A DNA stretch of 64,000 nt from Streptomyces bottropensis ATCC 25435 (GTDB lineage: Bacteria; Actinomycetota; Actinomycetes; Streptomycetales; Streptomycetaceae), in assembly GCF_000383595.1 (NCBI RefSeq), contig NZ_KB911581.1:1653727-1717726 (forward strand). Direction: 5' to 3'. Of this stretch, positions 1 through 64,000 are shown one piece after another (position 1 is the first letter of the stretch; each line of letters starts with the position of its first letter). The notes under the pieces are model-generated. The model made no database searches. It saw only the letters and a list, made by a program, of their open reading frames with translations, and was not told the DNA's origin. The position numbers and the translations under genes were made by a program.

Positions 1-690
1 GCGCTGCAGCGTGGACGCCATCGTGTCGAGCGCGGCGGCCAGCGCGGCCACCTCGTCGCGGTACCGCGCCGGGTCCGTCGTGCGGGGGTCGCCGACCCGC
101 GCGTCGAGGTCGCCCGCGCTGATCCGCCGGGCCACCTGCGAGGTCGTCCGCAGCCGCCGGGTCACCCCGGTGACGCCGAACGCGCCCACGATCAGCGTCA
201 CCCCGATCGCCAGCGCCGAGGAGCCCAGGATGGCCCGGTCGAGGTTCTCGATCGTGGTCGCGCTCTGCGCGTAGTCGATCCGCACGGCGAGGGCGCGGCC
301 GTCGGCGGGGGCGGCCGCCCACATGGCGGGGTATCCGCCCGCGACCCCGACCATCGTGCCGCGCCGCCCGCTCATCGCCAGTTCGCGCAGCGACCCCGGC
401 AGCTCCGGCGTGTCGATGCCGGCCTCCGGCGGCAGCCGGTTCCCGGCCTCGTACGCCCGCGCCGCCTCGTCGAGCCGGTCCAGCGCCCGGGAGCGGGCGT
501 CGCTCACGGTCCGGTCGGTGACGGAGACATGCACGAGGGCGCCGAGCAGCGCGGCCAGCCCGCAGCACATGACGGTGATGAAGGCCAGCGCCTTCCAGGT
601 GAGCGAGGACGTCCAGCGCGGCAGGCCGAACCGTTTCCGCACGGTCTTCGCCGCGGGCCTCGCCGCGCTCTCGCGCCGCACCGTGCTCAT
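1..690 (-). CDS. two-component sensor histidine kinase, N-terminal part
   Basis: The gene reads leftwards from ATG at 690 and runs off the window after 230 codons. A basic N-terminus is followed by a first membrane helix (about residues 30-52), an extracytoplasmic stretch of about 100 residues, a second membrane helix (about 155-178) and a HAMP linker containing RRLRTTSQVARRISAGDLDA and the acidic DEVAALAAALDTMA helix. The catalytic domains lie outside the window. Its ATG overlaps the stop of the upstream lipoprotein gene as ATGA (687-690), so the two are translationally coupled, and the lipoprotein may modulate sensing. This resembles the CseA/CseC arrangement, but which Streptomyces kinase it is cannot be settled from this fragment. 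Confidence 0.85.
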   Translation of the reverse strand, partial: MSTVRRESAARPAAKTVRKRFGLPRWTSSLTWKALAFITVMCCGLAALLGALVHVSVTDRTVSDARSRALDRLDEAARAYEAGNRLPPEAGIDTPELPGSLRELAMSGRRGTMVGVAGGYPAMWAAAPADGRALAVRIDYAQSATTIENLDRAILGSSALAIGVTLIVGAFGVTGVTRRLRTTSQVARRISAGDLDARVGDPRTTDPARYRDEVAALAAALDTMASTLQR

Positions 691-1436
691 CGCGGGCCGC
701 CGGACGGCGAGGGCCGGGGCGTGGCGGCCGGCGTCGTCCCGCCGCCGGGGGACGGGCGCGCCGATGTGCCCACGCGCAGGATCTCGTCGCGGGTGAGGAG
801 CATCGCCAGCTGGTCCTCGTCCCAGGTCCACTGGGTGCGGTACTCGTAGCCGACGATCGCCGCGGGCGAGCGGATGATCACGGTCCGCCCCGCCAGCTCG
901 ACCGCGAGCACCGCGTCGTCGCTGGCCAGCACCTGCACCAGCCGGTCCGCCCGGACGGTGTACATCCGCACCGCCGTCTGATTGCCGGGCAGCAGCCGGA
1001 AGCCGAGCACCATGTCCTCGCGCCCGTCGCCGGTGAGGTCCCGGTAGTAGGCGTCGAGCACCGGGCACCGGGAGCGCTCCGCGCCCCCGCCGCAGTCCGC
1101 CATGCGCGCGGTCGTGCCGGCGTAGACCGCGTCGGACCCGGAGTACATCTCGGGATGCGCGGCGATCTCGGCGCGTACGACCGCCACCGGGTCCACCTCA
1201 CGGATGTTCCCCCGGGCCTCGACACCCTTGACGATCTCCGTCTCGGCCTCGCCGTAGTCGTAGGCGGGGGAGGAGGCGGGCGGTTCCCCGGGCCACAGCC
1301 GGGTCGGCCCGCTCGCGGTGGCCGTCGCGCCAGCGCTCACCAGGCCACCCAAGTCGCCACAGGCACCCAGCAGCAGGCCGGCGGCCAGGGCGAGCGAGGC
1401 GCCGGCGACCGCACGCACGGGGCGGCTGGGGAACAC
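687..1436 (-). CDS. secreted lipoprotein paired with sensor kinase
   Basis: A 249-aa product from a GTG start. It has a basic N-terminus, a hydrophobic core and the lipobox LLGAC, so Cys-26 should be lipidated and the protein anchored on the outer face of the membrane. The mature part contains DLTGDGREDMVLGFRL, which resembles a calcium-binding FG-GAP/VCBS-like loop, and ends in a Pro/Ser/Gly-rich tail. No enzymatic motif is visible. The ATGA overlap with the downstream kinase argues for a joint role in envelope signalling; this is inference from context. Upstream (1437-1507) is a short gap to the phosphatase gene on the same strand. Confidence 0.8.
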   Translation of the reverse strand: MFPSRPVRAVAGASLALAAGLLLGACGDLGGLVSAGATATASGPTRLWPGEPPASSPAYDYGEAETEIVKGVEARGNIREVDPVAVVRAEIAAHPEMYSGSDAVYAGTTARMADCGGGAERSRCPVLDAYYRDLTGDGREDMVLGFRLLPGNQTAVRMYTVRADRLVQVLASDDAVLAVELAGRTVIIRSPAAIVGYEYRTQWTWDEDQLAMLLTRDEILRVGTSARPSPGGGTTPAATPRPSPSGGPR

Positions 1437-1507
1437 GGGACTCCTGAGGGCGTCGATTCGGTCCAGTACACCCTATTCGTGCGCAAGAACCGCACCCGCC
1501 CGCCCCG

Positions 1508-1993
1508 CTACTCGGCCAGCTCCTCCAGGAACCGGACGGTCGCCAGCCCCGTGCGCAGGTATTCCACGAACAGCTCGTTGTGCAGCGCCCACGGTGAACG
1601 GCGGGTGCGGATCAGCCGGATCGCCTCCTCGGCGGAGTGTCCGTCGCGGATCAGCGCGTGCGCCACCACCAGACCCGACCGGTTGTACCCGCTGTAGCAG
1701 CGGACGAGGACCCGTTTGCCGTCCTCCAGCGCGTCGCACGCCGCCTGCCCCAGCCGCATCACGCCCGCCAGCTGCGTACCGTCCAGCGGCCCGTCCGGGA
1801 TCGGCCACACATGGTGTTCGACGCCGTCGTCCGGCCCGTACCCCGGTAGCCGCAGCAGGGTCAGCACCAGATCGAACTCGTCGCGTACGACCGCGAACTC
1901 GATGTCCCCGGTGCCGGTCCGTCCCGCGAACTCGTGCCCGCCCATCCACAGACCGGGCACGATCTCGCTCCACGGTTCGCCCGGAGCCGGCAC
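1508..1993 (-). CDS. dual-specificity/tyrosine phosphatase-like protein
   Basis: A protein of about 161 aa with the CX5R phosphatase loop (VRCYSGYNRSG), in which Cys is the predicted nucleophile and Arg binds phosphate. An N-terminal WSEIVPGLWMGGHEF segment is typical of small dual-specificity phosphatases. The reading frame is open to a GTG at 2056, but that start has no good ribosome-binding site. The GTG at 1993 is preceded by AGGAAG at 9-nt spacing, and the protein then begins just before the conserved region, so I prefer it. The gene lies upstream of the lipoprotein-kinase pair on the same strand, with a 71-bp gap; a functional link is not shown. Confidence 0.8.
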   Translation of the reverse strand: MPAPGEPWSEIVPGLWMGGHEFAGRTGTGDIEFAVVRDEFDLVLTLLRLPGYGPDDGVEHHVWPIPDGPLDGTQLAGVMRLGQAACDALEDGKRVLVRCYSGYNRSGLVVAHALIRDGHSAEEAIRLIRTRRSPWALHNELFVEYLRTGLATVRFLEELAE

Positions 1994-2124
1994 GTCGGGT
2001 TGCTTCCTGCGCGTCCGCAACGGCGCCTCCCCAAGCCCCTGACGACAGGTCGTCACCCCAAAGGTAACCGGGTTCTTGCCGATGGAGCACCCCGCCTGTT
2101 CCCATGGTCGTGGGGTGATGGTGC

Positions 2125-2928
2125 ATGAGCGGACTGCGCGTCGTACCGACCTGGCGGCACGGACAGCGACGCCTGTACGTGTGCCGGACCGACGGGAGGA
2201 ACGTCGCCTGGTACGACCGTGAGACGGGCCGGGTGAACCTTCTCAGCGAGGAGCTGAGGCAGGACGTGCTGGCCGTGCTCGCCCCCTTGGTCACCGGCCC
2301 GGTCGCCGTGGGCCCGCCGCCCGTCCCCACCCCCGCCGAACTGGCCCGGCTGAGCCTCCATCCGGACGACGACCTCGCCCCCAACCGCCCCGGCGAGGCG
2401 CTGCTGATCGCCCTCGACCGTGCCCCCGGACCACCACGTCGGCTGCGCCCGGACCCGCGCCGCCGCGCCTTGGCCGCCGAGCGGACGGTCGGTGACGCCC
2501 TGGACCGGCTGGAGGGTGCGGGCTGGCGCACCCTGCACTCCGTGCCGCTGCCCGGCGGCGACCGCATCCACCATCTGCTGATCGGCCCCGGGGGCCTGTT
2601 CTGCGTCAGATCCCTGCCCGCCCGCAGGCAGCGCGTCGTCGTCACCGATCCGATGGTCGCCGTCGGCCGCCACGAGCCCCGCGCGCTGCTGCGCGCGCTC
2701 CGCGCCGACGCCGACCGCGCCTCCTACGCCCTCACCGCCGAGGTCCGTCCCGTCCTGGCCCTCGCCGAACCCGCCCGTCTCGACATCACCACGCCCCCGC
2801 GTGAGGTCCGTGTCCTGCGCGACACGGACCTCGCCGAACTCGCGCGCACGGGCGCGCTGCTCAAGCCGGCCGACGTGGAGGGCCTGCACGCGATGGCCCG
2901 GGACCGGCGGACGTGGACCCGCGTGTAG
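2125..2928 (+). CDS. NERD (nuclease-related) domain-like protein
   Basis: A 267-aa soluble protein. Residues of about 118-165 (AAERTVGDALDRLEGAGWRT, then LLIGPGGLFCVRS) match the start of a NERD fold: the Glu-containing helix and the pattern hhhGPGGhFhh. The usual Lys after the last strand, seen as D-x-K in active NERD nucleases, is not obvious, so activity is doubtful. The N-terminal 90 residues are variable and Pro-rich. The ribosome-binding site is weak (GGGGTG). The gene is transcribed away from the phosphatase gene and converges on the ligase-polymerase gene. NERD proteins are thought to act on nucleic acid; a role alongside the repair genes that follow is only suggested by position. Confidence 0.65.
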   Translation: MSGLRVVPTWRHGQRRLYVCRTDGRNVAWYDRETGRVNLLSEELRQDVLAVLAPLVTGPVAVGPPPVPTPAELARLSLHPDDDLAPNRPGEALLIALDRAPGPPRRLRPDPRRRALAAERTVGDALDRLEGAGWRTLHSVPLPGGDRIHHLLIGPGGLFCVRSLPARRQRVVVTDPMVAVGRHEPRALLRALRADADRASYALTAEVRPVLALAEPARLDITTPPREVRVLRDTDLAELARTGALLKPADVEGLHAMARDRRTWTRV

Positions 2929-2977
2929 ACCGTCACGGTGCGGACCGTCACGGCGCGGACCGCCACGATGCGGACGG

Positions 2978-3859
2978 TCACGGCAGGGAGTGCGCGGCCT
3001 CCGGGTCGAGGAGCGGCGCCAGCAGGTCGCCGTGGTCCCGGAGGCGGGGGGCGATGTCCGGGGCGCGGAACACCAGTTGTGCGGGCGAGGCGCACTCCTC
3101 GACCTCGGCCCAGGTCACCGGGGCGGAGACGGTCGGCTCGGCGCGGGCGCGCAGCGTGTAGGGCGCGGCCGTGGTCTTGCGGGCGGCGTTCTGGCTCCAG
3201 TCGACGAAGACCTTGCCGGGGCGCAGGCTGCGGTTCATCCGGTGGACGACCTGACGGGGCAGCGCCGTCTCGGCCTCGACGGCGAGTTCCTTCGCGTACT
3301 CCGACACGCGCTCCGAGGACGCCCCGCGCACCGCCGCCAGCAGATGCAGCCCCTTCGACCCGGACGTCTTCGCGTACGCCTCGATCCCGTCCGCCGCGAG
3401 CCGCTCCCGCAGCCAGCGGGCGACCTCGCAGCACTCGACGATCGTCGCGGGCGCCCCCGGGTCCAGGTCGAAGACCAGCCGGTCCGCCTCGTCGGCGGAG
3501 TCGACGGTCCACTGCGGTGTGTGGAACTCGGCGACCTGGTTCGACGCCCACATCAGGCTCGCCAGGTCCTGCACCAGCACCATCCGGGCCGGGCCCTCCA
3601 TCCGTCGTACCTCGGCGGTGGTGACCCAGTCGGGCGTGCCCGGCGGCACGTTCTTGGTGAAGAAGACCTGTCCCCCCGGCCCGTCCGGGTAACGGAGGAA
3701 CGAGACCGGCCGGTCACGCAGATGCGGCAGGAGGGCGTCCGCGGTCGTGGCGTAGTAGTGCAGCAACTCACCCTTGGTGAACCCCGTCGCCGGGTGGAGC
3801 ACCTTCTCCAGATTGGAGAGGACGACCCTGCGGCCCTCCACCTCGGTGATCGGTGTCAT
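2978..3859 (-). CDS. LigD-type polymerase/primase domain protein (NHEJ)
   Basis: A 293-aa stand-alone LigD polymerase domain of the archaeo-eukaryotic primase fold. It fills in and adds nucleotides at double-strand breaks during bacterial non-homologous end joining with Ku. Visible motifs are the metal-binding VFDLDPG (DxD), SGSKGLHLL with the catalytic-site His, and VFVDWSQN near residue 220. Its length is usual for isolated PolDom proteins; no ligase or phosphoesterase domain is attached, so sealing must come from a ligase elsewhere. The ATG at 3859 begins MTPITEVEGR, which fits the family start; upstream in-frame sequence is not conserved in character. A Ku gene lies about 3 kb away on the other strand. 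Confidence 0.9.
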   Translation of the reverse strand: MTPITEVEGRRVVLSNLEKVLHPATGFTKGELLHYYATTADALLPHLRDRPVSFLRYPDGPGGQVFFTKNVPPGTPDWVTTAEVRRMEGPARMVLVQDLASLMWASNQVAEFHTPQWTVDSADEADRLVFDLDPGAPATIVECCEVARWLRERLAADGIEAYAKTSGSKGLHLLAAVRGASSERVSEYAKELAVEAETALPRQVVHRMNRSLRPGKVFVDWSQNAARKTTAAPYTLRARAEPTVSAPVTWAEVEECASPAQLVFRAPDIAPRLRDHGDLLAPLLDPEAAHSLP

Positions 3860-4165
3860 GGCAACAAGAATCCCATGATTCGCGGGCAAAACGGTCGCGG
3901 CGCCTGGGGGTGGGCCACGAGGGGCACGCCGGGCGCCCGTGCGGGGGTCGTGGGGCCCGTTCGGCTGTCCGCCTGCGGGGTCTGTCGGGTGTCCGGTGCG
4001 TGTGCGGGGTGATCGCGTACGCGGTGATGTCCGCCCCCGTCGGCGTACGCGAGCGCCCGTGTACGTCTGGCAACGACAGGCGCCGCCCGCGCGACCCGGC
4101 ACCGGGCGCCCGCCCGCGTGCGCGGCCGGGCGCCTCCATGCGCGGGCAGCCCCGCGTCCGTGCGC
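3860..4165. other. intergenic, no gene seen
   Basis: These 306 bases lie between the start of the polymerase-domain gene and the stop of the UvrA-like gene, both on the minus strand. The sequence is G+C-rich and I see no convincing coding frame, RNA gene or strong hairpin. The promoter of the polymerase-domain gene should be here. Confidence 0.5.
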
Positions 4166-6574
<2,409 letters not shown>

Positions 6575-6933
6575 CGTTCCTCCATCTGTCGTGCGGAGCC
6601 GCGCCCGCGGCCCCGCCGGCGTCGCCCGACCGGGTCCGATCCGCTGGGAAGGGTACGTGCGGTGGTGTGGGTTCCGGATGTGTTTCCGCGTGGCCATGAC
6701 GAAGCGGGCGCTCACCCCGCCGGGGGTCACGGCTCACCCGGCCGGGTGTCATCGGGCCAGGGCCCACGCTAGGCGCGCCCCACCCACCCGCGCTTCTCGA
6801 ATCCTGACCGACCCGCCGACGGGCGCGCACGGGCTCACCGGCAAGGCTCCCGGCAGCCGACGCGCAGCCCATATCGGTCCGCGTTACGGTGTGGACAAAC
6901 CGGAAGCAGGGACCCGAAAGGTGCGTGCTGCCC
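6575..6933. other. divergent promoter region, no gene seen
   Basis: These 359 bases separate the divergent UvrA-like and Ku genes and must carry both promoters. I found no coding frame of Streptomyces character and no clear operator palindrome. The GAAAGG at 6916-6921 is the probable Ku ribosome-binding site. Confidence 0.5.
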
Positions 6934-8034
6934 GTGCGATCCATCTGGAACGGCGCCATCTCCTTCGGCCTGGTCAGCATCCCCATCAAGCTGGTGAACG
7001 CGACCGAGAGCCACTCCGTCTCCTTCCGCCAGGTCCACCTGGAGGACGGCGGCCGCATCCGTTACCGCAAGGTCTGCGAGCTGGAGGACCGGGAGGTGAC
7101 GCAGGGGGAGATCGGCAAGGCGTACGAGGACGCGGACGGCACGATGATCCCGATCACGGACGAGGACCTCGCGTCGCTGCCCATCCCGACGGCCAAGACC
7201 ATCGAGATCGAGGGCTTCGTCCCGGCCGAGAGCGTCGACCCGCTCCAGGTGGACGCCGCGTACTACCTCGCGGCGAACGGTGTCCCCGCCGCCAAGCCGT
7301 ACACCCTCCTCCGCGAGGCGCTCAAGCGCAGCGGAAAGGTCGCCATCTGCAAGTACGCACTGCGCGGGCGCGAGCGGCTGGGCATGCTGCGGGTCGTGGA
7401 CGACGTCCTCGCCATGCACGGGCTGCTCTGGCCCGACGAGATCCGTACCACGGACGGGGTGGCCCCCGACGCGAGTGTCACCGTGCGCGACAAGGAACTC
7501 GACCTCGCGGACGCCCTCATGGACACCCTCGGCGAGGTCGACTTCGAGTCCCTGCACGACGACTACCGCGAGGCCGTCGAGGAACTCATCGCCGCGAAGG
7601 CCTCCGGCGAGGAACGGCCCACCGCTCCCGCCCCGGCCCCGGGCGGCAAGGTCCTCGACCTCATGGCCGCGCTGGAGAAGAGCGTCCGCGAGGCCAAGGA
7701 GTCCCGGGGCGAGGACGTCGCCGACATCACCCACCTCGCGTCCCGCCCCACCCCGAAGCAGCCCACGGGCAAGAAGTCCACCACGACGACCCGCAAGGCG
7801 GCAGCCTCGCCGAAGAAGTCCACGACCGGGTCCGCCGAGCCCGCGAAGAAGACGGCCGCGAAGAAATCGACGGCCAAGAAGGCGACGACGGCGGCGACCA
7901 GGACGGCGGCGACGAAGTCCACCTCGGCGAAGTCCACCCCGGCCAGGTCCACCCAGGCCAAGGCCACGACGGCGAAGAGCACCGCGAAGAAGACCCCGGC
8001 GAAGAAGACGACGCCCCGCAAACGCTCCGCCTGA
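6934..8034 (+). CDS. ku: Ku protein, DNA end binding (NHEJ)
   Basis: A protein of about 366 aa. The first 250 residues match the bacterial Ku core from its start (SIWNGAISFGLVSIPIKL) through PKTIEIEGFV-like strands and the bridge region, with YTLLREALKRSGKVAI in the middle. Residues of about 270-366 form a long Lys/Ala/Thr-rich tail with repeated AKKS/KKT units, like the Lys-rich C-terminal extensions of Streptomyces and mycobacterial Ku that bind DNA and allow threading along it. The GTG at 6934 places the protein exactly at the conserved start; an in-frame GTG at 6925 is the alternative. Ku homodimerises on broken ends and recruits the polymerase/ligase; the polymerase-domain gene is nearby. 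Confidence 0.93.
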   Translation: MRSIWNGAISFGLVSIPIKLVNATESHSVSFRQVHLEDGGRIRYRKVCELEDREVTQGEIGKAYEDADGTMIPITDEDLASLPIPTAKTIEIEGFVPAESVDPLQVDAAYYLAANGVPAAKPYTLLREALKRSGKVAICKYALRGRERLGMLRVVDDVLAMHGLLWPDEIRTTDGVAPDASVTVRDKELDLADALMDTLGEVDFESLHDDYREAVEELIAAKASGEERPTAPAPAPGGKVLDLMAALEKSVREAKESRGEDVADITHLASRPTPKQPTGKKSTTTTRKAAASPKKSTTGSAEPAKKTAAKKSTAKKATTAATRTAATKSTSAKSTPARSTQAKATTAKSTAKKTPAKKTTPRKRSA

Positions 8035-8113
8035 CGGGAGCCGTTCCGCCTGACCGGCCCGCACACCGTTCGAGCACGGGCACGACTCCCCGACCCGGAC
8101 GCCCCAGGCGGGC

Positions 8114-8136
8114 GCGCCCCTGCTTTTCAGGGGCGC
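8114..8136. terminator. bidirectional hairpin between ku and YbhN-like gene
   Basis: A perfect 9-bp stem (GCGCCCCTG / CAGGGGCGC) closes a CTTTT loop between two convergent genes. The GGGGCGCGGGG sequence that follows is common in Streptomyces intergenic regions, so this may also be a copy of a dispersed repeat. Confidence 0.6.
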
Positions 8137-8234
8137 GGGGAGCTGGCGGCAAGCCCCCACCGGACCGGCGGCCGGGACCCGCGGCGACGGCCGGGGTTCA
8201 CAGGGGCGCTCCTAGGGCTGCCGGCGGCCCACGC

Positions 8235-9410
8235 TCAGAGCACCTGCGCGCGCACCAGTGCAGACAGGACGAGCGTGCCCGGGAGGAGGGGGATCCAGAC
8301 GGTGAGGACCCGGTAGCCGATGACGGTGGTGGTGGCGAGGCTCGCCGGCGCCCCGAAGGCGACGAGGGCGAAGACGAGCGCCGCGTCCATGGGGCCGAGG
8401 CCGCCCGGCGCGGGCACCGCCCCGGCGGCGGTGCTGGCGACGAGGTACGCGAAGAGCATCTGCGTCCAGGACACGGGCAGCCCGAGCGAGGTGCCGACCG
8501 AGGCGACCACGGCCCCCTGACACAGGGGGAAGGCGGCGGCCCCGCCCCACAGGGAGAGCGCGCGGACGGGGCGGCTGTGCACCCGCCGTGTGTCGGTGAG
8601 GGCGGACCGCAACCCTCCGATGAGGGGACGCCGCAACGGCCGTACGGTCGTGATCAGCGTGACCACGGCGGCGAGGCTGACGCCGGTGATCGCACCGGCC
8701 AGGGCCAGGGTCTCGCCCTCGGGGAGGAGTTCGGTCAGGCGGAGCGTGCCCGGGAACGCGACGACGAAGGCGACGATCACCAGCGTCTTGGCCACCGGCT
8801 TGACCGCCGAGTACAGGGCGAGCGAGGAGGTCGCCCTGGACAGGGGGATGCCCCGGCGCCGCAGGAAGCGCAGAACGACCGCGTGGGCGCCGATGTTGCC
8901 CGGCAGGGCGTGTCCGGCGGCACCGGCGGCGAACTGCGTCGCCAGCAACTGCCCCGGTGGCAGCCGCTCCGGCACGGCCCCCTGCCGTACGCAGGCGGAG
9001 GCCACCGAGCACAGGGCCGTGAAGAACGCGCCGGCCAGCAGCCACCAGGGGTTGGCCGAGGCCAGTCGTACGGCCCCTTCATGGACCGTCCGCCAGTCGA
9101 AGGCCGCCCAGCCCGCGAGTAGCACGAGCGGCAGCAGCGTCAGCGCGAACCGCAGCCGCCGGGCGTTGACGGCCGACCGGGCGGGGAGCAGCGCCCGCAG
9201 CCTGGGGGGCAGGAACCCCCCGGGACCGGCGGCGCAGTCAGGCTCCGCGAGCGGCTCGGGCTCGGTGTCAGGGCCGCCGGCCGCGGGGCGGGCCGGGACG
9301 TGGGTGAGGTCCGGGGGCCGGGCCGGGCTCGGTATCAGGGGGAGGGGGTCGGTGACCGGGGACGGGGTGGGCCGCGAGGGGGGCGGCGCGTCGAGCGGGA
9401 GCGGGAACAA
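8235..9410 (-). CDS. YbhN/UPF0104 flippase-like integral membrane protein
   Basis: A 391-aa membrane protein. A Pro-rich cytoplasmic N-terminus of about 80 residues is followed by about eight hydrophobic segments. Family-type motifs are visible: GAAGHALPGNIGAHAVVLRF in the middle and AGAVPAPGGLGPMDAAL near the C-terminus, the latter typical of the lysylphosphatidylglycerol-synthase-like transmembrane (YbhN) superfamily. The catalytic MprF domain is absent, so it is not a lipid aminoacylase itself; family members are thought to move lipids or lipid-linked molecules. The start is uncertain: TTG at 9410 has GGAAGGA about 11 nt upstream. It converges on ku. Confidence 0.78.
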   Translation of the reverse strand: MFPLPLDAPPPSRPTPSPVTDPLPLIPSPARPPDLTHVPARPAAGGPDTEPEPLAEPDCAAGPGGFLPPRLRALLPARSAVNARRLRFALTLLPLVLLAGWAAFDWRTVHEGAVRLASANPWWLLAGAFFTALCSVASACVRQGAVPERLPPGQLLATQFAAGAAGHALPGNIGAHAVVLRFLRRRGIPLSRATSSLALYSAVKPVAKTLVIVAFVVAFPGTLRLTELLPEGETLALAGAITGVSLAAVVTLITTVRPLRRPLIGGLRSALTDTRRVHSRPVRALSLWGGAAAFPLCQGAVVASVGTSLGLPVSWTQMLFAYLVASTAAGAVPAPGGLGPMDAALVFALVAFGAPASLATTTVIGYRVLTVWIPLLPGTLVLSALVRAQVL

Positions 9411-9807
9411 AGGGCACGTCGTCCTTCCGCGTCGCGTCGGTACGGCGGGGGACCGCTCCGACGGAGGCAGGGCAAGTCAAGAACGAAGGGAACCCCAGGA
9501 CCGTTCCCACCCCAAATGACTCCCCGGTATGCACCACCCGAACTCCTGCCACCGCCAGAACGACGACACCGCTTCCCAGCAGCGACTCTGCCCTCGGCGC
9601 CGCCCCGGACCCCGCCGCCCCTCGTGAGACACAAGTCACTTCCCTGCCACCCCCGGCGCCCGATTTCCACCAAGATCACACGTTGCCCTCACCGCTTGGC
9701 CCCCGAACCGCTCACTCCCGCGCGCCCCAGCGGGCACCCCTGCCACACTGTTGTGATGTGCGTCACCCCGGGTCTACGGTTGTAGCGCCTGGCAGGAGAC
9801 CCCGGGA
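9411..9807. other. divergent promoter region, no gene seen
   Basis: A 397-bp gap between divergent genes. Pro-coding frames here are shadows of G+C-rich sequence. AGGAGA at 9794-9799 is a strong ribosome-binding site for the gene starting at 9808. I could not single out promoter boxes. Confidence 0.5.
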
Positions 9808-12789
9808 GTGCGCGCGGACGGCGGTGCGCGGCGGGGCCGTCCGCAGGCGAGGGAAGTGATCCCGTTGCCCGTCTCCTGGGACGACATCGGCGGTCTCGTC
9901 GATGCCCACGAGCGCTTTCTCGCCGGCGCGTGGGTCGACTCGGATGTCCGGCACCCGGTGCTCGACTCCTGGAAGCGCTGCCGTTCCGCCGGGCTGGAAC
10001 CCCACCGGCTGGTGAGCCCCTACGCTCCCGACCTCGCCCTGGAGGAACCCTTCCTGCGCGCCGCCGACCCCGTGCTCGCACGGCTCACCGCCTCCCTCGC
10101 GAACGTGAGCATGAGCGTCGTGCTCTGCGACGGACAGGCCCGCGTGGTCCAACGGCACGGCGGCGACCGGCACCTCCTCACCCGCCTCGACGAGGTCAAC
10201 TTCGCCCCCGGCTTCTGCGCCTCCGAGGCCGCCGCGGGCACCAACGGCGTCGGCACCGCCCTCGCCGAGCGCCGGCCCGTCCACGTCCTCGGCCGCGAAC
10301 ACTTCGCCGACTGTCTCTCCCCGTTCGCCTGCGCCGGCGCCCCCGTCCGCAACCCGCTCAGCGGCCGCGTCGAGGCCGTACTCGACCTGACCTGCCTGCG
10401 CGACGACGCCGACCCCACGATGCTGCGACTGGTCCGCGACGCCGCCCACGACATCGAGGCGGGCCTTCTGGAACAGGCCACGGAACGGGAACGGGCCCTC
10501 CTCGCCGCGTACCGCCGAGCCGCCGCCCTCACCGCCGACACAGCCGCCGACACCCGGCCCCGGCAGCCCGGACGACAGCCCGAGCGACAGCCCGAGCGAC
10601 AGTCCGAACGGCAGCCCGAGCGGCAGGCGTGGGCACGGGGCGACGACGGCCGGTACGGCGCCGACCTCGGCCGCGTCGACCTGGCCGTCCTCCGCGAGAA
10701 GGCCGAGGAACTCATCGCCTCGCCCCACCGCACCCTCGACGAGGTCACCCTCTCCGCCGGGCGCGTCGCCACCCTGCTCCGCCGCCCGATCATGGGGGAG
10801 TCCGGCGAGACCGGGGTGGTCATCGAGGCCCGTCTTCTCGGCGGCCCCCGTCTCCACCACACCCGGCCGACGGCCCACCCCACGCCCCGGACCACGCGGC
10901 AGCCGACGACCGCACCGCCTCCGCCCGGCCCCCCGTCGCGACCCGCACCACCCCCGACCGTCGTCCTCCGCACGGTCCTACCCGCGTCCCCGCCCCAGCC
11001 GAGAAGCAAGGGGCCGCTCGAAACGGACGAGCCGCCCGACTCGGCCGCCGACGCGTGGCTGCTCCTCGTCGGCGAACCAGGCGTCGGCCGGCTCGCCGTG
11101 CTCGCCCGCCGTCGCCTGGAACTGCTGCACGACGCCGGAACCCGCATCGGCACCACCCTGGACGTCACCCGCACCGCCGAGGAACTGACGGACGTGGCCG
11201 TCCCCGGCTTCGCCGACTTCGCGGCCGTCGACCTGCCGGTCCCCGTCCTCCTCGGCGAGGAACCGGAACCCCTCGGCCCCGGCATGGCACTGAGCCGCGT
11301 CGCACTGGGCGCCGTACACGAGCAGTCGCGTATCTACGAGGTGGGGGACCCGGTGTGCTACGTCTCCTCCACGCCCCAGGCGCGCAGCTGGGAGAGCGGG
11401 CGTCCGGTGCTCGAACCGGTGCTGGCGGAGGCCGGCGGCCGGCTCGCTCAGGACCCGGCCCGGCTGCGCCGCGCCCTCGCCGCGGGCATCCACTCCCTGA
11501 TCACCGTGCCCCTGCGGGCACGCGGCGCGACCCTCGGCGTCGTCAGCTTCTACCGAGCCGAACGCCCCGAACCGTTCGAGGACGACGACCTCGCGCTCGC
11601 CCAGGAACTGGTCGGCCGCGCGGCGATCTGCATCGACAACGCCCGCCGCTACACCCGCGAGCACAACACCGCCCTCGCCCTGCAGCGCAGCCTGCTGCCG
11701 CGCGGCCGGTCCGAACAGGGCGCGGTCGAGGTCGCCTACCGCTACCTCCCCGCGCAGGCGGGCGTCGGCGGCGACTGGTTCGACGTCATCCCGCTCTCCG
11801 GCGCGCGTGTCGCACTGGTCGTCGGCGACGTGGTCGGTCACGGCCTGCACGCCGCCGTGACCATGGGACGCCTGCGCACCGCCGTGCACAACTTCTGCGC
11901 CCTCGACCTGCCCCCGGACGAGCTGCTCACCCAGCTCGACGACCTGGTCGGCCGCCTCGACCGGGGCGAGGGCTGGGCGGTGGAGAACACCCACCAGGAC
12001 TCCGGCATCGTCGGCGCGACCTGTCTGTACGCCGTCTACGACCCGGTGTCCCGGCGCTGCGTCCTCACCCGCGCCGGACACCCGCTGCCGGCGGTCGTCT
12101 CCCCCGACGGAACGGTGGACTACGTCGACCTGCCCTCGGGACCCCCGCTGGGCCTGGGCGGTATGCCCTTCGAGACCGCCGAACTCGAACTGGCCGAGGG
12201 CAGCCAACTGGTCCTTTACACCGACGGCCTCGTCGAGGACCGGCACCGCGACATCGACACCGGCCTCGACAAGCTCCGTAGCGTCCTGGCCCGCACCGAC
12301 CGCGCCCCCGAGGCCACCTGCGAGGCGGTCCTCGCCGCCCTGCTCCCGGCCCGGCCGGCCGACGACGTGGCACTCCTCGTAGCCCGTACCCACGCCCTGG
12401 GCCCGGACCGGGTCGCCCAGTGGGACCTGCCCGGCGACCCGGCCGTCGTCTCCCTCGCCCGGCGCGCCGTCACCGGCCAACTGGCCGACTGGGGCCTGGA
12501 CGACCTGGCCGTCACCACGGAACTGGTGGCCAGCGAACTGGTCACCAACGCCATCCGCCACGCCACCGGCCCCGTCCGGCTCCGCCTCCTGCGCGACCGC
12601 GCCCTGACCTGCGAGGTCCACGACGGCAGCAACACCTCACCCCACCTGCGCCGCGCCCACACCGAGGACGAGGACGGCCGCGGCCTCTACCTGGTGGCCC
12701 GCCTCACCGAACGCTGGGGCACCCGCTACACCCCCCACGGCAAAACGATCTGGACGGAACAGCCGCTGCCCCGGCCCCATGCTCGATGA
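9808..12789 (+). CDS. multi-domain GAF-SpoIIE phosphatase-HATPase signalling protein
   Basis: A 993-aa soluble protein with several regulatory modules. Residues of about 35-220 look like the GAF-type sensor of AcoR/DhaR activators (VLDSWKRCRSAG, then TNGVGTALAERRPVHVLGREHF). Residues of about 245-390 hold a linker with short QPERQ repeats, an ANTAR-like or helical stretch and a Pro-rich spacer. Residues of about 430-620 form a second GAF with a HSLITVPLRARG core. Residues of about 640-850 form a PP2C/SpoIIE phosphatase (GGDWFDVIPL, VVGDVVGHG, YTDGLVEDR). The last 130 residues are an anti-sigma-type HATPase (ASELVTNAIRHA, DGRGLYLVARL). Such proteins switch anti-sigma/anti-anti-sigma partners. 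GTG at 9808 has AGGAGA at 8-nt spacing. Confidence 0.88.
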   Translation: MRADGGARRGRPQAREVIPLPVSWDDIGGLVDAHERFLAGAWVDSDVRHPVLDSWKRCRSAGLEPHRLVSPYAPDLALEEPFLRAADPVLARLTASLANVSMSVVLCDGQARVVQRHGGDRHLLTRLDEVNFAPGFCASEAAAGTNGVGTALAERRPVHVLGREHFADCLSPFACAGAPVRNPLSGRVEAVLDLTCLRDDADPTMLRLVRDAAHDIEAGLLEQATERERALLAAYRRAAALTADTAADTRPRQPGRQPERQPERQSERQPERQAWARGDDGRYGADLGRVDLAVLREKAEELIASPHRTLDEVTLSAGRVATLLRRPIMGESGETGVVIEARLLGGPRLHHTRPTAHPTPRTTRQPTTAPPPPGPPSRPAPPPTVVLRTVLPASPPQPRSKGPLETDEPPDSAADAWLLLVGEPGVGRLAVLARRRLELLHDAGTRIGTTLDVTRTAEELTDVAVPGFADFAAVDLPVPVLLGEEPEPLGPGMALSRVALGAVHEQSRIYEVGDPVCYVSSTPQARSWESGRPVLEPVLAEAGGRLAQDPARLRRALAAGIHSLITVPLRARGATLGVVSFYRAERPEPFEDDDLALAQELVGRAAICIDNARRYTREHNTALALQRSLLPRGRSEQGAVEVAYRYLPAQAGVGGDWFDVIPLSGARVALVVGDVVGHGLHAAVTMGRLRTAVHNFCALDLPPDELLTQLDDLVGRLDRGEGWAVENTHQDSGIVGATCLYAVYDPVSRRCVLTRAGHPLPAVVSPDGTVDYVDLPSGPPLGLGGMPFETAELELAEGSQLVLYTDGLVEDRHRDIDTGLDKLRSVLARTDRAPEATCEAVLAALLPARPADDVALLVARTHALGPDRVAQWDLPGDPAVVSLARRAVTGQLADWGLDDLAVTTELVASELVTNAIRHATGPVRLRLLRDRALTCEVHDGSNTSPHLRRAHTEDEDGRGLYLVARLTERWGTRYTPHGKTIWTEQPLPRPHAR

Positions 12790-13039
12790 GCTGCGCCTAC
12801 ACCGATATCCGGCGAGGTGCGGTTGTGCAGCAGGCGATGCTGAGCAGGGTCATGGCGATGGCGGGCACTGTCGCTTCCAGCCCTGCGTACAGGCGAAGGC
12901 GTGCCAGACGGGGACGCGGCCCTTCCGATGGGACGTGTTGTGTTCGCCTTCCCGTACAGGGAGTTCGGCCAGGCCACGTGCGCGGCGCCATGGCCACGAC
13001 CAGGCCGACCGGGCAGCACCGGCCGCCGACGGGCAGGCC

Positions 13040-13320
13040 GGGGAGGTATCGCCGACGCCGGAAGCGGCGAAGACGAAATCGCAGGTGCCGGTGTGGCGTG
13101 ACGGGCTTGCGCGGTCGGCGTTGTCGGTGGACTGCCAGCGCATCCTCGCCGCGCTCGCGGACCGGGCCCGGCTCGGGCAGGGGCCGATGACCTGCCAGGA
13201 GATGGCCGCTTCGTCGGCATGGACGTGGTTCCGGCGCGGGTGGAGGCGCTGAGGTCGAAGGCGAAACGCCTGGTCGCGCGCGGCTGGCCGAGCCGGCGCC
13301 GGGCCGGTTCACGCCCGCCT
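13040..13320 (+). pseudogene. decayed C-terminal regulator/transposase-associated domain
   Basis: A helical domain can be read only by changing frame twice. The segment VWRDGLARSALSVDCQRILA through GPMTCQEMAA is in one frame, GMDVVPARVEALRSKAKRLV in the next, and AEPAPGRFTP in a third. The text reads as one continuous HTH-like protein end with two indels, so the gene is dead. The 5' part upstream of 13040 is not recognisable. It abuts another transposon relic on the opposite strand, which suggests an old insertion site. The family is recalled only vaguely from Streptomyces; I give it no function. Confidence 0.5.
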
Positions 13321-13493
13321 GTGGCGTGATCGGGCCAGGCGGCGGGTCATGAGCAGGGTCATCGACCAGTAGATCATCGCCTCGGCGCTGGCGGTACGGC
13401 GCTCGAAGTCGCGGTCCGGGCGGCGAGTGCGCATGAGGTGCGCGAGGAGACGCTCGACGATCCACCGCTCGGGCAGCACCACCGCCACCCCTC
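13309..13493 (-). pseudogene. IS5-family transposase C-terminal remnant
   Basis: The minus strand encodes VVLPERWIVERLLAHLMRTR followed by DFERRTASAEAMIYWSMTLL and TRRLAR. This matches the end of IS5/IS427-type transposases, where the Glu of the DDE triad sits in WVVERTFxWL. Only the last 60 or so residues remain; the frame continues upstream but without transposase character. No inverted repeats were identified. Confidence 0.7.
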
Positions 13494-13701
13494 CGTGCCC
13501 ATCGGCTTCCCAGCCGACTTCAACCTGTGCCGCCACCGCTGTGCGCCCGCCGACGTGCCGACCGCGCATGCCGGCTGGCGCGCGTCGATACCTGGCCGCC
13601 GGTCCTGCCTGTGCCGCGAACGACAGGTTGCGAGCTCGCAGAAAACTGGCCATGGTCGCTGAAGGTGATCAATTGATCACGCACTGCGATCTGGAGAAGA
13701 A

Positions 13702-14685
13702 ATGCTCAGACGTCAACTAAGCGCCGTGGTCCTGGCTGTGCCGATTGTTGCTGTGCTCGGCATGGGAAGCGTGGCAAGCGCGGAACCCCAGGTGTCCATC
13801 CCGTGTGATGTGACTGCGCTCAACAATGCGATCGTCGCCGCGAACAACAACACCGGGCCGCACACCATCCGGCTCGCGCCCAAATGCGTCTACAACGTCA
13901 CGACTCCGGCGTCGACCGGCGGGCTCGGCGCCAACGCTCTGCCGCAGATCACGGGCACTGTCACCCTGCTGGGTCACCACACCACCATCCGACGGGACCC
14001 CGACGCTGCCGATGCCTTCCGCATCGCGGAGATCGACGGTCCCAACGGGCGCCTGACCGTGGACGGTGTCACGGCGACCGGTGGCGGCTACCTCGATTAC
14101 GCCGGCACCTACCTGCCCACCGACGGAGGGACGCTCATCCTCCGGCACAGCACGGTGACCAACAGCACGGCGAACCAGGGGGGTGCCATTTTCGTCAACC
14201 AGGGCAGCACCCTCGAAGTCCATGACAGCGTTCTGCGGGACAGCGCGGCACAGCGGGGAGGCGCCATCTACAACGGGCCGCGCAGCACCACCCTGCTCGA
14301 CAACACCAAAGTGGAGCGGAACCAGGCTACGCAATTGGGTGGTGGCATCTTCACCGCCGGGGCCTCACTGACCATCAAGAAGTCGCACATCGGCGCCAAT
14401 CGCGCCTTCGAGCAGGGCGGCGGAATCTACAACGACCGCGCCCCGATGACCGTCTCCTCGACGACCATCGCCGGCAATCGCGCAGGCCAGATGGGCGGCG
14501 GTATCGCCAACTACGGCACCAGCACGCTGACGAAAACAGTGGTGCGGCACAACAGTGCGCTCAACGGCGGCGGCATCTGGCAAGCGCCGTCCCCCAGCGT
14601 CCTGAACCTCGTCAACAGCCGGATCGTCGACAACACCCCCAACAACTGCCGGCCTGTCGGCTCGGTCCCCGGCTGTACGTCCTGA
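13702..14685 (+). CDS. secreted right-handed beta-helix repeat protein
   Basis: A 327-aa protein with a clean Sec signal peptide (basic start, hydrophobic core, VASA-EP cleavage region near residue 27). The mature protein is built of about 20-residue rungs with recurring QGGAIFVNQGS, RGGAIYNGP, LGGGIFTAG, QGGGIYNDRA, MGGGIANYG and NGGGIWQAP motifs. These are the GGGI turns of polymorphic-outer-membrane-type parallel beta-helices found in adhesins and polysaccharide-binding proteins. No catalytic residues of pectate lyases are evident. Two Cys at the extreme C-terminus and two early ones could form disulphides. The ribosome-binding site is GGAGAAGAA directly before ATG. Its G+C is a little lower than its neighbours, and it lies on the chromosome side of the left attachment site. 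Confidence 0.8.
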   Translation: MLRRQLSAVVLAVPIVAVLGMGSVASAEPQVSIPCDVTALNNAIVAANNNTGPHTIRLAPKCVYNVTTPASTGGLGANALPQITGTVTLLGHHTTIRRDPDAADAFRIAEIDGPNGRLTVDGVTATGGGYLDYAGTYLPTDGGTLILRHSTVTNSTANQGGAIFVNQGSTLEVHDSVLRDSAAQRGGAIYNGPRSTTLLDNTKVERNQATQLGGGIFTAGASLTIKKSHIGANRAFEQGGGIYNDRAPMTVSSTTIAGNRAGQMGGGIANYGTSTLTKTVVRHNSALNGGGIWQAPSPSVLNLVNSRIVDNTPNNCRPVGSVPGCTS

Positions 14686-14871
14686 CCGCGGAGCGGGCCC
14701 ATCAACGGTGCGGCCCTGGGTGATCAGTGACCCGGACCCGGGGGGAGGGGATGGAGGGGGCGGAGCTGTGGGCCCCGCCCCTTGCACCCGATGACCTGGG
14801 ACGATGCCTCAAGCTCCCGTCCACACCTCGTCCACAGCCCTCGACATAGAGCCGCTTCGGGCTGCATCCGC

Positions 14872-14987
14872 CTGCACATACGCGAAGACCCCGTTCTCAG
14901 CGAAAGCGCTGATGGCGGGGTCTTTGGGCACCTCATACAAGGTGCCCCCGGCAGGATTCGAACCTGCGCACACGGCTCCGGAGGCCG
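14872..14987. repeat. left attachment site (partial tRNA-Arg copy)
   Basis: This stretch matches 32025-32140 with two mismatches (14902, 14937), offset 17153 bases. The perfect core 14938-14987 covers the 3' half of the tRNA-Arg(CCG), from the anticodon stem-loop to the acceptor end. At 14988 the match stops and the 5' half of the tRNA is missing, so this copy is not a functional tRNA. Together with the intact copy it defines the ends of an element integrated into the tRNA 3' end. A weaker resemblance continues left to about 14830. Confidence 0.92.
14885..14924 (-). terminator. tRNA-type terminator, left copy
   Basis: Inverted arms AAGACCCCG and CGGGGTCTT enclose a second short stem (CAGCG / CGCTG), followed on the minus strand by the sequence leading away from the tRNA 3' end. 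It is the left copy of the terminator behind the intact tRNA-Arg. Confidence 0.7.
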
Positions 14988-15189
14988 CTTGGGTCCTGGG
15001 TAACGCGGCAGGTCACGGCCCTACAATGGACAGACCGGGCAGGACGAGTCCACGGATAGTCCACGGCCGACTGAGCATCGTTTCAGGAGAGTCGGTTGGC
15101 TGCGCTGTTCGAGGAGGCGCGCCGGGGTGTCGGGGTCGCGTTCTCTCACTTCTCTCCAGCTCCGATGGCGGCCGAGGTGGAGCAGTCTT

Positions 15190-17970
15190 TCAATTTTTCG
15201 TCTGGGGCCTCCCCATGAGATCGAGCAACTGGCGGGCTCTCTCCAAGTCCTCTTCGAATACGTCGGGTCGTTGCTCGGCCAGGACCTCGCGGATGTCGAC
15301 GGTGCGGGTGATGGCGGTCAGCGCCTCTTCCCGCCGCCCCAGGCCTGCCAGATGGATCGATTGGTTGTTCAGTGCGGTGGCGAGGTCGGGCAGGAAGGCG
15401 TCGGGTCGTTGCTCGGTCAGGACCTGGTAGGTGTCGACGGTGCGGGTGATGGCGGTCAGCGCCTCTTCCCGCCGCCCCAGGCCTGCCAGACGGATCGATT
15501 GGTTGTTCAGTGCGGTGGCGAGGTCGGGCAGGAAGGCGTCGGGTCGTTGCTCGGCCAGGACCTCGCGGATGTCGACGGCGCGGGTGATGGCGGTCAGCGC
15601 CTGCTCCCGCCACCCCAGGCCCGCCAGACGGATCGATTGGTTGTTCAGTGCGGTGGCGAGGTCGGGCAGGAAGGCGTCGGGTCGTTGCTCGGCCAGGACC
15701 TCACGGATGTCGACGGCGCGGGTGATGGCGGTCAGCGCCTCTTCCCACCGCCCCAGGCCCGCCAGACGGACCGACTGGTTGTTCAGCGCGGAGGCGAGGG
15801 CGGGCAGATCGGGATTGTGTCTGTCGTGGTGCTCGACCAGGGCTGTGCTGAGGAAGGCAGCCCATTCGCTGAGGGCAAGCGTGGAGTTCGGCAGCTGGTC
15901 GCTGAGGCGGTACAGCAGGGTGATGTCGTGTGTGGTGCGGGTCAGATATGTCAGGGCGGCAATCAGGGGCCTGGGGTGGGGCGTACGTGTTGCGGTGGTC
16001 AGGGCGGCCTCTCCCAGCACATGCGGGGCGGTGGTGATGGCCTCGCGCATGATGGCGCTGATGCTGTCATGGTGATGGGGGTGCTGGGCGGTGCGGGCCA
16101 GCACGGTCAGGGCCTGGGTGGCTTGTGGCTCGGTGAGGGCTGTCAGGATGCGGGTGAACAGGGCGGGTTCACGGCTGGTCTGTGTCCCGATGTGGTACTC
16201 GGCGATGCGGTCGGGCTGGAGGCTGCCCCAGACGGAGTCTGCCGGGGTCGGGTAGAGGTCGGCGAGCCAGGTGGCCAGCGCTCCGCGGACGGCTGCCGAG
16301 CTGTCGTCGGCCAGGCCGGGAAGCTGGGCCAGGAGCGTTCGGGCGTGATCGCGGTCGGACGCGGGGATCAGGCAGGCCAGGGCGACGGCGAGGGCACGGG
16401 TTTCGGTTCCACTACCCTGCCCGGTCAGCCCGCGTTCCGGGCTGTTGGCGGTGGCGTCCCAGTACTCGCGCTCGTGTCCCAGAAGCCGGCCTTCCAGCGC
16501 GGTGGCACGGCTGACGGTCTGGTGCGGGATGGTGGCGGTGTCCAGCAGCGCGAGGAGAGCGGCCATCTGGACCGACAAGGGAGTGTCGAACTCCGCGCCG
16601 GTGAGTGCGGGCAGTACGGCCGGGGTGGTCAGGGCAGGCAGGAGGGCTGCCCAGTCAGTGCGGGGGAAGATCCGGCGCAGCCGCTCGCTGAAGTCGTCCA
16701 GGGCCTGCCGGTAAGCGGTCGTGCGTTGGTGGGGTGTCTGGTGTAGGGCTGGGACTGGTGTGACGGTGGCGGTTGCCAGGGCCTGACTGCGGGGGTGTTC
16801 GGTGGCTCTGGTCCACCAGTCTCCGGCCGCGCGGGCCAGGGCCAGAATGCGCACAGGGGCGGCGGCCTGGTCGTGGTCGACTGCCTGAAGCAGGGTGTGC
16901 AGCTGCGGGGTGCGTGTTTCGGCGTAGTCGACGACGACCAGCAGCGGCCGGCACACCTGGGACAGGACATCCAGCGGCGTATGCGTATCCGTGGTCAGCC
17001 GGATCGCGGTCCAGCCGTGGCCGGACATACGCGAGGCAAGTTTGGCGGCCAGTCGCGTCTTGCCCGCGCCGCCCGCCCCGGTCAGCAGCCGCGCCTGCAC
17101 CAGGCTTTCGTCCCACCCCCAGATCCCGGCCGCCGCCCCGCTGGCGGTGCCGGGCTGCGTCTCGGTGGGTGGCTGGCACCAGTGGGTCAGATCCGTCAGC
17201 AGGTCCTCGCGCCCCATGAAGGACACCACCGCCTGCTCGGGGCGCAGCAGATCGGCCGGGGAACGCGGAGCCCGGGGAATCGTGGCGCGGTCGGTGACAT
17301 GCTGCAGATCGGCCGGTTCCAGGAGCATCGCCCGTCCGGTGTGCTCCTCGACCAGAGCACGCACCACCGGATCGGAAGCCAGGACATAGGCGGGGACAGC
17401 CTCCAACTGGGTGTGGCTCGAGCCGGGCGGATCGCCGGCCACCACCCCTGTCAGCAGCGGCGGCATCCCTGACGTGCTGCCGCACCACAGCGCAGCTCCG
17501 GACATGCCACCCCACGGTGAGGCGCCGTCGTGCGGTTCTGCCCCGGCGCCTCCGGTCAGGACGTAGCGGTCCCGGTCGCGGCCGCTGGCGGGCAGGATCC
17601 GCCCGTCCCGCTGCACACACGACACGGCGTCCCCGCCTGCCTGGCCCACCACCGGATAGCCGAGAGCCTGGGCCGGGCACGCCTGCATCGTCACCAGCCG
17701 CCCCCACCGCACCGCAGCCAACGGACGGTCCGACAGATCCTCCGCTGCCAGCAGCAGCGCCGCATCCCACCCCTTGGGCCCATCCTCAAGCCGGTCCCAC
17801 ACCACTCGACACGGCACCCGCCCGGACCGCCCGGGCAGCTGTACCGAGACCTGCGCACGGTCCTTGAGTACGTGCGCCGCAGTCAGCACCAGCCGCCCAC
17901 TCAGCACATACCCCGACCCCCGGGCACCGCCGGAACGCACCACAGCAACCCGCGCCGTATCCACCCCCAC
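15190..17970 (-). CDS. trypsin-STAND NTPase-TPR protein (predicted immunity effector)
   Basis: A protein of about 926 aa in three parts. Residues 1-200 form a trypsin-like protease with the triad visible as TAAHV (His about 33), WDAALL (Asp) and GMSGAALW (Ser). Residues of about 240-560 form a STAND/NB-ARC-like NTPase with Walker A TGAGGAGKTRLA and Walker B LLVVVDYAE. The C-terminus has four to five near-identical 46-residue TPR units (NNQSIRLAGLGRREEALTAI type). In such proteins the TPRs sense a trigger, the NTPase oligomerises and the protease cleaves targets; this is family-based inference. The gene lies 74 bp downstream of a trypco2 gene. GTG at 17970 is the outer start; GTG at 17964 is better spaced from AAAGGGGG. 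Confidence 0.88.
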   Translation of the reverse strand: MGVDTARVAVVRSGGARGSGYVLSGRLVLTAAHVLKDRAQVSVQLPGRSGRVPCRVVWDRLEDGPKGWDAALLLAAEDLSDRPLAAVRWGRLVTMQACPAQALGYPVVGQAGGDAVSCVQRDGRILPASGRDRDRYVLTGGAGAEPHDGASPWGGMSGAALWCGSTSGMPPLLTGVVAGDPPGSSHTQLEAVPAYVLASDPVVRALVEEHTGRAMLLEPADLQHVTDRATIPRAPRSPADLLRPEQAVVSFMGREDLLTDLTHWCQPPTETQPGTASGAAAGIWGWDESLVQARLLTGAGGAGKTRLAAKLASRMSGHGWTAIRLTTDTHTPLDVLSQVCRPLLVVVDYAETRTPQLHTLLQAVDHDQAAAPVRILALARAAGDWWTRATEHPRSQALATATVTPVPALHQTPHQRTTAYRQALDDFSERLRRIFPRTDWAALLPALTTPAVLPALTGAEFDTPLSVQMAALLALLDTATIPHQTVSRATALEGRLLGHEREYWDATANSPERGLTGQGSGTETRALAVALACLIPASDRDHARTLLAQLPGLADDSSAAVRGALATWLADLYPTPADSVWGSLQPDRIAEYHIGTQTSREPALFTRILTALTEPQATQALTVLARTAQHPHHHDSISAIMREAITTAPHVLGEAALTTATRTPHPRPLIAALTYLTRTTHDITLLYRLSDQLPNSTLALSEWAAFLSTALVEHHDRHNPDLPALASALNNQSVRLAGLGRWEEALTAITRAVDIREVLAEQRPDAFLPDLATALNNQSIRLAGLGWREQALTAITRAVDIREVLAEQRPDAFLPDLATALNNQSIRLAGLGRREEALTAITRTVDTYQVLTEQRPDAFLPDLATALNNQSIHLAGLGRREEALTAITRTVDIREVLAEQRPDVFEEDLERARQLLDLMGRPQTKN
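15237..15790 (-). repeat. 138-bp tandem repeats within the TPR region
   Basis: Four units of exactly 138 bp (46 codons) follow one another; the TTGGTTGTTC landmark recurs at 15361, 15499 and 15637, with a diverged copy at 15775. Adjacent units differ at only a few bases. Such long, similar in-frame repeats can gain or lose copies by slippage or recombination without breaking the frame. Confidence 0.9.
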
Positions 17971-18044
17971 GGCCCCCTTTCACGAATTCAGGCTTCAGGC
18001 AAGCGGCCCACCTGCCTGCACGGCGCCGCGCGATGCTGCGGCGA

Positions 18045-18377
18045 TCACTCGCCGAAGCGGGACCCGAGCCTCTCGCCCGTCGCATCCGGCTGGTCGGTGT
18101 TCACGTGATACGAGCCGTTGGTCACGGTGTCCTTCGGCGTCAACACGAGCTTCACCCGGTGCACCGACGCCTTCGACACCGAAGCCTCCGCACCGGCCGA
18201 CACCACCCACGCCTTCACCCCGGCCTTGCCCTTGCCCTCCTTGCGCATTTCCACCGAGAACTCCAGCTCCACCGGCCCCACCTCAAACCTCGGACCGGCA
18301 CCGCTGCCAGCCGCCGCAGCCACCAACTCCGCCCGCAGATGCTCCACAGCCTCCGCGATCCCGATCTCCTCAGCCAC
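18045..18377 (-). CDS. trypsin-co-occurring domain 2 (trypco2) protein
   Basis: A 110-aa soluble protein. An N-terminal helix (GIAEAVEHLRAELVAAAA) leads into beta strands FEVGPVELEFSVEM and GVKAWVVSAGAEASVS, then HRVKLVLTP. This is the pattern of the trypco2 domain, named for its genomic linkage to trypsin-like proteases in conflict systems. GTG at 18377 follows AAGGGG at 9-nt spacing; the open frame further upstream lacks conserved sequence. The acidic C-terminal tail after residue 85 is extra. It precedes the trypsin-STAND-TPR gene on the same strand by 74 bp, so the two form an operon. The partner probably controls or is recognised by the protease protein. Confidence 0.8.
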   Translation of the reverse strand: MAEEIGIAEAVEHLRAELVAAAAGSGAGPRFEVGPVELEFSVEMRKEGKGKAGVKAWVVSAGAEASVSKASVHRVKLVLTPKDTVTNGSYHVNTDQPDATGERLGSRFGE

Positions 18378-18760
18378 CCCGACCCACCCCTTCAAACCGG
18401 ACAAACCCCTGTGCGCACAGGACAGTGCAACAGCGCTGACGCCCACCACCCCCAAGAGAGTTCCCAACCTGCCCCAACGGCCAACAAATGAGCGATAGTT
18501 GTCAGAATTTGCACCACACTCGATCGCATGTGATCGCCAGGTAAGTGGGGCGAACACCTCGAAGGTGGGCGGAGTCTCATGGGCGAGGCAAGAGGCGTCT
18601 TCTTGCCCTGGGTCTTGTAGGGGATCTTGGTGAGCCGGGTTTTTGCTGGTCAGGGACGGCGGGCTCGTGCGCCTGGTGGTCGTCGTTGGTCGTCATTGGC
18701 CATTGTTGAGCGGCCTCGGACGGCCCAGGGACGGCCCAGCCATGGGGCTCGTGAACGTCG
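18378..18760. other. intergenic, probable promoter of the trypco2 operon
   Basis: About 380 bases between the trypco2 start and the stop of the next gene, both on the minus strand. It is less G+C-rich than average, with a stretch AACAACTATCGC-like on the minus strand near 18480-18500. No gene or clear hairpin was found. Confidence 0.45.
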
Positions 18761-19246
18761 TCAGCCAGCGGATGCGGCCCGCCATTCGGCGGTGATGCAG
18801 CCCTCTTCCATGTCCCACCACTCCTTGGCCACGCCGTGCTTGAGGAGTCGCTGCACCTTGGCGAGATCGGCGGTGGGTGGGACGTCCAGGGCGACCATGC
18901 GGAACCGTTCTATGCCCTCGCCGCAGACGCCGAGTTCGTGAAACGCGTTGATCACGCTCTGCCGTGCGGCTCCCGAGCCGCTGTCACGGAGCACGATGAG
19001 GCGGATGGTGCAGTTCGCCGAACGACGAACGACCTCGCCGGCCCACCGCACGCCCTCCTCGTCGGGCTCCGTGGCCACGATGTCCCCGCAGGCAATACCT
19101 CGGACGAACCAGGGGATGTTGTCGAGCCGTGCGGTGCCGTCGCCTTGGTCGACCGCCCACAGGCTCTCCACCGAGGCCGGGGGCCAGTCGTCTTCGATCT
19201 CAAGACGGAAGTGCACCTTCACGTACGGGCCCTCGGGGTTCGTCAT
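18761..19246 (-). CDS. DUF4265 domain protein
   Basis: A 161-aa soluble protein starting MTNPEGPYVKVHFRLE. The core VKVHFRLEIEDDWPPASVES, then LDNIPWFVRGIACGDIVATE and later MVALDVPP, is the DUF4265 pattern, whose role is unknown. Genes of this family are scattered in actinobacterial accessory regions. The product is acidic, with no signal peptide or membrane helix. It lies inside the integrated element between the trypco2 operon and further small genes of the same orientation; nothing shows that they act together. Confidence 0.75.
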   Translation of the reverse strand: MTNPEGPYVKVHFRLEIEDDWPPASVESLWAVDQGDGTARLDNIPWFVRGIACGDIVATEPDEEGVRWAGEVVRRSANCTIRLIVLRDSGSGAARQSVINAFHELGVCGEGIERFRMVALDVPPTADLAKVQRLLKHGVAKEWWDMEEGCITAEWRAASAG

Positions 19247-19328
19247 GGTGCCCAGGATGCACAGCCCTGTCGCGCCGGCCGTGGGCGGGTGACGATGACG
19301 TCTGCTCAAGCTGAATACGAGTTCGTCT

Positions 19329-19500
19329 GTGCCTAAGCCGACGACAGCCAGCCACGGCGTCGGGTGCGCCGATCGATCACGCACGCGTATGTCTCGCTGC
19401 ACCCCCACCGGCCTCCGCCACGCTGCCGGTGCCGTCGACCAGAGCAAGCCACGACGGCCGACCCGCAATGACGCTGCCTGAGCCCTCAGCTTGGGAAGCT
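19329..19500. repeat. 172-bp imperfect direct repeat, copy A
   Basis: This non-coding stretch resembles 20618-20789 over about 172 bases, sharing blocks such as GCTGCACCCCCACCGGCCTC and AGCCCTCAGCTTGGGAAG. The identity is roughly three quarters by eye. The copies bracket 1.1 kb holding one small gene and one broken gene. Confidence 0.7.
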
Positions 19501-19671
19501 GCGAGCATTCGAGGCGGGTTCGGGCGATGACCTGGGCAAACGGCCGAGCTGTGGCCTCGTAGGGCTTGGCTGCTTCACCGTGGTTCCCCGCTGTTCCCCG
19601 CCTGATCTGGTGCGCTAGTGGTGCGCCTCGTCTCCACCTTGCCCGGTTCGCCTATGGCCGCTGGGCCGGGC

Positions 19672-19998
19672 TTACAGGTCCAGGCGAGACTCGCCGTCGC
19701 CTCGCCTGAGAACGACGTGCGCCGGCCGGAACGGTAGACCGCGCAGAGTCGGCTCCATGACCTTGAAAAGAGGATCGGCATCCGGTCCGTAGGCGTACAC
19801 GACTGCTTCGCCCCCACCGAACTCGTTGCCGTCGACCTCCCCAACGTCGGCTGCCTCGGCCGCGGCCGCCATCGCCTGCTCGGCTTCGTAGACCAGCTCC
19901 CGCTGGTCGGCCTCGCCGAAACCGCCACTGGCGAGCCGGAAGTGTGCGATGACGGCGTGCTCCTCATTCCCGCTCTCAGGGGCAATCGGTGTCTCCAT
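19672..19998 (-). CDS. conserved small actinobacterial hypothetical protein
   Basis: A 108-aa acidic soluble protein starting METPIAPESG. It has VIAHFRLASGGFGEADQREL near the start, DGNEFGGGEAVVYAYGPDAD in the middle and FRPAHVVLRRGDGE near the end. I recall similar proteins from Streptomyces accessory DNA but know no function. The compact alpha/beta pattern and the YAYGPDADPLF segment may form a small ligand-binding fold; this is a guess. The ATG at 19998 starts where conserved-looking sequence begins. It lies within the 1.1-kb stretch flanked by the 172-bp repeats. Confidence 0.65.
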   Translation of the reverse strand: METPIAPESGNEEHAVIAHFRLASGGFGEADQRELVYEAEQAMAAAAEAADVGEVDGNEFGGGEAVVYAYGPDADPLFKVMEPTLRGLPFRPAHVVLRRGDGESRLDL

Positions 19999-20265
19999 GG
20001 CCGACACACACACTCATCGGCGTCTGACATCGGCACGAACCAGCTTCCTGCTCGGCGCACACCACCCAACACGCTTTCCAACTGTGGTGGTGCCTCGCGG
20101 GGCCGCGTACAGGGCCGTTCACCTGCGTTCATAGGCGGTCGGTCGCGGGAGTGACTACGGGCTTCGGTACCGTCTGAGCGGCCATGAACAGTGCTGAATG
20201 AGACGGAAACTGAGACGGCGGACGGGGCCGGACTCGCTAGCATCCTCGCTGTCGAAGAGGGAGTC

Positions 20266-20591
20266 ATGGCGTTGGTACGCAAGGGATCACGACGGATCGC
20301 TGTCGACGGTACGGTCTACCGCTGGCGGCTGCGAGGCAGGCCGACGTACTTCCAAGGGCTGGCCTGGTCGCCGTGCACGTTCGCGAGCATGCGGACACCC
20401 CGGGCATGACGCTCGTGGTCACGATCGACCAGCCGCATCCGAGTAACTGGATCGGTCGTGAGGCTGATCCTGTACTGCCGTCAGGTGTTGTTGCGGCTGT
20501 TCGGCTTGCTCTGCGTGAGGGTTGGGCTCCGACGGCTCTGGGCTCTGCGTTCCATCGCGATCACTCCGCCGGCTTCACACCTTCGAACTGA
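20266..20591 (+). pseudogene. frameshifted small conserved hypothetical
   Basis: MALVRKGSRRIAVDGTVYRW begins at 20266 behind GAGGGAG and runs to WSPCTFA, where the frame is lost. The text continues in the frame one base lower from about 20380 as EHADTPGMTLVVTIDQPHPS through AVRLALREGW to the TGA at 20591. Reading across the shift gives one protein of about 108 aa of a type seen in Streptomyces. A one-base loss near 20380-20388 explains it. It is either a real mutation or a sequencing error; function is unknown. Confidence 0.7.
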
Positions 20592-20617
20592 TCGGATCCG
20601 GGGAGTAGTTGGTGCCC

Positions 20618-20789
20618 GTACCTCGGCCGACGACAGTCAGCCACGATGGTGGGTGCGTCAACGGATCAGGCGCGCGTGTGCCTCGCTGCACCCCCACCGG
20701 CCTCAACCACGCTGTCCGTGTGTGTCGTCGCCTAGAGCAAGCTGCGACGGCCGGTCCGCGATCACGGAGCCAGAGCCCTCAGCTTGGGA
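20618..20789. repeat. 172-bp imperfect direct repeat, copy B
   Basis: The partner of 19329-19500. Similarity reappears further on as GTTCCCCGCTG-rich text (19582-19610 and 20871-20905). The region 20592-21034 otherwise holds no recognisable gene and should contain the promoter of the operon starting at 21035. Confidence 0.7.
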
Positions 20790-21034
20790 AGTTTGGGTTC
20801 CTTGGGGACGGTTGCTTCGCTGATCTGCGGTGGAGTGGTGTGGAGCCTTGGTCGGACCGGGGCCATGTATCCGCTGTTCCCCTTGGTTCCCCGCTGGATC
20901 TGGCACGCACATGGCACGGCCTGTTGTCGGGCACTTCTCAATCACTGTCGAACAGGGCGACCGTCAGGCGACAGGCCGGTACTGTGATTGATCGGGCGCT
21001 GTGGGGGCGTGGCGGCCTGTCGGGGAGGGGGACC

Positions 21035-21223
21035 ATGCAGTCCAGCGCGCGTATGACGAACCCGAGCGCCGACCCTGCGCTGGTCGAGGCTCAAACTGCG
21101 GTCCCCTGGAAAGATCTTCAAACGCTACGTCAGGGCCTTGCGAGGGGGCTCAGTGAGCTGTTGGCGCGCTCGGACTCTCTCATTAGCATCGCAAACAGGC
21201 CAAGGAAAGGGCATGCGAGTTGA
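21035..21223 (+). CDS. small ORF, first gene of the low-G+C operon
   Basis: Encodes 62 aa from ATG at 21035 with GGGGAGGGGG just upstream. The middle (WKDLQTLRQGLARGLSELLA) is a likely amphipathic helix; the C-terminus is basic. There is no membrane segment and I recognise no family. Its stop overlaps the TTG start of the next gene (TTGA, 21220-21223), so the pair is translationally coupled, which is the best evidence that it is real. It could be a regulator or small partner of the membrane protein that follows. Confidence 0.6.
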   Translation: MQSSARMTNPSADPALVEAQTAVPWKDLQTLRQGLARGLSELLARSDSLISIANRPRKGHAS

Positions 21224-21870
21224 TCAATTTCATGATCGGCGTCCTGTCGTCACTGGTCGCCACCTGGGCTGGCCTCGCCGCCGCTTTTTTGTGGTCAGGA
21301 CGCTTCCGATGGTTTCTGGTAACAGCTCTTTCCCGCCTCAGTGGAGGTGATTTTGGACAGTCATGGGAAAACAAGGCCGAAGCAGAAGCCGACTTCAATA
21401 GAGAGATCCGCCGAGCTCGCAGGGTCGACCTGTTCACCGGGCGGGGAAATGAACTCCAGCGCGCGACTTTTGCTTCATTGTTGACGCAGCGTTCAGGCTC
21501 TGCCCCTCGACCTCACTTCCGTGTCCTCCTTCCTCATACAGGAGTTGGCGCAGAAGCTCAGTGGACAAGAGATCGCGAAGCTGAGATCGCCTCGTTTGAT
21601 AGGAGCTTCGGTACCGGGCAATTGCATCGCCAGATCGAAACGAATGTAGCCCACCTTGCCCCGCACAACGACGACGGAACAGTCGAGACTCGACGGTACG
21701 ATTTCCCGCATTTGGGGCGAATCTGCATCACCGACCAGGCTGCCTATTTCACACCATATCTGCCAGATGAACATGGAAGGGATTCGAAAGTTCTAAAATA
21801 CACCGCCTCGTCGCCGATGTATCACGCGCTTGCTCGCCTTTTTCAAAAATTGTGGGACGGACCTAGTTAG
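21220..21870 (+). CDS. membrane-anchored PLD-like domain protein
   Basis: A 216-aa protein from TTG at 21220 with AAGGAAAGG at 9-nt spacing; ATG at 21232 is the alternative. An N-terminal hydrophobic helix (about residues 5-35) is followed by a cytoplasmic domain with REIRRARRVDLFTGRGNELQ, HFRVLLPHTG and RICITDQAAYFTPYLPDEHG. The strand order resembles phospholipase-D-like sensor/effector domains, but no HxKxxxxD motif is present, so it is probably not a nuclease or lipase. The codon and base composition is clearly less G+C-rich than the core genes. The assignment as PLD-like is tentative. It could be the membrane effector or sensor of the operon. Confidence 0.6.
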   Translation: MINFMIGVLSSLVATWAGLAAAFLWSGRFRWFLVTALSRLSGGDFGQSWENKAEAEADFNREIRRARRVDLFTGRGNELQRATFASLLTQRSGSAPRPHFRVLLPHTGVGAEAQWTRDREAEIASFDRSFGTGQLHRQIETNVAHLAPHNDDGTVETRRYDFPHLGRICITDQAAYFTPYLPDEHGRDSKVLKYTASSPMYHALARLFQKLWDGPS

Positions 21871-21925
21871 ATATTCTTGCAGCTCGCGTTCGGGGCGGCT
21901 ACTGGAAGCCGGGGAAGGGGCCTGT

Positions 21926-22744
21926 ATGTCGAGGCGCATTGTTAGGGTAAATTGGGGTGATGCGAGTCACCTGCTCGAAGTTTTCGGTGCACTACCGAAA
22001 TCTGTGACCTATGGAAGGTATCGCTTTCCCTCAATCCATCAATATCTCGACACTATCAATAAGCTCCAGGAGGACGGCACGAATCACCTCCCTTCTGTGC
22101 TTGCTTGTGCTCAGCTGGACTGGCATCGTCGAGGTCAAAGCGGATGCCTGTTCGCGCGGCTCGCTTCCGGAAATGCCATCTCATTTGGATGGGAGCATCT
22201 CGTCGTAGCCTCAGACAATGCGCCGGAAGTACTGAGCCAGCTAGACGACCATATGCGTGCACGTATGAGTGATTCACAAAGCCAAATTATGAGCCTAGTT
22301 TGGCCTAGAGTCCAGACAGCCCATCAGGCTGTAAGGTTACTTCGAGAGCTTCCGAAGTGGACTCACTTCTGGCTGGAGCGCGATGTCGAAAGAGGAGGCC
22401 TGCTATGCCTGCAGGCTCGCTATCCAATAGGGGGAGGTGCCCAAGCATGGGTGATGGCATTTGGTCCTTTCGATTTCCTTCCCAACACACGTCGCGCGCC
22501 GCTATTTGAGCTCGTCGTTAGGATCAAAAGGAAGCCCGAAAAGATTTTCCATAGACTCAATCAAGACTATGCAGTCGCCCACTTGGCTGATCTTCCATTA
22601 AGGATGAGTGAAGGGCATTGGGAACATCGATGGCAAAGCACAATGAGACGGACTCGCGCGATTCTCGGTGATGAACCTGATGAGGTGTCCGCCGCGAAAT
22701 CTACCATTTCCGTGCCCATGCCCTTGAGTGTCGATCATGGTTAA
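21926..22744 (+). CDS. unrecognised 272-aa protein of the low-G+C operon
   Basis: ATG at 21926 follows GGGGAAGGGG; the frame is open upstream but without a ribosome-binding site. The product is soluble, with no signal peptide or membrane helix. It begins MSRRIVRVNWGDASHLLEVF and contains WVMAFGPFDFLPNTRRAPLF, then ELVVRIKRKPEKIF and HWEHRWQSTMRRTRAI. A faint overall likeness to YqcI/YcgG (GntA-like haem) proteins occurred to me but I cannot support it. TTA codons at 22337 and 22598 suggest bldA-dependent translation. The stop lies inside the start region of the next gene (17-bp overlap), so the two products are made together. Confidence 0.7.
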   Translation: MSRRIVRVNWGDASHLLEVFGALPKSVTYGRYRFPSIHQYLDTINKLQEDGTNHLPSVLACAQLDWHRRGQSGCLFARLASGNAISFGWEHLVVASDNAPEVLSQLDDHMRARMSDSQSQIMSLVWPRVQTAHQAVRLLRELPKWTHFWLERDVERGGLLCLQARYPIGGGAQAWVMAFGPFDFLPNTRRAPLFELVVRIKRKPEKIFHRLNQDYAVAHLADLPLRMSEGHWEHRWQSTMRRTRAILGDEPDEVSAAKSTISVPMPLSVDHG

Positions 22745-23477
22745 CATGAGAACTGAGGTCGGTGAGAATGTCTTTCGCGCCAGCTCTCTATACGTAAAGC
22801 CAGAACCAGGCCAACCGATGAGCTTCACGGAGCAGTTGAATCTAACGCGCAAGGGAGTTAATCCTAGACAGATTACTATCATTCATGCAGAGAGTCTCAG
22901 GGAAGTCGGGCTCCATGCGGAAGCTGTCCGAGTTAATGTTACCCTCGATGGAGGGTCGGCCAACCTTTTAGGTTCAGGCGGCGAACTGTCCTTCGGGGAC
23001 TTGCGCGTTCGTATTACCTTTGCTTGCGAGCCGTGTAATCATGGCGCAAGACTCGCAATGGCACCCATGCGTCATTTTCGTCGACTGCAGAGATACTGTG
23101 GCATGATTCTTGAGGACGGCTTTATCAGTCTAAGGGATCCGCAAGCAGGTTTCATTCCTCATCGATACCCTGCAGTGCCTGATGCTTTTATGGAGCGCTG
23201 CCTATGGGCTGCTCGACAGATCCCTTCAGGGAAAGTCGTTCCTTCTATCCAATTTCTGACAGCTATCGGGGCTAGTTCATCTTATGCCCGAGTGCTGCCT
23301 CGTTGGTTGTCTGCAGCTAATCTGGCCGACGCGCCTGTCCACAGAGTTCTGACCTCCAGGCTGACTAGTCCTTCATGGTGCCCAGATGCCCTTGATCGTC
23401 TAGAAGCTGAAGGGGTTGCACGCCCCGATTTGCATATGCACCAATTCGATCTCGCGAGACATCTCTGGCTGAACTGA
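22728..23477 (+). CDS. MOSC domain fused to alkyltransferase-like (ATL) domain
   Basis: A protein of about 249 aa. Residues of about 40-145 match a MOSC domain: RQITIIHAESL, a VNVTLDGG strand, GELSFGDLRVRITF and the conserved Cys in ACEPCNHGA. Residues of about 160-240 match the DNA-binding part of O6-alkylguanine transferases: CLWAARQIPSGKVV, a short HTH, SYARVLPRWL in place of the arginine-finger helix, and PVHRVLTSR where MGMT has the active-site PCHRV. The nucleophilic Cys is Val, as in ATL proteins that bind damaged bases without repairing them. One TTA codon lies at 22968. Starts at 22728 (GTG), 22737 or 22746 are possible; none has a clear ribosome-binding site, consistent with coupling to the preceding gene. 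Confidence 0.72.
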   Translation: MSIMVNMRTEVGENVFRASSLYVKPEPGQPMSFTEQLNLTRKGVNPRQITIIHAESLREVGLHAEAVRVNVTLDGGSANLLGSGGELSFGDLRVRITFACEPCNHGARLAMAPMRHFRRLQRYCGMILEDGFISLRDPQAGFIPHRYPAVPDAFMERCLWAARQIPSGKVVPSIQFLTAIGASSSYARVLPRWLSAANLADAPVHRVLTSRLTSPSWCPDALDRLEAEGVARPDLHMHQFDLARHLWLN

Positions 23478-23538
23478 GAGTGAAGCTTCAGCATATTGCT
23501 GCAGCTGAAATGGGTCCGATTGCCGGAAAGGGTGAGTA

Positions 23539-24702
23539 CTGAGGTTGAACTCGTGATGTCGTGCTGTTGGTCAGGCGGGTCTGATGGCCAGGCCGGTCTC
23601 TGCGAGGCAGCCGTCTATGAGATGGGTGCGGTACTGGATGTGCCGTAGGCCGCGTCGGATGCGCCGGACGAGGTGTTCGGGAGTACTGAAGGCAACGTTG
23701 GAGAGCCAGCCGCGCCGCAGAAGTGACCAGATCCCTTCGACGGGGTTGAGGTCGGGTGCGTAGGGCGGCAGGTAGTAGATGGTCAGCCAGTCCCGGGTTT
23801 CCGCCCATTCCCGCAGATCAGCGGCTTTGTGGACGTTGAGGTTGTCCCAGATGAGCACGATGGGGCCGCCGAGCTGCTGATGTGCGGCGATCAGCAGGTC
23901 GCGGTAGTCGCGCCAGGAGAAGCTCTTGCGGCCGTCGCGCCGGCCGTCGTCCCGGCGCGGCCGGTAGATCAGCCGGGACCGATGGCCGGACTTGTAGCAG
24001 GTCAGCGCGGCGATCGACACTCGCCTGCGGGAACGGCCCCGGACCCGCACCACGGGGGTCCGGCCGCGCTGCGACCAGGTCTTCGCCTGCGGCGGCGTCA
24101 TGGAGAATCCGGCTTCGTCCTCGAAGACGATCCAGGCTCCACGGGCCGCCGCGAGTCTTCCGCGCACGGCCACACCTCCTTGACCCACCCCGCGACCGCG
24201 TCGTCGTCCCGTTCCATGGCCCGTCGGGCCGGGACCTGGCAGGACCACCCATTACGCACCAGGAGCTTGCGCACACCCTGAAGCGTGTAGGACAGGTGGA
24301 AGCGCCGGCCGATCACCGTCTTGACCCGCGCCAGCGTCCAACGCTGGTCTTCCCAGCCATGCGCGGCCGGCCCCTTGGCCAGCTCCGCCTCCAACTGTGT
24401 GAACTGCTTCTGGCTCAGCCTCGGAAGCGACGCCGGCCCCTGCGACCGCAGAGCCCGCGGACCGCCCTCGTCCCACATCTGACGCCACCGCTGTACCGAC
24501 CGGACACTGACCCGCAGGTCCTTCGCGATCACCGAGCTCGCCTCACCCTGGGCGAACCTCTCGGCCGCCTTCAGCCGTAACTCCTCGCGGAACTGCTGCC
24601 GTTCGGCGGTCAGCCCGCCCCCTTGTGGATACCGCATGCCTTCGGTGATACCGCACGGGCAACGAGTCGTCAGCCCCTACGACTCCACGAGTTCAACCTC
24701 AG
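23539..24702. mobile_element. IS630-family insertion sequence
   Basis: The ends are a perfect 17-bp inverted repeat (CTGAGGTTGAACTCGTG at 23539 and its complement ending at 24702) that continues imperfectly inward. Each end is flanked by TA (23537-23538 and 24703-24704), the TA target duplication of IS630/Tc1 elements. It sits 60 bp downstream of the MOSC-ATL gene and does not interrupt a gene I can recognise. Confidence 0.9.
23571..24637 (-). CDS. IS630-family transposase, two overlapping frames
   Basis: The N-terminal part (24637 down to about 24150) encodes a helix-turn-helix protein: FREELRLKAAERFAQGEASS, VSVRSVQRWRQMWD. The C-terminal part ending at 23571 lies in another frame and has the DDE catalytic core: VFEDEAGFS, WDNLNVHKAAD and YAPDLNPVEGIWSLL. 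The two overlap at 24098-24248, and the protein text is continuous if the frame changes near 24150-24165 (VKEVWPCAE to LAAARGAW). No obvious A-rich slippery heptamer is seen, so the shift may be an inactivating indel rather than programmed frameshifting. Confidence 0.8.
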
Positions 24703-24704
24703 TA

Positions 24705-25062
24705 ATTGGTGACGTGAGGTCGGCGGATCGGCTCTGGAGTGGCGCTGCTTTGGCGCGAGTGATCATGGCCCGTAGCTTCCGGCGCGTCGGGCAGGCTGTG
24801 GACTTGCCCGATAAAGCACGACGCTGGGGCCATGATCTTCGAGGCTCGTGCCAAAGTGGCTCCGTAAAGCCGCGGAGCTGACCGCCCCAGCCACGAGGTA
24901 CCCCTTCTCTGGCACCATGCGGCTGCATGCTTCGAGCGCGGCGCGGACGCCGGCCGGGCTGGAGCGGGGCGGAGACAGGAGCGCAGGACCGGCCGGGGGC
25001 CGGGCCGCGCGCGGTGAGCGGAGCGAGCCGCCTTGAACCAGTAGAGAAAGTTTGAATCACGC
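24705..25062. other. remnant DNA between two insertion sequences
   Basis: No gene is recognisable. An imperfect inverted repeat has arms 24748-24770 and 24829-24855 (CTTTGGCGCGAG and CTCGTGCCAAAG, with ATCATGGCC shared), which could be a transposon end or a strong hairpin. The composition returns to high G+C towards 25000. It is presumably backbone DNA left after rearrangement. Confidence 0.45.
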
Positions 25063-25076
25063 GCTCCTGGCACGCT

Positions 25077-27062
25077 TGTCCGATCCCGGGTGATGCTTGA
25101 CAGTTCGATCCCAGCTGATGGTTGACGGTGGCCGTGATCGGCTTTGCTGTGCACGTCGTTGCGGCGTGTGGCGGGAGGCCGGGATTGGCGCTGGTGGAGT
25201 TGTCGGTTGTCGAGCAGAGATACCGGGCTGTGTTGGCAGTGCTGGCGGGCGCGACGGTGACCGAGGTCGCTGCGTCGCTCGGGGTGTCGCGGCAGACGGT
25301 CAGCGGGTGGAAGTCCCGGTATGAGGCCGAGGGGCTGGCGGGTCTGGCGGACCGGTCACGCAGGCCGGCGTCGTGTCCGCATCAGGCATCCGCCGAGGTG
25401 GAGACGGCGGTGTGTGAGCTGCGGCGTCAACATCCTCGGTGGGGGCCGCGGCGGATCGCTCATGTGCTGGAGCGGTCCGGGGCGGTGGCGCCGGTGCCGT
25501 CGCGGATGACGGTGTATCGGATTCTGGTCCGTCATGGTCTGGTGGAGCCGGGGGTGCGGCGCCGGAAGCGGTCGGATTACAAGCGCTGGCAGCGCGATCG
25601 AGCGATGCAGTTGTGGCAGATGGACATCGTCGGTGGGGTGATGCTGGTCAACCCGGTCACTGGCGAGCTGACCGAGGCGAAGATCGTGACCGGTGTGGAC
25701 GATCATTCCCGGTTCTGCGTGATCGCGTCGGTGGTGGAGCGGGCGACCGGGCGGGCGGTCTGCGCGGCCTTCGTCCGGGCCTTGCAGGCGTTCGGGGTGC
25801 CGGAGGAGGTGCTCACCGACAACGGCAAGCAGTTCACCGACCGGTTCGGGCATGGCGGTGAGGTGTTGTTCGACCGGATCTGCCGGGAGAACGGGATCGC
25901 GCACCGGCTCACCCAGCCGGCCTCGCCGACCACGACGGGCAAGGTCGAGCGGTTCCATCAGACGCTGCGACGTGAACTTCTCGACGACTGCGGTGCGTTC
26001 GAGAGCATCCAGGCGGCGCAGTCGGCGCTGGACGCGTGGGTGCAGGAGTACAACTCCGTCCGGCCGCATCAGGCGCTGGACATGCACTCTCCGGGTGATC
26101 GGTTCACGCCGGTTCCCGAGGAGGAGCGGGATGTGCTGGGGCTGAGGGTGCCGGGGGTGCTGGCTCTGGTGCCGCAGCAGCGGACTGCGCCTGCGGAGCG
26201 GGGTCCGGCTGAGGCGATGGCCGTCCGTGCCGGGCTGCCCGAGGAGGTCCCGGCATCGGCGGCGATGGAGCCCGGTGGGCCGGTGGAGTTCGAGCGGGTG
26301 GTGCCTGCGAGTGGAAATCTGCAGGTCGCGGGGAAGCAGTTCTGGCTGGGGCCGTCCCGTTCGGGGCTGACGGTGACGTTCTGGGCGGACACATCGGTGA
26401 TCCATCTGCTGGTCGCCGGGGCGCGGATCAAGAGTGTGCGGTCGCACCTGTCGGTGGCGGATCTCGTGCAGTTGGCCGCCCGGGGAGGTCGCGCGGCCGG
26501 TCCCTCTCCACTGCCTGCCGGGGACGGGGTGGCGTTCGAGGTGGACCGGGTGGTGAACAACAGCGGGCTGGTGAACCTGGGCGGGCGCCAGGTGCTGGCG
26601 GCGGAGATCCTCGGCGGCCGTCAGGTGGGCATCCGGATCGACGAGGAGACGCTGTCGTTCTTCGATCCGTCGTCGCGGGAGCTGCTGCGGGTGCGGCCCA
26701 ACCCGCTCACCAGCGAGAAGGTGCAGGGGTTGCACGGCCTGCGGCCCGCGGGTCCGCCGCCCCGGCCCCGGGTGGAGCCGGTCCGCGTGCAGCGGCGGGT
26801 CAGCGCGGTGGGCACGGTCATGGTCTGCCGCCAGACCGTCTCCCTCGGCCGCCCCTACGCAGGCCAGACGGTGACCGTGCACGTGTCGGACACAACGATC
26901 ACCATCGAGCTGGACGGGCAGATCCGGGTCATCCGGCGCACGACCGACGTCCCGGTCCGTAACGTGAAAGCGAACAAGCCCCACGGGGCTTCCCAAGTTG
27001 TCTAGGCCCACCGTCAAACAACAGCTGGGACCAGAACGTCAGGCATCAACTGGGACCCGACA
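25077..27062. mobile_element. IS481-like insertion sequence with 14-bp target duplication
   Basis: The element begins TGTCCGATCCC and ends GGGACCCGACA. About 56 bp at each end form an imperfect inverted repeat built of two similar blocks (TGATGCTTGAC and TGATGGTTGACGG). GCTCCTGGCACGCT occurs immediately outside both ends (25063-25076 and 27063-27076), a 14-bp direct repeat best explained as target duplication. The clean duplication suggests a recent insertion. It landed a few bases outside the terminus of the next insertion sequence. Confidence 0.88.
25185..27005 (+). CDS. IS481-like transposase with Mu-type C-terminal extension
   Basis: About 606 aa. An N-terminal helix-turn-helix (VTEVAASLGVSRQTVSGWKS) leads into an rve/DDE core with the acidic residues in LWQMDIVGGV, VLTDNGKQF and TTTGKVERFHQTLRRE. 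The catalytic core ends near residue 340; the remaining 260 residues hold two related beta-rich units (each with FERVV or FEVDRVVNNSG then QFWLG or QVLAAE), similar to the C-terminal barrel of Mu-like transposases. Ordinary IS481 transposases are about 300-400 aa, so this is a long variant. TTG at 25185 has GGGAGG at 6-nt spacing; the frame is open back to 25122. Confidence 0.85.
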   Translation: MALVELSVVEQRYRAVLAVLAGATVTEVAASLGVSRQTVSGWKSRYEAEGLAGLADRSRRPASCPHQASAEVETAVCELRRQHPRWGPRRIAHVLERSGAVAPVPSRMTVYRILVRHGLVEPGVRRRKRSDYKRWQRDRAMQLWQMDIVGGVMLVNPVTGELTEAKIVTGVDDHSRFCVIASVVERATGRAVCAAFVRALQAFGVPEEVLTDNGKQFTDRFGHGGEVLFDRICRENGIAHRLTQPASPTTTGKVERFHQTLRRELLDDCGAFESIQAAQSALDAWVQEYNSVRPHQALDMHSPGDRFTPVPEEERDVLGLRVPGVLALVPQQRTAPAERGPAEAMAVRAGLPEEVPASAAMEPGGPVEFERVVPASGNLQVAGKQFWLGPSRSGLTVTFWADTSVIHLLVAGARIKSVRSHLSVADLVQLAARGGRAAGPSPLPAGDGVAFEVDRVVNNSGLVNLGGRQVLAAEILGGRQVGIRIDEETLSFFDPSSRELLRVRPNPLTSEKVQGLHGLRPAGPPPRPRVEPVRVQRRVSAVGTVMVCRQTVSLGRPYAGQTVTVHVSDTTITIELDGQIRVIRRTTDVPVRNVKANKPHGASQVV

Positions 27063-27078
27063 GCTCCTGGCACGCTTC

Positions 27079-28099
27079 TAAAACTGCCGATCATCGTTGA
27101 CACCTGGGTCTCTGATCACTACGGAGATCCACATGTCGAAGACACCCCCGCTCGATCGTGAGGCCAAGCGGCGCCTGGCGGTCATACGTCATGTCGAAGA
27201 GGTCACCGGCAACGTCGCCATGAGTTGCCGGTACTTCGGCATCAGTCGGCAGGCGTACTACATCTGGTATCGCCGCTACCAAGCCGAGGGCGTCGAAGGG
27301 CTGCGCACGCGCTCGAAGGCGCTCAAGCACAGTCCGAACGCCACGCACGTCGAGGTGGTCGGGAAGATCATCTATCTCCGGCAGAACTACCACTTCGGGC
27401 CCGAGAAGATCGCGATGTACCTCAAGCGGTATCACGACGTCACGATCAGCAAGTCGGGCGTGTGGCGGATCCTCAAGCGCCTGGACATGGGCCGTCTGCC
27501 GGCCTCTCAGCGGTACAAGCGGCACGACCGCCGGTGGAAGCGGTACGAGAAGCAGCTGCCCGGCCACCGGGTGCAGATCGACGTGAAGTTCATCGAGCCG
27601 CTCGCATCCATGCCTCAAGGCCGGCGCGGCGGCCGCAACAAGTACTACCAGTTCACGGCGATCGACGACTGCACTCGGCTGCGGGTCTTGAAGATCTATC
27701 CGACGCTCAACCAGGCCACTGCCATCCAGTTCGTCGACTACGTCCTGCAGAGGCTGCCGTTCCAGGTGGAGGTGATCCAGACGGACAACGGAGCTGAGTT
27801 CCAGTCCGCCTTCCACTTCCACGTGCTCGACAAAGGCATCGGCCACTCCTACATCAAGCCCCGTACGCCGCGGCTGAACGGGAAGGTCGAACGCTCGCAC
27901 CGGATCGATGGCGAGGAGTTCTACCGGCTCCTGGAGGGCGTCATCATCGACGATGCCGAGGTCTTCAACGACAAGCTGCGCGAGTGGGAGGACTACTACA
28001 ACTACCATCGCCCACACGGCGGCCTCGGCGGCCAGACTCCCTACGAACGCCTCAAGCAGAAGACCGCACCCCAGGCGTAAACGATCATCGTCGGTTGCA
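27079..28099. mobile_element. second IS481/IS3-like insertion sequence
   Basis: The ends are weaker than those of its neighbour. TAAAACTGCCGATCATCGTT at 27079 resembles the complement of the stretch ending at 28099 in 17 of 24 positions. The right end cuts straight into the coding sequence of the Rep remnant, and the left neighbour is not Rep, so DNA was lost on the left after insertion. The exact ends are approximate. Confidence 0.65.
27133..28080 (+). CDS. IS481/IS3-type transposase
   Basis: A 315-aa protein from ATG at 27133 (MSKTPPLDREAKRRLAV). The N-terminal helix-turn-helix contains SCRYFGISRQAYYIWYRRYQ. The rve core has QIDVKFIEP (Asp), VEVIQTDNGAEFQSAF (Asp) and LNGKVERSHRIDGEEFY (Glu), followed by YYNYHRPHGGLGGQTPYERL at the end, typical of this superfamily. 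Length and motifs look complete, so it may be active. The upstream GGAGAT is the likely ribosome-binding site. Its composition is a little less G+C-rich than the core chromosome. The transposase stop lies about 20 bp before the right end of the element. Confidence 0.88.
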   Translation: MSKTPPLDREAKRRLAVIRHVEEVTGNVAMSCRYFGISRQAYYIWYRRYQAEGVEGLRTRSKALKHSPNATHVEVVGKIIYLRQNYHFGPEKIAMYLKRYHDVTISKSGVWRILKRLDMGRLPASQRYKRHDRRWKRYEKQLPGHRVQIDVKFIEPLASMPQGRRGGRNKYYQFTAIDDCTRLRVLKIYPTLNQATAIQFVDYVLQRLPFQVEVIQTDNGAEFQSAFHFHVLDKGIGHSYIKPRTPRLNGKVERSHRIDGEEFYRLLEGVIIDDAEVFNDKLREWEDYYNYHRPHGGLGGQTPYERLKQKTAPQA

Positions 28100-29129
28100 C
28101 AGCGTCTTCGCTACCTTCACCGCCCCCTCCTTCGGCCCCGTGCACAACCGCCCCGGCGGCGGCCGGTGCCGCTGCGGCCGACTCCACCCCGACGACGACC
28201 CCGCACTCGGCACACCCCTGGACCCCGACCGCTACGACTACCGCGCCGCAGTCCTCTGGAACGCCCACGCTGGCGCGCTCTGGGCCCGCTTCACCACCTA
28301 CCTGCGCCAGCAACTCGCCGCCCGTGCGGGCCTCACCCGCTCGGAGCTCCGCGACAGCCTCAAGGTCTCGTACGCCAAGGTCGCCGAGTACCAGCAACGC
28401 GGTGCCGTCCACTTCCATGCCGTCATCCGCCTCGACGGCCCCGACGGCGCTGAAGACACCCCACCGCCCTGGGCGACGACCGAACTCCTCACCGACACAA
28501 TCCGCACGTCGGCGCGCCTCGCCGAAGCCCCCGGCCCTGTCCTCGACGCACGCCCCTACACCTTCCGCTTCGGCAAACAGCTCGACGTCCGCCCCATCCA
28601 CTCGGCCGACTTCGCGGGCACCTCGGAACTCTCCAGCCGCGCCGTCGCCTCGTACATCGCGAAGTACGCCACCAAGGGCGCCGAGACGGCCGGCACCCTC
28701 GACCGCCCCATTCGCAACCCGATCACCGACCTGATCGGATCCGGCGTCACCGACCACGCCCGACAGCTGATCCTCACCTGCTGGCACCTCGGAGCCCGCC
28801 CCGAACTCGAAGCCCTCCGCCTGCGCAAGTGGGCCCACATGCTCGGCTTCCGCGGCCACTTCTCCACCAAGTCCCGCGCCTACTCCGTCACCCTCGGCGC
28901 CCTCCGCCAGGAACGCGCCGACCACAACGAAGCCCTCACCCGCGCCCGCGCCGCCGAAGCAGGTCACCCCCTGCCCGACCCGGACACCGTGCTCGTCCTC
29001 TCCCACTGGCGCTTTGCGGGCACTGGTCTGACCGCTGCTGAGACCTGGTTCGCCACCTCGCGGCGACCCGCTATCCCCGACACCGACACGGAAGGAGACT
29101 CGGCGTGGATCGCCGACGAGACGAACTGA
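28100..29129 (+). pseudogene. RepSA-type replication initiator, 5'-truncated
   Basis: The frame begins abruptly at the insertion-sequence edge with HSVFATFTAPSFGPVHNRPG and continues for about 340 residues to the TGA at 29127-29129. FATFTAPSFGPVH, AEYQQRGAVHFHAVIRLDG (the HUH-like metal-binding His pair) and SYIAKYATKGAE are hallmarks of the rolling-circle initiators of pSAM2/SLP1-type elements. Full-length relatives have about 100 more residues at the N-terminus, including a Cys-rich segment. With that part missing and no start codon, the gene should be inactive, so the element cannot replicate after excision unless helped. Confidence 0.88.
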
Positions 29130-29299
29130 TGACTGTCCCGCAGGTCCTCACCGAGCTGGGTGGAATCTCCCGCCGCACCTTCTACCGCTGGCGTGAGCTG
29201 GGACAGGCTCCGGAAGCGATCAAGCTCCCGAATGGTGAACTCCGCTTCTGGCGCAGTGACTTCACTGCATGGCTTCACGGACTCGGGGAGGCGGCGTGA
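29105..29299 (+). CDS. xis: excisionase (HTH_17/MerR-like)
   Basis: A 64-aa DNA-binding protein. TVPQVLTELGGISRRTFYRW, then LGQAPEAIKLPNGELRFWRS is the winged-helix pattern of AICE excisionases, which bend DNA at the attachment sites to favour excision by the integrase. GTG at 29105 has AAGGAGA at good spacing and overlaps the rep 3' end by 25 bp; ATG at 29129 is the alternative. Its TGA overlaps the integrase GTG as GTGA (29296-29299). Rep, Xis and Int would therefore be made from one transcript. Confidence 0.88.
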   Translation: MDRRRDELMTVPQVLTELGGISRRTFYRWRELGQAPEAIKLPNGELRFWRSDFTAWLHGLGEAA

Positions 29300-30714
29300 A
29301 GTCGCATGACGTGAAGGTGTGGAGCATCCGTAAGCGGCCGTACAAGACGCCGTCCTACGACGTGCGTTGGAAGGTCGGGGACGTCCCACCGTTCTCCGAG
29401 ACCTTTCGGACCAAGGCGCTCGCTGACAACTTCCGCGCGAAGCTGCTTCGGGCTGCGCAAAAGGGCGAGGCATTCGACACGGAAACCGGGCTGCCGGACT
29501 CCATGGCACCGGTCAAAGAGTCTCTCTCCTGGTACGACTTCGCGCGGGCGTACGTCGCCATGAAGTGGCCGCATGCTGCCCCGAACTCGCGTGACAGCCT
29601 GAACGAGACGATGACACTCGTCACGACTCAGCTCCTGGGCGACCGGCCCGGTCGTCCGGCAGACGAGGTGTTGCGGCGTGCCCTGCGCGGCTGGGCCTTC
29701 GTCGTCCAGGCCCCGGACGAGGAAGCGCCGCCGGTGGACATCGCCAATGCCCTCCGCTGGGTCGCCAAAGCCTCGCTGTCGCTGGCGACGCTCAAGAATG
29801 CGGCAGATATCCGCAGCGTTCTCGACTCGCTCAAGCTCACGTTGTCCGGGGCCCCGGCTGCCGCTGAGACGGTGCGGCGCAAGCGGGCCGTCCTGTTCAA
29901 CGCCCTGGCCTATGCGGTCGAGCTGGGGGAGCTCCCGGAGAACCCGGTCACGCTCGTGAAGTGGAAGCTGCCGAAGGTGGCCAAGGAAGTGGACCGCCGA
30001 GTCGTGGTGAACCCGCGGCAGGCTGTTGAACTCCTTGGCGCTGTCTCGTACGTCGGTGGCTACCGTCGGGCTCGTGGGCGCCGCCTGGTCGCGCTGTTCG
30101 CCTGCATGTACTTCGGTGGGCTTCGGCCGGCGGAAGCGGTGGCGCTGCGTCGTCCGGACTGCACGCTGCCGGACACCGGTTGGGGCTCGTTGATCCTGGA
30201 GAAGAGCCGTCCCACTGTCGGCAAGCGTTGGACCGGAACGGGGGAGGTGCACGACAACCGCGGGCTCAAGAACCGGCCCGCGAACGAGACCCGCATCGTT
30301 CCGATTCCGCCCCGCCTAGTCCGCATCCTGCTCGCGCACATCGAGGAGTTCGGTACGGCCAAGGACGGGCGGCTGTTCGCCAATGAGCGCGGGGGAGTGG
30401 TCGCCTCCACCACGTACTGGCGTGTCTGGGACGAGGCGCGGCACCTGGCGCTCACTCCGGAACAGGCGGCGTCGCCGCTGGCTGCGCGACCGTACGACCT
30501 ACGGCACGCCGCGCTCTCCTCGTGGCTCAACGCAGGGGTGGACCCGACCGAGGTGGCGGAGCGGGCGGGCAACAGCGTGGAGGTGCTGCTGAGCCGGTAT
30601 GCGAAGTGTCTTGATGGCCGTCAAGACATCGCCAACAGTCGGATCGCCGAACTCCTCGGTGAGGACGGCGACCAGGAGCACGACCAGAAAGACGGCCGAC
30701 CGGACGAGACCTGA
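29296..30714 (+). CDS. int: tyrosine site-specific integrase of the element
   Basis: A 472-aa integrase. The N-terminal part is an arm/core-binding region with an AP2-like start (VWSIRKRPYKTPSYDVRWKV). The catalytic half has the first Arg in YFGGLRPAEAVALRR, RPYDLRHAALSSWLNAGVDP with the His-x-x-Arg block, and the nucleophile Tyr in VEVLLSRYAKCLDG. It recombines the element's attP with the tRNA-Arg 3' end. GTG at 29296 overlaps the xis stop, with GGGGAGGC upstream. All catalytic residues seen are intact, so excision could still occur. A strong hairpin follows the stop. Confidence 0.92.
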   Translation: MKSHDVKVWSIRKRPYKTPSYDVRWKVGDVPPFSETFRTKALADNFRAKLLRAAQKGEAFDTETGLPDSMAPVKESLSWYDFARAYVAMKWPHAAPNSRDSLNETMTLVTTQLLGDRPGRPADEVLRRALRGWAFVVQAPDEEAPPVDIANALRWVAKASLSLATLKNAADIRSVLDSLKLTLSGAPAAAETVRRKRAVLFNALAYAVELGELPENPVTLVKWKLPKVAKEVDRRVVVNPRQAVELLGAVSYVGGYRRARGRRLVALFACMYFGGLRPAEAVALRRPDCTLPDTGWGSLILEKSRPTVGKRWTGTGEVHDNRGLKNRPANETRIVPIPPRLVRILLAHIEEFGTAKDGRLFANERGGVVASTTYWRVWDEARHLALTPEQAASPLAARPYDLRHAALSSWLNAGVDPTEVAERAGNSVEVLLSRYAKCLDGRQDIANSRIAELLGEDGDQEHDQKDGRPDET

Positions 30715-30738
30715 TTCGACATACCTGCACACAGCGCA

Positions 30739-30768
30739 GTGGCCCTCGGACTTCAGTCCGGGGGCCAC
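30739..30768. terminator. terminator behind int
   Basis: A 14-bp stem, GTGGCCCTCGGACT and AGTCCGGGGGCCAC with one T-G pair, closes a two-base loop. It is placed between int and the convergent gene ending at 30798 and can serve both strands. A similar hairpin occurs at 31901-31926. Confidence 0.8.
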
Positions 30769-30797
30769 GATATGCAGCCGCTCCGAGTGGCGCACCG

Positions 30798-31382
30798 CTA
30801 CGGTACGCGAACCCAGCCGATATGGCGCAATACGGGCAATATGCGAGTCACCGCATAGAAGGCCGCGTGTGTCCCCTCCTCACAGTCCGGCTCGAACAAG
30901 GCGCAAAGCTCACCCTTGCCCGGCCGGTCGCGAGTGATGACTTCTCCCTTGGGCCCGATGTCGGTGATGCCGAGTCGGCACGCCGCTTGGATGAATTTGG
31001 CATCGCACACAGCGTCGAGGGCGTCGAGCGTGGGCTGTTGCTGATGGAGGGGCCAGCCATCGGGTTGGAAGGTGATAGTCCGAGCAGTCATCCAAGTGTG
31101 GTAAGCGTCGCAGTAGTAGACGCCCGCGCGGCGTCGCTCGTAGAACTTGGCCATCTCTCGGGGCATCTCGGGAAGCTGCTCGGACATGATCGTGCGGATG
31201 TCGCGCTCTCCGACCTCCCAAGTGATGTCCCGAACAGTGATGCTGGGGCGCCCCTTGACAGTCAGTAGCCAGTCACCAGCGATGCCCTGAGAACGTTCCT
31301 TCGTGAAGGTCAGCCCAGTAACGGTGAACGGTTCCTCGGGAGGCGTGAGAGCTATGCCCACGCCGATCTCAATCTCAGACAA
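30798..31382 (-). CDS. hypothetical protein next to int
   Basis: A 194-aa soluble protein starting LSEIEIGVGIALTPPEEPFT. TTG at 31382 is preceded by GGGGAAAGG at 9-nt spacing; no better start exists downstream. Features are TVRDITWEVGERDIRTIMSE, then MPREMAKFYERRRAGVYYCD and DRPGKGELCALFEPDCEEGT. I know of similar genes beside integrases of Streptomyces elements but no function. There is no membrane helix and no catalytic motif. It is convergent with int and sits between two copies of an int-terminator-att-flank sequence, which suggests that it was inserted there. Confidence 0.7.
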   Translation of the reverse strand: MSEIEIGVGIALTPPEEPFTVTGLTFTKERSQGIAGDWLLTVKGRPSITVRDITWEVGERDIRTIMSEQLPEMPREMAKFYERRRAGVYYCDAYHTWMTARTITFQPDGWPLHQQQPTLDALDAVCDAKFIQAACRLGITDIGPKGEVITRDRPGKGELCALFEPDCEEGTHAAFYAVTRILPVLRHIGWVRVP

Positions 31383-31824
31383 TGGAGCTGACCTTTCCCC
31401 GCGGGTGCGGTGACTCCGGTGCGTCGGACTGCAACGAAAAGAGCAGGGGGTGTGGCGCCGGGCATGATCCAGCCCCCGTTGGTGCATCAGCGGATTGTCG
31501 TGACATTCCGATGTAATGCGACTATAGGGCTCCAATCCTCCTCTGCAACATGGGAGTTGAGAGAGCGATGTACTCCTGCTGCAAATCTTGGAGCCTGTCA
31601 GCGTGGTGGCCGCACACCAGTGCTGTGCGCAGTTGATGACATTCGCTAGATCAAGGCCTGGTGTCGCAGCACCTTGCGAAGCCACGGTGCAGTGAGGCTG
31701 CCCCCTGGATGTCCGTCCGCATGCGGACGAGGACCTGTTCCCAACGATGTGAGCGTCGCACCGCGCCGGTGTTCCCCCGGAGCTGGCGGAAGTCGCCTCC
31801 GCCTCCAGAGCTCACGAGTGCCGC

Positions 31825-31945
31825 ACCTTGGGGAGGAGGGTGACCGAGAGGGCAGCCGGCCGGCCGAGACCTGATCCGACACACCCACGCACGGCACAAG
31901 GGCCCCCGGACTCCAGTCCAGGGGCCTCGTCGTTTCCCGGGCCCC
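31825..31945 (+). pseudogene. second integrase 3' end and terminator (relic)
   Basis: LGEEGDREGSRPAET followed by TGA, then a run of similar non-coding DNA and a hairpin (31901-31926), copies the end of the intact int (LLGEDGDQEHDQKDGRPDET, 30655-30768). Nothing of the catalytic domain is present. The rest of 31383-31824 shows no gene. The relic lies directly beside the right attachment site, where an integrase gene normally ends. Confidence 0.68.
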
Positions 31946-32024
31946 ACCTGCGGATTCGTGCCCTGCAGCCAGTCCACACATAGTCCACAGCACCCGACAT
32001 ACGGCCGCTCCGAGCGGCATACGG

Positions 32025-32140
32025 CTGCACATACGCGAAGACCCCGTTCTCAGCTAAAGCGCTGATGGCGGGGTCTTTGGGCACCTCATGCAAGGTGCCC
32101 CCGGCAGGATTCGAACCTGCGCACACGGCTCCGGAGGCCG
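32025..32140. repeat. right attachment site, within tRNA-Arg(CCG)
   Basis: The partner of 14872-14987. The core 32091-32140 is the 3' half of the intact tRNA. Element DNA lies to the left, so after integration the tRNA is rebuilt from its chromosomal 5' half and the element-borne or shared 3' half and stays functional. Confidence 0.92.
32038..32077 (-). terminator. terminator of tRNA-Arg
   Basis: Arms AAGACCCCG and CGGGGTCTT enclose an inner stem-loop; it begins about 20 bp past the tRNA 3' end on the minus strand. It is duplicated at 14885-14924 as part of the attachment-site repeat. Confidence 0.75.
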
Positions 32141-32167
32141 TTGCTCTATCCCCTGAGCTACGGGGGC
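32096..32167 (-). tRNA. tRNA-Arg, anticodon CCG
   Basis: The minus strand folds into a full cloverleaf of 72 nt without CCA. It has acceptor GCCCCCG/CGGGGGC, D-stem GCTC/GAGC, anticodon stem ACGGC/GCCGT with loop CTCCGGA (anticodon CCG, reading CGG), and T-arm GCAGG-TTCGAAT-CCTGC with discriminator A. CCA is not encoded. It is the integration target of the 17-kb element to its left. Confidence 0.97.
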
Positions 32168-32340
32168 GTGTCGGGCGCCTTGTGGGGCGGCGACGGGTAG
32201 AACCCTACCAGCTCTCCGAGGGAGATCATGAACGGTTTTTGGTGGGTGGAGGGTGGGGTTGAGCTGGGGGAGACCGCCCGCAGGGGGTGGAAGTGGGGAA
32301 AACCCGGACGCGGCGGTGGGGGCGGACCTACTCTCGAGTT

Positions 32341-32847
32341 GTGCCAGGCGCGTCCGGCCGGGTGCTTGTTGTAGACGACAACAAGGTCATCCGGCAGCTG
32401 ATCAGGGTCAATCTCGAGCTGGAGGGCTTCGAGGTGGTGACCGCGGCCGATGGTGCCGAGTGCCTGGACGTCGTTCACCAGGTGCGGCCCGACCTCATCA
32501 CCCTCGACGTGGCCATGCCCCGTCTCGACGGCCTCCGTACCGCCGCCCGGCTGCGCAGCGACCCCCGGACGCGGCGCCTTCCGCTCGCCATCGTCAGTGC
32601 CTGCTCGCAGTACGAGGTCGAGGCCGGCCTCGACGTCGGCGTCGACGCGTTCCTTGCCAAGCCCTTCGAGCCGGCCGAACTCGTCGCCCTCGTACGGCGG
32701 TTGGTGGAGAGTGGGGCCTCCGGCGACGGTGAGGCCGAGCCGGCTTACGGGGTCGGTGGCGATGGTCCCGCCCCAGTCGGTGGCACCGAGCACGCGCACG
32801 CCGAGCACACCGAGTGCGCGGAGCGGGCCGGTCGCACCGGCAGCTGA
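32341..32847 (+). CDS. orphan response-regulator receiver protein
   Basis: A 168-aa protein from GTG at 32341. Residues of about 6-120 form a receiver domain: RVLVVDDNKVIRQL with the acidic pair, the phosphoacceptor Asp in PDLITLDVAMPRLDG, and the Lys in VDAFLAKPFEPAEL. There is no DNA-binding output domain; the last 45 residues are a low-complexity Gly/His/Glu tail. No kinase gene is adjacent. It may act by protein-protein contact or as a phosphate sink. It is the first chromosomal gene right of the tRNA. Confidence 0.87.
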   Translation: MPGASGRVLVVDDNKVIRQLIRVNLELEGFEVVTAADGAECLDVVHQVRPDLITLDVAMPRLDGLRTAARLRSDPRTRRLPLAIVSACSQYEVEAGLDVGVDAFLAKPFEPAELVALVRRLVESGASGDGEAEPAYGVGGDGPAPVGGTEHAHAEHTECAERAGRTGS

Positions 32848-33095
32848 ACTCCGTGAGCATGGGAGTTTTCCGGACTGCTGGACTGCTGGACGGCGGGTTG
32901 CGGGGGCTCGGAACCTCCGGGAGCCGTAGACACCTCGAAACGCCGGCCCTGCCCGTCAGCCCATGACGCGCTGCCCCGCCGCCGTCCCCTCGTAGACGCC
33001 TCAGCCGCAGGCGCCCCACCCAACCCTGTCCACATCCCGGACCTCAGGCCAAACCGGCTCGCATACCCACCCCCCTCCTCCCATACCCTTGTCCC

Positions 33096-34418
33096 GTGAC
33101 CCCCGTCGAGCTCTCCCGTACCGTGCTGCGCGCGGTGCGTCGTGCTGTGGACGAAGGGGAGCTGAGTGTCGCCGTGCCCGCACATGCCGTCGTGACTCCC
33201 CCCGGGCCCGGGGGGAGCGGGGACTACGCGACGAACATCGCGTTGCAGCTGGCCAGGCCCGCCGGGCGACCGCCGTTGCGGGTCGCCGAGATACTGCGGC
33301 CCCACCTCAGCGAGACCGCGGGCGTCGCCGCCGTCGAGATCACCGGCCCCGGGTTCCTCAACTTCCACCTCGAACGGGTTGCCGTCACCACCCTGGTACG
33401 CCGGATCCGAGGGACGGCGTGCAGCGTTCAGGGAGCCGGGGGAACCCAGGGCGGCGAGGGCTCCGATCCCCTCCCGTACGGCCACAGCGACGACCTCGCC
33501 GGGCAGGTCGTCCGGCTGCGGATCCCGTACGACATCCGTGCGGAGGTCATCGCCGACGCGCTCGTGCGGATCGTCGCCAGCCAGGGCGGTCGCGTCGAGG
33601 TCGACCACATCCGGTCCCAGGCCGTCGCCGACGAGGGCAAGTTCGACGGTCCCGAGAGCCCCGACGATCCCCTGAGCCCCGACGGCCCCGACGGCCCCGA
33701 CGGCCCCGCGAACGCCGGTGACCCAGACCTCGCGCACGAACCCTCCGCCCCCGATCGCCCCGGCGGGACCATCACCCCCAGCCCCAGCCTCACCCCCGCC
33801 CTCAGCCCTACCCCCATCAACCTCCGCCCCGTCCCCGCCCCCGAGGACCCCACCCCCCTCGGCCCCGACGCCCTCCGCTGGGCCCTCCTGCATCCGGCCG
33901 CCCACGACCGCCCCCGGATCACCGCCGACCTCCTCGTGCAGCGGGCCGCGAACCCCCTCTTCCGGGTCCGTTACGCCCACGCCCGAGCCCGCGCGCTCAC
34001 CCGCAACGCCGCGGCCCTCGGCTTCACCGCCACCCCTGGGCCCCTGCACGCCCCCTGCGCCCCGGGCGACCTCCATACCTCCTCCATCAACACCGAGCGC
34101 ACCGTCGACCCCACCAACCCCACCGGCCTCACCGACTCCTCCGCCACCCCCGACACGGCCACCCCCCTCGTCACCGCCCTCACCACCTACCCCTCCGCCC
34201 TCACCCGAGCCGCCACGCTCCGCGCTCCCGATCGACTCGCCCGGCACCTGGTCGTCCTCGCCGACGCCCTGCTCGCCTTTCAGCACACGGTGCTGCCGCG
34301 CGGCGACGAGAAACCCTCGGCCGCCCACCGGGCCCGGCTGGCGCTTGCCGAAGCCGCCGGGACGGTGCTGGCCGGCGGCCTGTCCCTGCTCGGCATCGAC
34401 GCACCCGAATATCTCTGA
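33096..34418 (+). CDS. ArgS-related protein lacking the catalytic domain (NrtL-like)
   Basis: A 440-aa protein. The N-terminus (TPVELSRTVLRAVRRAVDEG, then GDYATNIALQLARPAGRPPL) matches the additional N-terminal domain of arginyl-tRNA synthetase that binds the tRNA D-loop. The C-terminus (DALRWALLHPAAHDRPRITA, FRVRYAHARA, HLVVLADALLAFQHT and APEYL end) matches its DALR anticodon-binding domain. The aminoacylation core between them, with HIGH and KMSKS, is replaced by a Pro/Thr-rich, low-complexity linker. It therefore cannot charge tRNA. The family is known beside lysA in Streptomyces as nrtL, function unknown. The neighbouring tRNA-Arg gene is a striking coincidence. Confidence 0.82.
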   Translation: MTPVELSRTVLRAVRRAVDEGELSVAVPAHAVVTPPGPGGSGDYATNIALQLARPAGRPPLRVAEILRPHLSETAGVAAVEITGPGFLNFHLERVAVTTLVRRIRGTACSVQGAGGTQGGEGSDPLPYGHSDDLAGQVVRLRIPYDIRAEVIADALVRIVASQGGRVEVDHIRSQAVADEGKFDGPESPDDPLSPDGPDGPDGPANAGDPDLAHEPSAPDRPGGTITPSPSLTPALSPTPINLRPVPAPEDPTPLGPDALRWALLHPAAHDRPRITADLLVQRAANPLFRVRYAHARARALTRNAAALGFTATPGPLHAPCAPGDLHTSSINTERTVDPTNPTGLTDSSATPDTATPLVTALTTYPSALTRAATLRAPDRLARHLVVLADALLAFQHTVLPRGDEKPSAAHRARLALAEAAGTVLAGGLSLLGIDAPEYL

Positions 34419-34439
34419 GCGAGCCCGCGAAGCCCCAAG

Positions 34440-34615
34440 CCACCGAGCCGACAGCCGAGAGCCGAGAGCAGACAGCCGAGAGCAGACAGCCGAACGGCGA
34501 ATTCCCACCGCCGAAAGCCCACCGCCGAAAGCCCACCGCCGAAAGCCCACCGCCCCCAGCGGAAGCCCGAGCCGAAGCCCAGGCCCAGCCCGAAGCCCAG
34601 GCCCAGCCAAGGCCA
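34440..34615. repeat. short tandem repeats upstream of lysA
   Basis: Three kinds of short direct repeat are packed between the ArgS-like gene and lysA: GAGAGCAGACAGCC units, GCCGAAAGCCCACC three times (from about 34508), and GAAGCCCAGGCCCAGCC twice. No coding frame of normal character crosses it. Copy number is likely to vary between strains. Confidence 0.75.
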
Positions 34616-34673
34616 CGCCCCGGTCGTCGGCCCTCCGCGCCGCAGCCCAGAGTTCACAGAAAGCCGTACAGAC

Positions 34674-36065
34674 ATGAGCCGTTCCGCACACCCCGCCGGT
34701 CCCCGTCACGCCGACGTGCTTCCCGAGGGGCACTACTCCGCCCCGCCCGCCGACCTGAACACGCTGGACCCGAAGGTGTGGGCGCAGACCGTCACCCGCG
34801 CGGACGACGGGGTCGTCAGCGTCGGTGGGATCGATGTGAAGGCGCTCGCGGAGGAGTTCGGTACGCCGGCGTACTTCGTCGACGAGGCCGACTTCCGGGC
34901 GCGGGCGCGCGCCTGGCGCACGGCGTTCGGGCAGGACGCCGACGTGTTCTACGCGGGGAAGGCCTTCCTCTCCCGGGCCGTCGTGCGCTGGCTGCACGAG
35001 GAGGGGCTCAACCTCGACGTCTGCTCCGGCGGCGAGCTGGCGACCGCCCTCTCCGCCGGGATGCCCGCCGACCGCATCGCCTTCCACGGCAACAACAAGT
35101 CCACCGACGAGATCCACCGGGCCATCGAGGCCGGCGTCGGCCGTATCGTGCTCGACTCCTTCCAGGAGATCGTGCGGGTCGCCCACATCGCGCAGTCGCT
35201 CGGCCGGCGCCAGCGGGTGCAGATCCGGGTCACCGTCGGCGTCGAGGCCCACACGCACGAGTTCATCGCCACCGCTCACGAGGACCAGAAGTTCGGGATC
35301 CCGCTCGCCGGCGGACAGGCCGCGGAGGCCGTGCGGCGGGCGCTCAAGCTGGACGGGCTCGAACTCATCGGGATCCACTCGCACATCGGGTCGCAGATCT
35401 TCGACACATCCGGTTTCGAGGTCGCCGCCCACCGTGTCGTCGGTCTGCTCAGGGACATCCGTGACGAGCACGGCGTCGAGCTGCCCGAGATCGACCTCGG
35501 CGGCGGCCTCGGCATCGCCTACACCAGCGCCGACGACCCCCGCGAGCCCCACGAGACCGCCAAGGCACTCACCGAGATCGTCAACCGTGAGTGCGACGCC
35601 GCGAAGCTCCGCACGCCCCGGATCTCCGTCGAGCCGGGCCGCGCGATCGTCGGGCCCACCGCGTTCACGCTGTACGAGGTCGGCACCATCAAGCCGCTGG
35701 ACGGGCTGCGAACGTACGTCTCCGTGGACGGCGGCATGTCCGACAACATCCGCACCGCGCTGTACGACGCCGAGTACAGCGTCTCGCTGGTGTCCCGGAC
35801 CTCCGACGCCGAGCCGATGCTCGCGCGCGTGGTCGGCAAGCACTGCGAGAGCGGTGACATCGTGGTGCGGGACGCGTTCCTGCCGGCGGACCTGGCACCG
35901 GGTGACCTGATCGCCGTGCCGGCGACGGGCGCGTACTGCCGTTCGATGGCGAGCAATTACAACCACGTACTGCGCCCGCCGGTCGTCGCCGTCAATGATG
36001 GACAGGCCCGGGTCATCGTCCGCCGGGAGACGGAGGAGGATCTTCTCCGTCTCGACGTCGGCTGA
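34674..36065 (+). CDS. lysA: diaminopimelate decarboxylase
   Basis: A 463-aa fold-type III PLP enzyme that decarboxylates meso-diaminopimelate to L-lysine in the cytoplasm, the last step of lysine synthesis. Visible motifs are [14 protein letters not shown] with the PLP Lys, [26 protein letters not shown] for the phosphate, [10 protein letters not shown], and the catalytic Cys/acid region [10 protein letters not shown] followed by [12 protein letters not shown]. Its length is usual. ATG at 34674 is used; the ribosome-binding site is weak. It starts the lysine/threonine block, and hom follows by about 190 bp with a hairpin between (36089-36142). Confidence 0.96.
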
Positions 36066-36088
36066 GCGGCTCCTTCGGGCAGGAAAAG

Positions 36089-36142
36089 CACCGGGCGGAA
36101 AGAGTTCCGTGGGCCGAAAGATCTCCGTCTTACGGCCCGGTG
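36089..36142 (+). terminator. possible terminator between lysA and hom
   Basis: CACCGGGC (36089-36096) and GCCCGGTG (36135-36142) can pair, and an inner GGGCCG/CGGCCC stem (36111-36136) is an alternative. The AAAATGAA stretch after it is not T-rich, so it may only pause transcription. Confidence 0.45.
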
Positions 36143-36252
36143 AAAATGAAATAGATGTCTCACGATCCGGACGAGGGATAGAAACTCCCGTCCGGTGAGT
36201 GAGACTGGTTCCACCGTATTCGGTATGTCGGTATGTGAGGAAACGAGGTCGG

Positions 36253-37554
36253 ATGATGCGTACGCGTCCGCTGAAGGTGGCGCTGCTGGGCTGTGGGGTA
36301 GTCGGCTCAGAGGTGGCGCGCATCATGACGACGCACGCCGACGACCTCGCCGCCCGTATCGGTGCCCCGGTCGAACTCGCGGGCGTGGCCGTCCGGCGGC
36401 CCTCGCGGGTGCGTGCGGGCATCGACCCGGCGCTCGTCACCACCGACGCGACCGCCCTGGTCAAACGGGGGGACATCGACGTCGTCGTCGAGGTCATCGG
36501 CGGTATCGAGCCCGCCCGCACCCTCATCACCACCGCGTTCGAGCACGGCGCCTCCGTCGTCTCCGCCAACAAGGCGCTCCTCGCCCAGGACGGCGCCGCG
36601 CTGCACGCCGCGGCCGGCGAGGCCGGCAAGGACCTCTATTACGAGGCCGCCGTCGCCGGCGCCATCCCGCTGATCCGTCCGCTGCGCGAGTCCCTCGCCG
36701 GCGACAAGATCAACCGGGTGATGGGCATCGTCAACGGCACCACCAATTTCATCCTCGACAAGATGGATTCCACGGGCGCCGGGTATCAGGAGGCTCTCGA
36801 CGAGGCCACCGCCCTCGGATACGCGGAAGCCGACCCGACCGCCGATGTCGAGGGGTTCGACGCCGCCGCCAAGGCCGCGATCCTCGCCGGCATCGCCTTC
36901 CACTCGCGTGTGCGGCTCGACGACGTGTACCGCGAGGGCATGACCGAGGTGACGTCGGCCGACTTCGCCTCCGCCCGGAACATGGGCTGCACCATCAAGC
37001 TGCTCGCCATCTGCGAGCGGGCCGCGGACGGTGGCTCCGTCACGGCGCGCGTGCACCCCGCGATGATCCCGCTGACCCACCCCCTCGCCTCCGTGCGCGG
37101 CGCCTACAACGCCGTGTTCGTGGAGTCGGACGCCGCCGGGCAGCTGATGTTCTACGGGCCGGGCGCGGGCGGCGCCCCCACGGCCTCCGCCGTGCTCGGC
37201 GACCTCGTGGCCGTGTGCCGCAACCGGCTCGCGGGCGCCACCGGCCCCGGCGAGTCCGCGTACGCGGCCCTGCCGGTCTCGCCGATGGGTGACGTGGTCA
37301 CCCGCTACCACATCAGCCTTGACGTCGCCGACAAACCGGGTGTTCTCGCCCAGGTGGCGACCGTGTTCGCGGAGCACGGCGTATCGATCGATACGGTGCG
37401 GCAGCAAGGACGGCCGGACGGCGGCGGCGAGGCCTCTCTCGTCGTCGTCACGCATCGCGCCTCCGACGCCTCCCTCAGCGGGACCGTCGAGGCACTGCGC
37501 AATCTCGACACCGTGCGGGGTGTCGCCAGCATCATGCGGGTTGAAGGAGAGTAA
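36253..37554 (+). CDS. hom: homoserine dehydrogenase
   Basis: A 433-aa cytoplasmic NAD(P)-dependent dehydrogenase that reduces aspartate semialdehyde to homoserine, the branch-point step to threonine and methionine. The Rossmann start VALLGCGVVGSEVAR, the substrate/catalytic region GIVNGTTNFILDKM and EADPTADVEGFDAAAKAAIL, and a C-terminal ACT domain (about residues 355-430, ISLDVADKPGVLAQVATVFA) are visible. The ACT domain is the site of threonine feedback inhibition in this family. Starts at 36253 and 36256 are adjacent; GAGG upstream is better spaced from the second. thrC follows after 6 bp, so they form an operon. Confidence 0.96.
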   Translation: MMRTRPLKVALLGCGVVGSEVARIMTTHADDLAARIGAPVELAGVAVRRPSRVRAGIDPALVTTDATALVKRGDIDVVVEVIGGIEPARTLITTAFEHGASVVSANKALLAQDGAALHAAAGEAGKDLYYEAAVAGAIPLIRPLRESLAGDKINRVMGIVNGTTNFILDKMDSTGAGYQEALDEATALGYAEADPTADVEGFDAAAKAAILAGIAFHSRVRLDDVYREGMTEVTSADFASARNMGCTIKLLAICERAADGGSVTARVHPAMIPLTHPLASVRGAYNAVFVESDAAGQLMFYGPGAGGAPTASAVLGDLVAVCRNRLAGATGPGESAYAALPVSPMGDVVTRYHISLDVADKPGVLAQVATVFAEHGVSIDTVRQQGRPDGGGEASLVVVTHRASDASLSGTVEALRNLDTVRGVASIMRVEGE

Positions 37555-37560
37555 CCAGCA

Positions 37561-38619
37561 ATGACCCACCAATGGCGCGGAATCATCGAGGAGTACCGGG
37601 ACAGGCTGCCCGTCTCCGACAGCACGCCGGTCGTGACGCTCCGCGAGGGCGGCACGCCCCTCGTGCCCGCGCAGGTGCTCTCCGAGCGCACGGGCTGCGA
37701 GGTCCACCTCAAGGTCGAGGGTGCCAACCCGACCGGGTCCTTCAAGGACCGCGGCATGACCATGGCCATCACGCGGGCGAAGGAGGAGGGCGCGAAGGCG
37801 GTCATCTGTGCCTCCACGGGCAACACCTCCGCCTCCGCGGCCGCCTACGCCGTCCGCGCGGGCATGGTCTCCGCCGTGCTCGTCCCGCGCGGGAAGATCG
37901 CGCTGGGCAAGATGGGCCAGGCCCTGGTGCACGGCGCGAAGATCCTCCAGGTCGACGGCAACTTCGACGACTGCCTCACCCTCGCGCGTGAACTGAGCGA
38001 CAACTACCCGGTGGCGCTGGTCAATTCGGTGAACCCGGTGCGCATCGAGGGCCAGAAGACCGCCGCGTTCGAGATCGTGGACATGCTGGGCGACGCCCCC
38101 GACATCCACGTCCTGCCGGTGGGCAACGCGGGCAACATCACGGCGTACTGGAAGGGCTATACGGAGTACGCGGCCGACGGCATCGCGGCCAGGACCCCGC
38201 GCATGTGGGGATTCCAGGCTTCCGGTTCCGCGCCCATCGTGCGCGGCGAGATCGTCAAGGACCCGTCGACGATCGCCACCGCGATCCGCATCGGCAACCC
38301 CGCGTCCTGGAAGTACGCCCTGGCGGCGCGGGACGAGTCGGGCGGCTTCATCGACGAGGTGACGGACCGTGAGATCCTGCGCGCCTACCGCCTGTTGGCC
38401 GCTCAGGAGGGTGTCTTCGTGGAGCCCGCCTCCGCCGCCTCCGTGGCCGGTCTGCTGAAGGCCGCGGAGAACGGCAAGGTCGACCCGGGGCAGACCATCG
38501 TCTGCACGGTCACCGGCAACGGCCTCAAGGACCCCGACTGGGCCGTCGCGGGCGCCCCGCAGCCCGTTACCGTCCCGGTGGACGCGGCGACGGCGGCCGA
38601 GCGCCTCGGCCTGGCGTAA
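37561..38619 (+). CDS. thrC: threonine synthase
   Basis: A 352-aa PLP enzyme that converts O-phosphohomoserine to threonine. The PLP Lys is in [16 protein letters not shown], and the Ser/Thr-rich phosphate-binding stretch in [20 protein letters not shown]. The loop [20 protein letters not shown] and the C-terminal [10 protein letters not shown] are also typical of class I threonine synthases. It starts 6 bp after hom with GGAGAG in the hom end as ribosome-binding site, so translation is probably coupled. A hairpin follows the stop, and thrB has its own 300-bp upstream region. Confidence 0.96.
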
Positions 38620-38643
38620 CCTTCGTCCAGCCGTTCGAAAAGA

Positions 38644-38676
38644 CCTGGGAGTCGCGCGTAGACGACGATTCCCGGG
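38644..38676 (+). terminator. hairpin after thrC
   Basis: CCTGGGAGTCG and CGATTCCCGGG pair with two G-T wobbles across an 11-nt loop, 25 bp after the thrC stop. The remaining 240 bp to thrB (38677-38919) show no gene and should hold its promoter. Confidence 0.6.
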
Positions 38677-38919
38677 GGATAACCCTGACAGGACCCGACA
38701 GGGGGTGCACGGGGGGCTTACGACACGCATCGTGCGCCTCTTGTGCGCCCTATGTCGCCACAGAACCTTCCTTCGATAGGCTGTAGTGAACCCGCCCGCC
38801 GCATATGCCCCCCAGGGGCGCGGCGCCGCGCCGTCCTGAACGGCGGCAGGGGCCTCACGTACGCATCGAATGTCATTCGACAATCGTCAATCCCGCAGTT
38901 CAAGGAGAGTCATCGAGCG

Positions 38920-39873
38920 ATGGCCGGTCCAGCGTTCCGCGCCGCCGCCGTACGGGTGCGCGTCCCCGCCACCAGCGCCAACCTCGGTCCGGGCTTCGAC
39001 GCCCTGGGCCTGTCGCTGGGGCTCTACGACGACGTGGTCGTCCGGGTGGCCGACTCCGGCCTGCACGTCGACATCGCGGGGGAGGGCAGCGAGACCCTCC
39101 CGCGCGACGAGCGGCACCTGCTCGTCCGCTCCCTGCGCACCGCCTTCGACCTGCTGGGCGGACAGCCCCGGGGCCTCGAGATCGTCTGCGCCAACCGCAT
39201 TCCGCACGGCCGCGGCCTCGGCTCCTCCTCCGCCGCCATCTGCGCCGGCATCGTCGCCGCCCGCGCCGTGACCATAGGCGGCGACAACCGGCTCGACGAC
39301 GCCGCGCTGCTCGAACTGGCCACCGAGATCGAGGGGCACCCCGACAACGTGGCGGCCTGTCTCCTCGGCGGCTTCACGCTCTCCTGGATGGAGGGCGGCG
39401 CCGCGCGTGCGATCAGGATGAAGCCCGCGGATTCCATCGTTCCGGTGGTTTTCGTGCCCGGGAAACCCGTTCTGACGGAGACGGCGCGCGGACTGCTCCC
39501 ACGCACCGTCCCGCACGTCGATGCAGCGGCCAACGCGGGCCGGGCGGCCCTCCTCGTGGAAGCCCTGACCAGGCGCCCCGAGCTGCTGCTGCCCGCCACC
39601 GAGGACCGGCTGCACCAGGAGTACCGGGCACCCGCGATGCCGGAGAGCGCGGCCCTGGTCGAGCGACTGCGGGCCGACGGCATTCCCGCCGTCATCTCCG
39701 GCGCCGGACCCACCGTCCTGGCCCTGGCCGACCACGCGAGCGCCGACAAGGTGGCCGATCTCGCGGGTGCGGGCTGGGCCGCGAACCGGCTGGACCTCGA
39801 CGCCCGAGGGGCGTGCGTCCTGCCGCTCACCACCACCGTCACCGGACCCGGCGCCGACGGCGCCGAGGAATAG
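38920..39873 (+). CDS. thrB: homoserine kinase
   Basis: A 317-aa GHMP-family kinase that makes O-phosphohomoserine from homoserine and ATP, the substrate of thrC just upstream. Motif 1 is VRVPATSANLGPGFDALGLS, the ATP-binding glycine loop is PHGRGLGSSSAAICAG, and motif 3 is AVISGAGPTVLALAD near residue 265. ATG at 38920 has AAGGAGAG about 11 nt upstream; the frame is open further upstream but without conserved sequence. The upstream region separates it from thrC, so expression may be partly independent. Confidence 0.96.
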   Translation: MAGPAFRAAAVRVRVPATSANLGPGFDALGLSLGLYDDVVVRVADSGLHVDIAGEGSETLPRDERHLLVRSLRTAFDLLGGQPRGLEIVCANRIPHGRGLGSSSAAICAGIVAARAVTIGGDNRLDDAALLELATEIEGHPDNVAACLLGGFTLSWMEGGAARAIRMKPADSIVPVVFVPGKPVLTETARGLLPRTVPHVDAAANAGRAALLVEALTRRPELLLPATEDRLHQEYRAPAMPESAALVERLRADGIPAVISGAGPTVLALADHASADKVADLAGAGWAANRLDLDARGACVLPLTTTVTGPGADGAEE

Positions 39874-39902
39874 CGGAGTCCGGTTGCGGGATTTCGAGAG
39901 GG

Positions 39903-39929
39903 GGAATGTTTGTTGGATCCGGTAGTGTT
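39903..39929 (+). promoter_or_regulatory. possible SigR-type promoter for rho
   Basis: GGGAAT (39902-39907) and GTT (39927-39929) are separated by 19 bases. The SigR consensus is GGAAT-N18-GTT with some tolerance. It lies about 350 bp before the rho start, in the position expected for the promoter of its long leader. One base longer than the best spacing, so tentative. Confidence 0.4.
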
Positions 39930-40281
39930 AACCTCAAGTCTGCACCTGCCCCAGCCATGGCGAGGTGCTTATCGTCCCCGTCAGGGACAACCTTTCTTCC
40001 GGGAGTCTCCCAAGCCGCACTGTGCTTCGTACGTCAAGCTGTACGCCGTACGCAGGCACTGAGCGGTCTGCCGAGCAGGCCCCGGAACCGGCGCGTTGCC
40101 GAGCCGCGTGACACAGACACTCAGTGCCACGGCCCGGAAAGCGCCGAATCATCAGAAATTTCCTCCGCCGCCTTTGGCGGACCACCGCCCCGGCACGGTC
40201 CACCCGAACAGGGCCGAAGCCGGACAGCACAAACGGTCGCCGAGCCAGAAGGCCGACGTCCGCTCCAGGGAAGGACCCTTC
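39930..40281 (+). other. long leader of rho
   Basis: About 350 bases between the probable promoter and the rho GTG. A frame in phase with rho is open from 40096, but its sequence lacks protein character and the ribosome-binding site AGGGAAGGA sits just before 40282. Several CGTACG-rich inverted stretches (about 40028-40060) could fold. rho is autoregulated in many bacteria through its leader; this is a candidate region for that. Confidence 0.5.
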
Positions 40282-42339
40282 GTGAGCGACACCACCGATC
40301 TGATGGGCGCACGTGTCGAGGACACCGCTGCCGCGCCCGCCACGGACGCCGCGCCTGCCAGCGGTGCCGGCTCCCGGCGGCGCCGCGGCACCGGCCTAGA
40401 GGGCATGGTGCTGGCCGAGCTGCAGCAGGTCGCATCCGGCCTCGGCATCAGGGGCACCGCGCGTATGCGCAAGAGCCAGCTGATCGAGGTCATCAAGGAC
40501 GCGCAGGCGGGAGGGGGCGCCCCGGCCAAGGCCGAGGCGGCCACCGAGACCAAGCCGAAGCGCCGCGCCACCTCCAAGGCGCGCACGGGCGACGACGCCG
40601 CGCCGGCCGAGAAGGCCGCCGCCAAGAAGGCCGAGGCGCCCGCCGAGAAGGCCGAGAAGGCCGTGGCCCAGCAGCAGATCGAGATCCCCGGCCAGCCGGC
40701 CGGCGGTGACGAGGCGCCCACCGAGCGCCGTCGGCGCCGTGCCACCGCCGACGCGGGCAGCCCGGAGACGGTCACCGCCGAGGCGAAGGCCGAGCCCAAG
40801 GCCGAGACGCCGGCCCAGGCCGAGGTCAAGACCGACGCCGGTGACCAGGGCGAGGGCCGTCAGGGCCGCCGCGAGCGCGGCCGTGACCGCGGCGAGCGCA
40901 CCGACCGTACGGACCGCACCGACCGTACGGACCGCACCGACCGCACCGAGCGCGGCCGTCGGGGCAAGGGCGACGAGCAGCAGGGCGGCGGCGGTCAGCC
41001 GCAGCGTGACCGCGGCCAGCAGCAGGGCCAGCAGCAGGGCGGCGGCCGCCAGGACCGTGACCGTCAGCGTGACAACGGCCCGCAGGACGACGACGACTTC
41101 GACGGCGGACGCCGTGGGCGTCGCGGCCGTTACCGGGACCGTCGTGGCCGTCGCGGCCGTGACGAGATCGGCACCCCCGAGCCGCAGCTCGCCGACGACG
41201 ACGTCCTGATCCCCGTCGCGGGCATCCTGGACATCCTCGACAACTACGCGTTCATCCGGACCTCCGGCTATCTGCCGGGCCCGAACGACGTGTACGTGTC
41301 GCTCGCCCAGGTCCGCAAGAACGGCCTGCGCAAGGGTGACCACGTCACCGGTGCGGTCCGGCAGCCCAAGGACGGCGAGCGCCGCGAGAAGTTCAACGCG
41401 CTGGTCCGGCTGGACTCCACCAACGGCATGGCGCCCGAACACGGCCGTGGCCGCCCGGAGTTCAACAAGCTGACGCCGCTCTACCCGCAGGACCGGCTCC
41501 GTCTGGAGACCGACCCGGGCGTGCTCACCACCCGCATCATCGACCTCGTCGCGCCGATCGGTAAGGGCCAGCGCGGTCTGATCGTGGCCCCGCCGAAGAC
41601 CGGCAAGACCATGATCATGCAGGCGATCGCCAACGCGATCACGCACAACAACCCCGAGTGCCACCTGATGGTCGTCCTCGTCGACGAGCGTCCGGAAGAG
41701 GTCACCGACATGCAGCGGTCGGTGAAGGGCGAGGTCATCTCCTCGACCTTCGACCGCCCGGCCGAGGACCACACGACGGTCGCCGAGCTGGCCATCGAGC
41801 GGGCCAAGCGGCTCGTCGAGCTGGGCCACGACGTGGTCGTGCTGCTCGACTCGATCACGCGTCTGGGCCGTGCGTACAACCTGGCGGCGCCGGCCTCCGG
41901 CCGCATCCTGTCCGGTGGTGTCGACTCGACCGCCCTGTACCCGCCGAAGCGCTTCTTCGGTGCGGCCCGCAACATCGAGGACGGCGGTTCGCTGACCATC
42001 CTCGCCACCGCGCTGGTGGACACCGGGTCCCGCATGGACGAGGTCATCTTCGAGGAGTTCAAGGGCACGGGCAACGCCGAGCTGAAGCTCGACCGGAAGC
42101 TCGCCGACAAGCGCATCTTCCCGGCGGTGGACGTGGACGCGTCCGGTACCCGTAAGGAAGAGATCCTGCTCGGCAGCGACGAGCTCGCCGTCACCTGGAA
42201 GCTGCGCCGTGTGCTGCACGCGCTCGACTCCCAGCAGGCGATCGAGCTGCTCCTCGACAAGATGAAGCAGACGAAGTCGAACGGCGAGTTCCTGTTGCAG
42301 ATCCAGAAGACGACGCCGATGCCCGGTAACGGCGACTAG
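40282..42339 (+). CDS. rho: transcription termination factor Rho
   Basis: A 685-aa hexameric RNA helicase that ends transcription. A short Rho-N helical domain ([29 protein letters not shown]; about residues 45-75) is followed by a long disordered insertion rich in Ala/Glu/Lys, then Arg/Gly/Asp with TDRT repeats (about residues 210-235), typical of actinobacterial Rho. Then come the CSD RNA-binding domain ([20 protein letters not shown]), Walker A ([12 protein letters not shown]), Walker B ([17 protein letters not shown]) and the secondary RNA-binding R-loop. GTG at 40282 has AGGGAAGGA. A very strong terminator follows. Confidence 0.96.
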
Positions 42340-42362
42340 TCGACCCGTCGCCGGACGAAGCG

Positions 42363-42400
42363 CTGGGGCCACCCTCCATGTGAGGGTGGCCCCAGTTTTC
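42363..42400 (+). terminator. strong intrinsic terminator after rho
   Basis: A perfect 14-bp stem (CTGGGGCCACCCTC / GAGGGTGGCCCCAG) with loop CATGT, followed by TTTTCC. This is one of the best Rho-independent terminators in the window, which makes sense behind rho itself. Confidence 0.92.
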
Positions 42401-42470
42401 CGTAGAGGACACGTGTACGATCACGGTCTTCATGCTCTGAACAAACGTTGCACTCCCAGGGGGGAATCGA

Positions 42471-44228
42471 GTGGCTAGACCCTTGTCCGGAGCCCTTGCC
42501 GCCGCGATAGCGGGGGCGTTGCTGCTGACGTCGGCGAGCGGGGTCTCCGCCGACACCGGCACGACGCCCGACGCGCTGGACGTGCGGATCGCCAAGGCCA
42601 TGGCCGCGGACGACACCGCGAACGCGAACCTGCCGGAGCGGCAGCCGTCGTCGAGCACGAGCTCCGACAGTGGCCTGCAGCAGTCCGCCCAGATCATCGG
42701 CGGCTCGACGACCACGATCGGCTCGGCGCCGTGGATGGCGCAGCTCTGGTACTACGACCCGACCCAGGACCTCGGCTTCTTCTGCGGCGGCTCGGTCGTC
42801 TCGCCGACGAAGATCCTCACCGCCGCGCACTGCGTCGACAAGGACTACTACAACTGGGTCGAGTACGGCGAGATCATCACCGGCACCGACCAGCTGCCCA
42901 CAGCCGTCTACAACGACGACGGCACCCTCGACCACGTCGACTACCACGGCGGCACCCGCAGCACGCTGTCGCGCCAGTGGAACCACTCCTCGTGGGACGA
43001 GATCGCGATCGACAACGACGTCGCGGTCCTGACGCTCTCTGCGCCGGTCAAGGCCACGCCGATCAAGATGACGTCGTCGGACGACACCGCCTCGTACAAG
43101 GCCGGCACCTCGGCCAAGGCCTACGGCTGGGGCCGCACCAGCTCCAAGACCGACGACATCTCGCAGACGCTGAAGACGGCCACGCTGCCGATCGTCAGCG
43201 ACACGACCTGCGGGAACACGTGGGGCGACTACTTCATCAAGGGGCACATGGTCTGCGCGGGCAAGCCCGCCGGCGGCACCGACGCCACGACCACGGCCAC
43301 CTGCAACGGTGACTCCGGCGGCCCGCTCGTCGTCAACAACAAGGTGGTCGGCGTCGTCTCCTGGGGCGTCACGGACTGCGTCTACAAGGGCGCCTACCCG
43401 GTCTTCGCCAAGGTCAGCAAGTACACCGGCGCGGCCTACCCGCGCGTCGACGACGCCGCCATCACCCGCGACGGCAAGGCCGACGTCTTCCTGCGCAACA
43501 AGGAGACCGGCACGGGCTACGTCCGCGCCTCCACGGGCTCCAAGCTCGGCGACCGCCAGTCGCTGAGCTCCAACGGCAGCTGGACCGGCTACAACCTCGT
43601 CCAGCAGACCGACCTGAACCGGGACGGCTACCAGGACTTCGTGCTGCGCCGCTCCTCCGACGGTGACGTCTTCTGGCGGCGGTACGTGCCCTCGTCCAAG
43701 ACCTGGACGACGACGCAGATCTTCGACGACTGGAAGACCCGCACCCGGATCGTCACCCCCGGTGACGTCACCGGTGACGCCCTGCCCGACCTGCTCTCGG
43801 TCGACTCGGCGGGCGCCCTGTGGATCTACCCGGGCAAGGGCACCGGTTCCTTCGGTACCCGCGTCAAGGTCGGCACCGGCTGGAGCCAGTACAACGCGGT
43901 CGTCGGTCACGGCGACTTCAACGGCGACGGCAAGGCCGACCTGATCGCGCGCACCAAGACCGGCTCGAACGTCTACCTCTACAAGGGCACCGGCAAGTCC
44001 GGTACGGGCGCCTTCGCCACCCGGATCAAGGTCCGCTCGGACTGGAGCGCCTACAACACGCTCCTCACCCCCGGTGACGTGAGCGGCGACGGCAGGGCGG
44101 ATCTCCTGGCCCGTACGCCGGCCGGCACGCTGTACCTCTACAAGGGCACCGGCAAGGCAACGAGCGAGATCTTCGGCACACGGGGCTCGGTCGGAACCAG
44201 CTACGCCCAGTACGACCTGCTCGGCTGA
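42471..44228 (+). CDS. secreted trypsin-like protease with FG-GAP/VCBS-like repeats
   Basis: A 585-aa exported protein. The Sec signal peptide (to about residue 28, ASGVSA-DT) and a propeptide of about 45 residues precede the mature trypsin start QIIGGSTTTIGSAPWMAQL. The catalytic triad is visible as LTAAHCVD, DNDVAVLTL and CNGDSGGPLVV. The Cys pattern fits chymotrypsin disulphides. After about residue 335 come five or six repeats of about 50 residues with DxNxDGxxDhhhR-like loops (DLNRDGYQDFVLR, DFNGDGKADLIAR, DVSGDGRADLLAR), expected to form a calcium-binding beta-propeller-like tail. GTG at 42471 has AGGGGGGAA. The tail may direct the protease to a surface or substrate. Confidence 0.92.
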   Translation: MARPLSGALAAAIAGALLLTSASGVSADTGTTPDALDVRIAKAMAADDTANANLPERQPSSSTSSDSGLQQSAQIIGGSTTTIGSAPWMAQLWYYDPTQDLGFFCGGSVVSPTKILTAAHCVDKDYYNWVEYGEIITGTDQLPTAVYNDDGTLDHVDYHGGTRSTLSRQWNHSSWDEIAIDNDVAVLTLSAPVKATPIKMTSSDDTASYKAGTSAKAYGWGRTSSKTDDISQTLKTATLPIVSDTTCGNTWGDYFIKGHMVCAGKPAGGTDATTTATCNGDSGGPLVVNNKVVGVVSWGVTDCVYKGAYPVFAKVSKYTGAAYPRVDDAAITRDGKADVFLRNKETGTGYVRASTGSKLGDRQSLSSNGSWTGYNLVQQTDLNRDGYQDFVLRRSSDGDVFWRRYVPSSKTWTTTQIFDDWKTRTRIVTPGDVTGDALPDLLSVDSAGALWIYPGKGTGSFGTRVKVGTGWSQYNAVVGHGDFNGDGKADLIARTKTGSNVYLYKGTGKSGTGAFATRIKVRSDWSAYNTLLTPGDVSGDGRADLLARTPAGTLYLYKGTGKATSEIFGTRGSVGTSYAQYDLLG

Positions 44229-44270
44229 AACACCAGGTGAGCCCGGCTCCTCGGGCGCACCGGCCACCCA

Positions 44271-44303
44271 CGGTGCCCATCGCGTTCCACGCGGTGGGCA
44301 CCG
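44271..44303 (+). terminator. hairpin after the trypsin gene
   Basis: CGGTGCCCA and CGGTGCCCA-complement TGGGCACCG pair across a 15-nt loop, followed by TTCGTCG. Probably the end of the protease transcript. Confidence 0.65.
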
Positions 44304-44439
44304 TTCGTCGTGCAACCCTTTCCCGGATTACTCCGTCTGACCGAACGGAGTGACCATGGAGCGGTATGGCCACATCCGTCCCGGCAGGCCTGGGCCTGAG
44401 CGCAGGGGGTAACCGACCGGAAAGAGAACCGAGGAGCAG

Positions 44440-45588
44440 ATGTCCGCCGAGAACACGCCGGCAACCGGCAACCCGGGCAGTCCCGGCACCAGCGGCCCGC
44501 GCCATCGCGCGAACAGGCGCCGCCGTCGCACGACACGCGGCGGGCACAGCAGGGCGGCGGTCGCCGTCGTCTGGGCCGCGGCGGGCGTGCTCGTGCTGGG
44601 CGGCACGGGCATCGGCTACCTGTACTTCAAGCTCAACGGCAACATCAAGAACGTCGACATCAATCAGGCCCTCGGTACCGACCGGCCCCTCGACGTCGAC
44701 AACGGTTCGCAGGACATCCTCGTCCTCGGCTCCGACACCCGCTCGGGCAGCAACAAGAAGCTCGGCGGCGGTGTCGACGACGGCAGTGCCCGCTCCGACA
44801 CGGCGATGGTCGTGCACGTCTACGAGGGCCACAAACGAGCCACCGTGGTCTCCATACCCCGGGACACCCTCGTCGAGCGGCCGGAGTGCACCGACGCGGA
44901 CGGCAGGACGCACCCGGCCGCCTCGTACGCGATGTTCAACTCCGCGTACTCCACGGGGGGCGCCGCCTGTGCGGTGAAGACCGTCGAGTCCATGACCGGT
45001 ATCCGCATGGACCACTACGTCGAGGTCGACTTCGCGGGCTTCGAGAAGCTGATCAACGTCCTCGACGGGGTCGACATCACGACGACCAAGGACATCAAGG
45101 ACCCGGACAGCCATCTGAACCTGAAGGCGGGGGAGCACACGCTCACCGGCAAGCAGGCGCTGGGCCTCGTCCGCACCCGGCACGGGGTCGGCGACGGGTC
45201 CGACCTCGGGCGCATCCAGCTCCAGCAGGCGTTCATCAAGGCCCTCATCGAACAGGTCAAGGACGTCGGCATCCTCAGCGACCCGAAGAAGGCCTACGAC
45301 CTCGCGGTCTCCGCGACCGACGCCATCACCACGGACTCCGACCTGGACACGGTCAAGGACCTCGCGTCCTTCGCGAGCGGCCTCAAGGGCATCGGATCCA
45401 AGAACATGACCATGGTCACGATGCCGGTCCAGTACGACCCCGCCGACCCCAACCGCGTCCTGCTGGACGAGCCGAAGTCGAAGCAGGTCTGGGCGGCCCT
45501 GAAAGCCGACAGGACCGTCCCGAAGTCGGCCGTCAAGGGCACGGCGACAGGCACCGCCGAGGGCGTCGTGACCGCCGGCCGAGGCTAG
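44440..45588 (+). CDS. LytR-CpsA-Psr (LCP) family wall-polymer ligase
   Basis: A 382-aa membrane-anchored protein. A basic cytoplasmic N-terminus with an RRRRTTRGG stretch is followed by one membrane helix (about residues 45-65), then the extracellular LCP domain. Key residues are in VLGSDTRSG, RSDTAMVVHVYEGHKRATVV, IPRDTLVERP, VEVDFAGFEKLINVLDGVDI and LVRTRHGVGDGSDLGRIQLQ, the Arg/Asp set that binds the polyprenyl pyrophosphate. These enzymes transfer teichoic acid or other glycopolymers from the lipid carrier to peptidoglycan. A WecA-type enzyme that could start such polymers is encoded 5 kb downstream. ATG at 44440 has GAGGAG. Confidence 0.92.
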   Translation: MSAENTPATGNPGSPGTSGPRHRANRRRRRTTRGGHSRAAVAVVWAAAGVLVLGGTGIGYLYFKLNGNIKNVDINQALGTDRPLDVDNGSQDILVLGSDTRSGSNKKLGGGVDDGSARSDTAMVVHVYEGHKRATVVSIPRDTLVERPECTDADGRTHPAASYAMFNSAYSTGGAACAVKTVESMTGIRMDHYVEVDFAGFEKLINVLDGVDITTTKDIKDPDSHLNLKAGEHTLTGKQALGLVRTRHGVGDGSDLGRIQLQQAFIKALIEQVKDVGILSDPKKAYDLAVSATDAITTDSDLDTVKDLASFASGLKGIGSKNMTMVTMPVQYDPADPNRVLLDEPKSKQVWAALKADRTVPKSAVKGTATGTAEGVVTAGRG

Positions 45589-45699
45589 TCAGGGGCCCGC
45601 GCAACCGCGCGACCGGCCACGACGGCCCCGCAGCCGCCATGACGGGCGTCGGCGCACCCCGTGGCGCGTGCCGGGGACGACGGTGCGAGAAACCCGGTG

Positions 45700-45725
45700 G
45701 GAATACCTGAGCCCACCCCCTGGTT
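45700..45725 (+). promoter_or_regulatory. SigR-type promoter for rpmE
   Basis: GGGAAT (GGAAT 45700-45704) and GTT (45723-45725) are exactly 18 bases apart, the consensus for the disulphide-stress sigma factor SigR. rpmE is an established member of the S. coelicolor SigR regulon as I recall it, so the match is credible. It lies about 100 bp before the rpmE start. Confidence 0.85.
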
Positions 45726-45828
45726 TGGGTAGATGGCACCAGTGCTGGCAGACTGGTACGTCGGCTCCGGTTCACGCCCCCGCATCCCGCGACGGCGACC
45801 CGGCGCCCTCCCGAACCTAGGAGACACC

Positions 45829-46050
45829 TTGAAGCGCGACATCCACCCCGAGTACGTCGAGACGCAGGTCAGCTGCACCTGTGGCGCGTCGTTCACCACC
45901 CGTAGCACGATCGAGAGCGGCAGCATCCGCGCCGAGGTCTGCTCCGAGTGCCACCCGTTCTACACGGGCAAGCAGAAGATCCTCGACACCGGTGGCCGCG
46001 TGGCCCGCTTCGAGGCCCGCTTCGGCAAGGCCGCCGCTGCCCAGAAGTAG
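45829..46050 (+). CDS. rpmE: 50S ribosomal protein L31, zinc-binding form
   Basis: A 73-aa protein, [20 protein letters not shown] and onward. It has the C+ set of cysteines (SCTCGAS and [15 protein letters not shown]) that holds a zinc ion; zinc-free paralogues lack these. Release of zinc under oxidative stress or zinc starvation allows exchange in the ribosome. TTG at 45829 follows TAGGAGACACC, a good ribosome-binding site; the frame is open further upstream but not conserved. The SigR-type promoter upstream fits a thiol-containing ribosomal protein. A terminator with TTT follows. Confidence 0.95.
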
Positions 46051-46059
46051 CGAGCCCCC

Positions 46060-46105
46060 AGCGCCGGTCCGCGGTGCCCCTCACGGGGGCATCGGGACCG
46101 GCGCT
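46060..46105 (+). terminator. terminator after rpmE
   Basis: An 11-bp stem AGCGCCGGTCC / GGACCGGCGCT with an extra inner hairpin (GCCCC/GGGGC), ending in TTT. It separates rpmE from prfA. Confidence 0.82.
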
Positions 46106-46189
46106 TTGCGGTGCAGCGCACAGGCACGGCCCAGGGGCGACGCCCACGGGAGAGGCCCACTCACAACGTTCGTACAGGGAGCCGGAGAG

Positions 46190-47266
46190 ATGTTCGAGGC
46201 GGTCGAGGAACTGGTCGGGGAACACGCCGATCTGGAGAAGAAGCTCGCCGACCCGTCGGTCCACGCCGACCAGGCCAACGCGCGCAAGCTGAACAAGCGC
46301 TACGCGGAGCTGACCCCGATCGTCGGCACGTACCGCACCTGGAAGCAGACCGGCGAGGACATCGACACGGCCCGCGAATTCGCCGCGGACGACCCGGACT
46401 TCGCCGCCGAGGTCAAGGAGCTGGAGAAGCAGCGCGAGGAACTGACGGAGAAGCTGCGGCTGCTCCTCGTCCCCCGCGACCCCAGCGACGACAAGGACGT
46501 CATCCTGGAGATCAAGGCCGGCGCGGGCGGCGACGAGTCCGCCCTCTTCGCCGGTGACCTCCTGCGCATGTACCTCCGGTACGCCGAGCGCGTCGGCTGG
46601 AAGACCGAGATCATCGACGCCACCGAGTCCGAACTGGGCGGCTACAAGGACGTCCAGGTCGCCGTGAAGACCAAGGGCGGCCAGGGCGCCACCGAGCCCG
46701 GCCAGGGCGTCTGGGCCCGGCTGAAGTACGAGGGCGGGGTGCACCGCGTGCAGCGCGTGCCGTCGACCGAGTCCCAGGGCCGTATCCACACCTCCGCGGC
46801 CGGCGTCCTCGTCACCCCCGAGGCCGAGGAGGTCGACGTCGAGATCCACGCGAACGACCTGCGGATCGACGTCTACCGCTCCTCCGGGCCCGGCGGTCAG
46901 TCCGTCAACACCACCGACTCCGCCGTGCGCATCACGCATCTTCCCACCGGAGTCGTCGCCTCCTGCCAGAACGAGAAGAGCCAGCTGCAGAACAAGGAGC
47001 AGGCGATGCGTATCCTGCGCTCCAGGCTGCTCGCCGCGGCTCAGGAGGAAGCGGAGAAGAACGCCGCCGACGCCCGCCGCAGCCAGGTCCGCACCGTCGA
47101 CCGCTCCGAGAAGATCCGCACGTACAACTTCCCGGAGAACCGCATCTCGGACCACCGCGTCGGATTCAAGTCGTACAACCTGGACCAGGTCCTGGACGGC
47201 GAACTCGACGCGGTGATCCAGGCCTGCGTCGACGCGGACTCGGCCGCGAAGCTGGCAGCGGCGTAA
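46190..47266 (+). CDS. prfA: peptide chain release factor 1
   Basis: A 358-aa class I release factor that reads UAA and UAG and triggers hydrolysis of peptidyl-tRNA. The GGQ loop is in [20 protein letters not shown] near residue 230, and its Gln is the methylation target of the next gene's product. The anticodon-like tripeptide region precedes it ([20 protein letters not shown]). ATG at 46190 follows GGAGAG, and length matches the family. prmC starts 40 bp after the stop, so factor and modifying enzyme are co-transcribed. Confidence 0.97.
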
Positions 47267-47305
47267 GGCACGTACGAGCACGAAGAAGTACGACGGAGGA
47301 CTTGC

Positions 47306-48151
47306 GTGAACCTGCTGCTCGCGGAAGTGGCCCAGGCCACCCAGCGCCTGGCCGACGCCGGCGTGCCCTCGCCGCGCAACGACGCGGAGGAACTCGCCGC
47401 GTACGTGCACGGCGTCAAGCGGGGCGAGCTGCACACCGTCAAGAACTCCGACTTCGACGCCCGCTACTGGGAGGTCATCGCCCGGCGCGAGCAGCGTGAG
47501 CCGCTCCAGCACATCACCGGACGCGCGTACTTCCGCTACCTCGAACTTCAGGTCGGGCCAGGGGTGTTCGTGCCCCGGCCGGAGACCGAGTCGGTGGTCG
47601 GCTGGGCCATAGACGCCGTGCGCGCGATGGACGTCGTCGAGCCGCTCATCGTCGATCTGTGCACCGGGTCCGGCGCCATCGCGCTCGCCCTCGCCCAGGA
47701 GGTGCCGCGCTCGCGGGTGCACGCCGTGGAGCTGTCCGAGGACGCGCTGACGTGGACCCGCAAGAACATGGCGGGCTCCCGCGTCGACCTGCGCCAGGGC
47801 AACGCCCTGGACGCCTTCCGCGACCTCGACGGCCAGGTCGACCTGGTCGTCTCCAACCCGCCGTACATCCCGCTCACGGAGTGGGAGTACGTGGCGCCCG
47901 AGGCCCGCGACTACGATCCCGAACTCGCCCTGTTCTCGGGGGAGGACGGCCTGGACCTCATCCGGGGCATCGAGCGCACCGCACACCGGCTCCTGCGGCC
48001 CGGAGGTGTCGTCGTCATCGAGCACGCCGACACCCAGGGCGGCCAGGTGCCCTGGATCTTCACCGAGGAGCGGGGCTGGGCCGACGCGGCCGACCACCCG
48101 GACCTCAACAACCGGCCGCGGTTCGCGACCGCCCGCAAGGCGCTGCCCTGA
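47306..48151 (+). CDS. prmC: release factor glutamine methyltransferase
   Basis: A 281-aa SAM-dependent N5-glutamine methyltransferase acting on the GGQ glutamine of release factors. The SAM-binding motif is IVDLCTGSGAIALALAQEVP, and the catalytic NPPY is in LVVSNPPYIPLTE near residue 186. The N-terminal helical domain (LLAEVAQATQRLADAGVPSP) recognises the release factor. GTG at 47306 has GGAGGA. It lies between prfA and tsaC; a 77-bp gap to tsaC contains only low-complexity Thr/Ser codons. Confidence 0.95.
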   Translation: MNLLLAEVAQATQRLADAGVPSPRNDAEELAAYVHGVKRGELHTVKNSDFDARYWEVIARREQREPLQHITGRAYFRYLELQVGPGVFVPRPETESVVGWAIDAVRAMDVVEPLIVDLCTGSGAIALALAQEVPRSRVHAVELSEDALTWTRKNMAGSRVDLRQGNALDAFRDLDGQVDLVVSNPPYIPLTEWEYVAPEARDYDPELALFSGEDGLDLIRGIERTAHRLLRPGGVVVIEHADTQGGQVPWIFTEERGWADAADHPDLNNRPRFATARKALP

Positions 48152-48228
48152 TGAGCACGAGCACGAGCATGGGCACGCGCCCCACGACAACCCCCCAGCA
48201 GCAGTACGTGTACGAGGAGGCCCGCTAG

Positions 48229-48876
48229 ATGGCACGGCGATACGACACCAACGACGCGACCGACCGCGCCACCGGTCTGCGCGAGGCCGCGTCCGCCATC
48301 CGCCGGGGCGAGCTCGTCGTGCTGCCGACGGACACCGTGTACGGCATCGGTGCGGACGCCTTCACCTCCGAGGCCGTCGCCGACCTCCTGGAGGCCAAGG
48401 GCCGGGGTCGTAGCATGCCCACGCCCGTGCTCATCGGCTCCCCGAACACGCTGCACGGCCTCGTCACGGACTTCTCCGAGATGGCCTGGGAACTGGTCGA
48501 CGCCTTCTGGCCCGGCGCGCTGACCCTCGTCGCCAAGCACCAGCCGTCGCTGCAGTGGGACCTCGGCGACACCCGCGGCACCGTCGCCGTGCGCATGCCG
48601 CTGCACCCGGTCGCCATCGAACTGCTGACCGACGTCGGCCCGATGGCGGTCTCCTCGGCCAACCTGACCGGGCACCCGGCGCCGGAGAACTGCGACGCCG
48701 CCGAGGCGATGCTGGGCGACTCCGTCTCCGTCTACCTCGACGGCGGCCCGACCCCCGGCAACGAGCCGTCCTCCATCGTCGACGTCACGGGCAAGGTGCC
48801 GGTCCTGCTGCGTGCGGGCGCCCTGTCGGCGGAGGAGCTGCGCAAGGTCGTACCCGACCTCGAGGTGGCGAATTGA
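48229..48876 (+). CDS. tsaC: threonylcarbamoyl-AMP synthase (TsaC/Sua5/YrdC)
   Basis: A 215-aa enzyme that makes threonylcarbamoyl-adenylate from threonine, bicarbonate and ATP for the t6A modification of ANN-decoding tRNAs. The YrdC-type motifs are RRGELVVLPTDTVYGIGADA, KGRGRSMPTPVLI, and TVAVRMPLHPVAIELL, then MAVSSANLTGHPAP. It lacks the long Sua5 C-terminal domain. The ATG lies directly after CGCTAG; the next gene starts in its stop codon (TTGA), so co-translation is expected. Confidence 0.95.
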   Translation: MARRYDTNDATDRATGLREAASAIRRGELVVLPTDTVYGIGADAFTSEAVADLLEAKGRGRSMPTPVLIGSPNTLHGLVTDFSEMAWELVDAFWPGALTLVAKHQPSLQWDLGDTRGTVAVRMPLHPVAIELLTDVGPMAVSSANLTGHPAPENCDAAEAMLGDSVSVYLDGGPTPGNEPSSIVDVTGKVPVLLRAGALSAEELRKVVPDLEVAN

Positions 48877-49544
48877 CGGCCCCTGACGCGGGGCGTGGCA
48901 TATGGGACGGGGAAGAGACGCGGACCTTCACGGGGCTGCCGCGGGACACCTTCCGCATCCTCCACGTCAGCACAGGCAACGTGTGCCGCTCGCCGATCAC
49001 CGAGCGGCTGACCCGGCACGCCCTGGCCGACCGGCTCGGGGACCCGCTGTGGGGCGGTCTCGTCGTCGAGAGCGCCGGGACCTGGGGGCACGAGGGGGCG
49101 CCCATGGAGGCGAACGCGGAGGCGGTCCTCGCGGACTTCGGCGCGGACGCCTCCGGCTTCACGGGGCGTGAGCTGCTCGACGAGCACGTCATCCGCGCCG
49201 ACCTCGTGCTGACGGCCACCCGGGACCACCGGGCCCAGGTCATCTCCATGGGGCACTCGGCCGGGCTGCGCACCTTCACCCTGAAGGAGTTCACCCGGCT
49301 GGTCCGCGCCATCGACCCCACCACCCTGCCCTCCCTGGAGGAGGGCATGGTCGTCCGCGCACGCGCCCTGGTCCGCGCCGCCGCCGCTCTACGCGGGTGG
49401 CTCCTCGCCCCCACCGCCGAGGCCGACGAGGTCTACGACCCGTACGGGGCGCCCCTGCCGTTCTTCCGCTCGGTGGGCGACGAGATACACCAGGCGATCG
49501 ATCCGGTGGTCACCGCTCTCACGGGGGTGCCCGCCCGGGCTTGA
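48873..49544 (+). CDS. low-molecular-weight phosphatase homologue with altered active site
   Basis: A 223-aa protein from TTG at 48873, overlapping the tsaC stop as TTGA. Residues of about 27-50 match the LMW-PTP P-loop region, but the text is HVSTGNVCRSPITE where active enzymes have VCxGNxCRSP: the first Cys, which is the nucleophile, is Ser, while the second Cys and the Arg remain. The later Asp loop is DEVYDPYGAPLPFFRSVGDE. The protein may bind phospho-ligands without hydrolysing them, or use another residue. The start is supported by GAGG upstream. The 3' end is duplicated downstream (49634-49676). Confidence 0.8.
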   Translation: MTAPDAGRGIWDGEETRTFTGLPRDTFRILHVSTGNVCRSPITERLTRHALADRLGDPLWGGLVVESAGTWGHEGAPMEANAEAVLADFGADASGFTGRELLDEHVIRADLVLTATRDHRAQVISMGHSAGLRTFTLKEFTRLVRAIDPTTLPSLEEGMVVRARALVRAAAALRGWLLAPTAEADEVYDPYGAPLPFFRSVGDEIHQAIDPVVTALTGVPARA

Positions 49545-49633
49545 TCCCGGCCGCGGGGTGGGCCGGCGCAGCGTCTCGAAGCCGGGAGGCCCGCCAGGGC
49601 CGAGCGTCGCGAGAGACGCGTAGGGGAGCCGGG

Positions 49634-49676
49634 TCCGGTGGTCACCGCTCTCACCGGAGTGCCCGACCGGGCGTAA
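49634..49676 (+). repeat. in-frame duplicate of the phosphatase gene 3' end
   Basis: GGTGGTCACCGCTCTCAC and the following codons to a stop repeat 49502-49544 at an offset of exactly 132 bases (44 codons), with TAA instead of TGA. The frame is open between the two stops and encodes a basic Arg/Gly-rich stretch. The text PVVTALTGVP-RA is preserved in both copies. Confidence 0.82.
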
Positions 49677-49756
49677 CAGCACCGGCGACACCGGGCGCCC
49701 GGAGCACGGCGGGCCTACATTGGTCGTACGTCACCGTCGACGCCCCGGAGCCCATC

Positions 49757-50995
49757 ATGTCGGTCACCCCTGTCCTAGAGGCCGATGTCCTGCGACGGCA
49801 GGACCCCGAGCTGGCCGACGTCCTGCTCGGTGAGCAGGATCGGCAGGCTACGACGCTGCAACTCGTCGCCGCGGAGAACTTCACCTCGCCCGCCGTGCTG
49901 GCCGCCCTGGGCTCGCCGCTCGCGAACAAGTACGCCGAGGGCTATCCGGGGGCCCGGCACCACGGCGGCTGCGAGATGGTGGACGTCGCCGAGCGGCTGG
50001 CCGTGGAGCGGGCGAGGTCGCTGTTCGGGGCCGAGCACGCCAACGTCCAGTCCCACTCCGGCTCTTCGGCCGTGCTCGCCGCGTACGCCGCCCTGCTGCG
50101 CCCCGGCGACACCGTGCTCGCGATGGGCCTGCACTTCGGCGGCCACCTCACCCACGGGTCGCCCGCGAACTTCTCCGGCCGCTGGTTCGACTTCGTCGGA
50201 TACGGGGTCGAGGCGGAATCCGGACTCATCGACCGCGAACAGGTACGGACCCTGGCGCGCACGCACCGCCCCAAGGCCCTCGTCTGCGGGTCGATCTCCT
50301 ACCCCCGGCACATCGACTACGCCTTCTTCCGCGAGGTCGCCGACGAGGTGGGCGCCTATCTCATCGTCGACGCGGCCCACCCGATCGGGCTGGTCGCCGG
50401 GGGAGCGGCGCCCAACCCGGTGCCGTACGCCGACATCGTGTGCGCCACCACGCACAAGGTGCTGCGCGGGCCGCGCGGCGGAATGCTGCTGTGCGGGGAC
50501 GAGTTGGCCGAACGCGTGGACCGGGCGGTGTTCCCGTTCACGCAGGGCGGCGCGCAGATGCACACCATCGCCGCGAAGGCCGTCGCGTTCGGCGAGGCGG
50601 CGACACCCGCGTTCACCGCGTACGCCCATCAGGTGGTCGCGAACGCCCGCGTACTGGCCCGGGGGCTGGCCGAGGAGGGGCTCGTGGTCGTCACCGGCGG
50701 CACCGACACCCACCTGCTCACCGTCGATCCCGCGCCACTCGGCGTCGACGGCCGCACCGCCCGAGGACGGCTCGCGGCCGCCGGGATGGTCCTCGACTGC
50801 TGCGCCCTGCCCCACGACGACGCCCGTGGCCTGCGGCTCGGTACGGCCGCGCTGACCACCCAGGGCATGGGGGAGACGGAGATGGCCCGGCTCGCCGTGC
50901 TGTTCGCGGGGGCCCTGCGCGACGGCGGGAACGGCAAGCGGACACGTGAGGAAGTACGGGAGCTGGCCGGAAGATTTCCGCCGTATCCGCGCTGA
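49757..50995 (+). CDS. glyA: serine hydroxymethyltransferase
   Basis: A 412-aa PLP enzyme that interconverts serine and glycine with tetrahydrofolate. Motifs are LQLVAAENFTSPAVLAALGS, NKYAEGYPGARHHGGCEMVD, and the PLP-Lys in CATTHKVLRGPRGGML. The sequence is more divergent than housekeeping GlyA (for example SYPRHIDYAFFREVADEVGA), so it may be a second, specialised paralogue. ATG at 49757 begins MSVTPVLEADVL; there is no strong ribosome-binding site. It follows the phosphatase homologue and precedes a WecA-type gene in the same direction. Confidence 0.9.
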   Translation: MSVTPVLEADVLRRQDPELADVLLGEQDRQATTLQLVAAENFTSPAVLAALGSPLANKYAEGYPGARHHGGCEMVDVAERLAVERARSLFGAEHANVQSHSGSSAVLAAYAALLRPGDTVLAMGLHFGGHLTHGSPANFSGRWFDFVGYGVEAESGLIDREQVRTLARTHRPKALVCGSISYPRHIDYAFFREVADEVGAYLIVDAAHPIGLVAGGAAPNPVPYADIVCATTHKVLRGPRGGMLLCGDELAERVDRAVFPFTQGGAQMHTIAAKAVAFGEAATPAFTAYAHQVVANARVLARGLAEEGLVVVTGGTDTHLLTVDPAPLGVDGRTARGRLAAAGMVLDCCALPHDDARGLRLGTAALTTQGMGETEMARLAVLFAGALRDGGNGKRTREEVRELAGRFPPYPR

Positions 50996-51124
50996 GGTGG
51001 GGTAGACGCACCACCAGGCACAGCATCACGTGCAACCATCGTCGCTACCCGGATGTCCTCACCCTTATGCGCGCCTCGCTAGGGTGTGGGGCTGTGATGG
51101 CCAGCGAGACCTGTGGGGAAGCCC

Positions 51125-52423
51125 GTGCGTGAATACCTCCTGACGCTCTGCATCACGGCCGCGGTGACGTACCTGCTGACAGGACCGGTACGGAAATTCG
51201 CGATCGTGGCCGGAGCCATGCCGGAGATCCGTGCGCGTGATGTCCACCGAGAGCCGACACCGCGCCTCGGCGGCATCGCGATGTTCTTCGGGCTCTGCGC
51301 CGGTCTGCTGGTCGCCGACCATCTGACCAACCTCAGCGAGGTCTTCGCCAGCTCCGACGAACCGCGCGCACTGCTCTCCGGGGCAGCGCTGATCTGGCTC
51401 ATCGGTGTCCTGGACGACAAGTTCGAGATCGACGCCCTGATCAAGCTCGGTGGCCAGATGATCGCCGCCGGCGTGATGGTCATGCAGGGTCTGACGATCC
51501 TCTGGCTGCCCGTCCCCGGTGTCGGCATCGTCGCGCTGACCCAGTGGCAGGGCACGCTGCTCACGGTCGCCCTGGTCGTCATCACCATCAACGCGGTCAA
51601 CTTCGTCGACGGCCTCGACGGTCTCGCGGCCGGCATGGTGTGCATCGCCTCCGCCGCGTTCTTCATGTACGCCTACCGCCTCTGGTACAGCTACGGCATC
51701 GAGGCCGCGGCCCCCGCCACCCTCTTCGCGGCGGTCCTGATGGGCATGTGCCTGGGCTTCCTGCCGCACAACATGCATCCCGCCCGGATCTTCATGGGCG
51801 ACTCCGGCTCGATGATGATCGGCCTGGTGCTGGCGGCCGGCGCGATCTCCATCACGGGGCAGGTCGACCCGGACATTCTGGGCCTATACAACATCTCGGA
51901 GCGCAGCACGGTCTACTCGATGGTCCCGGTCTACATCCCGCTGCTGATGCCGTTGACCATCATCGCGATCCCGGCGGCCGACCTGATCCTCGCGATCGTG
52001 CGCCGCACCTGGCGCGGCCAGTCGCCGTTCGCCGCGGACCGGGGGCATCTGCACCACCGGCTGCTGGAGGTCGGGCACTCGCACAGCCGGGCCGTGCTGA
52101 TCATGTACTTCTGGTCGGCGGTGATCGCCTTCGGCACCCTCGCCTACACGGTGAACTCGGCGTCCATGTGGATCGTCCTCGCCATCGCCATGCTCAGCGG
52201 GGTCGGTCTCTTCCTCCTGCTGCTGCCGCGCTTCACCCCGCGTGCCCCGCGCTGGGCGCAGCGCTTCGTCCCGCCGCGCTACCGCCGCCGCGCGGTCGTG
52301 ACGGCGACCCCGGAGCCGGTCGCGGACCGGACCCCGACTCTCAACGGCGCGACGGCGATCGGCGGGCGCGCCCACGCCCACGACCACGAAGCGGAACGCA
52401 GCCCGGCGGGTGCGCGCCACTGA
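51125..52423 (+). CDS. WecA-type undecaprenyl-phosphate sugar-1-phosphate transferase
   Basis: A 432-aa polytopic membrane enzyme with about 11 membrane helices. It transfers a sugar-1-phosphate, usually GlcNAc-1-P, from UDP-sugar to undecaprenyl phosphate, the first step of many wall glycopolymers. Signature loops are RDVHREPTPRLGGIAMFF, GVLDDKFEIDALIKLGGQMI (the DD pair), VNFVDGLDGLAAG, FMGDSGSMMIGL, and ADRGHLHHRLLEVGHSH with the His-rich cytoplasmic loop. The hydrophilic C-terminal tail of about 60 residues is extra. GTG at 51125 is preferred to an in-frame GTG at 51113. The LCP ligase upstream could attach such polymers. Confidence 0.92.
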   Translation: MREYLLTLCITAAVTYLLTGPVRKFAIVAGAMPEIRARDVHREPTPRLGGIAMFFGLCAGLLVADHLTNLSEVFASSDEPRALLSGAALIWLIGVLDDKFEIDALIKLGGQMIAAGVMVMQGLTILWLPVPGVGIVALTQWQGTLLTVALVVITINAVNFVDGLDGLAAGMVCIASAAFFMYAYRLWYSYGIEAAAPATLFAAVLMGMCLGFLPHNMHPARIFMGDSGSMMIGLVLAAGAISITGQVDPDILGLYNISERSTVYSMVPVYIPLLMPLTIIAIPAADLILAIVRRTWRGQSPFAADRGHLHHRLLEVGHSHSRAVLIMYFWSAVIAFGTLAYTVNSASMWIVLAIAMLSGVGLFLLLLPRFTPRAPRWAQRFVPPRYRRRAVVTATPEPVADRTPTLNGATAIGGRAHAHDHEAERSPAGARH

Positions 52424-52866
52424 GGCGCGGCCCACTGTCGCGCGCGCCGTCGTGGTGCGCCGATGATCTTCACGAAGCGGCCGGGGGCCGTGTGCGTACG
52501 TCGCACACGGCCCCCGGCCGTCCGTCGGGCGGGCGCCGGGGCCGGGCGTCGTGCTGACGGCAAGGTAAGAATCTGACTAACGCTTTGCCGACGCCATGCA
52601 AGAACCTGACGGTGCAAAACGGCCTTATACCAGACAAGTCGGCCTGGTTTTTGCACAGACGGGCGGGTTCACTCTCATGTGTGACACCTGGCACAGCATT
52701 CAGGTAAAGACCTCATCAAATAGTTTGTGATACGGTTCACGAGAACCCGGGACAGAGTCGCAGGACCCCAGTGAGACGGTCCGACGACGCGAGATTTCCG
52801 CTCGCCCCCGGGGTCTACGCTCGTCCATGACGACACCCTGCCCCCTCAGCAAGCGGAGTTGCCGCC
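52424..52866 (+). promoter_or_regulatory. regulatory region upstream of the atp operon
   Basis: A 443-bp non-coding region with clearly lower G+C towards its end. An inverted repeat GTGCAAAA (52612-52619) and TTTTGCAC (52649-52656) encloses GGCC/GGCC arms. A Rex-like operator follows at 52726. No gene is visible. The atp promoter(s) must lie here. Confidence 0.6.
52726..52741 (+). promoter_or_regulatory. Rex operator-like palindrome
   Basis: TGTGATACGGTTCACG matches the Streptomyces Rex operator TGTGAACNNNTTCACA at 10 of 13 fixed positions, with both TGTGA and TTCAC half-sites intact. Rex is a redox sensor that represses respiratory genes when NADH is low, and the ATP synthase operon is a fitting target. 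It lies 126 bp before the atpI start. Confidence 0.68.
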
Positions 52867-53304
52867 ATGCCGTCCAATGACGTCCGGACCCTCCTTCAGG
52901 CTGCCGTGCCCACGGCCGCCGCCGGCGCGATCGCCGCTGTCATCAGCGCTGTGGTCGTCGGAGGCAAGGGGGCTCTCGGTGCCGTCGTCGCGGCGGTGAT
53001 CACGATCGTCTTCATGGGGATCGGGTTCTACGTTCTGCAGCGCACCGCCAAATCGCTTCCTCATCTGTTCCAGATGATGGGGTTGATGCTCTACGCGGCA
53101 CAGATCCTGCTGTTGTTCATCTTCTTGTCCGCGTTCAAGAACACCACGCTGTTCCATCCCAAGGCTTTCGCGTTCACGCTCGTCGCCACCACCCTCGTGT
53201 GGATCGCGGCACAGACGCGCGCACATATGAAGGCCAAGATCCTCTATGTCGAACCCGATGCGTCCACGGGCAACAAGCCCGAAAAATCGGGGCACTCGTC
53301 GTGA
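52867..53304 (+). CDS. atpI: ATP synthase accessory protein I
   Basis: A 145-aa membrane protein with four hydrophobic segments (about residues 12-32, 35-58, 68-95 and 102-122) and a charged C-terminus. It is the first gene of the F1Fo operon; AtpI helps assembly of the c-ring and may influence Mg2+ supply. The sequence is poorly conserved, so the assignment rests on topology and position. ATG at 52867 has GGAG-type sequence upstream. A 225-bp gap with no gene precedes atpB. Confidence 0.88.
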   Translation: MPSNDVRTLLQAAVPTAAAGAIAAVISAVVVGGKGALGAVVAAVITIVFMGIGFYVLQRTAKSLPHLFQMMGLMLYAAQILLLFIFLSAFKNTTLFHPKAFAFTLVATTLVWIAAQTRAHMKAKILYVEPDASTGNKPEKSGHSS

Positions 53305-53529
53305 GGAGTAGGGCCGGGATAAGGGCGTGTACGAACTCCTGCTATCGTCCGGTGCCAACTGCGGCATCGCGGGCGCGGGCATCTGAGCTGACGCCTGCTC
53401 AATCGCGAGGCTTGATGCCCCCCAGCCGCCCCCACATCCGTAACACCAGTCCAGTGCCGACCCGCGGCTGCGCGCCGCGCCGACACAACGAGGTTGCCGT
53501 ACCCATGCGTCACGCCGAAGGAGCCCGTG

Positions 53530-54658
<1,129 letters not shown>

Positions 54659-54698
54659 CGAGCCCTGACGAGCAAACCTTTCAACGAAAGGCACTGAT

Positions 54699-55247
54699 GT
54701 GATCGCCAACCTGGTACAGCTGGCGGCCGAGGAAGAGCAGAACCCGCTCATCCCGCCCGGCCCCGAGCTGCTCGTGGGCGCCATCGCCTTCGCCATCGTG
54801 TTCTTCTTCTTCTGGAAGAAGCTCCTCCCGAACATCAACAAGGTTCTGGAAGAGCGTCGCGCGGCGATCGAAGGCGGTATCGAAGAGGCCGACGCCATGA
54901 AGGTCGAGGCCCAGAGCGTGCTCGAGCAGTACAAGGCTCAGCTCGCCGAAGCCCGGCACGAGGCCGCGCGTCTGCGCCAGGAGGCGCAGGAGCAGGGCGC
55001 CACGCTCATCGCCGAGATGCGGGCCGAGGGCCAGCGGCAGCGCGAGGAGATCATCGCCGCCGGCCACTCGCAGCTGGAGGCCGACCGCAAGGCCGCCTCT
55101 TCGGCGCTGCGTCAGGACGTGGGCAAGCTCGCCACCGACCTGGCCGGCAAGCTCGTCGGCGAGTCCCTGGAGGACCACGCCCGGCAGAGCCGCGTCATCG
55201 ACCGCTTCCTCGATGATCTCGAGGAGAAGGCCGAGGCCACGCGATGA
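54699..55247 (+). CDS. atpF: ATP synthase Fo subunit b
   Basis: A 182-aa stator subunit. One membrane helix (about residues 24-44, VGAIAFAIVFFFFWKKLLP) precedes a long charged, coiled-coil-forming region (VLEERRAAIEGGIEEADAMK and onward) that reaches F1 and contacts delta. GTG at 54699 has GAAAGG at 7-nt spacing. The stop overlaps the atpH ATG as ATGA (55244-55247). Confidence 0.97.
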   Translation: MIANLVQLAAEEEQNPLIPPGPELLVGAIAFAIVFFFFWKKLLPNINKVLEERRAAIEGGIEEADAMKVEAQSVLEQYKAQLAEARHEAARLRQEAQEQGATLIAEMRAEGQRQREEIIAAGHSQLEADRKAASSALRQDVGKLATDLAGKLVGESLEDHARQSRVIDRFLDDLEEKAEATR

Positions 55248-56059
55248 ACGGAGCGAGCCGCGAGGCCCTGGCAGCCGCACGAACGCGTCTCGACGCGCTG
55301 ACGGACTCCACGTCCGTCGACGCGGCGCGGCTCGCCGACGAGCTGGCCGCCGTCACCGCTCTGCTCCACCGCGAGGTGTCCCTGCGTCGGGTCCTCACCG
55401 ACCCGGCGCAGTCCGGCGAGGCCAAGGCCGAGCTGGTGGGCCGTATCCTCGGCGGCCAGGTCGGCACGACCACCGCCGACCTGGTGTCAGGACTGGTGCG
55501 TTCCCGCTGGTCGCAGCCCCGCGACCTGGTGGACGCGCTGGAGCAGCTCGCCGACGTCGCCGACCTCACGGCCGCGCAACAGGCGGGCACGCTCGACGAC
55601 GTCGAGGACGAGCTGTTCCGGTTCGGCCGGATCGTCGCCTCGAACACCGAGCTGCGGGCCGCGCTGACCGACCGTGCCGCGGGCGCCCCGGCCAAGAGCG
55701 AGCTGCTGCGCAGCCTGTTCAGCGGCCGCGCCAAGGCCACCACCGAGCGTCTGGTGACGCGCCTCGTGGCCGCGCCGCGTGGACGTAGCCTGGAAGCGGG
55801 ACTCGACTCCCTGTCCAAGCTCGCCGCCGAGCGCCGGGACCGCATGGTCGCCACCGTCACCTCGGCGGTTCCGCTGAGCGACCCGCAGAAGCGACGCCTC
55901 GGCGCCGCCCTCGCGAAGCTCTACGGCCGAGCCATGCACCTCAACCTGGACGTGGACCCAGGCGTCCTCGGCGGGATCAGGGTCCAGGTCGGCGACGAGA
56001 TCATCAACGGCTCGATCGCGGACCGACTCGAGGACGCGGGCCGCCGCCTGGCGAGCTAG
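55244..56059 (+). CDS. atpH: ATP synthase F1 subunit delta
   Basis: A 271-aa stator protein that joins subunit b to the alpha3-beta3 head. The C-terminal signature is LYGRAMHLNLDVDPGVLGGI, then VQVGDEIINGSIADRLEDAG. It is longer than E. coli delta (177 aa) because of an actinobacterial N-terminal extension of helical repeats. It is translationally coupled to atpF and followed after 135 bp by atpA. Confidence 0.96.
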   Translation: MNGASREALAAARTRLDALTDSTSVDAARLADELAAVTALLHREVSLRRVLTDPAQSGEAKAELVGRILGGQVGTTTADLVSGLVRSRWSQPRDLVDALEQLADVADLTAAQQAGTLDDVEDELFRFGRIVASNTELRAALTDRAAGAPAKSELLRSLFSGRAKATTERLVTRLVAAPRGRSLEAGLDSLSKLAAERRDRMVATVTSAVPLSDPQKRRLGAALAKLYGRAMHLNLDVDPGVLGGIRVQVGDEIINGSIADRLEDAGRRLAS

Positions 56060-56194
56060 CACCAAACTTCATAGCAGTACGTACGTATGTCTGCGGCCCG
56101 GTTGGGCCGTGCAGAGGATTCACCTCTTTCAGGGGGGAGTCCCCATCCCCCCAAAGTGAAACTTCGGGCCCAACAAGGAGAGCAGGGAACCCAG

Positions 56195-57790
56195 ATGGCG
56201 GAGCTCACGATCCGGCCGGAGGAGATCCGGGACGCGCTGGAGAACTTCGTCCAGTCGTACAAGCCGGACGCGGCCTCGCGCGAGGAGGTCGGTACGGTCA
56301 CCCTTGCCGGCGACGGCATCGCGAAGGTCGAGGGTCTTCCCTCGGCCATGGCCAACGAACTGCTGAAGTTCGAGGACGGCACCCTCGGCCTCGCGCTCAA
56401 CCTGGAAGAGCGCGAGATCGGCGCCATCGTCCTCGGTGAGTTCAGCGGCATCGAGGAGGGCCAGCCGGTCACCCGTACCGGCGAGGTCCTGTCGGTCGCC
56501 GTGGGCGAGGGCTACCTCGGCCGCGTCGTCGACCCGCTCGGCAACCCGATCGACGGCCTCGGCGAGATCGAGACGTCCGGCCGCCGTGCCCTGGAGCTGC
56601 AGGCTCCCGGTGTCATGGCCCGTAAGTCGGTGCACGAGCCGATGGAGACCGGCTACAAGGCCGTCGACGCCATGACCCCGGTCGGCCGCGGCCAGCGTCA
56701 GCTGATCATCGGTGACCGCCAGACCGGCAAGACCGCCCTGGCCGTCGACACGATCATCAACCAGCGCGACAACTGGCGCTCCGGTGACGTGAACAAGCAG
56801 GTCCGCTGCGTCTACGTCGCCATCGGCCAGAAGGGCTCGACCATCGCCTCCGTGCGTGGCGCCCTCGAAGAGGCCGGCGCGCTGGAGTACACGACCATCG
56901 TCGCCGCCCCGGCGTCCGACCCGGCCGGCTTCAAGTACCTGGCGCCGTACACCGGTTCGGCCATCGGTCAGCAGTGGATGTACGAGGGCAAGCACGTCCT
57001 CATCATCTTCGACGACCTCTCGAAGCAGGCCGACGCCTACCGCGCCGTGTCGCTGCTGCTGCGCCGCCCGCCGGGCCGTGAGGCCTACCCGGGTGACGTC
57101 TTCTACCTGCACTCCCGCCTGCTGGAGCGCTGCGCGAAGCTCTCCGACGAGCTGGGTGCCGGCTCGATGACCGGTCTGCCGATCGTCGAGACGAAGGCCA
57201 ACGACGTCTCGGCGTTCATCCCGACCAACGTCATCTCCATCACCGACGGCCAGTGCTTCCTGGAGTCGGACCTCTTCAACGCCGGTCAGCGCCCCGCGCT
57301 GAACGTCGGTATCTCCGTCTCCCGAGTCGGTGGTTCCGCGCAGCACAAGGCGATGAAGCAGGTCTCCGGCCGTCTGCGCCTCGACCTCGCCCAGTACCGT
57401 GAGCTGGAGGCGTTCGCCGCCTTCGGTTCCGACCTGGACGCCGCGTCGAAGTCGCAGCTGGAGCGCGGTCAGCGTCTGGTCGAGCTGCTCAAGCAGCCGC
57501 AGTACCAGCCGATGCCGACCGAGGACCAGGTCGTCTCCGTGTGGGCCGGTACCACCGGCAAGATGGACGACGTTCCGGTCGCCGACGTGCGCCGCTTCGA
57601 GAAGGAGCTGCTGGAGTACCTGCACCGCAAGGAGCAGGGCCTCATGACCTCCATCAAGGAGGGCGGCAAGATGTCGGACGACACCCTCACCGCTGTCGCC
57701 GACGCGATCGCCGAGTTCAAGAAGCAGTTCGAGACCTCGGACGGCAAGCTGCTCGGCGAGGACGCCCCGGCCGTCAACGTCTCCAAGTGA
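56195..57790 (+). CDS. atpA: ATP synthase F1 subunit alpha
   Basis: A 531-aa regulatory nucleotide-binding subunit. Walker A is [13 protein letters not shown] near residue 172, and Walker B is [17 protein letters not shown]. The signature [17 protein letters not shown]-type text appears as [14 protein letters not shown], with the arginine finger in its Ser-x-Ser-Arg. ATG at 56195 ([16 protein letters not shown]) has AAGGAGAG a little upstream. atpG follows after 21 bp. Confidence 0.97.
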
Positions 57791-57811
57791 CGTAAGGAAG
57801 GGACCTGACTC

Positions 57812-60165
<2,354 letters not shown>

Positions 60166-60296
60166 CGCCCGGCGACTCGTGAACAGTGGGGGGCGAGGCC
60201 ACACCTCATGGGGTGCGTCCCGCCCCCCTCTGTACTCCCTCTAGAATTGAACCCAACACCCGGCCAAGGCGCCGGGTGGTGACCCGAGGAGCCATC

Positions 60297-60671
60297 TTGG
60301 CTGCTGAGCTGCACGTCGCGCTGGTCGCGGCCGACCGAGAGGTCTGGTCGGGCCAGGCCACCCTGGTCGTCGCCCGTACCACGTCCGGCGACATCGGCGT
60401 CATGCCCGGTCACCAGCCGCTGCTCGGTGTGCTGGAGTCGGGCCCGGTGACCATCCGTACGAGTGAGGGCGGCACCGTCGTCGTCGCCGTGCACGGCGGT
60501 TTCATCTCGTTCGCGGACAACAAGCTGTCCCTGCTGGCCGAGGTCGCCGAGCTGGCCGACGAGATCGACGTCCAGAGCGCGGAGCGGGAGCTGGAGCGCG
60601 CGAAGGCGGCGGGCGACGCCGCCGCCGAGCGCCGCGCGGATGTACGACTGCGTACGGCGGCGGCGCGCTGA
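60297..60671 (+). CDS. atpC: ATP synthase F1 subunit epsilon
   Basis: A 124-aa rotor subunit that can inhibit ATP hydrolysis. The beta-sandwich (LHVALVAADREVWSGQATLV, GDIGVMPGHQPLLGVLESGP) is followed by a short helical hairpin (SAERELERAKAAGDAAAERR). TTG at 60297 has GAGGAG at good spacing; it is the only start that fits the family. A strong hairpin follows, ending the operon. Confidence 0.96.
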   Translation: MAAELHVALVAADREVWSGQATLVVARTTSGDIGVMPGHQPLLGVLESGPVTIRTSEGGTVVVAVHGGFISFADNKLSLLAEVAELADEIDVQSAERELERAKAAGDAAAERRADVRLRTAAAR

Positions 60672-60695
60672 GCCCGCACGTCGTGTGATGCTGTA

Positions 60696-60749
60696 CCTCA
60701 GCCGCGGCTGGGTCTGGATGTCTTCATCCTGATCCGGCCGCGGCTGAGG
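60696..60749 (+). terminator. terminator of the atp operon
   Basis: CCTCAGCCGCGGC and GCCGCGGCTGAGG form a perfect 13-bp stem with a 28-nt loop, about 25 bp after the atpC stop. Confidence 0.82.
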
Positions 60750-60814
60750 CGAATGTGGGTGTTTTTTACGTTCCATTACCTAGCAGTGGCATTACCTAGG
60801 AGACGAGGAGGTCG

Positions 60815-61273
60815 GTGTCGATGGTCCTCGCTCTGACTGTGTGCGGGTCGGTGATCGCGCTCGTGGTGGTGGGGCTCTTCGTCTTCGGACTGCGCCGGCG
60901 CCTCATCCAGCGCTCCGGCGGCACCTTCGACTGCAGCCTGCGGTGGAACGCACCCGAGAAACCCGGGGACGACAAGAACGGCAAGGGCTGGGGCTACGGG
61001 GTCGCCCGCTACAACGGCGACCGCATCGAGTGGTACCGCGTCTTCTCGTACTCCATCCGCCCCCGCCGCGTCCTGGAGCGTTCCTCGATCGAGGTGGCCG
61101 GGCGCCGCACCCCCGAGGGCGAGGAGGAGCTGGCGCTCCTCTCCGACGCCGTGATCCTCGCGTGTCTGCACCGCGGGACCCGGCTGGAACTGGCGATGAG
61201 CGACGACGCGCTGACCGGGTTCCTCGCATGGCTGGAGGCAGCCCCGCCCGGACAGCGAGTGAACGTGGCGTAG
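60815..61273 (+). CDS. DUF2550 membrane protein
   Basis: A 152-aa protein. One membrane helix at the N-terminus (LALTVCGSVIALVVVGLFVF) is followed by a basic RRRLIQR and a conserved domain with GTFDCSLRW, GWGYGVARYNGDRIEWYRVF and LELAMSDDALTGFLAWLEAA. This is the DUF2550 pattern, found directly after the ATP synthase operon across actinobacteria; function is unknown. GTG at 60815 or ATG at 60821 may be the start; GGAGACGAGGAGG lies upstream. It converges on the chitinase gene. Confidence 0.9.
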   Translation: MSMVLALTVCGSVIALVVVGLFVFGLRRRLIQRSGGTFDCSLRWNAPEKPGDDKNGKGWGYGVARYNGDRIEWYRVFSYSIRPRRVLERSSIEVAGRRTPEGEEELALLSDAVILACLHRGTRLELAMSDDALTGFLAWLEAAPPGQRVNVA

Positions 61274-61295
61274 CCACATCCACTCGCTGGGGGGG

Positions 61296-61322
61296 GCTCC
61301 CCGGACGAGGGTCCGGGGGAGC
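61296..61322. terminator. bidirectional terminator
   Basis: GCTCCCCGGAC and GTCCGGGGGAGC pair around GAGG between two convergent genes (DUF2550 and chitinase). Confidence 0.75.
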
Positions 61323-61349
61323 GTCAACGCAGCGTGATCCTTCAGTCGG

Positions 61350-63170
<1,821 letters not shown>

Positions 63171-63240
63171 GTGCGCCTCCTTGTGGGGTGTCTTGAGCAC
63201 GAGGCTCTTGAGCATGAGCATGACGTGGCGCAGTGTGGCG

Positions 63241-63283
63241 AGAATAGAAAGGTCTGGACCATAGGTCAATGGGTCTGGACCAG
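63241..63283 (-). promoter_or_regulatory. chitinase promoter with paired direct repeats
   Basis: On the minus strand the -35 box TTGACC (63269-63264) and -10 box TATTCT (63246-63241) are 17 bp apart. TGGTCCAGACC occurs twice, at 63283-63271 upstream of the -35 box and at 63262-63250 between the boxes. These repeats are the known control elements of Streptomyces chitinase genes and resemble DasR sites (core TGGTCTAGACCA), so regulation by N-acetylglucosamine/chitin is expected. Confidence 0.9.
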
Positions 63284-63311
63284 TGCGCTCATGCGGGACA
63301 CCCCGGTGAGG

Positions 63312-63953
63312 TCAGACCCCCAATTCCTGCGCCAGCACCGCCGCCTGCACCCGGCTGCGCAGATCGAGCTTCCCCAGCAGACGGCTGACGTGCGTCTTCA
63401 CCGTCGCCTCGGCCATGTCCAGCCGCCCGGCGATCTCCGCGTTCGACAGCCCTTCACCCAGGCAGGACAGGACCTCCCGCTCGCGCCGGGTGAGCGAGTC
63501 CAGGACGGACGGATCGACGGCGGGCTCGCGTACGGGCCTGGCGGCGAACTCGGCGATCAGCCGCCGGGTGACGGCCGGGGCGATCAGACCCTCGCCGCGC
63601 CCCACCGCCCGTACCGCCTCGATGAGGTCCCTCGCCTCCGTGTTCTTCAGCAGGAAGCCGGCGGCACCGGCCCGCAGCGCCCCGAAGACGTACTCGTCGA
63701 GGTCGAACGTGGTGAGCACCAGCACATCGGCCAGACCCTCGGCGACGACCTGCCGGGTCGCGGACACCCCGTCGAGCCTCGGCATCTGCACGTCCATCAG
63801 CACCAGGTCGGGCCGCAGCTCCCGGGCGAGCGCCACCGCCCGCTCGCCGTCCGCCGCCTCACCGACCACCTCGATGTCCGGCGCGCTGCGCAGGATGAGG
63901 ACCAGTCCGGCCCGTACGGCGGACTGGTCCTCGGCGACGAGCACACGGATCAC
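63312..63953 (-). CDS. NarL/LuxR-family response regulator (ChiR-like)
   Basis: A 213-aa two-component regulator. The receiver has VLVAEDQSAVRAG, the phosphoacceptor Asp in LVLMDVQMPRLDG, and the Lys position in GAAGFLLKNTEA. The C-terminal LuxR helix-turn-helix is LTRREREVLSCLGEGLSNAE and onward. GTG at 63953 overlaps the stop of the upstream kinase as GTGA. The location immediately upstream of a chitinase gene matches the chiS/chiR systems described in Streptomyces, which activate chitinase expression. The role is inferred from this position. Confidence 0.9.
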   Translation of the reverse strand: MIRVLVAEDQSAVRAGLVLILRSAPDIEVVGEAADGERAVALARELRPDLVLMDVQMPRLDGVSATRQVVAEGLADVLVLTTFDLDEYVFGALRAGAAGFLLKNTEARDLIEAVRAVGRGEGLIAPAVTRRLIAEFAARPVREPAVDPSVLDSLTRREREVLSCLGEGLSNAEIAGRLDMAEATVKTHVSRLLGKLDLRSRVQAAVLAQELGV

Positions 63954-64000
63954 GCGGGTTCTCCTTCGATGACGGGGAGGGCGGCACGGACGCTCCAGAC
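63950..64000 (-). CDS. sensor histidine kinase, last 16 codons
   Basis: Only the C-terminal end is inside the window: VWSVRAALPVIEGEPA and TGA at 63950-63952. The text is like the end of a HATPase domain of NarX/DesK-type kinases. It overlaps the response-regulator start, so it is its cognate kinase. Confidence 0.7.
   Translation of the reverse strand, partial: VWSVRAALPVIEGEPA

Follow-up and report, generated by a model that had tools for sequence, protein, structure and literature searches.

We consider it fairly probable that the gene nrtL of Streptomyces bottropensis is the original actinobacterial gene for arginyl-tRNA synthetase (ArgS), hollowed out in place, kept by selection and now coding for a non-catalytic RNA-binding protein. 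It was found in a stretch of 64,000 nucleotides (the window), which lies on a single 8.96-Mb contig. The open reading frame 33096-34418 scores 453.1 bits, where the cut-off is 340, on the NCBIfam equivalog model NF045898 ('ArgS-related anticodon-binding protein NrtL'), residues 1-440 being aligned to positions 1-327 of the 327 in the model, a match far above chance. The match is full-length, the gene neighbourhood is the same in relatives, and we found no difference between the window protein and the NrtL family.

The family has already been named by NCBI, and the new part is its reading as a displaced, hollowed-out original synthetase. The entry line of NF045898 gives the name and states no function. 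A literature search on the NrtL name, on SCO5352 (which we take to be the locus number of NrtL) and on the cluster in Streptomyces found no paper among the matches listed, those for 'NrtL' mostly concerning a solubility model with the same letters. In the portions of the literature on NrtL, SCO5352 or the argS-lysA cluster that were available, an origin as a displaced synthetase was not seen reported.

The locus has the following features (window coordinates, strand, basis of the assignment in brackets):

32094..32167, minus: tRNA-Arg(CCG), which lies upstream in divergent orientation and serves as an integration site (tRNA scan, repeat)
32341..32847, plus: response-regulator receiver protein, conserved upstream neighbour, putative start codon (Pfam, synteny)
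33084..33089, plus: -10-like element (TACCCT) that stops 7 nt short of the GTG, putative leaderless promoter shared with ancestral argS (upstream comparison)
33096..34418, plus: nrtL, probable non-catalytic ArgS relic of 440 aa with a GTG start (open frame, NCBIfam and Pfam matches)
33144..33371, plus: ArgS N-terminal domain, D-loop-binding in ArgS, residues 17-92 (PF03485, joint alignment)
33501..33611, plus: residues 136-172, a vestigial beta-alpha-beta unit left from the catalytic domain, with the segment aligned to SANPTGPxHxG deleted (ArgS alignment, AlphaFold2)
33621..33845, plus: variable, repeat-bearing linker, residues 176-250, mostly of low pLDDT (length variation, AlphaFold2, repeats)
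33852..34412, plus: last part of the catalytic domain together with the DALR anticodon-binding domain, residues 253-439 (PF05746 at 292-439, alignment)
34293..34337, plus: NrtL signature LPxGxEKPxxAHRxR, residues 400-414 (all NrtL counted combine K406, P407 and H411)
34674..36065, plus: lysA, downstream cluster gene (TIGR01048, 483.8 bits)
36199..37554, plus: homoserine dehydrogenase gene (hom/thrA), start codon uncertain (family scan, synteny)
37561-38619: ORF after hom, which we take to be thrC, the next ORF presumably being thrB (tblastn between loci)

Domain layout and the remnant of the catalytic core

The initial annotation had proposed that the protein keeps the two tRNA-binding outer ends of ArgS, and both are present. 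In the Pfam scan, residues 17-92 matched Arg_tRNA_synt_N (PF03485) with 56.8 bits (cut-off 21.5) and residues 292-439 matched DALR_1 (PF05746) with 56.3 bits (cut-off 22.3), and in the predicted structure the arrangement is ArgRS-like. The loss of the catalytic motifs, likewise claimed at the outset, was also seen. Neither a HIGH-type signature nor a KMSKS-type loop occurs in the window NrtL, the HIGH segment being deleted in the alignment with ArgS. The three Pfam families found in NrtL at E up to 1 include no catalytic-domain model, and no tRNA_bind (EMAPII-like) domain, which we take to be PF01588, the mark of Arc1p/Trbp111-type tRNA-binding cofactors. The arginyl-tRNA synthetase model TIGR00456 scores 71.6 bits, below its curated cut-off of 261.65. 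Our main set comprised 106 unique NrtL sequences including that of the window, from 110 loci, of which L049 and L068 (cut, or lacking the start motif) and three identical sequences were dropped. Among the 106, the HxGH pattern occurs once (L095, in a His-rich stretch away from the aligned place) and the [LM]SK[RS] pattern not at all.

In the alignment with 26 synthetases of the lysA-linked type (see below), NrtL is co-linear at both ends. Its profile positions 2 to about 155 correspond to the N-terminal domain of ArgS and the first part of its catalytic domain, those from about 193 correspond to the last ~160 ArgS residues, and the ~220 ArgS residues in between have no counterpart. The deletion removes the SANPTGPxHxG segment and leaves the next helix with its Arg (R148, 106/106). 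The AlphaFold2 model (38 aligned sequences, mean pLDDT 81.8, pTM 0.71) shows a confident beta-alpha-beta in this stub, with a block of pLDDT 94-98 over residues 131-170. Among known structures it resembles the Pyrococcus ArgRS-tRNA complex most closely, with Z 21.5 and an rmsd of 3.0 over 320 residues, and each of the 15 highest-ranking entries is an ArgRS (Z 16.2-21.5, rmsd 3.0-8.3). Foldseek TM-scores of full-length matches are modest, 0.50-0.59 on the NrtL model, as expected from the deletion.

The description of a Pro/Thr linker in place of the catalytic domain needed revision. A low-complexity stretch is indeed found at residues 176-250, where it is Pro/Asp/Ala/Gly-rich, but residues 136-172 form a folded catalytic stub and the Thr/Pro-rich part (about 312-352) sits within the DALR part. 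Both low-complexity parts vary among species, and total length in the 106 sequences ranges from 322 to 484 aa with a median of 357.5. Two members (L176 and L178, from genomes G322 and G396) are only 254 aa long; they have the EKPGTAHR tail and have neither stub, linker nor GPGF.N.

Probable origin of nrtL at the argS-lysA locus

In a sample of 296 genomes across the phylum, 7 had an NrtL scoring above the cut-off. In the order, 110 of 147 genomes had one, all belonging to the genus of the window (132 of the 147), and 0 of the 15 others did. Among the 22 genomes of the genus under the cut-off, the 19 looked at (G182, G371 and G374 were left out) carry a diverged or contig-cut NrtL beside lysA. 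In one set of 12 genomes, 10 had NrtL beside lysA; the other two, G434 (79% complete) and G441 (98%, 740 contigs), both of the same genus, have no NrtL match and no usual lysA locus, which is either an assembly gap or a real loss of the cluster.

Gene order was compared in 80 relative loci (L004-L083; 79 from Streptomyces and one from a Streptomycetaceae MAG). In 79 of them nrtL stands directly upstream of lysA, the last being cut by the contig end, and the full order response regulator, nrtL, lysA, hom is found in 76, with three lacking only the response regulator and one cut. All 14 Streptomyces panel genomes, mostly chosen for low scores, likewise have NrtL in front of lysA; this position is a feature of the members seen here and is no curated criterion for NrtL. 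The single-domain response regulator at 32341-32847, kept between tRNA-Arg and nrtL, also stands beside some intact argS genes in other actinobacteria. In the window the gap between nrtL and lysA (34419-34673) measures 255 bp and consists largely of tandem repeats (the 14-nt unit CCCACCGCCGAAAG and others).

An intact argS occupies the same place elsewhere in the phylum. We fetched 19 argS regions from other actinobacteria, 16 from genomes that belong to the class but not to the genus (all but G139) and three from the phylum; in 18 of these regions lysA follows argS within about 2.1 kb. The sister families f71 and f72, of the same order, show this arrangement in 6/6 loci. In a second set of 30 loci we counted the plus strand only, and the 19 with lysA are thus a lower bound. 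Five of the 14 sampled f72 genomes were checked, and each carries the lysA-linked ArgS together with a second, ArgS2-type enzyme (split over two frames in G303), while the single f71 genome, G296, has only the lysA-linked one. In Streptomyces, ArgS2 is present in 13 of the 14 panel genomes; the remaining one, G378 (410 contigs), has no intact ArgS, possibly because of a gap. ArgS2 is also the sole intact ArgS found in the window genome.

The tree of 61 rows was rooted on ArgS2 and used 19 of the 106 NrtL; the fragment L162 was dropped, as were L143 and L147, whose chosen frame had no profile match. All NrtL fall into a single clade (100/100) with a long stem of 1.08, nested in the lysA-linked ArgS, and ArgS2 falls into a separate, distant clade (100/100). 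The branches joining NrtL to the ArgS of f72 (91/80) and f71 (88/89) are moderately supported. Profile scores agree, the two parts of the NrtL profile summing to 144-271 bits on the 26 lysA-linked-type ArgS versus 56-94 bits on 16 ArgS2. NrtL as a duplicate of the genome's own ArgS was ruled out by the tree and by the genome having just two DALR_1 matches, the other being the intact ArgS about 0.88 Mb from nrtL. One Streptomyces genome (G375, C3:1562841-1564427) has an additional intact lysA-linked-type ArgS, L160, with no lysA in the fetched flanks; this could possibly be a resistance or pathway copy.

The upstream sequence has also been preserved. The T seven bases before the GTG of nrtL is found in 105/105 NrtL, one of the 106 lacking the full upstream stretch. 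At 11/11 starts of ancestral-type argS looked at, a GTG is preceded by a TAnnnT box that ends 7-9 nt ahead of it, and the consensus of the 105 NrtL has such a box as well. These argS genes open with GTGAC[TC]CC, as does nrtL here. Shared box and shared start are as expected for inherited leaderless transcripts, which we infer for nrtL and the ancestral-type argS.

NrtL thus resembles the lysA-linked actinobacterial ArgS (TIGR00456) in its N-terminal domain, first beta-alpha-beta, catalytic end, DALR domain, locus, promoter box and start. It differs from it in that the ArgS has the HIGH segment, KMSKS and ~220 more residues, whereas NrtL alone has a fixed C-terminal motif. Because of the lysA-linked ancestry and of f72 carrying both enzymes, NrtL looks like the displaced original synthetase of its lineage, hollowed out in place together with its promoter. 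According to our sequence comparison, the ancestor would have had argS before lysA-hom-thrC-thrB, often beside tRNA-Arg(CCG). The distantly related ArgS2 would have arrived before or during the loss of catalysis, as the situation in f72 supports. In the Streptomyces lineage the lysA-linked copy would then have lost the HIGH segment and ~220 catalytic residues, and with these motifs missing it should no longer aminoacylate. Promoter, start, mini-Rossmann stub and both outer domains would have been retained, and in the C-terminal domain a motif variable in ArgS would have become fixed. The intermediates appear to be visible in living genomes, from one enzyme (f71, one genome) through both (f72) to the new enzyme with a hollow relic (Streptomyces) and on to further shrunken relics.

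The initial annotation had drawn attention to the tRNA-Arg gene 0.9 kb away and to its use as an integration site. The tRNA-Arg(CCG) does lie 929 bp upstream of nrtL, and a direct repeat of 172 nt (92% identity; 14816-14987 and 31969-32140) overlaps the 3' part of the tRNA with its second copy and bounds 17.15 kb. The closeness as a special link to NrtL did not hold up. The tRNA-Arg(CCG) lies near nrtL, divergently upstream, in 45 of the 48 loci scanned (of the 80), but 12 of the 19 regions with intact argS in other actinobacteria have it too, so the neighbourhood is inherited and gives no evidence of a special link. It was found in 2/6 of the f71/f72 argS loci, where flanks were short, and in 0/5 loci of other, unlinked ArgS. 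The element within the tRNA is incidental to NrtL, and NrtL as its cargo was rejected on finding the gene outside the repeat-bounded stretch and in the same place in relatives. The element is probably a degraded pSAM2-type one and comprises:

14816-32140: integrated element, 17.15 kb (att-like repeats in tRNA-Arg(CCG))
27097-28080: transposase gene
27984-29129: RepSA-like replication gene (374 bits), overlapping the end of the transposase gene
29269-30714: integrase-like gene (24.4 bits, below the cut-off of 27.1)

A protein of 926 aa is encoded at 15190-17970 on the minus strand, with a trypsin-like peptidase, a STAND-like NTPase (below cut-off) and TPR parts; its only PADLOC match is weak (E 0.0048). 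Its gene has repeat units spaced 138 nt, with five overlapping 276-nt copies, four of them 61-93% like the reference, which suggests repeat expansion.

Selection and conserved residues

We counted differences per codon at positions 1, 2 and 3 in 47 disjoint pairs of relatives, with these results (the ratio is of second to third positions):

N domain: 0.118, 0.110, 0.262; ratio 0.42
Stub: 0.207, 0.208, 0.313; ratio 0.66
Linker: 0.252, 0.269, 0.365; ratio 0.73
C part: 0.119, 0.103, 0.228; ratio 0.45
Tail (398-440): 0.049, 0.032, 0.127; ratio 0.25
LysA (same pairs): 0.038, 0.028, 0.196; ratio ~0.14

NrtL evolves much faster than LysA (0.136 versus 0.028 second-position differences per codon). By simple count dN/dS has a median of 0.43 in 52 pairs, a value that serves as support only, owing to codon bias. 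The codon-position differences indicate that NrtL is under protein-level selection, looser than that on LysA and tightest in the tail. A sequencing artefact or pseudogene is ruled out by this selection and by the open frame in 106 unique sequences.

These data bear on the idea that nrtL is a dying relic kept in cis, in which the frame carries the cluster promoter and couples translation to lysA and the protein is irrelevant. It would fit the conserved promoter-like stretch, the short gap to lysA (median 25 nt in 78 relatives) and the fast evolution, with stub and linker lost in several divergent members. Nevertheless we judge it very unlikely, as the frame is open in the 106 unique and also in 14 further sequences and the tail is conserved as protein, some of its residues being fixed in NrtL and variable in ArgS.

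The 14 further sequences are additional, mostly divergent NrtL members, in which stub or linker is often gone. K406, P407 and H411 occur together in 106/106 main-set and 14/14 further NrtL versus 0 of the 26 lysA-linked-type ArgS, which have Lys at 406 in one, Pro at 407 in 10 and His at 411 in 11 cases; the motif is partly present in ArgS, the f72 enzyme L157 having K-P. Together with these three, W262, Y293 and R297 are kept in all 14 further and 105/105 alignable main-set NrtL (L060, in which the pattern was not found, is outside this C-part count and inside the 106-sequence residue counts). Position 262 is Tyr in 26/26 ArgS. Y293 and R297 of the YAxAR motif are invariant in the 26 ArgS.

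The proposed check on conservation of the tRNA-contact residues, whose loss was to count against tRNA binding, gave a mixed outcome. The pocket for A20 of the D-loop in E. coli ArgRS consists of Phe36, Gln40, Ala78, Phe82 (stacking) and Asn84, according to the available part of PMC8975779. We mapped these residues via a gap-free alignment with 4oby, for which a numbering offset of one was inferred. Phe82 is kept in 106/106 NrtL and Asn84 in 93, but Ala78 has become Thr in 105/106. The Phe36 position is C, S or R in 97/106, having already been His in 25 of the 26 lysA-linked-type ArgS. At the Gln40 position NrtL has Ala, which 23 of those 26 share. Among the 14 further members GPGF.N is found in 8, GGGF.N in 4 and neither in 2.

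In the C-terminal part, where the statements are based on conservation in the 26 ArgS and not on structures, several residues present in 26/26 ArgS have changed: Y290 to R in 96/106 NrtL, Q292 to R in 105/106, H393 to L, F or M in 101/106 and the last residue M to L in 98/106. Given these changes at ArgS-invariant positions and the 6 of 14 further members without GPGF.N, ordinary tRNA-Arg recognition may be gone.

The DALR domain could have been recruited as a protein-binding helical bundle with RNA binding lost, a purely protein-directed role that we hold to be improbable. It would agree with the conserved tail and its own fixed residues and with the C part as a whole, where 90% or more of NrtL retain 24 of the 42 ArgS-invariant positions, the other 18 being less well kept. 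It sits less well with Y293 and R297 of YAxAR being kept in 119/119 aligned NrtL, and with the arginines at 290 and 292 in the main set, though position 292 is Gln in 10/14 others; these ten keep the ancestral residue, and the additional arginine is thus no general trait of NrtL.

Possible roles of NrtL

We regard non-catalytic RNA binding by NrtL as likely, and the role in regulation or chaperoning put forward in the initial annotation as a guess. The fold and the kept YAxAR motif suggest that the remodelled DALR domain would bind tRNA-like or anticodon-arm-like RNA. As a guess, RNA-bound NrtL might tune the lysine/threonine cluster that it heads or report the amino-acid state to it. We base this link on the position of the gene and on the reported response of corynebacterial argS, the argS-lysA cluster of corynebacteria responding to arginine and lysine according to the available part of PMC7923171 (citing Oguiza 1993). 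The accessible portion of PMC2744654, however, states that as of 2009 transcriptional control of argS-lysA was not known.

A search for known riboswitches or leader RNAs found none within 31500-35500, only the tRNA being above its threshold; a Plastid-ycf2 match opposite the tRNA (27.4 bits) was rejected as under the gathering score of 65.7. With a gene that looks leaderless and no leader RNA found, no RNA target is visible. It seems doubtful to us that NrtL senses tRNA-Arg or an anticodon-like RNA through its remodelled DALR domain and, after displacement by a foreign synthetase, sets lysine/threonine (and so diaminopimelate-using) gene output across Streptomyces.

Arc1p-type cofactors help synthetases by binding tRNA in trans, and NrtL might similarly be a tRNA chaperone or partner that binds tRNA-Arg in trans and aids ArgS2, ribosomes or another factor, with no control of genes. 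The ArgRS-like arrangement of both outer domains and the presence of NrtL in 14/14 and ArgS2 in 13/14 panel Streptomyces genomes are in line with this. However, recognition residues are altered, and in the f72 genomes that were checked ArgS2 occurs in the absence of NrtL, albeit together with an intact lysA-linked ArgS; we find such a partnership unlikely.

Non-catalytic proteins derived from synthetases include the HisRS-like domain of GCN2, SLIMP, POLG2 and HisZ. Like NrtL, these are synthetase copies without aminoacylation that were kept for another job; they are mostly duplicates of a synthetase still in use, whereas NrtL would be the copy still standing at the ancestral locus after a synthetase from a different clade displaced it. 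The available part of a review of synthetase paralogs (PMC9437257) describes its own focus as those retaining the catalytic domain.

If NrtL is the original ArgS hollowed out in place, this conserved Streptomyces protein at the head of a lysine/threonine cluster would be a clear case for asking what a synthetase does once it is freed from charging tRNA, and it raises the question whether a regulatory task of synthetases persisted after catalysis was lost.
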